From Rhodovulum steppense (GTDB lineage Bacteria > Pseudomonadota > Alphaproteobacteria > Rhodobacterales > Rhodobacteraceae), in assembly GCF_004339675.1 (NCBI RefSeq), contig NZ_SLVM01000033.1:1-34840 (forward strand): DNA of 34,840 nt, given 5' to 3'. The notes beneath the pieces were generated by a model. That model was not told the origin of the DNA. It saw only the letters and a list, made by a program, of their open reading frames with translations, and did not search any database. The first letter of the stretch is position 1. Every line of letters begins with the position of its first letter. A program made the translations under genes and the position numbers. Shown here piece after piece: positions 1-34,840 of the stretch.

Positions 1-667
1 CTCCCCGGAAGGGCGGTGTTCCGGTCTCGGCTGGCCGCAGAAGCGTCTGGCATGAGTCACGGAAATCCTGACAAAAATAATAAGGCATGGCAAGCGCAAA
101 CTTTGCGCTGTTTCGTTCCCCGGGGCGCAGGCTGAGCCTGCGTCGTGGGACGGGCGGGCCAGCGCGCCCAGGTCCAGATCAGCTGCGACAGGTAGACAAA
201 GGAAGGCATCGAATGCGTCGTGAAGCCGCGCGGCTTGGTCAACTTCTCGGACGCTGCCGCCCAAAGGCCCAGAGGTGGATCTGTTCGAGGCTCTTGAATG
301 GCTAAGAAAGCGGTCATGTCGAAGGGCAATGTCCGCACGGGCCAGATCCCGACTGCCCCGAAAATGGTGTTTCGGGAATCTCTCCGCATGCCGTGCTCTG
401 GTCCATGATCGATGGGGTTGGTGCCCGGTCAACAGAGCGAAGCCTAGACCGCATTGCGGGGCGCATCAGGCGGGACCGCGGGTCGGGTAGGGCGGGAAAC
501 ATATCGGACCTTATCACGATGGGCCGATGCACGGCCAACCCCGACGCGACGTTCAACCGCCAGCGGGGACGGTCGGCGCGGTCATGCCGTTCGCCCAGCA
601 GTAGCGCATCTGACCCCTCCCGCCAGGCGAGCGCCGGTCGCGTGCAAGAGCCAGGGAGACGCCCCGC
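1..667. other. Stretch with no convincing gene
   Basis: All six frames hold only short overlapping open frames of biased composition. None shows a recognisable domain, signal peptide or credible start. A short reading frame open from base 2 ends at a TGA near base 54 and could be the tail of a gene lying to the left, but too little is visible to name it. The stretch ends where the minus-strand HemS-like gene stops. It may be degraded DNA at an island edge; this is inference. Confidence 0.5.
93..142. repeat. Three consecutive perfect palindromes
   Basis: Bases 93-109 form an 8-1-8 inverted repeat (AGCGCAAA/TTTGCGCT), 118-125 is CCCCGGGG, and 126-142 forms another 8-1-8 inverted repeat (CGCAGGCT/AGCCTGCG). 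The first is followed by GTTTCGTT, so it could act as a weak plus-strand terminator for a gene ending near base 54. A REP-like element or recombination site is also possible. The palindromes are seen directly; their role is unknown. Confidence 0.5.
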
Positions 668-1393
668 TCATGCCAACGACGCAGAGATGAGCGTGAGGCC
701 GAGCGGACGACCCTCGGGGCCAATTGCTGCCAGGCCGCGCGGTCCGGTCTGCCAGCGGGCGATGGCTTCGGCGGGGATGTGCAGGCGGAAATCGGGGCTT
801 TCGACGGTGAGATAGCCCATGGTCACGGTGAACCCATCGATGCGGCCATGCCAGTTCTGCCGCAGCCCGATGCGGTCGAGCGTAATCATGACCTTGGCGC
901 CGGTCGCGCAGAGCCGACAGAACGGGTGCCTTGCCGAATCCTCGGGCGTCATGGTCCGCAATGAATCCCGGCGGGCAGGAAGGGACCGGGCCGGGGCGTG
1001 CGCGGGGGTCCTGGAAATACGCGCCAGGGTGCGCTCGAACCGGCCGAGCCCGCCCATCGGCATGGCCGAGAAGAGCCGTTCGCCGCGGATATCGAGGAAA
1101 TCGAGCCGCGGGCGCGCCGCGCCCGGCCAAGGCGGGCCGCGGTCCAGGACCACTGTCGACAGAGCCGCGAGATCGACGATTGCCGCATGGCCCGCACCCT
1201 CGATCCGCGCCGTTCCGCCCGAGCGGACGACGCGGTCCACCGGGCCGATGCGTTCGTGGATCACCCCGGCGGAACTGGCGGTGATACGCATGCGCCCCAT
1301 TCCGGCCAGCCGGGAAAGGACGATTCCGGGCGGCATGCCGTCCAGCCTTTCACAGGGCGGGCGGGATGCCGGGAACGGGGTCAGGTCGGTCAT
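668..1393 (-). CDS. HemS/HmuS-like putative heme-utilisation protein
   Basis: Predicted 241-residue cytoplasmic protein without signal peptide. Two lobes are discernible. Roughly residues 20-125 (RMRITASSAGVIHE, then RLDFLDIRGERLFSAMPMGG) follow the pattern of HemS/ChuX lobes, where a hydrophobic strand pair is followed by a 'FFD..G' strand. Roughly residues 150-240 (VMITLDRIGLRQNWHGRIDG) look like a second, shorter lobe. Known HemS/HmuS proteins are near 345 residues, so this would be a compact or divergent member. Such proteins bind or degrade imported heme. The ATG overlaps the stop of the upstream ABC transporter (ATGA), so it is the last gene of a three-gene operon headed by a hemoglobin-type TonB receptor, which supports the heme assignment. 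The family call rests on pattern matching by eye and is only moderately secure. Confidence 0.5.
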   Translation of the reverse strand: MTDLTPFPASRPPCERLDGMPPGIVLSRLAGMGRMRITASSAGVIHERIGPVDRVVRSGGTARIEGAGHAAIVDLAALSTVVLDRGPPWPGAARPRLDFLDIRGERLFSAMPMGGLGRFERTLARISRTPAHAPARSLPARRDSLRTMTPEDSARHPFCRLCATGAKVMITLDRIGLRQNWHGRIDGFTVTMGYLTVESPDFRLHIPAEAIARWQTGPRGLAAIGPEGRPLGLTLISASLA

Positions 1394-3147
1394 GCGGTCC
1401 TCCTTTCGGAATCTGCGGTCGGGCCAACGGGCAGGATATCATCCAGCGGCAGGCCGACCGGTGCACGGTGGGCGACGATCAGGAAAGCGGTCGCGGGCAG
1501 TTCCGCGACCAGCCATGCCATCAGGTCGGCTTCGAGCGCGGTGTCCATCGCGGCGGTCGCCTCGTCCAGCACCAGCCAGTCGGGGCGCAGGAGCGCGGCG
1601 CGGGCAAGGCCCAGCCGCTGGCGTTCGCCCAGCGAGAGGCCGGACAGTTCATCCGCACGCCCTGCGGCGGCCAGCCTGTGGCCAAGGCCGAGGCGGGTCA
1701 GCACCGCGGCGATGCGCGCGGGGTCGTGACGGGCCGGATCGTCTGGATAGCAGGCGGCTTCCATCAGCCCACCGGTGAAGATCGGCGCACCCGCGGGCAG
1801 CATCAGCCAACGCCCACCGGGCCGGGCGATCCGGCCCTCGCCCCAGCACCAGAGCCCTCCGATGGCGGCGAGCAGCGTGGTCTTGCCCTGCCCCGAGGCG
1901 CCCGAGATCAAGACCCGCGCGCCGGGCGGGATCGCTCGGTCGGGCACCGGGTCCAGCCAGCGGCCTTCGGGCGTCGCCAGCCGCACGCCGTCGAGATGCA
2001 GCGCCCCGTCGGACGACGCATCGCGCCGGATCGCCTGCGGCGCACCGGGCAGCGGCGCGGGCGCGCGGGCGGCCTGCAACAGCCCGTCGAGCCGTTCGCA
2101 GACCGCCACGAAAGCGGCGAGATCGCGATAGGAGAAGATGAACCAGCTGAGCGTGGTCGTGACCTGCGAGAACGCCGAAGCCAACTGCATCAGACCGCCC
2201 AGCGTCACCTGGCCCGCGAAATAGGCGGGCAGCGCGAAGAAGGTGGGCACGCGCAGCACGGTCTGGAAATAGGGCCGGGTGAACAGTCCCTGGATCAGTT
2301 CCGCCCGCATGATCGCCCGCCAATTCGTCACCACGCCCGCGAAGCGGCCATCGAGCCTGCGTCGCTCGGCCGCCTCGCCGCGCGACAGCGCCACGCTGTC
2401 AGCGGTCTCGCGCACCACGCTGTCAGCGGTCTCGCGCAGCTGCACCAGAGCATGGCGGAAATCGGCCTCGCAGCGTTCGCGGGCGAAGTAGAGACCCTTG
2501 AGCGGGCGGCCGAGCGCATGAGTCAGCCCGGTCGCCAGCGCAACGTAGAGCGGCGCGAGCCAGACCATGTAGCGCGGGATCGTGATTTCGATGCCGAACA
2601 GTGTGAAGGCCAGGCCGAAGCCGGACAAAGACCACAGCACCGCGAAGAAGGAGACCAGCGCCACGATCTTCGAGATCAGCTCGAGCGTGAATTCCAGAAG
2701 TCCCTCGACGAACTTGCGGCAATCCTCGGCCACCCGCTGGTCGGGGTTCTCCACGGGATGCGCACCGAAGCCGGGGCGCAACTGCCAGTAGGCGCGGGTG
2801 CCGAGCCACAGATCGAGCGCCAGCGCCGTCAGCCGCGCGCGCCACAGGATCAGCAGCCGCTTGCGCAGCCAGTCCGCGGCAAGCCACGCCGCCGCCGAGG
2901 CGCCGACGAGCAGGAAGAACACCCAAACCTGCGCCAGCGCCGCGGCCCCGTCCAGCGCCTCGAGCGCGTCGAAGAACGCCTTGTTCCAGGCGATGAGACG
3001 GATCGAGATCCAGACACCGAGGAAGTTCAGCGCCAGCACCGTGGCATAAAGCGCGCCGCCGCGCCATCGCCCGGGGCCGGAGGCCGCCAGCCTGGCAAGC
3101 CGACCGGCCCGGGCGAGCGTCGCGCCAAGGACCGCGAGCGTCGACAT
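1390..3147 (-). CDS. SbmA/YddA-type ABC transporter (fused membrane and ATPase domains)
   Basis: 585 residues. The N-terminal half (about 1-350) has several hydrophobic segments and the SbmA_BacA/YddA (COG4178) character: NKAFFDALEALD near the start, YWQLRPGFGAHPVENPDQRVAEDCR in the middle, and a conserved ETADSVALSRGEAAE segment. The C-terminal ATPase carries Walker A GASGQGKTT, signature LSLGERQRL and Walker B WLVLDEATAAMD. Family members move peptides, or in Mycobacterium (Rv1819c) hydrophilic compounds including cobalamin; the substrate here is unknown. It lies 5 bp after the receptor gene stop and overlaps the HemS-like gene, so it probably works with them in the inner membrane. Oddity: a perfect 24-bp tandem duplication (2391-2438) repeats eight residues (RETADSVV) just before the conserved RGE segment. 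The frame is kept, but function could be affected. Confidence 0.85.
   Translation of the reverse strand: MSTLAVLGATLARAGRLARLAASGPGRWRGGALYATVLALNFLGVWISIRLIAWNKAFFDALEALDGAAALAQVWVFFLLVGASAAAWLAADWLRKRLLILWRARLTALALDLWLGTRAYWQLRPGFGAHPVENPDQRVAEDCRKFVEGLLEFTLELISKIVALVSFFAVLWSLSGFGLAFTLFGIEITIPRYMVWLAPLYVALATGLTHALGRPLKGLYFARERCEADFRHALVQLRETADSVVRETADSVALSRGEAAERRRLDGRFAGVVTNWRAIMRAELIQGLFTRPYFQTVLRVPTFFALPAYFAGQVTLGGLMQLASAFSQVTTTLSWFIFSYRDLAAFVAVCERLDGLLQAARAPAPLPGAPQAIRRDASSDGALHLDGVRLATPEGRWLDPVPDRAIPPGARVLISGASGQGKTTLLAAIGGLWCWGEGRIARPGGRWLMLPAGAPIFTGGLMEAACYPDDPARHDPARIAAVLTRLGLGHRLAAAGRADELSGLSLGERQRLGLARAALLRPDWLVLDEATAAMDTALEADLMAWLVAELPATAFLIVAHRAPVGLPLDDILPVGPTADSERRTA
2391..2438. 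repeat. 24-bp perfect tandem duplication inside the ABC transporter gene
   Basis: Bases 2391-2414 and 2415-2438 are identical. Because the unit is a multiple of three, the reading frame survives and eight residues are duplicated (RETADSVVRETADSVA). A single copy restores the usual family spacing before the RGEAAE motif, so one copy is probably a recent slippage insertion. Confidence 0.95.
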
Positions 3148-3151
3148 CGGC

Positions 3152-5416
3152 TCAGAACCTGATATCGAGCGATGCGGTGAAGACCCGTCCGGGCCCGGTC
3201 TGAAGCTCGATCGGATTGGTCCGGGCGGCGGCGGCCGAGGCGGTGGTCGCGTAGCGGGCCGCCGAAGCCTCGAAATAGCGCTGGTCGAACAGGTTCTTCA
3301 CCCCGAGATTCAGCACCGCGGTCTCGGTCACCTCCCAGGCGGCGAAGACGTCGATCACGCCATAACCCGCGGGCTTGAAGTCGTTTGCGCCCGCGGTTTC
3401 ATGCACCCCGGCAGCGAAGGTGCCGACCACGTCGAAGCTCCAGGCGCTGTCGGGCATGTCCCAGCCAAGCCCCAGCGTGGCGGTCAACGGCGGCAGGGTA
3501 TGCGGGGTCTTTGCCGCCCCGGCGCTGACGCGCTGGGTGCCCTTCTGCCAGCTTGCGGCGCCGGTCAGGCGCAGATCGGGGCGGATGTCCCACTCGCCTT
3601 CGATCTCGACGCCCCAGACCCGCACTCGGGACAGGTTGCGATAGGTGTAGGTGGTGGTCCCCGGCGGGTTGTAGAAGCTCTGGATGAAGTCGGTGTAATC
3701 GGCATCGAACAGCGTCACGCCGAAGCCGCCCTGCGCCAACTCGCGCCTGAGCCCGAACTGAAGGCTCTCGACCGCCTCGGGTTTCAGGTCCGGCGCGGGG
3801 ATAAGGTCGAAGAAGGCGCCGGGAACCGAGGTGTAGAGCTGCTGTGCGGTAGGCATCTTGAAGCCCTCGCCGTAATGGCCCCAGACCTGCCAGCCCTCGC
3901 CGAAACGGTAAAGCGCGCCGAGGCTTTTCAGCATCGCCTCGTCCCTGCGGGTGCTCGGTTCGCTGCCGGGCACCTCCTGGTAGTCGGCATTCGGTCGCGG
4001 GTCGATCCTGTAGGTGGCGAACCGCAGGCCCGGGGTCAGTTCCAGCACGCCGTCCATCAGGGTGATCTTGTCCTGAAGGTAGACATCGGCGCGCCGCGTG
4101 TCGGCATTGGCGAAGTTGAAACCGCCCGCGTGCGTCTCGGTGACGGTGCCCTGCGTCAGGTTGCGCACCACGTCGCGGCGGCTGTAATCGGTCTGCGTCC
4201 GGTCGCCATCGAAGCCCCAGGTCAGTTCGTGGCTGGCCGATCCCAGCGTGAAGCGCGAGGTCGCCTGGATGTCGAGTTCTACGAAATCCTCGGAGAAGGA
4301 CAGGTAATCCTCGGTGATGATGGCATCGCCTGTCGCCGAACTCGAGGAACGGACCCCCTTGCGATCATAACTGTGGGGGGTGAAGGCGAGCGTCGTCTTG
4401 ACCTCGTCCACCCAGCCAAGCCGGGCCTGCCAGGAATGTTCCACCGCGATGCGGGTGCGGTCGGTATCCAGATCGCGGTCGTAATTGTTGTTCACCTCGC
4501 CCGTAGGCGTCCCCATCATGTTGTAGACCGGCCCCAGAACGCTGTCGAATTGCACCGCGGTCTCGCGCCGCATGGCATCGACCGAGAATTCCAGCCGGTG
4601 CTCGGCGGTGGGCGTCCAGACCGCCTTGGCCAGCAGACGGGTGGCCGAGATGTCCGTCGGATCGAGCCGGTTGCACGGCGTCGCGCCGAAGCCGACATTG
4701 CGCGGACAGCCGTAGATGCCGCCATCGGCCCGCGCGTTCGACAGCCTGACCTCGCGCGCCTCGGTCCGGGCAAGGCCCAGCATCAGCGACAGGGTCGGCC
4801 CCATCTGTTGCGCGAAACTGGCCGATGCCACGGTCTCGTCGTTCAGGCCGTCAAAGGCGAGCCGTGCGGTGCCGCCCCGCGCGCGGCCCGCCAGAATGTC
4901 CTCGGGGTCGATCGTTTCGACCGCGACGATGCCACCAAGCGCATCCGCCCCCCACAGCACCGAGGCCGGACCGCGCACCACGTCCACCTGTTTCGTGAAG
5001 TTGAAATCCAGATAGTCGCGCGTGCCGTCCTGGATCGCCTCGGCCACACGCGAACCGTCGACCTGCATCTGCACCCGGTTTCCGCCGACACCCCGGATTG
5101 TGAAGCCACCGAAGCTGTTGAACGGGTCGGTGCCGCTGGTTTGGCGTGGCACGGTGATGCCGGGCAGGTAGCGGGTGATCTCCTGCATGTCGTTCAGGCC
5201 GCGGGCCTCGATCTCGTCTCCCTCGACCACCGAGACCGAGCCGGGCAGATCGCGCACCGCGCTGCCCTGCCGGTCGCCGAGCAGCGTGATCGAGCCCAGC
5301 GGAAGCGCACGCTCCTCGGCTCCGGACAGGGTCTGGGCGGCGCCTCCGGCCGCGCAGGAAACAAGGATGGCGGTTGTGGTCAGAAAGCGCGCGCGGCGCC
5401 GTACAGCCGTTGGCAT
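3152..5416 (-). CDS. TonB-dependent hemoglobin/heme-type outer-membrane receptor
   Basis: 754 residues from the chosen ATG at 5416. That start gives a good signal peptide (MPTAVRRRARFLTTTAILVSC, cleavage near GGAAQ) with a GGGGA-like ribosome site upstream; the frame stays open for 34 codons further but without a leader. A plug domain (about residues 40-170) shows GLNDMQEITRYLPGITVPR, FTIRGVGGNRVQMQVDG and VRGPASVLWGADALGG. The barrel contains FKMPTAQQLY and PAPDLKPE, variants of the FRAP and NPNL boxes of heme/hemoglobin receptors, and ends in a C-terminal Phe (SLDIRF). It would import heme or another iron source using TonB energy. First gene of the operon with the SbmA-like transporter and HemS-like protein. 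A candidate -35 (TTGACA) sits at 5518-5513. Family assignment is strong; the exact ligand is inferred. Confidence 0.88.
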   Translation of the reverse strand: MPTAVRRRARFLTTTAILVSCAAGGAAQTLSGAEERALPLGSITLLGDRQGSAVRDLPGSVSVVEGDEIEARGLNDMQEITRYLPGITVPRQTSGTDPFNSFGGFTIRGVGGNRVQMQVDGSRVAEAIQDGTRDYLDFNFTKQVDVVRGPASVLWGADALGGIVAVETIDPEDILAGRARGGTARLAFDGLNDETVASASFAQQMGPTLSLMLGLARTEAREVRLSNARADGGIYGCPRNVGFGATPCNRLDPTDISATRLLAKAVWTPTAEHRLEFSVDAMRRETAVQFDSVLGPVYNMMGTPTGEVNNNYDRDLDTDRTRIAVEHSWQARLGWVDEVKTTLAFTPHSYDRKGVRSSSSATGDAIITEDYLSFSEDFVELDIQATSRFTLGSASHELTWGFDGDRTQTDYSRRDVVRNLTQGTVTETHAGGFNFANADTRRADVYLQDKITLMDGVLELTPGLRFATYRIDPRPNADYQEVPGSEPSTRRDEAMLKSLGALYRFGEGWQVWGHYGEGFKMPTAQQLYTSVPGAFFDLIPAPDLKPEAVESLQFGLRRELAQGGFGVTLFDADYTDFIQSFYNPPGTTTYTYRNLSRVRVWGVEIEGEWDIRPDLRLTGAASWQKGTQRVSAGAAKTPHTLPPLTATLGLGWDMPDSAWSFDVVGTFAAGVHETAGANDFKPAGYGVIDVFAAWEVTETAVLNLGVKNLFDQRYFEASAARYATTASAAAARTNPIELQTGPGRVFTASLDIRF

Positions 5417-5700
5417 GTCAGAATTTCCCCAGGCATTGAGTGCGATGCGCTGGCAGGAAAGGCTGGCGGCGAGAAGGTTAACGCCCCTCTGCATGAAGTA
5501 ACCGACAAAAACTGTCAAGCATTGCGCGACATGGCCGGAATCCCGCGCCGCAGGCCCTTGTCTTTTCCTGGTCAGACCGTCATTAACGATTCCGGCCGAC
5601 AGAAACGCTCGGGTATACCCGGCATCGGCACGAGACTTCGCCAGCCAGATCGCCGCTATGCGTGCCGTCCAGCCATTCGTTCAAAGATGGGGGACGTCGC
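5417..5700. promoter_or_regulatory. Divergent promoter region between two TonB receptor genes
   Basis: 284 bp drive two diverging receptor genes. On the minus strand a TTGACA hexamer lies at 5518-5513; the surrounding GACAAAAACTGTC is a GACA/TGTC inverted repeat. On the plus side a perfect 12-bp palindrome CGGGTATACCCG lies at 5610-5621, about 80 bp before the next gene. Either could be an operator for an iron or heme regulator. No clear Zur-type or ICE-type box is present. Roles are inferred from position. Confidence 0.4.
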
Positions 5701-7650
5701 ATGCACCACACCTCGCGGGGGCTCTTGCTCCTGACCGCCTGCTTCGCGGGCACAACGCTTTCGGCCCAGCAACTCGATCCGGTCTTTCTCGGCACGCTGC
5801 GCATCGAGGGGGCCGAGGCCCAGGCGCTTCTGGGTAATGACCAGATCACCAGCGAAGAAATCGCGCGGCGCAATCCCGCCACGGTGCGCGACGTGTTCGC
5901 GGGCGAATCCTCGGTCTCCGTCAGCGGCGGCGCGGCCATCGCGCAGAAGGTCTTTGTCAACGGGATCGAGGAAAGCCTGCTGTCGATCACTATCGACGGC
6001 GCCCGGCAGAACAAGTCTGCCTTTCACCACACCGGCAACGTGCTGCTGGACCCGGCCCTTCTGAAATCGGTCGAGATCAGCAAGGGGCTGGCGCCCGCCG
6101 ATGCCGGCCCCGGTGCGCTGGCCGGGGCCATCGCCTACCAGACCAAGGACGCCCGCGACCTGCTGGAAGAAGGCGAGAGCTTCGGCGGTCTCATGACCCT
6201 TGGCGCCACCACCAACAGCAAGGACATCCGCAGCACGCTGACGCTGTTCGGTCGTCAGGGGGGTGCGGAGTTCCTGCTGAGCGGGACGCGCCAGACGGGC
6301 AGCGACTACAAGGACGGCAGCGGCAAGACCGTCGAGGGCACCGAGGCCGACCTGACCGACCTGATCGCCAAGCTGGCCTATACCACCGGGTCTGGCAAGC
6401 GGCTGTCCTTTGCCGCGTCGCGGACCGAGGATACCGGGCGCCGCGCCGCGCAGGCAGGACCGGGCGGGCTGTTCTTCACCCGGCCGGACTTTGCCGAGGT
6501 GGTGGGTCGGCCGAACGTGCTGATCGACGGCTATGCGCGGCGCGAATCCTACACCCTGACCTGGACCGACGAGGCCCCCGAGGGCTGGTTCGCCCCGAGC
6601 CTCCAGCTGAGTTACAACGAGCAGGAAATCGACGCTTCGGGCGTCTGGGGGCTGAACACCAGCCTCAGCGGAACGGCCAAGAACGTCTGGCAGCTCGGCA
6701 ACGGCACGCTGACCGCGGGGCTCGATTTCTTCGATGAGACCGCCAAGGGACGGGGACGGGGCACCGGTGCCTTCGCCAGCAGCGGGCAGGAGGAGATGTG
6801 GAATCTCGGCCTTTTCGCCCAGGCCCGACAGGATCTGGGCGCGCGGGTTTCGGTTTCCTACGGCCTGCGCTACGACATCCAGGAATTCGAGGGCGCCGAT
6901 GGCAGCCGGTTCGACGGCAGCGGGCTGAGTGCGAATGGCTCGGTCGATGTGATCCTGACCGACACGCTGACGCTGAATGCGGGGCTTGCTTCCAGTTGGG
7001 GCGGCTATGAGCTGGGCGAGGCGGCGCTGGTCGATTTCGGTGGCGCGTGGAACTATGCGGGCTTCACCACCTCGCGGGCCAATGCCGCGCGGCTGGGGTT
7101 GCGCCATGACAGCGGGCCGTGGTCGGTCAGCGGCGCGCTGTTCCGCACCGAGGTCGACGACATTTCAGCGGTTCTGCCCACGGGCGGGGCGCGCGGCGCG
7201 ACGGCGGACCTCACCTCGACCGGCTTCGAGGGCGCGCTGCGCTGGACCGGGGCGCAGGGCTTTGCCGCGCTGAACTACACCTATGCCGATGTCGAGCTGA
7301 ACGGGGATGCGGTGGGATCGACGGCCTATTATCTGGGCCGCCCGGTCGGGCATGTGATCGCACTGGAAGGCGGCTGGGACGTCAACGACCATTGGCGCGT
7401 CGGCGGGTCGGCCGAGATCGCGCTGAAGAACACCGATACGGCGGTGACGCTGCCGGGCTACGAGGTGGTGAACCTGCATGCCGTCTATACGCCGAAGGCG
7501 CTGGACGGGGTTCAGGTCCGGCTCGATCTGCGCAATGTCCTAGACGCGACCTACGAGGCGCGCAGTTCCGACGGCATCGACGCGGCCAGCGTGATCGCCC
7601 TGACCGAACCGGGGCGCAGCGTCGGACTGACCGCCACATTCCGGTTCTGA
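5701..7650 (+). CDS. TonB-dependent receptor, metal/siderophore type (paralogue A)
   Basis: 649 residues. The ATG at 5701 follows a GGGGG ribosome site and begins a signal peptide (MHHTSRGLLLLTACFAGTTLSAQ). The plug (about residues 45-150) has VRDVFAGESSVSVSGG, QKVFVNGIEESLLSITIDG and the FHH-containing stretch QNKSAFHHTGNVLLDPALLKSVEISKG, followed by DAGPGALAGAIAYQT. A short 22-strand-type barrel ends in TATFRF with C-terminal Phe. The plug motif is shared closely with the receptor at 11806-13800, so the two are paralogues. It faces the heme operon head-to-head and lies upstream of a siderophore importer, which suggests iron-siderophore or heme uptake across the outer membrane. The ligand cannot be read from the sequence. 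Confidence 0.85.
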   Translation: MHHTSRGLLLLTACFAGTTLSAQQLDPVFLGTLRIEGAEAQALLGNDQITSEEIARRNPATVRDVFAGESSVSVSGGAAIAQKVFVNGIEESLLSITIDGARQNKSAFHHTGNVLLDPALLKSVEISKGLAPADAGPGALAGAIAYQTKDARDLLEEGESFGGLMTLGATTNSKDIRSTLTLFGRQGGAEFLLSGTRQTGSDYKDGSGKTVEGTEADLTDLIAKLAYTTGSGKRLSFAASRTEDTGRRAAQAGPGGLFFTRPDFAEVVGRPNVLIDGYARRESYTLTWTDEAPEGWFAPSLQLSYNEQEIDASGVWGLNTSLSGTAKNVWQLGNGTLTAGLDFFDETAKGRGRGTGAFASSGQEEMWNLGLFAQARQDLGARVSVSYGLRYDIQEFEGADGSRFDGSGLSANGSVDVILTDTLTLNAGLASSWGGYELGEAALVDFGGAWNYAGFTTSRANAARLGLRHDSGPWSVSGALFRTEVDDISAVLPTGGARGATADLTSTGFEGALRWTGAQGFAALNYTYADVELNGDAVGSTAYYLGRPVGHVIALEGGWDVNDHWRVGGSAEIALKNTDTAVTLPGYEVVNLHAVYTPKALDGVQVRLDLRNVLDATYEARSSDGIDAASVIALTEPGRSVGLTATFRF

Positions 7651-7657
7651 GCTATGG

Positions 7658-7684
7658 GGGGGCCGTCAGGCCGGTGCGGCCCCC
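7658..7684. terminator. Hairpin between convergent genes
   Basis: GGGGGCCG at 7658-7665 pairs with CGGCCCCC at 7677-7684 across an 11-base loop. It sits between the convergent stops of the TonB receptor and the DUF2218 gene, overlapping the DUF2218 3' end. No T-tract follows, so termination is inferred from position only. Confidence 0.35.
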
Positions 7685-7968
7685 TGCCATTCCATCCGCT
7701 CGAACCCCTCGCGAAAGGCAAAGCGGGCAAGGTGGCTGTCGACGATCCGGCGGGCCTGTTCCAGCGCCTCGGGCGTGTCGGCGGTGACCTGCGCCCGCAA
7801 GCCCTGGGCGTCGGCGCTGAATGTCGCCGGACCGGAGGGCAGCGCGGCGCGACCGCTTGCGGCATCGAACGACACCTCGACCTTGTGGGCGAAATGCCTG
7901 CACAATTGCTGAAGATAGCGGCTGGCATTTGCGGTGGCGAAGGTTCCGGTATCGGCAAGCTGGGGCAT
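7666..7968 (-). CDS. DUF2218 family protein
   Basis: 100 residues, cytoplasmic, no signal peptide. It matches the DUF2218 pattern along its length: TATANASRYLQQLCRHFAHKVEV-like N-terminus (here ATANASRYLQQLCRHFAHK), a central strand region, and RIVDSHLARFAFREGFERMEW at the C-terminus. Function is unknown. In Rhodobacterales and relatives such genes are often found beside iron-siderophore uptake genes, as here, where it diverges from the siderophore importer operon. The start follows CAGGAATG, a weak ribosome site. Conserved aromatic and His residues could bind a ligand, but nothing in the sequence proves this. Confidence 0.85.
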   Translation of the reverse strand: MPQLADTGTFATANASRYLQQLCRHFAHKVEVSFDAASGRAALPSGPATFSADAQGLRAQVTADTPEALEQARRIVDSHLARFAFREGFERMEWQGAAPA

Positions 7969-8100
7969 GGGTCATTCCTGAGTGATTTCCTAAAGATTAG
8001 CCCTTGCCCCCCGACCGGACAAGGCGCTATCGGGGGCAGACAGATCCCGGGCCCTGCCAGCCAGCCGCCAGCCCCCGCCCCCGAACCGAAAGGATTACCG
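7969..8100. promoter_or_regulatory. Divergent promoter region, DUF2218 / siderophore importer
   Basis: 132 bp separate two diverging genes. A small inverted repeat CTAA-AGA-TTAG lies at 7990-8000, in the only AT-rich patch, and is a candidate operator. The importer gene has a good ribosome site (GAAAGGA) before its ATG. No recognised Fur, Irr or Zur consensus was found by eye. Confidence 0.3.
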
Positions 8101-9009
8101 ATGCGCAGCCGTTTCGCGGCGCCGCTGGCGCTGGCCCTTTGCCTGGCCTTTCCTGCACATGCCGACCGGGTGCGGATCGACACCGCGACCGGCCCGGCCG
8201 AAATCGCAGCCCTGCCCGAAACCGTGGCGGTCTTCGACATGGCGGCGCTGGACACGCTGGCCGCCCTGGGCGTGCCCGTCGCGGGCGTGCCGTCGCCGCA
8301 TTATCTGCCCTATCTCGACAAGGTGGCGGCCGGCGCGGCCCGGGTCGGCACCCTTTTCGAACCCGATTTCGAGGCGCTGGCGGCGCTTGATCCCGACCTG
8401 ATCGTGGCGGGCGGGCGGTCCTCGCCACGGGTGGCGGCGCTGGCGCGGCTGGCCCCCACCATCGACATGACCATCGCCGAAGGCGACCTGCTGGCCGAGG
8501 CGCAGGCGCGCATCGCCGCCTATGGCACGCTGTTCGGCAGGACGGATGCGGCCGCGACGCTGACCGACGCGCTGGACGCCCGGATCGAGGCGGCGCGCAA
8601 GGCCGTCGCGGGCAAGGGCAACGCGCTGATCGTGCTGACCAATGGCGGCAAGATCTCGGCTTATGGCGCGGACAGCCGGTTCGGCTGGCTGCATCGCGCG
8701 CTGGACCTGCCCGAGGCGCATCCGGGCCTTGCCGCCGAAACCCATGGCGCCGCGATCTCGTTCGAGTTCATCGCGCAGGTGAACCCCGACTGGCTGATCG
8801 TGGTGGACCGGGGCGCCGCCATCGGTGCCGCCGCACAGGCAGCCGAGGCGACGCTGGACAACCCGCTGGTGGCTGCGACAAGGGCCGCGCAGGCCGGGCG
8901 GATCGTGCATCTGTCCAGCGCGCCGCTTTACATCGCGGGCGGCGGGGTGCAGTCGATGATGTCCACGCTGGACGAACTGATCGCGGCCTTTGCGGCCCAT
9001 GACAGCTAG
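8101..9009 (+). CDS. Siderophore ABC transporter, periplasmic binding protein (CeuE/YclQ/FatB type)
   Basis: 302 residues with a signal peptide (MRSRFAAPLALALCLAFPAHAD). It follows the type III periplasmic binding fold of the CeuE/YclQ/FatB group: VAVFDMAALDTLAALGVPVAGVP, then VGTLFEPDFEALAALDPDLIVAGGRSS, then APTIDMTI, and a C-terminal lobe with WLIVVDRG and ALDNPLV-like strands. This group binds Fe(III)-siderophores such as enterobactin hydrolysis products or petrobactin. The ATG at 8101 was chosen for the leader and the GAAAGGA site; the frame is open further upstream with no leader. It is the first gene of a four-gene operon in which each downstream gene overlaps the previous one. It shuttles ligand delivered by one of the neighbouring TonB receptors. 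Confidence 0.88.
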   Translation: MRSRFAAPLALALCLAFPAHADRVRIDTATGPAEIAALPETVAVFDMAALDTLAALGVPVAGVPSPHYLPYLDKVAAGAARVGTLFEPDFEALAALDPDLIVAGGRSSPRVAALARLAPTIDMTIAEGDLLAEAQARIAAYGTLFGRTDAAATLTDALDARIEAARKAVAGKGNALIVLTNGGKISAYGADSRFGWLHRALDLPEAHPGLAAETHGAAISFEFIAQVNPDWLIVVDRGAAIGAAAQAAEATLDNPLVAATRAAQAGRIVHLSSAPLYIAGGGVQSMMSTLDELIAAFAAHDS

Positions 9010-9964
9010 GCGCCCCGCCGCGCTCTGGCTGGGCTGCGTGGCGGCGCTGTTGCTGCTGTCGGCGCTCAGCCTGTCGATCGGTGCGGCTTCGCTGTTTTCA
9101 GGCGATCTGGGGGCGGGCTGGCTGATCGCGGTCAGCCGCTTTCCGCGAACCGCAGCGGCGCTGCTGGCCGGGATGGGATTGGCACTGGCGGGGGTCGTGG
9201 TGCAGCAGGCGGTCCAGAACCGACTGGTGGAACCCGCCCTGACCGGCACGCCCGAGGCGGCGATGCTGGGGCTTCTGGCCGTTACGATGCTGGTCCCGGG
9301 GGCCGCGATCCTGTGGAAGATGTCGGCCGCGACGGTGGCCGCGATGATCGGCACGGCGGGGTTTCTGGCGCTGGCGACGCGGGTACCGCGGCAGGATCCG
9401 ATGATGTTGCCGCTGGTGGGGCTGATCTATGGCGGCATCCTGGGCGCGATCGGCCTGTGGCTGGCGTGGAATGCCGACCTGATGCAGTATCTCGGCACCT
9501 GGCGGCTGGGCGAGTTCTCGGGCGTGGTGCAGGGGCGATACGAACTGCTCTGGGCCATCGCGGCGCTGGCGGTTCTGCTTTACGCGCTGGCCGACCGGAT
9601 CACGCTTCTGGGTCTGGGCGAGGCGCAGGCGCGCAGCTTGGGGCTGAACCATGCGCAGACCCGCGCGCTGGGGCTGGCGGTGGTCTCGGCAATCACGGCG
9701 CTGGTGATCGTGACGGTGGGTGCGCTGCCCTTCGTGGGCTTGGTCGCGCCAAACCTGGTCTCGCGCTGGCGCGGCGACAACCTGCGCGCCAACCTGCCGC
9801 TGGTGGCGGCTGGCGGCGCGGGGCTGGTGCTGGCGGCTGACATCCTGGGCCGACTGATCCGCCATCCCTACGAGATCCCGGCCGCCACGGTCTTTGGCGT
9901 GTTCGGTGCAGCGGTGTTCCTGTGGCTGCTGCATGCGGCCCCGCGGCGGGGCGATCATGGCTAG
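8999..9964 (+). CDS. FecCD-family siderophore permease, subunit 1
   Basis: 321 residues, hydrophobic throughout with about nine membrane segments. FecCD features: SRFPRTAAALLAGMGLALAGVVVQQAVQNRLVEPALTG (coupling to the family 'G.. Q...RNPLA' box), PLVGLIYGGILGA, and a C-terminal GALPFVGLVAPNLVSRW loop contacting the ATPase. The ATG at 8999 overlaps the end of the binding-protein gene by 11 bp, implying translational coupling. Pairs with the next gene to form the inner-membrane channel for the Fe-siderophore. Confidence 0.88.
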   Translation: MTARRPAALWLGCVAALLLLSALSLSIGAASLFSGDLGAGWLIAVSRFPRTAAALLAGMGLALAGVVVQQAVQNRLVEPALTGTPEAAMLGLLAVTMLVPGAAILWKMSAATVAAMIGTAGFLALATRVPRQDPMMLPLVGLIYGGILGAIGLWLAWNADLMQYLGTWRLGEFSGVVQGRYELLWAIAALAVLLYALADRITLLGLGEAQARSLGLNHAQTRALGLAVVSAITALVIVTVGALPFVGLVAPNLVSRWRGDNLRANLPLVAAGGAGLVLAADILGRLIRHPYEIPAATVFGVFGAAVFLWLLHAAPRRGDHG

Positions 9965-10907
9965 GGGCCGCGCGACCCTTTGGGCGCTGGCGGGGCTGCT
10001 GGGGGCGTTGTCGGCGCTGTTCCTGTTCTGGCAGATCAGGGGGCCGGTGGATTTCGTTCTGCCGCTGCGCGCGACGAAGCTGGCCGCGCTTGTGCTGGTG
10101 GGGGCGGCGACCGGCATTGCCACGGTGCTGTTCCAGACGGTCGCGGCGAACCGCCTGCTGACGCCGGGCATCGTCGGCTTCGATGCGCTGTTCGTCTTTC
10201 TTCAGACCGGGCTGGTGCTGATGCTGGGCGGGCTGGCGGTCGCCGGGCTGCCCGCCTTCGCGCGGTTTCTGGGCGAGACGGCGTTGCTGATGCTGGCGGC
10301 GACGGCGCTGTTCGGGCTGTTGATGCGGCGCGATGCGGGCGACGTGGTGCGGATGATCCTGACCGGGGTGATCCTGGGCGTCCTGTTGCGCGGGCTGGCC
10401 GAGATGGCGCAGCGGCTGCTGGCGCCCTCGGAATATGCGGTGGTCCAGCAGGCGATGTTCGCCAGCTTCGGGGCGGTCGAGCGCGATCAGCTTGCCGTGG
10501 CGGCCCTGGTGCTGGCGCTGGCCGGGGCGGCGGCGCTGCGCATGGCGCCCGCGCTCGACGTAGCGGGGCTGGGGCGGCCGATGGCGCGGGGGCTGGGGCT
10601 GGATCATGACCGGGTGGTGTTCTTGGCGCTGGCGCTGGTCGCCGCGCTGGTCGCGGTCTCGACCGCGCTGGTCGGGCCGATCACCTTTCTGGGGCTGTTG
10701 GCCGCCAGCCTTGGCCGGGTGGTGGCGGGCTCGGACCGCCATGCCCTGAGCCTGCCCGCCGCGGCGCTGTCGGGCGCGGCGATCCTGGTGGCGGGGCAGG
10801 TCGTCTTCGAGCGGCTTCTGGGGATGCAATCGACCCTGGCCGTGCTGGTAGAGTTCTTCGGGGGCCTGCTGTTCCTGGCCCTTGTGCTGCGGCGGAGGCG
10901 CGGATGA
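9957..10907 (+). CDS. FecCD-family siderophore permease, subunit 2
   Basis: 316 residues with many membrane segments. It has FecCD landmarks: LRATKLAALVLVGAATGIATVLFQTVAANRLLTPGIVGFDALF and, near the C-terminus, STALVGPITFLGLLAASLGR. The ATG at 9957 overlaps the previous gene by 8 bp. The stop overlaps the ATPase start by 4 bp. It forms a heterodimeric permease with the preceding gene product, as in CeuBC, FatCD and YclNO systems. Confidence 0.88.
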   Translation: MARGRATLWALAGLLGALSALFLFWQIRGPVDFVLPLRATKLAALVLVGAATGIATVLFQTVAANRLLTPGIVGFDALFVFLQTGLVLMLGGLAVAGLPAFARFLGETALLMLAATALFGLLMRRDAGDVVRMILTGVILGVLLRGLAEMAQRLLAPSEYAVVQQAMFASFGAVERDQLAVAALVLALAGAAALRMAPALDVAGLGRPMARGLGLDHDRVVFLALALVAALVAVSTALVGPITFLGLLAASLGRVVAGSDRHALSLPAAALSGAAILVAGQVVFERLLGMQSTLAVLVEFFGGLLFLALVLRRRRG

Positions 10908-11665
10908 TCGAGGTTGCATCGCTGAGCTATCGTGCCGGGCCGGTGCCGATCCTGCATGACATCCGGCTCAGCCTGCCCGCAGGCGGGATCACCGCGCTGA
11001 TCGGGCCGAACGGGGCGGGCAAGTCAAGCCTGCTTCACTGCATCGCGGGGCTGAACAGGCCCGCGGCGGGGTCGGTGCGGATCGACGGCATGGACCCGTT
11101 CGCCGTTCCCGACCGCACCCGCGCCCGGCAGGTGGCGATCCTGCAACAATCGCCCGCACTGGCCAGCCGGTTGCGGGTGCGCGAACTGGTGGCGTTCGGG
11201 CGCTGGCCCCATCATGGCGGGCGGCCGGGGCCCGAGGATGCGCAGGCTACCGCCGCGGCGCTGGCGGCGTTCGATCTCGACGCGCTGGCCGACCGGCCGC
11301 TCGACACGCTGTCGGGCGGGCAACGCCAGCGCGCGATGGTGGCAATGGCGCATGCCCAGGCAACGCCCTGGCTGTTGCTGGACGAGCCGCTGAATGCGCT
11401 CGACCCGCGCCACGCCCGCGACCTGATGGCGCGGCTGCACGCCCTGTCGCGGCCCGGCCCGGGGGCGCGCAGCGTCGTCGTGGTGCTGCATGACATCAAC
11501 GCGGCGGCGATCTGGGCCGACCGGGTGGTGGCGATGAAGGCCGGGCATGTGATCGCCGCAGACAGCGCAGCCAAGGTGCTGCGTCCCGATCTGCTGGAAC
11601 AGGTCTTCGACACCGCCTTCGAGGTGGTCGAACATGCCGGGCGGCGGCTGGTGATGACGCTCTAG
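10904..11665 (+). CDS. Siderophore ABC transporter ATPase
   Basis: 253 residues with a complete nucleotide-binding domain: Walker A GPNGAGKSS, Q-loop ILQQSP, signature LSGGQRQRA, Walker B WLLLDEPLNALD and switch His in VVLHDINAA. The ILQQSP/LASRLRVRELVAFGRWPHH region is typical of FecE/CeuD-type ATPases. The ATG overlaps the stop of the second permease (ATGA). It energises the FecCD permease pair. Operon end; about 140 bp separate it from the next receptor gene. Confidence 0.9.
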   Translation: MIEVASLSYRAGPVPILHDIRLSLPAGGITALIGPNGAGKSSLLHCIAGLNRPAAGSVRIDGMDPFAVPDRTRARQVAILQQSPALASRLRVRELVAFGRWPHHGGRPGPEDAQATAAALAAFDLDALADRPLDTLSGGQRQRAMVAMAHAQATPWLLLDEPLNALDPRHARDLMARLHALSRPGPGARSVVVVLHDINAAAIWADRVVAMKAGHVIAADSAAKVLRPDLLEQVFDTAFEVVEHAGRRLVMTL

Positions 11666-11715
11666 CCTGTGGCGCGGATCCCGCGGCGGCGGCGAAACCC
11701 CCGTGGCCGCGCATT

Positions 11716-11731
11716 TCATGCAGTTGCATGA
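11716..11731. promoter_or_regulatory. Perfect 16-bp palindrome upstream of TonB receptor (candidate operator)
   Basis: TCATGCA-GT-TGCATGA is a perfect 7-2-7 inverted repeat, 75 bp before the receptor ATG and close to the only AT-rich patch of the intergenic region. It contains TTGCAT (11724-11729), which could serve as a -35. The symmetry suits a dimeric repressor; the nearby MarR-type regulator is a candidate, as is an iron/manganese regulator. The regulator is not identified by sequence. Confidence 0.5.
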
Positions 11732-11805
11732 TGGATTAACCAATGCTACCCGTCTGCGTCAGCCAGGCCGTGGTCCAGCCAGAAACCGAACCTCTGGAGC
11801 ATGAC

Positions 11806-13800
11806 ATGGCCGATCATTCCTTCCTTTCAACATCGTCCAACCGCGTCCGGCTTGCCCTGCTGTGCAGCGCGGCAAGCCTGCTGGCCTCGGGCATCGAGGT
11901 CCGGGCCGACGAGCAGGGCACGACCCATCTGGGGCGGCTGCTCCTCGATCCGGCCCATGTCCGCGCGCGCGATCCCGACGGCAACGCGGCCGACCGCGGC
12001 AACAGCCATTATGTCGCCGATGCAGAGCTTGAGCGCGCGCGGATGGGCGATCTGAAGGATCTGTTCGCGGGCATCGCCTCGGTCTCGGTCGGGGGCGCGA
12101 TCCCGGTGGCGCAGAAGATCTTCGTCAACGGCGTCGACATGCTGAACCTGGCCGTCTCGGTCGACGGGTTGGCGCAGAACAACCGCATCTTTCACCACGT
12201 CTCGGCGAATGCCTTCGATCCGGGGCTGCTGAAATTCGTCCGCGTCGATGCCGGCGCCACGGGTGCCGATGCCGGACCGCATGCGCTGGCCGGTGCGGTG
12301 GTGATGGAGACCGTGGACGCCACCGACATCCTGGCGCCCGGCCGCGCGATCGGCGGCACCGCGCGGCTGTCCTTTGCCGATAACGGGCGGACGCTGGGCC
12401 GGTCGGTCACGCTGGCGGGGCAGCATCAGGGGCTGGAATGGCTGGCCTATGGCAAGCGGGCGACGGGCGACGATTACCGGACCGGCTCGGGGCTGGAGGT
12501 CGCGGGAAGTGCGGCCGACATCACCTCGACGCTGCTCAAGTTCGCCTATGAGGCACCCGACGGGCACCGCGTCGAACTGTCAGGCCAACGGCTGCAAGAC
12601 GACGCCCTGCGCCCGTTCCGCGCCAACATGATCGGGGTTGGGGCGCCGCGCGATCCCCGGCGGTATGACACCACCCGCGACACCCTTGCGCTGTCCTACG
12701 AGAATACCCAGGCCACCGGGCTCTGGGATCCGCGGCTCGTGCTGGGCAAGTCGCAGGTCCGCATCGGCGTCGACCAGCCGACCGCCCCTGCCCTCGGCAC
12801 AAGCTGGGGCGATTCCGAAACCTTTTCGGGCAGGATCGAGAACCGGTTCCACATCGCGACGGGCACGGTGACTGCGGGGGTGGATTTCTACGATCGCACC
12901 AGCACATACAGCGACGACGCGACGCCCGGCATTACCGAAAAGGCACACAATCTTGGGTTTTACGCCCAGGCCCGGCTTGATCCGACCGAGGCGCTTTCGC
13001 TGTCCTTCGGGCTGCGCCATGATCGGCAGGACTTCACCGGAACGACCGGATGGAACCGGGCGTTCTCGGGCCTGAGCGGCAATCTTTCGGTTGCCTATGC
13101 CTTGACCGACAGTCTGACGCTGCGCGGCGGCGTTTCGTCGGTGTTCGGCGGCGTGGCGCTGGAGGACAATTTCATCTTCAATCCGGGCTGGGACTATGAC
13201 GAGCTGCGGGCCTCGCGGGGAACGAACTACACCCTCGGCTTCGATTACGAGGCCGACCGGTTGCGGCTGGATGGCGAACTGTTCCTGACCGAAATCGCCA
13301 ATGCCCGCACCAGCACCTTTGGCAGCAATGCCACGGGCGACGCGCGCAGCCGGGGGTTCAACCTGGGCCTCGGCTATGCCTGGGATGGCGGGTTCCTGCG
13401 CGGCAGCTATGCCTACAGCCGGATCAGCGTGGATGGTGCGACCCCCGACAGCTATGCCGCGCTCGATCTGGGGGCTCCGCTGGGCGGGGTTCTGGCGGTG
13501 GAAATCCAGCACACGCCCGAGGGCAGCGCCTTTACCCTCGGCGGCAGCGTCGAGGCCGCCTCGGCCTACAAGAGGGTAGCGACGGGCTCCGACCAGGCGA
13601 TACCGGGCTACGCGGTGCTGAACCTCTTTGCCGAGTACCGCTGGAGCGGGGTCGCAGGCATGGCGGTCCGGTTCGGCGTGGACAACCTGTTCGACCGACA
13701 ATATGCCGACCGGGCCACATATGGCGCCGATTATGCGAGCGTCACGCCGATCTACGAGCCCGGCCGGACCCTCTCGATCATGGCGTCCTACGATTTCTGA
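11806..13800 (+). CDS. TonB-dependent receptor, metal/siderophore type (paralogue B)
   Basis: 664 residues. The ATG at 11806 has CTGGAG seven bases upstream and a signal peptide with cleavage near EVRADEQ; the frame is open 21 codons upstream. The plug (about residues 65-185) has LKDLFAGIASVSVGGAIPVAQK, FVNGVDMLNLAVSVDG, the FHH stretch NNRIFHHVSANAFDPGLLK and DAGPHALAGAVVMET, matching paralogue A at 5701-7650 in order and spacing. The barrel ends in IMASYDF with C-terminal Phe. It lies directly downstream of the siderophore ABC operon and upstream of a MarR regulator and a peptide/nickel-type importer, so it could feed either importer. Ligand unknown. Confidence 0.85.
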   Translation: MADHSFLSTSSNRVRLALLCSAASLLASGIEVRADEQGTTHLGRLLLDPAHVRARDPDGNAADRGNSHYVADAELERARMGDLKDLFAGIASVSVGGAIPVAQKIFVNGVDMLNLAVSVDGLAQNNRIFHHVSANAFDPGLLKFVRVDAGATGADAGPHALAGAVVMETVDATDILAPGRAIGGTARLSFADNGRTLGRSVTLAGQHQGLEWLAYGKRATGDDYRTGSGLEVAGSAADITSTLLKFAYEAPDGHRVELSGQRLQDDALRPFRANMIGVGAPRDPRRYDTTRDTLALSYENTQATGLWDPRLVLGKSQVRIGVDQPTAPALGTSWGDSETFSGRIENRFHIATGTVTAGVDFYDRTSTYSDDATPGITEKAHNLGFYAQARLDPTEALSLSFGLRHDRQDFTGTTGWNRAFSGLSGNLSVAYALTDSLTLRGGVSSVFGGVALEDNFIFNPGWDYDELRASRGTNYTLGFDYEADRLRLDGELFLTEIANARTSTFGSNATGDARSRGFNLGLGYAWDGGFLRGSYAYSRISVDGATPDSYAALDLGAPLGGVLAVEIQHTPEGSAFTLGGSVEAASAYKRVATGSDQAIPGYAVLNLFAEYRWSGVAGMAVRFGVDNLFDRQYADRATYGADYASVTPIYEPGRTLSIMASYDF

Positions 13801-13823
13801 CGGAGCAGGCGGGTTGACACAGG

Positions 13824-13846
13824 CCGGGGCAGGGGCCGTGCCCCGG
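13824..13846. terminator. Hairpin between convergent receptor and MarR genes
   Basis: CCGGGGCA (13824-13831) pairs with TGCCCCGG (13839-13846) around a 7-base loop. It fills most of the 46-bp gap between two convergent stops, so it may serve both directions. No T-tract follows. Confidence 0.5.
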
Positions 13847-14341
13847 TCAGGTGTAAAGCCTGTTCAGCATCCGGACAAGGGCATAGGCCTCGTCGGTGCT
13901 GATGCGCGGGGCAAGGGCGTTGCGGATGGCCTCGTGATAGACCGTCCACACCCGTTCGTGCAGCCCGCGCGCTGCCTCGGTCAGGTGAAGGATCTGACCC
14001 CTTCCGGACCCGGCGCTGGCCTCGCGACGGATCAGCCCCGCCTTTTCCAGCCGCGCGACATGGCGCGACAGCGCGTATTGGGCAACGAACAGGCGGCGTT
14101 GCAGTGTGATCATGCGGATGCCGTCGGCACCCGCTTCTTCTGTGGCCAGCAGGATCTCGTACCAGATCGGGTCGGCGATCCCGGCCTCACGCAGCACCTT
14201 TTCGATCGCGGGCATGATCGAGCGGTCGATACGCAGCAACGCGAAGAAAACCCGGTTATAGGCAATGCACGGGTCTTCATCGCCGAATTCGGCCCCGGCG
14301 GCGGAAACGTTGTCCCCTCGCAACACGCTGCTGCTGGTCAT
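13847..14341 (-). CDS. MarR-family transcriptional regulator
   Basis: 164 residues from the ATG at 14341, which follows a GGGG-rich ribosome site; the frame is open upstream but of low-complexity composition. The winged helix is visible: RMITLQRRLFVAQYALSRHVARLEKAGLIRREASAGSGRGQILHLTEAARGL, i.e. helix-turn-helix, recognition helix and wing with the Arg-containing beta hairpin, followed by a long C-terminal dimerisation helix. MarR proteins repress neighbouring genes and respond to small ligands. It lies between two uptake systems and could act on the palindrome at 11716-11731 or on the divergent promoter at about 14690; neither link is shown. Confidence 0.85.
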   Translation of the reverse strand: MTSSSVLRGDNVSAAGAEFGDEDPCIAYNRVFFALLRIDRSIMPAIEKVLREAGIADPIWYEILLATEEAGADGIRMITLQRRLFVAQYALSRHVARLEKAGLIRREASAGSGRGQILHLTEAARGLHERVWTVYHEAIRNALAPRISTDEAYALVRMLNRLYT

Positions 14342-14546
14342 GGCGCCCCCCGGGGCAGTCGGTTTCACGGGACAAAGCCTAGCGCGTCGCCAGGGCGCTG
14401 GCGAGGGGCCTGCTGCCGCGCGCGGCGGGGACGGCGCCGTGGCGGGTCGGCCGACACGAGGCGTCAATCCGGCCTGCGCTGCGCGACATCCTGTCGTGGC
14501 GATACGCCTTGCCGATTTCCGACGGTTTTCGTAGGGTAAGACGATC

Positions 14547-14588
14547 CAGCCAGACGCCAGATCCCGTAACCCAGGCGGAGGCTGGCTG
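14547..14588. other. Structured inverted repeat in the marR/importer intergenic region
   Basis: CAGCCA (14547-14552) pairs with TGGCTG (14583-14588), and inside it CGCC (14555-14558) pairs with GGCG (14574-14577), leaving a 15-base loop. It lies upstream of the importer promoter, so it is not in that mRNA leader. It could lie in the leader of the minus-strand marR mRNA, or be a terminator against upstream read-through. The rest of 14342-14816 holds no convincing gene. Confidence 0.35.
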
Positions 14589-14678
14589 TTGTCCCATGTC
14601 CCGATCCCCCCTTTCCGCGACAGGTGCCCCTGCGCACCCGCGGGCGGACCGAAGCCCGACCCTTGCGCGGCGCCGGGC

Positions 14679-14707
14679 TTGCAATATGTTACGTCATCAC
14701 ATAACGA
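14679..14707 (+). promoter_or_regulatory. Promoter overlapped by a Zur-like operator, upstream of peptide/nickel-type importer
   Basis: A candidate -35 TTGCAA (14679-14684) and -10 TAACGA (14702-14707) are spaced by 17 bases. Lying across them at 14685-14703 is TATGTTACGTCATCACATA, with TATGT/ACATA symmetry around base 14694. Its first seven bases and 11 of 19 positions match the perfect Zur-like palindrome at 29346-29364. ATGTTA-N4-ATCACAT also resembles the E. coli znu operator as I recall it. Overlap with the core promoter suits repression under zinc sufficiency. Zur control is inferred. Confidence 0.5.
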
Positions 14708-14816
14708 TCAACCTGCCCTTGTGCCGTCAGCTCCGCGGCGGGCCCTTTCGGGTCCTTGCATCCGCGCTGCGGACATGACGCCCCGACCGCTCCGCAATCC
14801 TGAAAGATCCCCCTCC

Positions 14817-16322
14817 ATGCAGAACCCCTTCCGTTCCCTTCTTGCCGGTCTCGTCGCCCTCGGTCTGGCCCTGCCTGGCCATGCCGGAACGACCCTCGAT
14901 GTTGCGGCGCCTTTCGAGATCCAGTCGCCCGAGCCGTCCACGACCGGCCATATCTTCACCCGGATGGGCATCGCCGAAACCCTTGTGGACGCCGATCCGC
15001 AGGGTCGGCTGCTGCCGGGCCTCGCCACCGAATGGAGCGTTTCCGAGGATGGCCTGACCTGGCGCTTCACCCTGCGCGAGAATGTGCTGTTTCATGACGG
15101 AACCCCGATGACTCCCGCGACGGTGGCAGGCGCGCTGGAGATCGCGCGCGGCAAGCCCGGGCCGCTGGCGAGCCTGCCCATTGCCGCGCTCACGCCGGAA
15201 CCAGGGGCGCTGGTCATCGCGCTTGGCGAACCTGTCGCCGCCCTTCCCGCATTCCTCGCCGAAGCCCGCGCGCAGATCCTGGCGCCCGCAGCCTATGGGC
15301 CGGACGGGCAGGCGGTGGCGGTGATCGGCACCGGCCCCTACCGTGTGACCTCGTTGACCCCGCCCCTGTCCCTGCGCGCGACGGCCTTTCCCGAGTACTG
15401 GGGCGCACAGCCGAACGTGCCTGCGGTCACCTATACGGCGGTGGGCCGGGCCGAGACGCGGGCATTGATGGCGGAATCGGGGGATGCCGATTTCGTCTTC
15501 ACCCTCGATCCTGCCACCGTGACGCGGCTTTCGCGATCCGATGCGGTCGAGATCATGTCGGTGGCGATCCCGAGGTCATTGCTGCTGAAGGTCAACGCCG
15601 CGCATCCCTTCCTGAACAGCCCCGAGGCGCGGCGGGCGCTCAGCCTTGCCATCGACCGCGCAGGGCTGGCGCAGGCCGTGCTGCGCTATCCGCAAGGTGC
15701 CGACCAGCTTTTCCCGCCTGCCATGGGCGACTGGCACAACCCGGCGCTTGACCCTCTGGCCCATGACCCCGACGCGGCCCGGGCGCTTCTAGCCGGTCTT
15801 GGCTGGGTGCCCGGACCCGATGGCATCCTGAGCCGCGACGGACAGCGCCTTGCGCTGACGCTGACGACCTATCCAGACCGCCCCGAACTGCCGCTGGTCG
15901 CCGCCGTTCTGGAGCAGCAATTCCGCGCCATCGGGGTAGAACTGACGATCAACTCGACCAACTCCTCCGAGATCCCCGCGGGCCATCAGGCCGGCACGCT
16001 GGAACTGGGGCTTCTCGCACGCAATTTCGCGCTGATCCCCGACCCGATCGGCACGATCCTGTCGGACTATGCGCCGGGCGGCGACTGGGGCGCCATGGGC
16101 TGGCAGAATGCCGAGATCGCCGCGCTTGCGCAGGCGTTGTCCCGGGGCGAGGGCGGCGATGCCGAACGCGCCCGGATCGCGGCGATCCTGCAGGAGGAAC
16201 TGCCGGTGATCCCGATCGCCTGGTACCAGCAGACCCTGGCCCTGCGCACCGGCATCGAGGGCGCGGTGATCGACCCGTGGGAACGCAGCTTCGGCCTGCC
16301 GGGGCTGCGGTTCGCGGAATGA
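14817..16322 (+). CDS. Peptide/nickel-type ABC transporter, family 5 substrate-binding protein
   Basis: 501 residues with a signal peptide (MQNPFRSLLAGLVALGLALPGHAG). It follows the SBP_bac_5 fold: LPGLATEWSVSEDGLTWRFTLRENVLFHDGTPMT near the N-terminus, GTGPYRVTS in the middle, and SPEARRALSLAIDRAGLAQAVL in the C-terminal half. Homologues bind oligopeptides, nickel chelates (NikA) or opine metallophores (CntA). The start at 14817 was preferred for its leader; the frame extends upstream without one. First gene of a four-gene ATGA-overlapping operon behind a Zur-like site. That context makes a metal-chelate ligand, possibly zinc-metallophore, more attractive than peptides. No opine synthase or dehydrogenase gene is in the window. 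Confidence 0.85.
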   Translation: MQNPFRSLLAGLVALGLALPGHAGTTLDVAAPFEIQSPEPSTTGHIFTRMGIAETLVDADPQGRLLPGLATEWSVSEDGLTWRFTLRENVLFHDGTPMTPATVAGALEIARGKPGPLASLPIAALTPEPGALVIALGEPVAALPAFLAEARAQILAPAAYGPDGQAVAVIGTGPYRVTSLTPPLSLRATAFPEYWGAQPNVPAVTYTAVGRAETRALMAESGDADFVFTLDPATVTRLSRSDAVEIMSVAIPRSLLLKVNAAHPFLNSPEARRALSLAIDRAGLAQAVLRYPQGADQLFPPAMGDWHNPALDPLAHDPDAARALLAGLGWVPGPDGILSRDGQRLALTLTTYPDRPELPLVAAVLEQQFRAIGVELTINSTNSSEIPAGHQAGTLELGLLARNFALIPDPIGTILSDYAPGGDWGAMGWQNAEIAALAQALSRGEGGDAERARIAAILQEELPVIPIAWYQQTLALRTGIEGAVIDPWERSFGLPGLRFAE

Positions 16323-17248
16323 CGATCCTGGTCTCGCGGCTCGTGCAGGCCTTGGTGGTGGCCCTTCTTGTGGGGGCCGCAACCTTCGCGATGATGCGTA
16401 GCCTGCCCGGCGACGCCGCCTGGCGCATCGCGGCGGGGCGCTACGGCTATGACAACGTGAATGCCGCCGCAGCCGAGGCAGTGCGGGCCGAGCTTGGCCT
16501 TGACGGGCCGTGGCTCGGGGCCTTCCTGCAATGGATGGGCGACCTTTTCCGGCTGGATTTCGGGGTGTCGCTGGTCTCCGGCCAGCCGGTGATCGCGGAA
16601 ATCGGCCACCAGCTTGGTGCCTCGCTGTGGCTGGCGCTGGCGGCGGTGGGCCTGTCGCTTGTCATCGGCCCGCCGCTTGGCATCCTAGCGGGCCTCCGGC
16701 CGGGCAGCCTGTTCGACCGGACGCTTCTGGTCGTCTCGACCGCGCTCAAGGCCGTGCCGCAATTCCTGATGGCGCTGATCCTGATCCTGGTCCTGTCGGT
16801 GCAACTGGGCTGGCTGCCCGCCGCCGGATATGGCCAACCGCGCCACTTCATCCTGCCCGCGTTCGCACTTGCGCTGGGGCTGGCGGCCGTGAACGCGCGG
16901 ATCGCGCGGGACGCGATGGCAGGCGTTGTCGCGATGCCCTTCTACGACTTCGCGCAGTGGAAGGGGTTGTCGCGCGCGCAAGTCCTGTGGCGGCACGGGT
17001 TGCGCAATGTCTCGGTGCCGCTGCTGACCTATCTCGGTCTCCAGTTCGTCCTGCTGGTCGAAGGCGTCGTCGTCATCGAATCCATCGTCGGCTGGCCCGG
17101 AATCGGCCATGCACTGGTCCATGCGGTCTTTGCGCGGGATGTGCCGATGGTGCAGGGCACGGCGCTGATGCTGGGCTTGGGCTTCGTGATGGTCAACGCG
17201 CTGATCGACCTTCTGGCGGCGCGCATCGACCCGAGGGGTGCGCGATGA
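16319..17248 (+). CDS. Peptide/nickel-type ABC permease, DppB/NikB-like
   Basis: 309 residues with about six membrane segments. DppB/NikB landmarks: an N-terminal TILVSRLVQALVVALLVGAATFAMMRSLPGD, a long periplasmic loop, and a C-terminal EAA-type loop before GVVVIESIVGWPGIGHALVHAVFARD (family 'E..F..PG.G.L...A...RD'). The ATG overlaps the binding-protein stop (ATGA). It forms the inner-membrane channel with the next gene product. Confidence 0.9.
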   Translation: MTILVSRLVQALVVALLVGAATFAMMRSLPGDAAWRIAAGRYGYDNVNAAAAEAVRAELGLDGPWLGAFLQWMGDLFRLDFGVSLVSGQPVIAEIGHQLGASLWLALAAVGLSLVIGPPLGILAGLRPGSLFDRTLLVVSTALKAVPQFLMALILILVLSVQLGWLPAAGYGQPRHFILPAFALALGLAAVNARIARDAMAGVVAMPFYDFAQWKGLSRAQVLWRHGLRNVSVPLLTYLGLQFVLLVEGVVVIESIVGWPGIGHALVHAVFARDVPMVQGTALMLGLGFVMVNALIDLLAARIDPRGAR

Positions 17249-18051
17249 CCGCCATAAGCCTGCCCCGCGCCCTGCCCGCAGGCCGCACCCTCGGGGCTGC
17301 GATCCTTGCCATTGTCGCGGTCTTCGCCCTTTTGGGGCCGGTCTTCGTGCCGGGGGATCCCTTTGCGCAATCGCTGATGAAGTCGCTTGCTGGTCCTGAA
17401 CCCGCCGCGCCCTTCGGTTACGATCACCTTGGCCGGTCGCTCTGGCACCGGCTGGCCCATGCGCTGCGCCTGTCGCCGCTGATCGCGCTGGCAGCGGTGG
17501 CGACAGCGGGGGCGGCGGGCTTGGTGCTGGGCACGCTGGCCGCGCTGCGGGGCGGATGGACCGAACGCGCCCTCGTGGTGCTTGCCGATGCGCTTCTGGC
17601 GTTGCCGGGGCTGCTTCTGGTGCTGATCGTTCTGGCGATCATGCCGGGCACGGCGACGGGCTTCTGGGCCGGGCTGTCGCTGGTCCTGTGGGTCGAATTC
17701 TTCCGCCTCACCCGCGCCACGGCCCGCGCCACGCTGGCCTCGCCCGCGGCCCAGGCCGGACGGCTGCTGGGCTTCGGCTGGCCCTACATCTTCCGGACCC
17801 ATCTCTGGCCCGAGATCGCGCCCTTGATGCTGACCGCGGCCGCCTTCGGCACGGCGACCGCGATCATGGGCATTGCCGCCCTCGGATTTGTCAGTGTCGG
17901 CATGCGGGCGCCCACGCCGGAACTGGGGCTGATGATGGTGGAACTTCTGCCTTATTGGCGCGAAGCGCCGATGGCGTTGCTGACGCCGGTTCTGGCCACC
18001 TTTGCCCTGCTTCTGGGCCTGACGCTGCTGGCCGGGGGGCACAGGACATGA
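17245..18051 (+). CDS. Peptide/nickel-type ABC permease, DppC/NikC-like
   Basis: 268 residues. It starts with a single membrane segment and PVFVPGDPFAQS, then APFGYDHLGRSLWHRLAHALRLSP, the DppC/NikC 'HP.GTD.LGRD..SRL..G.R.S' box in variant form, followed by further membrane segments and FVSVGMRAPTPELGLMM. The ATG overlaps the previous stop by four bases and its own stop overlaps the ATPase gene. It pairs with the preceding permease. Confidence 0.9.
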   Translation: MTAISLPRALPAGRTLGAAILAIVAVFALLGPVFVPGDPFAQSLMKSLAGPEPAAPFGYDHLGRSLWHRLAHALRLSPLIALAAVATAGAAGLVLGTLAALRGGWTERALVVLADALLALPGLLLVLIVLAIMPGTATGFWAGLSLVLWVEFFRLTRATARATLASPAAQAGRLLGFGWPYIFRTHLWPEIAPLMLTAAAFGTATAIMGIAALGFVSVGMRAPTPELGLMMVELLPYWREAPMALLTPVLATFALLLGLTLLAGGHRT

Positions 18052-19499
18052 CGCTTCTTTCCGCCACCGACATCACGGTTCGCGACGGGGCGGCCCGGCT
18101 TGTCGCGCCGGTCTCGCTCGAGCTTCACCCTGGCGAACCGCTGGTGATCCTGGGCGAGACGGGCTCGGGCAAAAGTCTTCTGGCGCAGGCGATCATGGGC
18201 ACCCTGCCCGCAAGCCTGCGCGCGACGGGCACGGTCCGCATCGGCGGATGCACCTTGCTTGCCGAGGATCGCGCGGCTTTCCGCGGCCTCTGGGGACGGC
18301 AGATCGCCGTCCTGCCGCAGGAACCCTGGCTGTCACTCGACCCGCTGATGCGAGCGGGCCCCCAAGTGGCCGAAGCGCATCGACTGGTGGCGGGCCTGCC
18401 CGCCGCGGCGGCACGCAACCGGGCAGCGGAGGAACTTGCGGCCCTGGGGCTTGACACGGCTGCCGCGCGCTACCCGCACGAGTTGTCGGGGGGGATGGCG
18501 CAGCGGGTGGCCATCGCTGCGGCCCGCGCCGGCGGCGCTTCCCTCGTCATTGCCGACGAACCGACCAAGGGCCTTGACGCCGCACGCCGCGACGATGTGG
18601 CGGCGCTGCTGCTGGCCGCGCTGACCCGGAGCGGTGGGCTTCTGGTCATCACCCATGACCTGGCGCTTGCCCGCCGGATCGGGGGGCGGTTGATGGTCCT
18701 GCGCGACGGCGCCGTGGTGGAAACCGGTGCAACCTCCGCCGTGCTGTCGGCCCCGCAGGCGGCCTATACACGCGATCTGATTGCCGCCGATCCCGAAAGC
18801 TGGTCCCGGCGGGTTGCGCCGAGCGAAGCGGGTCAGGCCGTGCTCGAGGCCCGCAACCTCACGCTGTCGCGTGGCGGACAGCGATTGGTCGACGGGCTGA
18901 CACTGGAGCTTCGCGCGGGCCGGATTCTGGGGATCACCGGCCCCTCGGGTTGCGGAAAATCGAGCCTTGGCGACGCGCTCCTCGGCCTGTTGACCCCGGA
19001 GCGCGGCCATATCACCCGTGCCCGGGGTCTGGCGCCGACGGCTTTCCAGAAGCTCTGGCAAGACCCTGTCGCGGCGTTCCCGCGGACGCGGCGCCTCGGC
19101 CAGACCCTGCGCGACGTGGCGCGGCTGCACGCGGCGCCACCCGAACGGATCGGGGGCCTTCTGGAACGCCTGCGCCTCGACTCTGCGCTTCTGTCCCGCC
19201 GACCCGCTGCGGTTTCGGGCGGCGAGCTTCAACGCCTCGCCCTTCTTCGCGCCATGCTCGCGAACCCCCGGTTCATCTTTGCCGACGAGCCGACATCGCG
19301 CCTCGATCCCATCACCCAGCGCGAGGTCATCGGCCTGCTTGCCGATCTGGCCCGTACGGACGGCCTTGCCATCGCGCTGGTCAGCCACGACCCCGTTCTG
19401 ATCGACAGGGTTTGCGATGAAACCTGCAGCCTTCCGATGAAAAGGGGCGAGCATGACACACTGGAATGCTCAGACCTGCTTCGAACGGCGATCGGCTAG
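18048..19499 (+). CDS. Fused double-ATPase subunit of peptide/nickel-type ABC importer
   Basis: 483 residues holding two nucleotide-binding domains. Domain 1 (about 1-250): Walker A GETGSGKS, signature LSGGMAQRV, Walker B LVIADEPTKGLD, switch VITHD. Domain 2 (about 265-475): Walker A GPSGCGKSS, signature VSGGELQRL, Walker B FIFADEPTSRLD, switch LVSHD. Peptide/nickel importers usually use two separate genes (DppD/DppF, NikD/NikE); here they are fused, with both ATP sites apparently complete. The ATG overlaps the permease stop. The stop at 19497-19499 is followed in the same frame by the sorting-tail fragment at 19512. Confidence 0.9.
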   Translation: MTLLSATDITVRDGAARLVAPVSLELHPGEPLVILGETGSGKSLLAQAIMGTLPASLRATGTVRIGGCTLLAEDRAAFRGLWGRQIAVLPQEPWLSLDPLMRAGPQVAEAHRLVAGLPAAAARNRAAEELAALGLDTAAARYPHELSGGMAQRVAIAAARAGGASLVIADEPTKGLDAARRDDVAALLLAALTRSGGLLVITHDLALARRIGGRLMVLRDGAVVETGATSAVLSAPQAAYTRDLIAADPESWSRRVAPSEAGQAVLEARNLTLSRGGQRLVDGLTLELRAGRILGITGPSGCGKSSLGDALLGLLTPERGHITRARGLAPTAFQKLWQDPVAAFPRTRRLGQTLRDVARLHAAPPERIGGLLERLRLDSALLSRRPAAVSGGELQRLALLRAMLANPRFIFADEPTSRLDPITQREVIGLLADLARTDGLAIALVSHDPVLIDRVCDETCSLPMKRGEHDTLECSDLLRTAIG

Positions 19500-19511
19500 G
19501 CTTCCTTCCCG

Positions 19512-20048
19512 GTGCAGCTTTATTTCGACGGCATCAAGGATCACGACACCAACGAGCCGATGACGCCCGACACGGAATACAGGTTTCCTGGCGCGCCCGA
19601 TGACGAAGAGATGGGCTGGAAAGGCATGACCCAGGACGACTGGTTCATCGTGGGATTTTCCGGAGGTCTCGTTGACCGCACCGGGGACGATCTGGTGATC
19701 CGCCTCTACAGCGGGCCGAATTCCGGCGCCGACGTTCTCGCAAGCAGTGATGGCGAGAACTACACGAAGATCGGCGTGCTTGGCCCGCAACCCGGATCCG
19801 TGCCGGGCCAGCCCCATTCGCACGACTTTCGCTATGAGAGTTTCGATTTCGCCGACCTGTTTGCCGACCCTGTCTATTTCGTGAAAGTCCAGCGTACGGC
19901 GAACGGCCAACAGACGGGCATGTTCTTTGACGCCTTCGGCAGCGAGGCTCCGGCTCCGGTGCCCGTACCGTCCTCTATCCTGCTGCTTGCGCCGACATTG
20001 ATGGCCCTGGGTACCGTGCGTCGCAAACGCAGGAAGCACGTCGGCTGA
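19512..20048 (+). pseudogene. Truncated protein with VPLPA/PEP-CTERM-like sorting tail
   Basis: About 178 residues from a GTG, without signal peptide. The C-terminus PVPVPSSILLLAPTLMALGTVRRKRRK is a Pro-rich motif, a membrane span and a basic cluster, the architecture of VPLPA/PEP-CTERM sorting signals. Such proteins need an N-terminal signal peptide for export, which is missing here, so the 5' part was probably lost. The body (YFDGIKDHDTNEPM, DDWFIVGFSGG) is otherwise unrecognised; Tyr/Asp-rich strands suggest a secreted beta-sandwich. The frame begins 12 bp after the double-ATPase stop and in the same frame, suggesting a deletion junction brought it there. Read-through or a functional short protein cannot be excluded. 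Confidence 0.55.
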
Positions 20049-20120
20049 TCCTCACAAGCGTTGGTACTGCATCGCCGACAGAAGCGCAGCGCACACATGG
20101 CGGTCGCGCTGACCACCGCC

Positions 20121-20165
20121 CTTGCGAAAAGGCAAGCTGGCGTTCCGGAAATCCGGAACGCCAGC
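20121..20165. repeat. Two adjoining hairpins, one a 14-bp perfect stem
   Basis: CTTGC/GCAAG (20121-20125, 20132-20136) is followed by a perfect 14-base stem (20136-20149 with 20152-20165, core GGCGTTCCGGA) with a two-base centre. On the minus strand the stem is followed by a CCTTTTCG run. It lies about 90 bp after the sorting-tail fragment and may terminate transcription, or be a remnant inverted repeat of a mobile element. Confidence 0.6.
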
Positions 20166-20844
20166 GGACGGCGGAAACCTGCTCCTTTCGGCGGGACGTC
20201 CGGCAGGCTGGTGCCTTGTACCGGACGCAGCAGCGCACTTGCCGCTCCTGTGGAATAGGAGGCCGTGCCAGAGATTGAGCTCGAAAAGCATCTCGGCCCT
20301 GGTGGAGGGATGGTATCAACCACCTTGCACGAAATCTGGTGATACGTCCCGGATCGGCCAGTGCCAGACCCGTCGTCACAGCCGAGTGCGGTTGGGTATC
20401 ATTGCGGTAGCCGCAGCCGCATCGAAGGTGCGGCCCGCCCCTGTGAAACGCAGCGGGCCGTCGGCCCTCGCTCCGGTTGCGATGGTGCGGCAGAAGAAGG
20501 ATCGGTATCCGACATGCCAAGAGGCGCCGGTCGAATTGGCAGGACATCCACCGTGCCCCCGCCCCGACGCCTGGCCGGGCGGCATTTCTTGAGCCAGCGT
20601 CGTGATGATTGTCGGCGGCGCGGACCATGTAGCCGCTCCTTCATCTTGACGCATGTCCTTCCTCGCTTCTGCCTATGACATCCCTGCGCGCAGTCGGCGG
20701 ATGCACGACGCTGTCGCGATCAACCGCGGGCGGACACATGACCTGCCTTGGTTCTGCGGCGCTTTCCGGACCCGGCCAAACCTGAATGCAGGATGAGGGG
20801 TTCGCTTGACAGCGGCTCGGCGCTCCGGCAGGAGGTGGGGTGCA
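20166..20844. other. Gene-poor stretch before the cobalamin riboswitch
   Basis: Open frames here are short, overlap on both strands and show no recognisable domain or convincing ribosome site. A 92-codon minus-strand frame (20376-20654) is the least bad candidate but resembles nothing I recognise. The last part must contain the promoter for the B12 operon; a TTGACA lies near 20806 but no good -10 follows. Likely degraded DNA plus promoter. Confidence 0.4.
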
Positions 20845-21000
20845 ATCTGGTGCTCCCTTCGGGGAGTGAAAAGGGAAGCCGGTGCAAGCCCGGCGCTGCC
20901 CCCGCAACTGTAAGCGGCGAGCCCCTGCCCGAAAGCCACCGGTCCGCAGGGCCGGGAAGGCGGGCGGATCGGCCGAGACCCGCAAGCCAGGAGACCTGCC
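20845..21000 (+). promoter_or_regulatory. Cobalamin riboswitch
   Basis: The conserved order is present: GGTGCTCCC stem region (about 20849), AAAGGGAAGCCGGTGCAAGC (20870-20890), the GCCCCCGCAACTGTAAGCGG core (about 20899-20918), a GGGAAGG segment (20953-20959), GACCCGCAAGCCAGGAGACC and the B12-box end near 21000. It binds adenosyl- or other cobalamins and shuts off the downstream operon. Roughly 200 bases of GC-rich leader follow before the first gene and must contain the expression platform. The operon it controls carries a Cys-rich small-domain protein and two cobQ genes. Confidence 0.93.
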
Positions 21001-21210
21001 AGAGCGCTGAACCGACCCCGGGCGGCGGGCCCGGAGGCAGGCTGCGTCGGGGCCGTTGCGGCCGCCGCGCCATTGCCTTCGAGAACGTCCTTCGTGGTCA
21101 TGGGCCGGGTTCGACCGCTGCCTGCGGAAAGTCCGGCCGCCACATCCTGGCGGATCCGTGCGGGACTGCGCGGACCTGCAAGGCCCGGACCGTGAAAGGA
21201 GGCCGTGCCC

Positions 21211-21564
21211 GTGCAACCCAAGGACATGACCGCGAACGAAGGCTACAAGGGCTTCACCAATACCGGCTGCCCCTTTCTGCCCTGTCACAAGGGCGTGCAG
21301 CGCGAATTCAACTGCCTGTTCTGCTACTGCCCGCTGATCGCCTATGACTGCCCCGGCCCCTACGAGGTCTATACCGACCGCAACGGGCTGACGCGCAAGG
21401 ATTGCTCGGCCTGCGCGCTGCCCCATGACGGCTATCACCAGTCCTGGAACTTCATCCAGCGCTGGCTGGAATACCCCGTGGTCTGGTCCGGCCAGCCCCA
21501 GACCGATCCACCGACCCGACGCCCCAGGCCATCGGGACAGGATGACGGAGGCCCGCAGGCATGA
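21211..21564 (+). CDS. Cysteine-rich small-domain protein of cobalamin loci
   Basis: 117 residues. GTG at 21211 was chosen because GGAGG ends 8 bases upstream; a GTG two codons earlier is too close and an ATG at 21226 rather far. The body carries FTNTGCPFLPCHKGV, FNCLFCYCPLIAYDC and RKDCSACALPHDGY, a set of at least eight Cys plus His resembling the 'Cysteine-rich small domain' (PF04071) found in B12-biosynthesis operons. It probably binds zinc or an Fe-S cluster; its biochemical role is not established. Its stop overlaps the first cobQ ATG (ATGA). Riboswitch control ties it to corrinoid metabolism. Confidence 0.82.
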   Translation: MQPKDMTANEGYKGFTNTGCPFLPCHKGVQREFNCLFCYCPLIAYDCPGPYEVYTDRNGLTRKDCSACALPHDGYHQSWNFIQRWLEYPVVWSGQPQTDPPTRRPRPSGQDDGGPQA

Positions 21565-23174
21565 GCGCCCGTGCCCCGTGGGGCAAGACGGGGGCTGCGA
21601 TGATCTTCGACCTGCCCGCGGACGATGCCCCGCCGCAGATGCCCGAGATCGCGGTGCCGATCCTCGACCCTGCCCCGCCACGCCGGGGCCGGGCGCTGAT
21701 GATCCAGGGCACCAGTTCCGATGTGGGCAAGAGCCTGCTGGTGGCGGGGCTGTGCCGCGCCTATGCCCGCCGCGGCCTCAAGGTGGCGCCGTTCAAGGCA
21801 CAGAACATGTCGAACAATGCCGCCGTGACGGTGGACAGCGACCTGCCGCCCGGCCCGGACGGGGTTCAGCCGCGGGGCGAGATCGGCCGAGCGCAGGCGT
21901 TGCAGGCCCGCGCCGCGGGGCTGGCCCCGTCGATCCACATGAACCCCGTGCTTCTGAAACCGCAGGCGATGGTCGGCTCGCAGGTGGTGCTGCGCGGCCG
22001 ACCGCTGGGCAACTGGCCCGCACGGCATTACCACGGGCTCAAGCCGCTTCTGCTGCCTGCGGTGCTGGACAGCTACCGGCGCATCGCGGCAAGCGCCGAT
22101 CTGGTGCTGGTCGAGGGCGCGGGCGCCGGGACCGAGACCCATCTGCGCCGGTCCGACATCGCCAACATGCTGTTCGCCGAGGCCGCCGACCTGCCGGTGG
22201 TGCTGCTGACCGACAATGACCGCGGCGGCGCGATGGCGGCGCTGGTGGGAAGCTGGCTTCTGCACACGCCCGAGGAACGCGCCCGGGTCGCGGGCTATCT
22301 CGTCAACAAGTTCCGCGGCTATTTCTCGCTCTACGAACCCGCCTGCCGCACCATCACCGGGATCACGGGCTGGCCGCTTCTGGGCGTGGCGCGCTGGTTC
22401 GAGGGCGCGGCGCTGCTGCCGGCCGAGGATGCGCTGGCGCTGGAACGCCCGGCGCGGTCGGCGGGCGGTGCGCTGGTGATCGCGGTGCCGCAGATCGACC
22501 GGGTGGCGAATTTCGACGATCTGGACCCGCTGTCATCGGAACCCGGCATCGATCTGCGCTGGGTCCGCCCGGGCCAGCCGATTCCGGCCGAGGCCGATGT
22601 GGTGCTGCTGCCAGGCTCCAAGACGACGCGCCAGGCGCTGGGTGCGCTGCGTATGCAGGGCTGGGATATCGACATCCGCGCCCATCTGCGCCGGGGCGGT
22701 CGGGTTCTGGGCATCTGCGCGGGGTTCCAGATGCTGGGCCGCATGGTGCGCGACCCCGACGGCATCGAGGGCCCGCCCGGCGAGACGCCGGGACTGGGTC
22801 TGCTGGAGGTCGATACCACCATCACCCGCGAGAAACGGTTGGTCGAGCTGGACGCGACCGACCGGATCAGCGGCGCCCGCGTGACCGGCTACGAGATGCA
22901 TATGGGCCGCACGACCGGCCCCGGGCTCGATCAGCCCTGGCTGGTCCTTGACGGCCAGCCAGAGGGGGCGGTTTCGGCCGATGGCCTTGTGATGGGCGGC
23001 TATGTGCACGGGCTGTTCGGTGCCGACGGCTACCGGACGCACTGGATCGGGGCGATGGGGGGCAGCGGCTCGGGGCTTGAGCATGGCGCACAGATCGAGG
23101 CGGCGCTCGATGCGCTGGCCGATCAGATCGAAACCGACCTCGATCTGGACGCGCTTCTGGCGCTGGCGCGATGA
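21561..23174 (+). CDS. Cobyric acid synthase CobQ, divergent copy with N-terminal extension
   Basis: 537 residues. The N-terminal dethiobiotin-synthetase-like ATPase domain shows GTSSDVGKSLLVAGLCRAYARRG and FKAQNMSNNAAVT; the C-terminal class I glutamine amidotransferase domain has nucleophile Cys in GICAGFQMLG and catalytic His in GGYVHGLFG. It amidates the b, d, e and g carboxylates of adenosylcobyrinic a,c-diamide using glutamine and ATP. Compared with the next gene it has an extra ~43 residues at the start, an insertion (SDLPPGPDGVQPR) before GEIGRAQ, and NKFRGY where NKFRGD is usual. Start overlaps the upstream stop. It is longer than typical CobQ (about 485). Either it is a true second CobQ or has shifted substrate. 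Confidence 0.9.
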   Translation: MSARAPWGKTGAAMIFDLPADDAPPQMPEIAVPILDPAPPRRGRALMIQGTSSDVGKSLLVAGLCRAYARRGLKVAPFKAQNMSNNAAVTVDSDLPPGPDGVQPRGEIGRAQALQARAAGLAPSIHMNPVLLKPQAMVGSQVVLRGRPLGNWPARHYHGLKPLLLPAVLDSYRRIAASADLVLVEGAGAGTETHLRRSDIANMLFAEAADLPVVLLTDNDRGGAMAALVGSWLLHTPEERARVAGYLVNKFRGYFSLYEPACRTITGITGWPLLGVARWFEGAALLPAEDALALERPARSAGGALVIAVPQIDRVANFDDLDPLSSEPGIDLRWVRPGQPIPAEADVVLLPGSKTTRQALGALRMQGWDIDIRAHLRRGGRVLGICAGFQMLGRMVRDPDGIEGPPGETPGLGLLEVDTTITREKRLVELDATDRISGARVTGYEMHMGRTTGPGLDQPWLVLDGQPEGAVSADGLVMGGYVHGLFGADGYRTHWIGAMGGSGSGLEHGAQIEAALDALADQIETDLDLDALLALAR

Positions 23175-24625
23175 CCGCGCGGCGGCTGATGGTGCTGGGC
23201 ACCGGCTCGGATGTGGGCAAGAGCCTGCTGGTCGCGGGGCTCTGCCGTGCCTATGCGCGGCGCGGCCTCAAGGTGGCGCCGTTCAAGGCGCAGAACATGT
23301 CGAACAATGCCGCCGTCACCGCCGATGGCGGCGAGATCGGCCGGGCGCAGGCGTTGCAGGCGCGCGCGGCGGGCGTTCCGCTGTCTGTCCACATGAACCC
23401 CGTCCTGCTCAAGCCCGAAACGGATGTCGATGCGCAGGTGGTGGTGCAGGGCCGCGTGCTGGGGCGGTATTCGGCAAGCGCCTATCAGCAGCTGAAACCC
23501 GGGCTTCGGGCCGCGGTGGTCGAAAGCCTGGGGCACCTGTCGGCCGCCCATGATCTGGTGCTGATCGAAGGCGCGGGCAGCGGTGCCGAGCGATACCTGC
23601 GGCCGCAGGACATTTCCAACATGGGTCTGGCCGAGGCCGCCGACCTGCCCGCGCTGCTGGTGGGCGACGATTCGCGCGGGGGTGTCACGGCGGCCGTCAT
23701 CGGGCATCACCGGCTCTGGACCGACCGCGAGCGTGCCCGCATCGCGGGCGTGATCGTGAACAAGTTCCGCGGCGATCCGGACATCTTCGCCCCAGCAGCC
23801 GCGGATATAAGGGCCGAAACCGGCTGGCCCGTGCTGGGCCTTGTGCGCTGGTCCGACGCCGCGCGCGCCCTGCCCGAGGAGGATTCGCTGGGCTTCGGGC
23901 GCAAGCGCGGTGCAGCGGGCGGGCTGGTGATCGCGGTGCCGGAACTGCCTCGGATGGCGAATTACGACGATCTCGACCCGCTGGCCGCCGAACCCGGCGT
24001 CGATCTGCGCTGGGTCCGCCCCGGCCAGCCCATCCCGGCAGAGGCCGACATCGTCCTGCTTCCCGGCTCCAAGGCGACGCGCATGGCGCTGGAGGCGGTC
24101 CGGGCCGAGGGCTGGGACATCGACCTGCGCGCGCATCTGCGCCGCAGCGGACGGGTCGTCGGGCTTTGCGCCGGGTTCCAGATGCTGGGACAAGCGGTGC
24201 GCGACCCCGATGGCATCGAGGGGCCGCCCGGCGAAACCGAGGGGCTGGGCCTTTTTGATGTCGTCACCACGCTTACGGCCGACAAGCGGCTGGCCGAGAT
24301 CGACGCGACGGACGAAATCAGCGGCCTGCGCGTCACCGGCTACGAGATGCACATGGGCCGAACCGTCGGCCCGGGGCTTGACCGCCCGTGGCTGCGGATC
24401 GGCGGCAGGCCCGAGGGTGCGGTTTCGGCCGATGGCCGTGTGATGGGCAGCTACCTGCACGGGTTGTTCGGCGCGGATGGCTTCCGCGGTCATTGGCTGA
24501 CGGCGATGGGCGGCACCGCCTCGGCAACGGACCACGCCGCGCGGCTGGACCGAGCGCTCGACACGGTTGCCGTCGAGATCGGGGGGGCTCTCGATCTCGA
24601 CGCGCTGCTGGCGCAGGCGCGGTAA
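23171..24625 (+). CDS. Cobyric acid synthase CobQ, canonical copy
   Basis: 484 residues, the usual length. ATPase domain: GTGSDVGKSLLVAGLCRAYARRG, FKAQNMSNNAAVTADGGEIGRAQ, MNPVLLKPE, EGAGSGAERYLR, RGGV and VNKFRGDPDIF. Amidotransferase domain: GLCAGFQMLG (nucleophile Cys) and GSYLHGLFG (His). All expected motifs are intact. The ATG overlaps the stop of the first cobQ. Long DNA stretches around FKAQNMSNNAAV are nearly identical between the two genes (21773-21826 and 23263-23316), pointing to tandem duplication or local gene conversion. It should be the enzyme of the main cobalamin pathway; the remaining cob genes are outside the window. Confidence 0.93.
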   Translation: MTARRLMVLGTGSDVGKSLLVAGLCRAYARRGLKVAPFKAQNMSNNAAVTADGGEIGRAQALQARAAGVPLSVHMNPVLLKPETDVDAQVVVQGRVLGRYSASAYQQLKPGLRAAVVESLGHLSAAHDLVLIEGAGSGAERYLRPQDISNMGLAEAADLPALLVGDDSRGGVTAAVIGHHRLWTDRERARIAGVIVNKFRGDPDIFAPAAADIRAETGWPVLGLVRWSDAARALPEEDSLGFGRKRGAAGGLVIAVPELPRMANYDDLDPLAAEPGVDLRWVRPGQPIPAEADIVLLPGSKATRMALEAVRAEGWDIDLRAHLRRSGRVVGLCAGFQMLGQAVRDPDGIEGPPGETEGLGLFDVVTTLTADKRLAEIDATDEISGLRVTGYEMHMGRTVGPGLDRPWLRIGGRPEGAVSADGRVMGSYLHGLFGADGFRGHWLTAMGGTASATDHAARLDRALDTVAVEIGGALDLDALLAQAR

Positions 24626-24749
24626 ACCCAGGTGAAGGAGGGACGATGCGCGGCACTTGTCGCCATGCCTTGGAATCGCCCCGGCGAATAGATGTCGAGG
24701 TGGGAACCAGGACTGTGACCCAGTGATCTTGTGTTGCAGCCCATGAGAG

Positions 24750-25247
24750 CATCCGCCCGCCGATCTCGGCCGCGACGATCCGGGCCTCGTCAGTGCCGAA
24801 CTGGGTCTGGACGAAGATCACGCGGATATTCTCGGCGCGGGCGGACTCGATGGTGGCGGCGAACATCTTCGGACCCGGCTCCATCCCCTGTTTCTCGATC
24901 GCGATCTGGCGCAGGTCATAAGAACCGGCCAGATAACCGAAGGCAGGGTGGAACACGAGGAAGGCCTTGCCGACGTTCGGACCGTGGCCGCTGATCGCCC
25001 TTGTATCGACAACGTCGGTCATCCTCGGAACCGGCATGTCGGGGCGCGCCGCCCGGACCTGCGGTATCCAGTTGCGATCATGCGGAATGCCTTTCGCGAC
25101 ATGATCGCCGCCGATCACCTCGGCCATAGCCGTCAACGACGAGATACTGACAACGACTTACAGGTCAGGCTCACCCGCACGCAACGGGCTGGTCGGCATC
25201 AACGCCGGAACGGGGATCAACAGGGAGCGTAGGGGGAACGGTTTCAT
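24750..25247 (-). pseudogene. Broken ZnuA-like zinc-binding lipocalin-unrelated periplasmic protein gene
   Basis: Reading from an ATG at 25247, a signal peptide (MKPFPLRSLLIPVPALM...) is followed after 29 codons by an in-frame TAA (25160-25158). The same frame then continues with VVVSISSLTAMAEVIGGDHV, the start of a mature ZnuA/AztC-like (cluster A-I) zinc-binding protein, and later VGKAFLVFHPAFGYLAGSYDLRQIAIEKQGMEPGPK and IRVIFVQTQFGTDEARIVAAEIGG, the ZnuA C-terminal lobe. Much of the middle, including the central metal-ligand region, is absent, and similarity stops near 24750. So there is a stop, an internal deletion and a truncated end. It lies 12 bp after the stop of the TonB receptor at 25259-27250, so the two once formed an operon. 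No permease or ATPase gene follows. Confidence 0.82.
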
Positions 25248-25258
25248 GGCATGCTCCC

Positions 25259-27250
25259 CTAGAAGCGGATGGTGGCCCCTGCCCAAAGGCTGCGGCCGGG
25301 GGCGGTGGGGTTGATCTTGAAGGGATCGTCGATGTCCATGCGCTCGATCAACTGGATGTAGTCCTTGTCGAACACGTTCGCGACGCCGAGGCTGAGGATG
25401 GTGTTGGGCCTTGGCGACCAGTTTGCGGCAAGATCCAGTGACCCGTAGCCTGCCGCCAGCGCCCCGCCGCGGCCATCGCCGTCGGCACCCGACCCAGTTA
25501 CGAAATCGTTGTCGAGCCGGGACTGTTTCGCCACCAGATGCCAGGTGCCCTCGACCGAGATCGTCTTGCCTTTCCAGCCCAGTTTCAGTGCGGCCTCGGC
25601 GGGGGGGATCTGGGCGATGGGACGGTTGTCGGTGGTGTTCTCGCCATGGGTCAGCCAGACTTCGGCACCCGCCCAGACGCCATTGTCCCAGCGATAGGTC
25701 GCCTTGGCCTCCAGCCCGGCGATGAAGGCATCCACGTTACGGTAGATGTTCACATTGTCGGCGCGGGTCACCCCTGCCTGGCCGCGGGCGCGGTCCCACA
25801 GGATGAAATCTTCGACCCAGTCGGCATAGGCCCGACCTGCCAGCGTCCAGGGACCCCGGCTTGTATTCCCGCCAACCTCCAGCATGGCGTGGCGCTCGGG
25901 ATCAAGATCGGGATTGCCGATCCAGGTGCTGAAGATCTGCGGCGCCGTGGCGGGGGTGAAGGAGGTAAGATAGCGCTCGCGCGGATCTGCAGTGCGGGGC
26001 GTGTAGGTCAGCCCCGCGAAGAGCTGGCCCTGCTGCCCGTTGAAATCCCGCTCGAACCGCAGTCCGGCGCCAAGATTGGTCTCGCTTTTCCTGCCTTCGC
26101 CGCCATAGCCATATGTGGCGGCGAACATCTGCCGGGGCGTGGGCGTTGCCCCGCCGCCGGTCAGCATACCGCTGCGGTCGATATCGCCGAGGCGCGCATC
26201 GACATGGTCCAGCCTGAGGCCCGTCTTCAGTCGGCTTTCGGGCGCCAGCGTCCATGTGCCCTCCGCCGTCAACGCTGTGCTGGCGACCCTGGCATCGGCG
26301 TAGTTCGGCGATTGCGGCGTCAGCGCCGGTCCCTGATAGCGTGTGCCATCCCTCTGATCGGACGCGTATTCGATTCCCAGGGTCCATATGAACCCGGCAC
26401 CGCCCCCGTCGATCACAGCCAGCACATCGACGGTTTCGCGGTCAAGCCGAACCTCGCTTCGGGTTGGGGGCGGCCCGCGAAAGCTGAAGTTGTCGTTGAT
26501 GCGGTCGATCCGGTTGAAACGGCCTTCGACGCGCAGTCGCGTTGCACCGCTGCCATCAAGAACGTATGTGCCCGCGAGATCATAGCCCTCGACGTCGAAG
26601 CGGCGGGTATCGGCGCCTGTTGCGTTGCCCTGGAACAGGATCCTGTCACGCTCCAGCCGCCGCGCATCGAAACTCAGGAACGAGCCGTTCCGTCCGACAA
26701 GACCCGCGCCCAGGCTGTAGGACAGCCGCTCGCGATCGCTGCGCACCAGGGGGCCTTCGGGCGCTCGATAGGCCCCGACATCCTCGGAATAGATCGTGCC
26801 GCGTGCAAAGAAGCGGTCACCGCGGGTCGAGAATTGCAACACGGCCTCGGTGCGTTCGCAGGCCTTGCTGTAGCCTAGGCCGATGAGACCGTGCCGACCG
26901 GGCTGCGGCAGTCCGCTGCCGCCGGGACCGGCGGGTAACAGCGTGCCCCTCGGGCCGCCGCGCCAGTTGGCACAAAGCGGCAGGTCGGGGCGGGGCAGGT
27001 TGCGCCCGTCCTGTCCGCCCGCGGGATCGTAGATTGCGCGCGTTTGCCGCGTTTGCGGCTTTTGGTCCTTGCCCGGTCTGGCGCCGCGCGTGACGATATC
27101 CAGCGTTCTTCCGTCAGTGCCGACCCCGGCGATCGAGGAAGGCGCAACCGCCGCACCATTGTCCCCGGCCCGCACATGGCCGGGGGCGCCGAGCGCAAAA
27201 GCTGCGACGGTCATGGTCAGGAGGGTATGTGAATTCGAACAGGTGGGCAT
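25259..27250 (-). CDS. OprC-like TonB-dependent barrel apparently lacking a plug domain
   Basis: 663 residues from ATG 27250, chosen for the GGGGGAT site and signal peptide (MPTCSNSHTLLTMTVAAFALGAPGHVRAG); an ATG four codons earlier is possible. From about residue 130 it has OprC-type barrel features: FSTRGDRFFARGTIYS, RFNRIDRINDNFSFR, IGNPDLDPERHAMLEVGG, ANVFDKDY and a C-terminal Phe (GATIRF). Residues about 35-130, where the TonB box and plug should be, are Gly/Pro/Arg-rich and contain none of the usual plug motifs (RG..., VLYGPG, DPPT). No plug appears in other frames either. Without a plug the protein would be an ungated pore or inactive. The downstream broken ZnuA-like gene suggests an old zinc or copper uptake pair now decaying. 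Confidence 0.72.
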   Translation of the reverse strand: MPTCSNSHTLLTMTVAAFALGAPGHVRAGDNGAAVAPSSIAGVGTDGRTLDIVTRGARPGKDQKPQTRQTRAIYDPAGGQDGRNLPRPDLPLCANWRGGPRGTLLPAGPGGSGLPQPGRHGLIGLGYSKACERTEAVLQFSTRGDRFFARGTIYSEDVGAYRAPEGPLVRSDRERLSYSLGAGLVGRNGSFLSFDARRLERDRILFQGNATGADTRRFDVEGYDLAGTYVLDGSGATRLRVEGRFNRIDRINDNFSFRGPPPTRSEVRLDRETVDVLAVIDGGGAGFIWTLGIEYASDQRDGTRYQGPALTPQSPNYADARVASTALTAEGTWTLAPESRLKTGLRLDHVDARLGDIDRSGMLTGGGATPTPRQMFAATYGYGGEGRKSETNLGAGLRFERDFNGQQGQLFAGLTYTPRTADPRERYLTSFTPATAPQIFSTWIGNPDLDPERHAMLEVGGNTSRGPWTLAGRAYADWVEDFILWDRARGQAGVTRADNVNIYRNVDAFIAGLEAKATYRWDNGVWAGAEVWLTHGENTTDNRPIAQIPPAEAALKLGWKGKTISVEGTWHLVAKQSRLDNDFVTGSGADGDGRGGALAAGYGSLDLAANWSPRPNTILSLGVANVFDKDYIQLIERMDIDDPFKINPTAPGRSLWAGATIRF

Positions 27251-27376
27251 GATCCCCCGCATCGGTCGCGGTTGGCTACCGTTTCCGGTTCAATGGAAAT
27301 GGCTGGACACGAAGGGCGTCTGGCTGGGTGACGTCTCAGACCTGTGCGCCGGAGCCATGGCCCCCTGCATGCCCCC

Positions 27377-27405
27377 ATTCATCGAAAGTCATATGATAGA
27401 GTCAA
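27377..27405 (-). promoter_or_regulatory. Candidate promoter for the plug-less receptor gene
   Basis: In the gap 27251-27451, TTGACT (27405-27400) is followed after 17 bases by ATGAAT (27382-27377) on the minus strand, in the only AT-rich patch. The -10 match is poor. A TCATATGA palindrome lies inside the spacer. No Zur-type box was found here. Confidence 0.2.
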
Positions 27406-27451
27406 GTGTCGGCTCCCGCCGGGTCGAGGTTCCTGCCACACCGATGCAACC

Positions 27452-27745
27452 CTACCGGACGATGGTACCTGCGGGGTAGGACGCGCCCCAGACGGTGGCT
27501 GCATCGCGCCTGATCTTCTGGACTTCAATGCGGTCGAGTTCGGCCAGCGCCTGCATGCGGTCGCCGGTGGCGGCCAGCGCGCGGGCGAAGGCGCGGCGTG
27601 CCGAGAGCGGGCTCCAGGGCCGCGCGGCCTGGGCGAGCCAGGCGCGCAGTTCCCGGGGCAGGCGGTCGTAGTCGCGCATCGGATCGGTACTGCTGCGGCG
27701 CAGCTTCAGCGCACTCGCCCCGCGGTTCGATGCACGCCCGCTCAT
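27452..27745 (-). CDS. DUF6525 family small protein
   Basis: 97 residues, cytoplasmic and basic. The pattern [37 protein letters not shown] followed by a predicted helix ending [12 protein letters not shown] is characteristic of DUF6525 proteins common in Rhodobacterales. Function unknown. Its ATG overlaps the stop of the GTPase gene (ATGA), so it is the third gene of the Zur-box operon and may take part in the zinc-starvation response. Confidence 0.75.
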
Positions 27746-28956
27746 TCGGCCGGTTCCACCGCGCGGCCCCATTGCGGGAACGGATCGGGCAACCGTGCCC
27801 AGCGGTCGGGCTCGAACCGGGTTTCGGGCACCAGGCAGCGGTCCAGCATCGACGTGATCCGGTCGCGGTTCATCGTGCCCAGCGTGCCAATGAACACCAT
27901 CTCCTGCCGCCGGTCGCCGAACTCGCCCGCGACCCGCTCTGCCATGCGCTCGCGCGCTTCGGGCGGCCAGTGCTTTTCGGGGACTGCGGCCCACCACAGG
28001 CCCAACCCCCGGACCTCGACCGCCGATCCGGCCAGCGAGAATTCGCCTGCCCAATGCGGCCTTGTCGCGATCCAGAAATGCCCCTTGGCGCGGATCACGC
28101 CGGGCAGCGGCGTGTCGAAGAACTCGGCCAGCCGCACCGGATCGAAGGGCCGTTCGGCGCGATAGACGAAACTGGTGATGCCGTATTCCGCATCCTCGGG
28201 GACATGGTCGGCAAAGCCGTAAAGCTCTTGCACCCAGGTCGGGTGACGATGCGCGGCTTCGAAGCTGAACCTGCCCGTGCCGATGATCTCGGCCGCGTCG
28301 ACCCGGCCACGATCGGTCTCGATGATCTTCGCATCCGCGTTCAGCGCGCGCAGGATCGCGCGGGCGGCGGCCAGATCTTCGGGTCTGGCCGAGGACACCT
28401 TGTTCAGCACGATCACATCGGCGAACTCGATCTGCTCGGTCAGCAGGGTGACTAGGCTGCGCTCGTCCTCGGGGCCAAGCTCTTCGCCGCGATCCTTCAG
28501 GAAATCCTGGCTGGAATAGTCCCGCAACAGGTGCGCGGCATCGACCACGGTGACCATCGTGTCAAGCTCTGCGATGTCCGACAGAGACCGCCCCTCATCG
28601 TCGCGGAACTCGAATGTGGCGGCCACGGGCAGCGGTTCGGAAACGCCGGTGGATTCGATCAGCAGGTAGTCGAACCGGCCCTCCTCGGCCAGCCGCCGCA
28701 CCTCGACCAGCAGGTCGTCGCGCAACGTGCAGCAGATGCAGCCGTTCGACATCTCGACCAGCTTTTCCTCGCCGCGGGACAGTTCGCTGCCCGCCCGCAC
28801 AAGGTCGGCGTCGATATTGACCTCGGACATGTCGTTGACGATCACCGCGACCCGGCGGCCGTCGCGATTGTTCAGAACATGGTTCAACAGGGTCGTCTTT
28901 CCGGCGCCCAGAAATCCGGACAGCACCGTGACGGGGAGTTTCGCGCGGGCCGTCAT
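27742..28956 (-). CDS. COG0523 GTPase, ZigA-type zinc metallochaperone
   Basis: 404 residues. G1 loop GFLGAGKTT (about 13-21), metal-binding CICC motif in [21 protein letters not shown], and NKVS in place of NKxD, all typical of the COG0523/CobW family; the C-terminal CobW_C domain carries FWIATRP and [13 protein letters not shown]. The zinc-starvation ZigA/YciC subgroup delivers zinc to client enzymes. The zinc reading is preferred over cobalt because the operon starts at a Zur-like palindrome and includes a His-rich protein. Its ATG overlaps the stop of the His-rich gene and its stop overlaps the DUF6525 start. It is not next to the cob genes. Confidence 0.9.
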
Positions 28957-29285
28957 TTGCCCGCGCCCGCGTCCAGGTGCACCGCAAGCGCCGCGATCGC
29001 CGCCATCACCCCGGCATGGTGTTCGGCACCATGCGCATGGTCATGGGCCAGCCGGGCATGGTCGCCCGCTTCCACGGCCGCGGCATGCGCCGTGCCATGG
29101 GCGATCTGTTCCTCGTGCCGGGCGATCTCGGCCTGATGCGCCACAATGCACGCCTCGTGCAGCATCAGCGCCGCCTCGGCCCGTCTGAGCGTGGCCAGCG
29201 CCTCGAGATGCTGCTGGCGCCAGCGGAAATGATCCTGCTCCTGGCTCAGATGCTGGGCATGCATGGTCTCGTCATCCTGGGTCAT
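28953..29285 (-). CDS. Small histidine-rich putative zinc-binding protein
   Basis: 110 residues from ATG 29285 (AGGAAG ribosome site); the frame extends 16 codons upstream without reason to use them. It holds 16 His, with a dense cluster near the C-terminus ([16 protein letters not shown]), inside a predicted Ala/Glu-rich helical protein ([35 protein letters not shown]). No signal peptide, so it acts in the cytoplasm. No named family recognised. First gene of the operon with ZigA and DUF6525; its stop overlaps the ZigA start. It starts about 60 bp from the Zur-like box. A role in holding or passing zinc to ZigA is inferred. Confidence 0.75.
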
Positions 29286-29345
29286 GTCGGTCTTCCTCGC
29301 TCCGTTATGCGTGGCGAGTCGGCACCCACCCACGCAAATCTAAAA

Positions 29346-29364
29346 TATGTTATAATATAACTAT
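29346..29364. promoter_or_regulatory. Zur-like operator with divergent promoters
   Basis: GTTATA-A-TATAAC (29349-29361) is a perfect 13-bp palindrome identical in form to the alphaproteobacterial Zur box. It sits in an AT-rich patch of a GC-rich window between the His-rich/ZigA operon and a TonB receptor gene. On the plus strand it contains an extended -10 (TG-T-TATAAT, 29348-29356); on the minus strand TTGCAT (29374-29369) precedes TAACAT by 16 bases. Zinc-loaded Zur bound here would block both directions. The receptor mRNA would have a leader of about 250 bases (29365-29618), in which I see no gene. Confidence 0.82.
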
Positions 29365-29618
29365 CCGTATGCAAGTGGTCTCGGAATCTTGCTCAAGCAC
29401 GCGCCGAAGACCGGCGTGCAAACACGTTCCACCGCGTCACGGATCACCTGCCCGTGGCAATCCATGCATCTTGACTCTTTTTATCGAGAATTTTAGGGCA
29501 GACCTACCGTTATCGGGTGGTTCCGTTCCCGAACAAGCGGCTCCTCGCCAGCTCCTTGCCAGCCTTGCGATTCAGATCGGCGCCCTGAAGATACGGGCGC
29601 ATAAGGGGTGGTGTGAGA

Positions 29619-32222
29619 ATGATCCATGAAAATACCCGTTCCGCCCTGATGGCGGGAACGGCGGTGGGGGTGTTGTGGGCAAGCCTGCCCGCGACGGCGC
29701 TGGCCGAAGAGAGGCTGCCGCTGGGCACGGTGCTGCTGCCAGGCGGCAGCGAGACCACGACACTTGACCAGGGCAAGACCGTGCTGGGCAACGAGTCGAT
29801 GGCGATCCGAAGCGACGGATCAGGCGATGCCAACACCGCGCTGACCAGCCTGCCGAACGTGCAGTATCGCGACGATACCGACGCCGATGCGGGTCAGAAC
29901 GGCGACGACATCCTGAACCTAAAGCCGCTCGAGCTGTCGATCTCCGGGGGGCGGGTGTTCGAGAACAACTTCATCCTCGACGGGGTGGGGATCAACTCGC
30001 TGGCCGGCAACGAGAATCCGAACACCACCACCGACCTGTCCCGGCAGACCGGCAATCCGGGCAGCTATACCTTCTACGGGTTGCATTCGCAGACCCAGTT
30101 CGTGCCCTCGGCGATGGTTGACAGCTTCGAGGTCCGGGATTCCGACATCCCGGCCGAATTCGGCGGGTTCCAGGGCGGTGTCGTCGATTACCGGCTGACC
30201 GAACCTTCAACCGAGCGTGCCTCGGGCAAGGTGACCTTCGATTACCACAGCGATGCGATGGTCGATTACAAGCTGGGCACCGAGGACGGCGACAACCCCT
30301 TCGACGTGCCCAAGCCCGAGTTCACCAACCTGCAATATTCCGCTGAGGTCAACCAGCCGCTGGGCGGGCGAACCGCGGTGATCCTGGGCTTTGGTCGCCG
30401 CTGGGCGGAATCGACCAAGGCAATGGACCCGCAATACCGCTCGGGCAAGGCCGAGAATGACAGCCGCAGCGATTTCTGGCGGCTGCGGCTGGCGCATGAC
30501 CTGGAGGGCGGTGGCAAGATCAGCTTCGGCGGCATGCTGACCGATTACAGCCAGGGGTGGGACTCGAACTATATCGAGGATTACCACATGGATGTGGAGA
30601 CGCGCGGCCTGTCGCTGGACGCCAGGTATGAAAACGAATGGGACGCGCTTGAGATCGGTGGGCTGGGGCTGTCGAATGTCAAGCTGACGCTGCGGGCGAT
30701 CCACCAGGACAACAGTGCCGAGAACGTCAACCGCGAGTCCGAGTTCTACAGCTGGTACGGCGCCTATTTCAGCACGCTGCGCGGCGTCTCGTACACCACC
30801 GATGCCTTCGACGCCTGGTGCGACGCGCCCGACGCGGCACGCGAGCCCGAGGACTATGTCGCCTGTCTGCGGGGCGGCTATGGCAGCAAGAGCTATGACG
30901 ACACGCGCGACCGCATCGAGGCGAAGCTGGAGGGCGATGTCTGGCGCGGCAGCTTCACGCTGGGCGCGGCGCTGGAACGGGTCGAGGCCGGGCGCAGCGG
31001 GTCGGGCTTCACCTCCTACACGGCCAGCGTCTATCCCGGCACCTTCGGCAGTTTCACCTGCCCGGCGGACGATCCCGCCTGCATCGAGGACCAGTACCTG
31101 CGGATCCGGATCACCCAGGATCCCTATGACGTGGCGGTGGATGCGAAGAAGACCGAGGCCTATTTCGACCTGGACCAGAGTTGGGGCGATTTCGGCCTGC
31201 GCGGCGGCCTACGGATCGAGCGGAACGACGTTCTGAAGAACACCGACATCGCCCCGCGGCTGTCGGCAAGCTGGACCCCGACCCCGGATTTCGCGCTGAC
31301 GCTGGGCGCCAACCGCTATTACAGCGGCAGCTACCTGAGCTATGCGATCCATGGCGTGGTGCCGCGCGGCGTGAACCAGTCGCGCAGCCATGATGCCGCG
31401 ACCGGCGTGGTTGGCGACTGGGGTGCGCCGATCAACCTGAACGCCTTTTCCTACACCCAGGGCGGGCTGAGGACGCCCTATGTCGACGAAGGCTCGTTGG
31501 CGATGCTCTATCGCGATGTCTGGACAGGGGGCACCTGGCGGCTGAAATTCATCGACCGGCAGGGCAAGGACCAGTTTGCCCGCTCGCAGGACAGCACCAG
31601 CCTGGTGAACCGGCTGACCAATGACGGGACGAACGAATACCGCTCGGTCTCCCTTGAGTATCAAAAGGCATGGGAGGTGGGTCAAGGCCGCGCTCTGGAC
31701 GATGTCAGCCTTTATGTCTCGGGCGTCTGGTCCAAGCGCCGCAGCTCAAACGACAGCTATTTCGGCGAACTGGGCGATGACGGCACCGACGAGTTCATCT
31801 GGTATGACAACCGCTCCTATACGCGCGGCGAGTTCTACGAGGTGACGGGCAATCGCGATATCCCGGTGCGCGCCACGGTCGAACTGGCCAGTTCCTGGCA
31901 GCAGGAGCGGTTCAGGCTGGGGATCGGCGCGGATATCTCCTTCGGCTATACCGCGGCGATCGACACCGGCACCAACGGCACCTTCGTCAACCCCGATTAC
32001 GGCAGCCGGCCTCACGACATCTACGAGGACTTCAACTTCGATGCGGCGGTTTCGACCTTCCTGTCGGGCAGGCTGCGGCTGGCCAGGCTGCAAGGGGGCG
32101 ATCTCGATCTGAACGTCAAGGTCTCGAACCTGTTCAACGATCTCGGCAACCGGACTGCCACTTCCAGGAACCCCTGGATGCCCGGTCGCGCGATCCATGT
32201 CGGCACCAGCTATACCTGGTAG
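29619..32222 (+). CDS. TonB-dependent receptor, probable zinc/zincophore uptake
   Basis: 867 residues from ATG 29619; a GTG at 29613 is equally well placed after the AAGGGG ribosome site. Signal peptide with cleavage near PATALAEE. The plug (about residues 60-190) shows ALTSLPNVQYRDD, LELSISGGRVFENNFILDGVGINS, FVPSAMVDSFEVRDSDIPAEFGGFQGGVVDYRL. The barrel is large, with long loops holding Cys residues (WCDAPDA, FTCPADDPACIED), and ends in the barrel-closing strand HVGTSYTW, with Trp not Phe last. It shares no close motif with the other receptors here. The divergent Zur-like promoter suggests import of zinc or a zinc chelate under starvation. No inner-membrane partner is adjacent. Confidence 0.85.
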   Translation: MIHENTRSALMAGTAVGVLWASLPATALAEERLPLGTVLLPGGSETTTLDQGKTVLGNESMAIRSDGSGDANTALTSLPNVQYRDDTDADAGQNGDDILNLKPLELSISGGRVFENNFILDGVGINSLAGNENPNTTTDLSRQTGNPGSYTFYGLHSQTQFVPSAMVDSFEVRDSDIPAEFGGFQGGVVDYRLTEPSTERASGKVTFDYHSDAMVDYKLGTEDGDNPFDVPKPEFTNLQYSAEVNQPLGGRTAVILGFGRRWAESTKAMDPQYRSGKAENDSRSDFWRLRLAHDLEGGGKISFGGMLTDYSQGWDSNYIEDYHMDVETRGLSLDARYENEWDALEIGGLGLSNVKLTLRAIHQDNSAENVNRESEFYSWYGAYFSTLRGVSYTTDAFDAWCDAPDAAREPEDYVACLRGGYGSKSYDDTRDRIEAKLEGDVWRGSFTLGAALERVEAGRSGSGFTSYTASVYPGTFGSFTCPADDPACIEDQYLRIRITQDPYDVAVDAKKTEAYFDLDQSWGDFGLRGGLRIERNDVLKNTDIAPRLSASWTPTPDFALTLGANRYYSGSYLSYAIHGVVPRGVNQSRSHDAATGVVGDWGAPINLNAFSYTQGGLRTPYVDEGSLAMLYRDVWTGGTWRLKFIDRQGKDQFARSQDSTSLVNRLTNDGTNEYRSVSLEYQKAWEVGQGRALDDVSLYVSGVWSKRRSSNDSYFGELGDDGTDEFIWYDNRSYTRGEFYEVTGNRDIPVRATVELASSWQQERFRLGIGADISFGYTAAIDTGTNGTFVNPDYGSRPHDIYEDFNFDAAVSTFLSGRLRLARLQGGDLDLNVKVSNLFNDLGNRTATSRNPWMPGRAIHVGTSYTW

Positions 32223-32386
32223 GACGGCGGTTGCGGGCAGGCGGCTGGCACGCAATGCCGGTTCGCCGCGCCACCGCCTGTAAACGCCAATCGTCACGAA
32301 AGAAGGTTGGACCGGACCCTTGGTCGACCCGATTCCCGAAACGGGGCCGGTGCCGAGCGCTGTGCAGAACTGCGCGACTGCCGGTC
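32223..32386. terminator. Convergent intergenic region with weak hairpins
   Basis: 164 bp between convergent genes. CAGGCGG (32238-32244) can pair with CCGCCTG (32274-32280), and a short CCCG-AAA-CGGG hairpin lies near 32335-32345. No T-tract follows either, so termination is inferred from position. Confidence 0.3.
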
Positions 32387-33040
32387 CTATCCCAGATTCA
32401 TCTGCGGCACATCTTCGGGGACGATCAGGGCGGCTTCGGTCGCGGCGCTTATGTCCTCGACGCTGACCCCCGGCCCGCATTCGCGCAGCACCAGCCCCCT
32501 GACGGTCGGTTCGATCACCGCCATCTCGGTGACGATCAGGCTGACCCGGCGCGCGGCCGTCAGCGGCAGGGTGCATTCCGGAACGATCTTGGACGCGCCC
32601 CTGGCGCTGTGCAGCATCGCCACGATCACCCGTCTTGCCCCGGCAACAAGGTCCATCGCACCTCCCATGCCCGGTACCATCTGACCCGGCACCATCCAGT
32701 TGGCCAGATATCCCCTCTCATCCACCTGCAACCCGCCCAGCACGGTCATGTCCAGATGCCCGCCGCGGATCAAGCCGAAACTCATCGCGCTGTCGATCGA
32801 GGCGGCCCCTGGCACCGCGCTGACGAAACCGCCCCCTGCATCGGTCAGGTCGCGCTCTTCCATCCCCTCGGGGGGGCGGGCACCAAGTCCGATGACACCA
32901 TTCTCTGCCTGAAAGAAGACATGACGATCCGAAGGGACGAAATTCGCAACCATCGACGGCAGGCCGATCCCGAGGTTGACCAGCATGCCCGGGCGCACCT
33001 CCTGCGCGACGCGCCGGGCGATGATTTCCTTCGCGTCCAT
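32387..33040 (-). CDS. CoA-transferase subunit B (AtoA-like)
   Basis: 217 residues, a normal length. It matches AtoA-type beta subunits: VNLGIGLPSMVANFVP, the catalytic Glu in FQAENGVIGLG, DSAMSFGLIRGGHLDMTVLGGLQVDERGYLANWMVPG and GMGGAMDLVAGARRVIVAM. With AtoD it moves CoA between acetyl- or acetoacetyl-CoA and acids. Start ATG at 33040 shares one base with the AtoD stop (TGATG), so the two are coupled. The frame is open far upstream but those residues are shadow of atoD. Confidence 0.92.
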   Translation of the reverse strand: MDAKEIIARRVAQEVRPGMLVNLGIGLPSMVANFVPSDRHVFFQAENGVIGLGARPPEGMEERDLTDAGGGFVSAVPGAASIDSAMSFGLIRGGHLDMTVLGGLQVDERGYLANWMVPGQMVPGMGGAMDLVAGARRVIVAMLHSARGASKIVPECTLPLTAARRVSLIVTEMAVIEPTVRGLVLRECGPGVSVEDISAATEAALIVPEDVPQMNLG

Positions 33041-33693
33041 CAGCGTGCCCTTTCCAGGATGTAGTCGACCAGAACCCCCGGCGTCTTGACCGCATCGGGC
33101 GGGATCACGCCCACCGGCATGATGTGATGCGGCTCGGCGATCACCGTATCGGCGGCCAGCGCCATGACCGGGTTGAAGTTGTGCGCCGTCAGGCTGTATT
33201 CCAGATTGCCGACATAATCGGACTGGCGCGCATCGAGCAGCGCGAAATCCCCGCGGATCGGTTTTTCCAGCAGGAACCGGCGCCCGTCGATCTCCAGCAC
33301 CTGCTTGCCTTCCTCGACCAGCGTGCCGATGCCGGTCGGGGTCAGCACCCCGCCAAGCCCCACGCCGCCCGCGCGTATGCGCTCGACCAGCGTGCCCTGG
33401 GGGACCAGTTCGACCTGCATCTCGCCCGCAAGCATCTTTTTCTGCGCCACCGGGTTCAGCCCGATATGGCTGACGATGGCCCGCGCCACGAGACCGGCAT
33501 CGATCAGCTTGCCCACACCCTCGCCGGGGCGGCAGGTGTCGTTGTTGACCAGGGTCAGGCCGCCCACGCCGCGCGCCACGATGGCGTCGATCAGCCGATG
33601 GGGCGAGCCCACCCCCATGAAGCCCCCGATCAGAAGGACCGCGCCTTCGGGGATCATCTCGGCCGCTTCCTCTGGTTTGATCGCTCGTTTCAC
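33040..33693 (-). CDS. CoA-transferase subunit A (AtoD-like)
   Basis: 217 residues from a GTG start at 33693, which overlaps the ackA stop (GTGA). AtoD features: GGFMGVGSPHRLIDAIVARG, NDTCRPGEGVGKLI, SHIGLNPVAQKKMLAGEM, LVPQGTLVERIRAGGVGLGG and TPTGIGTLVEEGKQ, NFNPVMALAADTVIAEP. Together with AtoA it makes a family I CoA-transferase. Linkage to acetate kinase suggests acetate is a substrate or product. Confidence 0.92.
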   Translation of the reverse strand: MKRAIKPEEAAEMIPEGAVLLIGGFMGVGSPHRLIDAIVARGVGGLTLVNNDTCRPGEGVGKLIDAGLVARAIVSHIGLNPVAQKKMLAGEMQVELVPQGTLVERIRAGGVGLGGVLTPTGIGTLVEEGKQVLEIDGRRFLLEKPIRGDFALLDARQSDYVGNLEYSLTAHNFNPVMALAADTVIAEPHHIMPVGVIPPDAVKTPGVLVDYILERAR

Positions 33694-34840
33694 GTCGGTC
33701 TCCCCTGCCCCAGGACATCCCTTGCGGCCCTCGCGATGACGATTTCCTCGTCGGTGGGGATCACCAGAATCCGCACCCGGCTCGGGTCCGCGCTGATGGT
33801 CGTTTCACCGCTGGTGTTGCGCGTCTCGTCGAGTTCCATGCCGATCCAGCCCATGCCCTCGCAGACCTGTTGGCGGATCTGGGCCGAGTGCTCGCCGATG
33901 CCGCCGCAGAACACCAGTCCATCCAGCCCGCCGAGCGCCGCCGCGAGTCCCCCCAGTTCGCGGCGGATGCGGAAGACGAAATAGCCGATCGCCTCGCGCG
34001 CGGGACCGGTGCCCGCCTGTTCCAGCGTGCGCATGTCATGCGACAGACCCGACAGGCCCAGGAGCCCGGAGCGGCGGTAGAGCAGATCCGCGATCTCCTC
34101 TGCGCCCATTCCCTCAGCCTGCATAAGATAGAGAACCACGCCGGGATCGAGCTGGCCGCAGCGGGTACCCATCGGCAGCCCGTCCAGTGCCGAGAACCCC
34201 ATCGAGGAGGCGATCGAGCGTCCGCCGATCATCCCGCACATCGACGCCCCGTTGCCCAGATGCGCGACGATCACCCGTCCGGCATGCAGGTCAGGTGCGA
34301 TCTGCCGCAATCGCCCCGAGACGTAATCATAGCTCAGACCGTGGAACCCGTAGCGCCGCACCCCCTTGTCGTAATAGGCGCGCGGCAGGGCGAAGGTGTC
34401 GTTCACCCAGGGGTGGTGGCGATGAAAGGCGGTATCGAAACAGGCGACCTGCACCGCCTGCGGAAAGGCCGCCAGCGCCGCCCGCACGCCCGCCAGGTTG
34501 TGCGGCTGATGCAGGGGCGCCAGCAGCTCCAGCCGGGCCAACGCGTCCAGAACCTCGGGCGTCAGCCGGACCGGCGCGGCGTGATCGGGGCCGCCATGCA
34601 CCACGCGATGGCCGACCGCGGCGATCCGGGCATCGGGGCGGACACGCGCGATCAGGTTCAGTGCATGCGCCAGCGCCCCGGCGTGATCGGCCGCGTCCCC
34701 GGGCGGCAGCGGCGAGTCCGCCAGCACCGCGCCCGTGGCGCACCGCGCCCGCATCTGCGGCCCGTTGCCGATCCGGTCGATCTCGCCCAGGATCCGGGGG
34801 TCGGGCTCGGCGCCGGGGTCGGCCAGATCGAACAGCCCGA
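33690..34840 (-). CDS. Acetate kinase (5' end outside window)
   Basis: About 383 codons are present, from the window edge to the stop at 33690; an ATG at 34754 is internal, since family sequence (GLFDLADPG...) continues to the edge. Motifs: VGHRVVHGG, HQPHNLAG, FDTAFH, HLGNGASMCGMIGG, GLPMGTRCGQLDPG, and FCGGIGEHSAQIR, all of the acetate/propionate kinase family. It interconverts acetate plus ATP with acetyl phosphate. Its stop overlaps the atoD GTG. Full-length enzymes are about 400 residues, so only the first few residues are missing. The grouping ackA-atoD-atoA is unusual; phosphotransacetylase is not visible. Confidence 0.95.
   Translation of the reverse strand, partial: GLFDLADPGAEPDPRILGEIDRIGNGPQMRARCATGAVLADSPLPPGDAADHAGALAHALNLIARVRPDARIAAVGHRVVHGGPDHAAPVRLTPEVLDALARLELLAPLHQPHNLAGVRAALAAFPQAVQVACFDTAFHRHHPWVNDTFALPRAYYDKGVRRYGFHGLSYDYVSGRLRQIAPDLHAGRVIVAHLGNGASMCGMIGGRSIASSMGFSALDGLPMGTRCGQLDPGVVLYLMQAEGMGAEEIADLLYRRSGLLGLSGLSHDMRTLEQAGTGPAREAIGYFVFRIRRELGGLAAALGGLDGLVFCGGIGEHSAQIRQQVCEGMGWIGMELDETRNTSGETTISADPSRVRILVIPTDEEIVIARAARDVLGQGRPT

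Follow-up and report, generated by a model that had tools for sequence, protein, structure and literature searches.

An unusual pair of vitamin B12-making enzymes that probably cooperate in Rhodovulum steppense

The stretch of DNA that we analyzed (the window: 34,840 nucleotides of Rhodovulum steppense, contig NZ_SLVM01000033.1, forward strand) carries a cobalamin riboswitch followed, on the same strand, by a gene for a small Cys-rich protein and by two cobQ genes. The riboswitch aptamer (RF00174; positions 20,846 to 21,003, + strand) scored 119.8 bits in cmscan (E = 9.5e-30), against a gathering cut-off of 31.5 bits. The Cys-rich gene (21,211 to 21,564, + strand) begins at a GTG, with a start at 21,205 possible too, and its stop codon overlaps the ATG at 21,561 that opens the first cobQ gene (CobQ-A1; 21,561 to 23,174, + strand), for which the ATG at 21,600 is the start conserved in relatives. 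CobQ-A1 shares an ATGA overlap with the second gene (CobQ-B2; 23,171 to 24,625, + strand). A sequence-only reading of this DNA had proposed two full-length tandem cobQ genes, overlapping by four bases, under one cobalamin riboswitch, and this arrangement holds, the aptamer lying slightly beyond the interval then described: from 21,561 or 21,600 to 23,174 and from 23,171 to 24,625, both products exceed the curated cut-offs of PRK00784 (273 bits; A1 573.8, B2 577.3) and TIGR00313 (309.9 bits; A1 374.7, B2 386.9). RF00174 also precedes the Cys-rich gene, or a set of cobB, A1 and B2, in other genomes, and in relatives the A1-B2 pair is preceded by cobO, whose adenosyltransferase acts on the cobalt diamide.

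Against the CobB/CbiA model, A1 and B2 scored only 47.2 and 51.5 bits (curated cut-off 254), and the possibility that A1 is a CobB was thus discarded. The P-loop Lys, the Glu of EGAG and the glutaminase Cys and His are invariant across the 101 aligned rows, in agreement with the earlier claim that the amidotransferase residues of both copies are intact. The predicted CobQ fold combines a dethiobiotin-synthetase-like domain with a glutaminase domain (model pLDDT 90.6, pTM 0.91), and its Foldseek matches include GatD and dethiobiotin synthetase; a sequence search of solved structures returned neither a full-length CobQ nor a relative of PF04071, the family of the Cys-rich protein.

The two copies depart from other CobQ proteins at different positions. 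The N-terminal extension, internal insertion and NKFRGY motif ascribed to the first copy are all present, and the insertion, of 12 residues (residues 81-92 counted from 21,600; 21,840 to 21,875, + strand), occurs in all 40 A-type rows and is predicted to be ordered (block pLDDT of 91 or more). NKFRGY, by contrast, is no marker of the A-type: the motif, with its Tyr241 (22,320 to 22,322, +) where 70 of the 71 other rows have D or E, was seen only in the window's genus and one further genome (G566), and two Cereibacter A1 copies retain FRGD. A1 also has Met124 (21,969 to 21,971, +) where D, E or N stands in 68 of the 71 single-copy or canonical rows, and the Asn206-Asp207 of its TDNDRGG (22,215 to 22,220, +) stands where all 71 other rows pair an I or L with a following D or E. 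B2 had been called canonical, which it is not: it reads GDDSRGG where every one of the 71 single-copy or canonical rows has an I or L and next to it a D or E, and at its Ser168 (23,672 to 23,674, +) those 71 rows, and likewise all 15 tandem A-type rows, carry D or E.

These losses, both in the synthetase domain, are reciprocal. Wherever the paralogues coexist, the A-type copy is without an acidic residue at KPxx(D/E/N) in 17/17 cases and the B-type copy without one at DI(D)RGG in 17/17, while A-type copies that have no partner retain both acidic positions (23/23), all of these being counts of sequences rather than of independent events. Of the conserved acids of KPxxD and DIDRGG, A1 lacks the first and B2 the second. 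Since single-copy enzymes share such residues but these are not proven essential, we file the pair as a variant of CobQ. A point mutation in the Salmonella homolog CbiP reportedly disturbs the order of amidation.

Despite these differences, A1 and B2 belong to one purple CobQ clade, with an SH-aLRT of 99 in a tree of 101 rows that contained long branches and support of 100/99 in a tree of 71 rows, one of two later analyses from which the longest branches were left out (G671, which is cut by a contig end, was excluded from trees and counts, as was the truncated A1 of G014). B2 of the window is without the insert, yet falls inside this clade. The A and B clades are separate in the 71-row tree, where the unity of the A-type is weak (87/54); a clade joining tandem A1 and B2 was not rejected (p-AU = 0.129). 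Within the window's genus, 11 of 16 genomes keep the pair, and both copies are under purifying selection (median dN/dS 0.20 for A1, 0.22 for B2), such that the presence of the pair is not due to chance. Pseudogene status was rejected on the basis of the intact residues and a dN/dS of about 0.2. Outside the genus the pair was found on Cereibacter plasmids, in Rubrivivax and in G566.

The ordinary CobQ of this genome is not B2 but a third, canonical copy on another contig (C1), out of view of the sequence-only reading; it is a separate alphaproteobacterial copy that is also under purifying selection. It lies beside a gene for a BtuB-like receptor, and both here and in G014 it looks to be placed for salvage, a role that the sequence-only reading had offered for the first copy. 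That genomes usually have a single CobQ was confirmed within the family: among 248 genomes, with at most five candidates per genome scored, 196 had a match at E ≤ 1e-100, a single one in 194 genomes and more in the other two, G000 (three) and G098 (two).

Assignment of the Cys-rich protein to PF04071 (Pfam E = 6.1e-13; 49 bits against a gathering cut-off of 27) extends to six relatives above the same cut-off; it has eight conserved Cys and one His, its start having been taken from an alignment with relatives. The suggestion that a divergent CobQ might recur near this protein was borne out, in that the two genes lie within 1.5 kb of each other in 11 of 22 A-type loci of the purple-sulfur family, and a Cys-rich gene is near A1 in loci of Rhodopseudomonas, Rhodoblastus, Marichromatium, Rubrivivax and Cereibacter as well. 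Among the matches listed from open-licence literature, no paper names this domain. PF04071 is not specific to phototrophs: in eight genomes of one other genus a divergent copy occurs (35-52% local identity) that has no match to a cobalamin query within 1.5 kb, and two methanogen controls were positive too.

Within the genomes sampled here, the purple CobQ clade was met only in purple phototrophs. The photosynthesis gene pufM is present throughout the window's genus (16/16 genomes) and in each of the 28 other distinct A1-type genomes that were tested; within the purple-sulfur family it occurs in 22/22 genomes with an A-type copy versus 10/74 others (Fisher p = 2.4e-14, genomes being treated as independent). 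As defined here, a phototrophy-linked CobQ lineage combines the insert, membership in the purple clade and pufM, and all three were found, with B2 of the window lacking the insert. Gene neighborhoods point the same way. In 15 of the 22 A-type loci of the purple-sulfur family, bchE lies upstream on the same strand, 92-691 bases ahead of the A1 match (its identity was checked with TIGR02026 on L100, L101, L105 and L241), and bchE was found upstream of a canonical CobQ in 0/8 loci. In the alphaproteobacterium G566, a single stretch holds bchE, a pduO-type gene, A1 and B2; in the window, bchE is not beside the pair. No bchE adjoins the A-type gene in the remaining 7/22 loci (a contig end truncates one of them), and 7/24 holders of a non-A-type CobQ in this family are phototrophs, so the link between CobQ and phototrophy is not obligatory. 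Nor does phototrophy require the pair, because five pufM-positive genomes of the window's genus lack it (G002, G005, G010) or have it broken (G004, G014). The cobalamin genes of Rhodobacter capsulatus are at a lower level when cells grow photosynthetically than when they grow aerobically (PMC5643017), which speaks against a simple demand for cobalamin by photosynthesis. The available extracts of papers naming both genes report no linkage of bchE and cobQ, and a phototroph-specific or paired CobQ is not described among the matches listed from open-licence literature.

Taken together, A1 and B2 are probably an unusual, cooperating pair of vitamin B12-making enzymes. We put at about even the chance that they make up, specifically, a cobyric acid synthase linked to phototrophy, whose work is divided between interdependent paralogues. 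The pair would then use glutamine and ATP to amidate side chains b, d, e and g of the a,c-diamide, yielding (adenosyl)cobyric acid, and the resulting cobalamin could feed BchE and MetH. Each protein would retain its own glutaminase and ammonia channel but would have given up some of the conserved synthetase surface that is preserved in its partner; the complementary nature of these losses suggests that A1 and B2 either act one after the other on different side chains or join in a mixed complex. Under cobalamin shortage, the riboswitch would let the Cys-rich gene, A1 and B2 be expressed together, with the Cys-rich protein perhaps serving as a metal- or cluster-binding helper.

A possible alternative is a metal-free route, in which purple CobQ turns hydrogenobyrinic acid a,c-diamide into hydrogenobyric acid by amidation, leading to cobalt-free corrinoids or to late insertion of cobalt, and the Cys-rich protein aids metal insertion or scavenging. 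We take the cobQ used in published work on hydrogenobyric acid to come from Chromatium strain D. Published reports equate A. vinosum DSM 180 with strain D (PMC3368242), describe the isolation of hydrogenobalamin from a Chromatium strain (PMC7693184), and state that some purple sulfur bacteria deprived of cobalt make cobalt-free corrinoids and that E. coli equipped with the diamide pathway and a cobQ of a purple sulfur bacterium excreted hydrogenobyric acid (Kieninger 2019, PMC6771967). That cobQ may be an A-type gene. The A-type occurs in 22 of the 29 pufM-positive CobQ holders of the purple-sulfur family, and the window's genome has the late-cobalt-pathway gene cobF, 78% identical to a relative confirmed by TIGR02434, both of which favor this route; the position of A1-B2 after cobO in relatives fits an ordinary cobalt substrate instead. 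Action of purple CobQ on a metal-free corrin is a live possibility, whereas the route as a whole we hold to be unlikely. Distinctly unlikely is its boldest form, a two-protein synthase, the first such, that shares the four amidations, is dedicated to photosynthesis and acts on metal-free corrin, with hydrogenobyric acid as a true intermediate and the Cys-rich partner then supplying or inserting the metal; if true, this would account for the corrinoids lacking cobalt that have been reported from purple bacteria since the 1960s.

That A1 and B2 are each complete and are kept for dosage or to suit different oxygen levels, with the third copy used under some other condition, agrees with the intact catalytic residues of all three copies and the purifying selection on them. 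We consider it improbable, in that interchangeable copies would not be expected to lose, reciprocally, residues that partner-less enzymes keep. The sequence-only reading had suggested that the first copy may amidate another corrinoid or tetrapyrrole. The insert and changed motifs of A1, and the bchE genes adjoining the A-type, could indeed mean that A1 acts on a new substrate (e.g., a bacteriochlorophyll intermediate) while B2 performs the cobyric acid step. However, 19 of the 22 purple-sulfur-family carriers of an A-type protein have no other CobQ, an argument that the A-type is capable of the ordinary reaction and probably carries it out there, and we know of no amidated bacteriochlorophyll precursor, making this reading very improbable. 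Finally, the chance of a strain-specific recent tandem duplicate, the outcome that the sequence-only reading had named as counting against it, or of an assembly artefact is negligible: the copies are adjacent and 65% identical, but the trees, with their separate A and B clades, reject it, as does the recurrence of the pair within the genus and beyond.

The divided synthase that we favor would offer a natural enzyme pair for learning how one CobQ orders four amidations. More broadly, gene neighborhood and gene distribution link anoxygenic photosynthesis with a step in the making of vitamin B12, and candidate genes can now be named for the metal-free corrinoids that purple bacteria make and that are still unexplained.

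Among known systems, the pair shares with CobQ/CbiP (TIGR00313, PRK00784) the synthetase and class I glutaminase domains, the P-loop, the Cys and His, and the setting in a cobalamin operon; it differs by the 12-residue insert and by its tandem paralogy, with changes at KPxxD and DIDRGG that complement each other, and the purple lineage differs in being phototroph-restricted in our samples and bchE-linked. CobB/CbiA, the a,c-diamide synthase, has the same two-domain amidoligase plan, but the window's proteins fall far under its cut-off and the genome has a separate cobB. BchE, the cobalamin-dependent anaerobic cyclase, is a consumer of the pathway's product, and its gene neighbors the A-type in relatives, not in the window. 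Cobalamin riboswitch operons likewise have RF00174 upstream of cobalamin genes, whereas in the window the Cys-rich gene, A1 and B2 stand under one RF00174 in a derived order.

Among the genomes sampled, the evidence argues strongly that the two tandem cobyric acid synthases of Rhodovulum steppense belong to a phototrophy-linked CobQ lineage. A cobalamin riboswitch (20846-21003) precedes a Cys-rich PF04071 protein gene (21211-21564), CobQ-A1 (21561-23174; the alternative start at 21600 is the one conserved among relatives) and CobQ-B2 (23171-24625). The stop of A1 and the start of B2 share a four-base overlap, as do the stop of the Cys-rich gene and the start of A1 if the latter lies at 21561, and both CobQ proteins score above the curated cobyric acid synthase model cut-offs. 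The sequence-only reading took B2 for the canonical copy, but this does not hold, because another CobQ, on contig C1 of the same genome, falls among the family's canonical CobQs (support 99 in a 101-row tree and 100/98 in a 71-row tree) and is itself the canonical copy. This third CobQ shares 55% identity with A1 and with B2, whereas A1 and B2 share 65%. Upstream of it lie a receptor gene, whose top model is the B12 receptor TIGR01779 at a score below cut-off, and a periplasmic-protein ORF, and the receptor gene is itself preceded by a riboswitch; the arrangement is the same in a congener, G014, and no such neighbours were found within 1.5 kb at four other loci of the canonical copy that we examined.

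The tandem locus is surrounded by metal-uptake genes on its contig (the window is the whole of C33, in a 3.66-Mb genome of 70 contigs). The stretch 7654-19499 is taken up by runs of TonB receptor and iron- or haem-type ABC genes, assigned by eye, together with the gene of a peptide/nickel-type binding protein (SBP_bac_5). An ORF at 24336-25136 on the minus strand is probably a gene remnant, since its match to a ZnuA-like zinc-binding protein is confined to the end of that protein (PF01297 positions 156-234); its neighbours are a ZigA-like zinc GTPase, scoring slightly below cut-off, and a TonB receptor.

In a family sample of 248 genomes, one per genus as drawn, 196 had a CobQ match at E<=1e-100, and 194 of these had a single match (R. 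steppense had three, G098 two); the top match outside R. steppense reached 60% identity. PF04071 was present in 1 of the 248 genomes and, in a wider draw, in 10 of 398: R. steppense, G566 from the same family, which also has A1 and B2, and eight genomes of one other genus. In those eight (L182-L189, genus g340) the PF04071 protein is divergent, and no cobalamin query matched within 1.5 kb of its gene. Among the best 80 of 587 matches in named genomes, seven loci had 65-71% identity (Thiobaca, a Chromatiales MAG, two entries of Rhodopseudomonas palustris, Rhodoblastus, Marichromatium and Rubrivivax) and all remaining ones 56% or less. A1 and B2 also occur, at 78-79% identity, on three plasmids of Cereibacter; of the two examined, one was typed as conjugative (cobB-like, A1, B2, Cys-rich and cobU genes). 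On this plasmid, pORIO2, five cobalamin riboswitches fall within less than 12 kb (L181, 308-12015), a stretch that we read as a mobile B12 island. Rubrivivax (G654) encodes a third, very divergent CobQ-like protein (contig C3, 13697-15043; 42% identity to A1) on a long branch.

The phototrophy marker pufM occurs in all 16 genomes of the genus, in all seven genomes behind the 65-71% loci and in G566. In the Marichromatium family, 22 of 96 genomes have an A-type CobQ (66-70% identity), and pufM was found in all 22 versus 10 of the 74 others, one of the ten being a fragment below cut-off; among CobQ holders only, the comparison is 22/22 versus 7/24. Outside the genus, all 28 distinct A-type genomes tested have pufM.

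A-types and B-types form a single clade of 55 in the 101-row tree (SH-aLRT 99), recovered at 100/99 in the careful 71-row tree. Within the latter, support is 100/99 for the B-types, which here also take in a copy from G686 and another from G697, 100/98 for the tandem A1s, 99/95 for partner-less A-types and just 87/54 for all A-types together. A grouping of tandem A1 with B2 survived the topology test (p-AU 0.129), so the trees are compatible with more than one date for the duplication. In both the tandem A1 tree and the B2 tree, Rubrivivax comes first, followed by Cereibacter and then by G566 together with the genus; joint movement of the two genes would produce this agreement. A 12-residue insert, present in all 40 A-type rows and absent from 14 B-types, is probably ancestral to the clade, since it also occurs in the B-types of G686 and G697 and partly in that of Rubrivivax.

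The residues lost by the two copies are complementary (numbering from the A1 start at 21600; counts are of sequences, not independent events). Of the 71 single-copy or canonical rows, 68 have D, E or N at position 124; the tandem A1s have M, L or G there (15/15) and the B2s have D (15/15). Two of the three exceptions are copies from G686 and G697, and because both proved to be accompanied by a B-type copy elsewhere on their stretch, the acidic or N residue is lost in 17/17 partnered A-types and kept in 23/23 partner-less ones; on the tree this pattern takes either two separate losses or one loss followed by a regain. Position 207 is acidic in all 71 rows and in 15/15 tandem A1s, and S in 17/17 B-types, while position 206 is I or L (71/71), N (15/15 tandem A1s) and D or E (15/15 B2s). 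At position 241, the site of the NKFRGY change singled out by the sequence-only reading, 13 of 15 tandem A1s have lost the residue. These patterns lend moderate support to A1 and B2 being a divided or interdependent pair.

Tandem A1-B2 occurs in 11 of the 16 genomes of the genus; A1 is truncated in G014, G004 has fragments, and the pair is absent from G002, G005 and G010. All 16 have the canonical copy, and 13 the Cys-rich gene (absent from G005, G010 and G014). Median dN/dS is 0.20 for A1, 0.22 for B2 and 0.19 for the canonical copy. In relatives A1-B2 lies downstream of cobO within the main cobalamin cluster (gene labels checked). The R. steppense cluster, on contig C4, is 86% identical to that of G012 over 8.3 kb, and because this similarity breaks off right after cobO, at the very point from which G012 runs on into A1-B2, the riboswitch/Cys-rich/A1/B2 order is a derived rearrangement. 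The association of the Cys-rich gene with A1-B2 predates that order. Near the Cys-rich gene of G012 (L238, 2992-5876), two different guanidine riboswitches, RF00442 and RF01068, lie less than 3 kb apart. G014 is a natural loss of A1-B2 in a phototroph retaining the third cobQ: A1 is cut around residue 467-480 (L060, 8607-19001), B2 and the Cys-rich gene are absent, and the genes that follow resemble a CRISPR-cas block.

Cobalamin supply to the bacteriochlorophyll cyclase BchE is a moderately supported reason for a phototrophy-linked CobQ. At 15 of the 22 A-type loci in the Marichromatium family, a same-strand bchE precedes the A1 match by 92-691 bases (one of the other seven loci is cut off by a contig end), and the same span holds no bchE at any of eight canonical-CobQ loci of that family; TIGR02026 backs its identity at L100, L101, L105 and L241. 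Within 1.5 kb downstream, the Cys-rich gene follows at 11 of the 22 loci and metH at five. G566 has bchE, a pduO-type adenosyltransferase gene (opposite strand), A1 and B2 in one row. Beside A1 in both Rhodopseudomonas entries, and divergently oriented to it, is a gene for a similar small protein (L102, 7364-7879; L104, 7279-7926, minus strand), that of L102 having no NCBIfam match. The A-type is the sole CobQ in 19 of the 22 A-type genomes, so if these bacteria are B12 producers it must be capable of forming their cobyric acid. BchE requires cobalamin (PMC3150298, PMC13142503); however, the drop of cobalamin genes during photosynthesis in Rhodobacter capsulatus (PMC5643017) speaks against a reading of simple demand.

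The confidently predicted A1 structure (pLDDT 90.6, pTM 0.91), in which the 12-residue insert is predicted to be ordered, has halves resembling the glutaminase GatD and dethiobiotin synthetase. Activity of A-type CobQ on a metal-free corrin is plausible, because PMC6771967 describes hydrogenobyric acid made using a purple sulfur bacterial cobQ, which may be an A-type gene.
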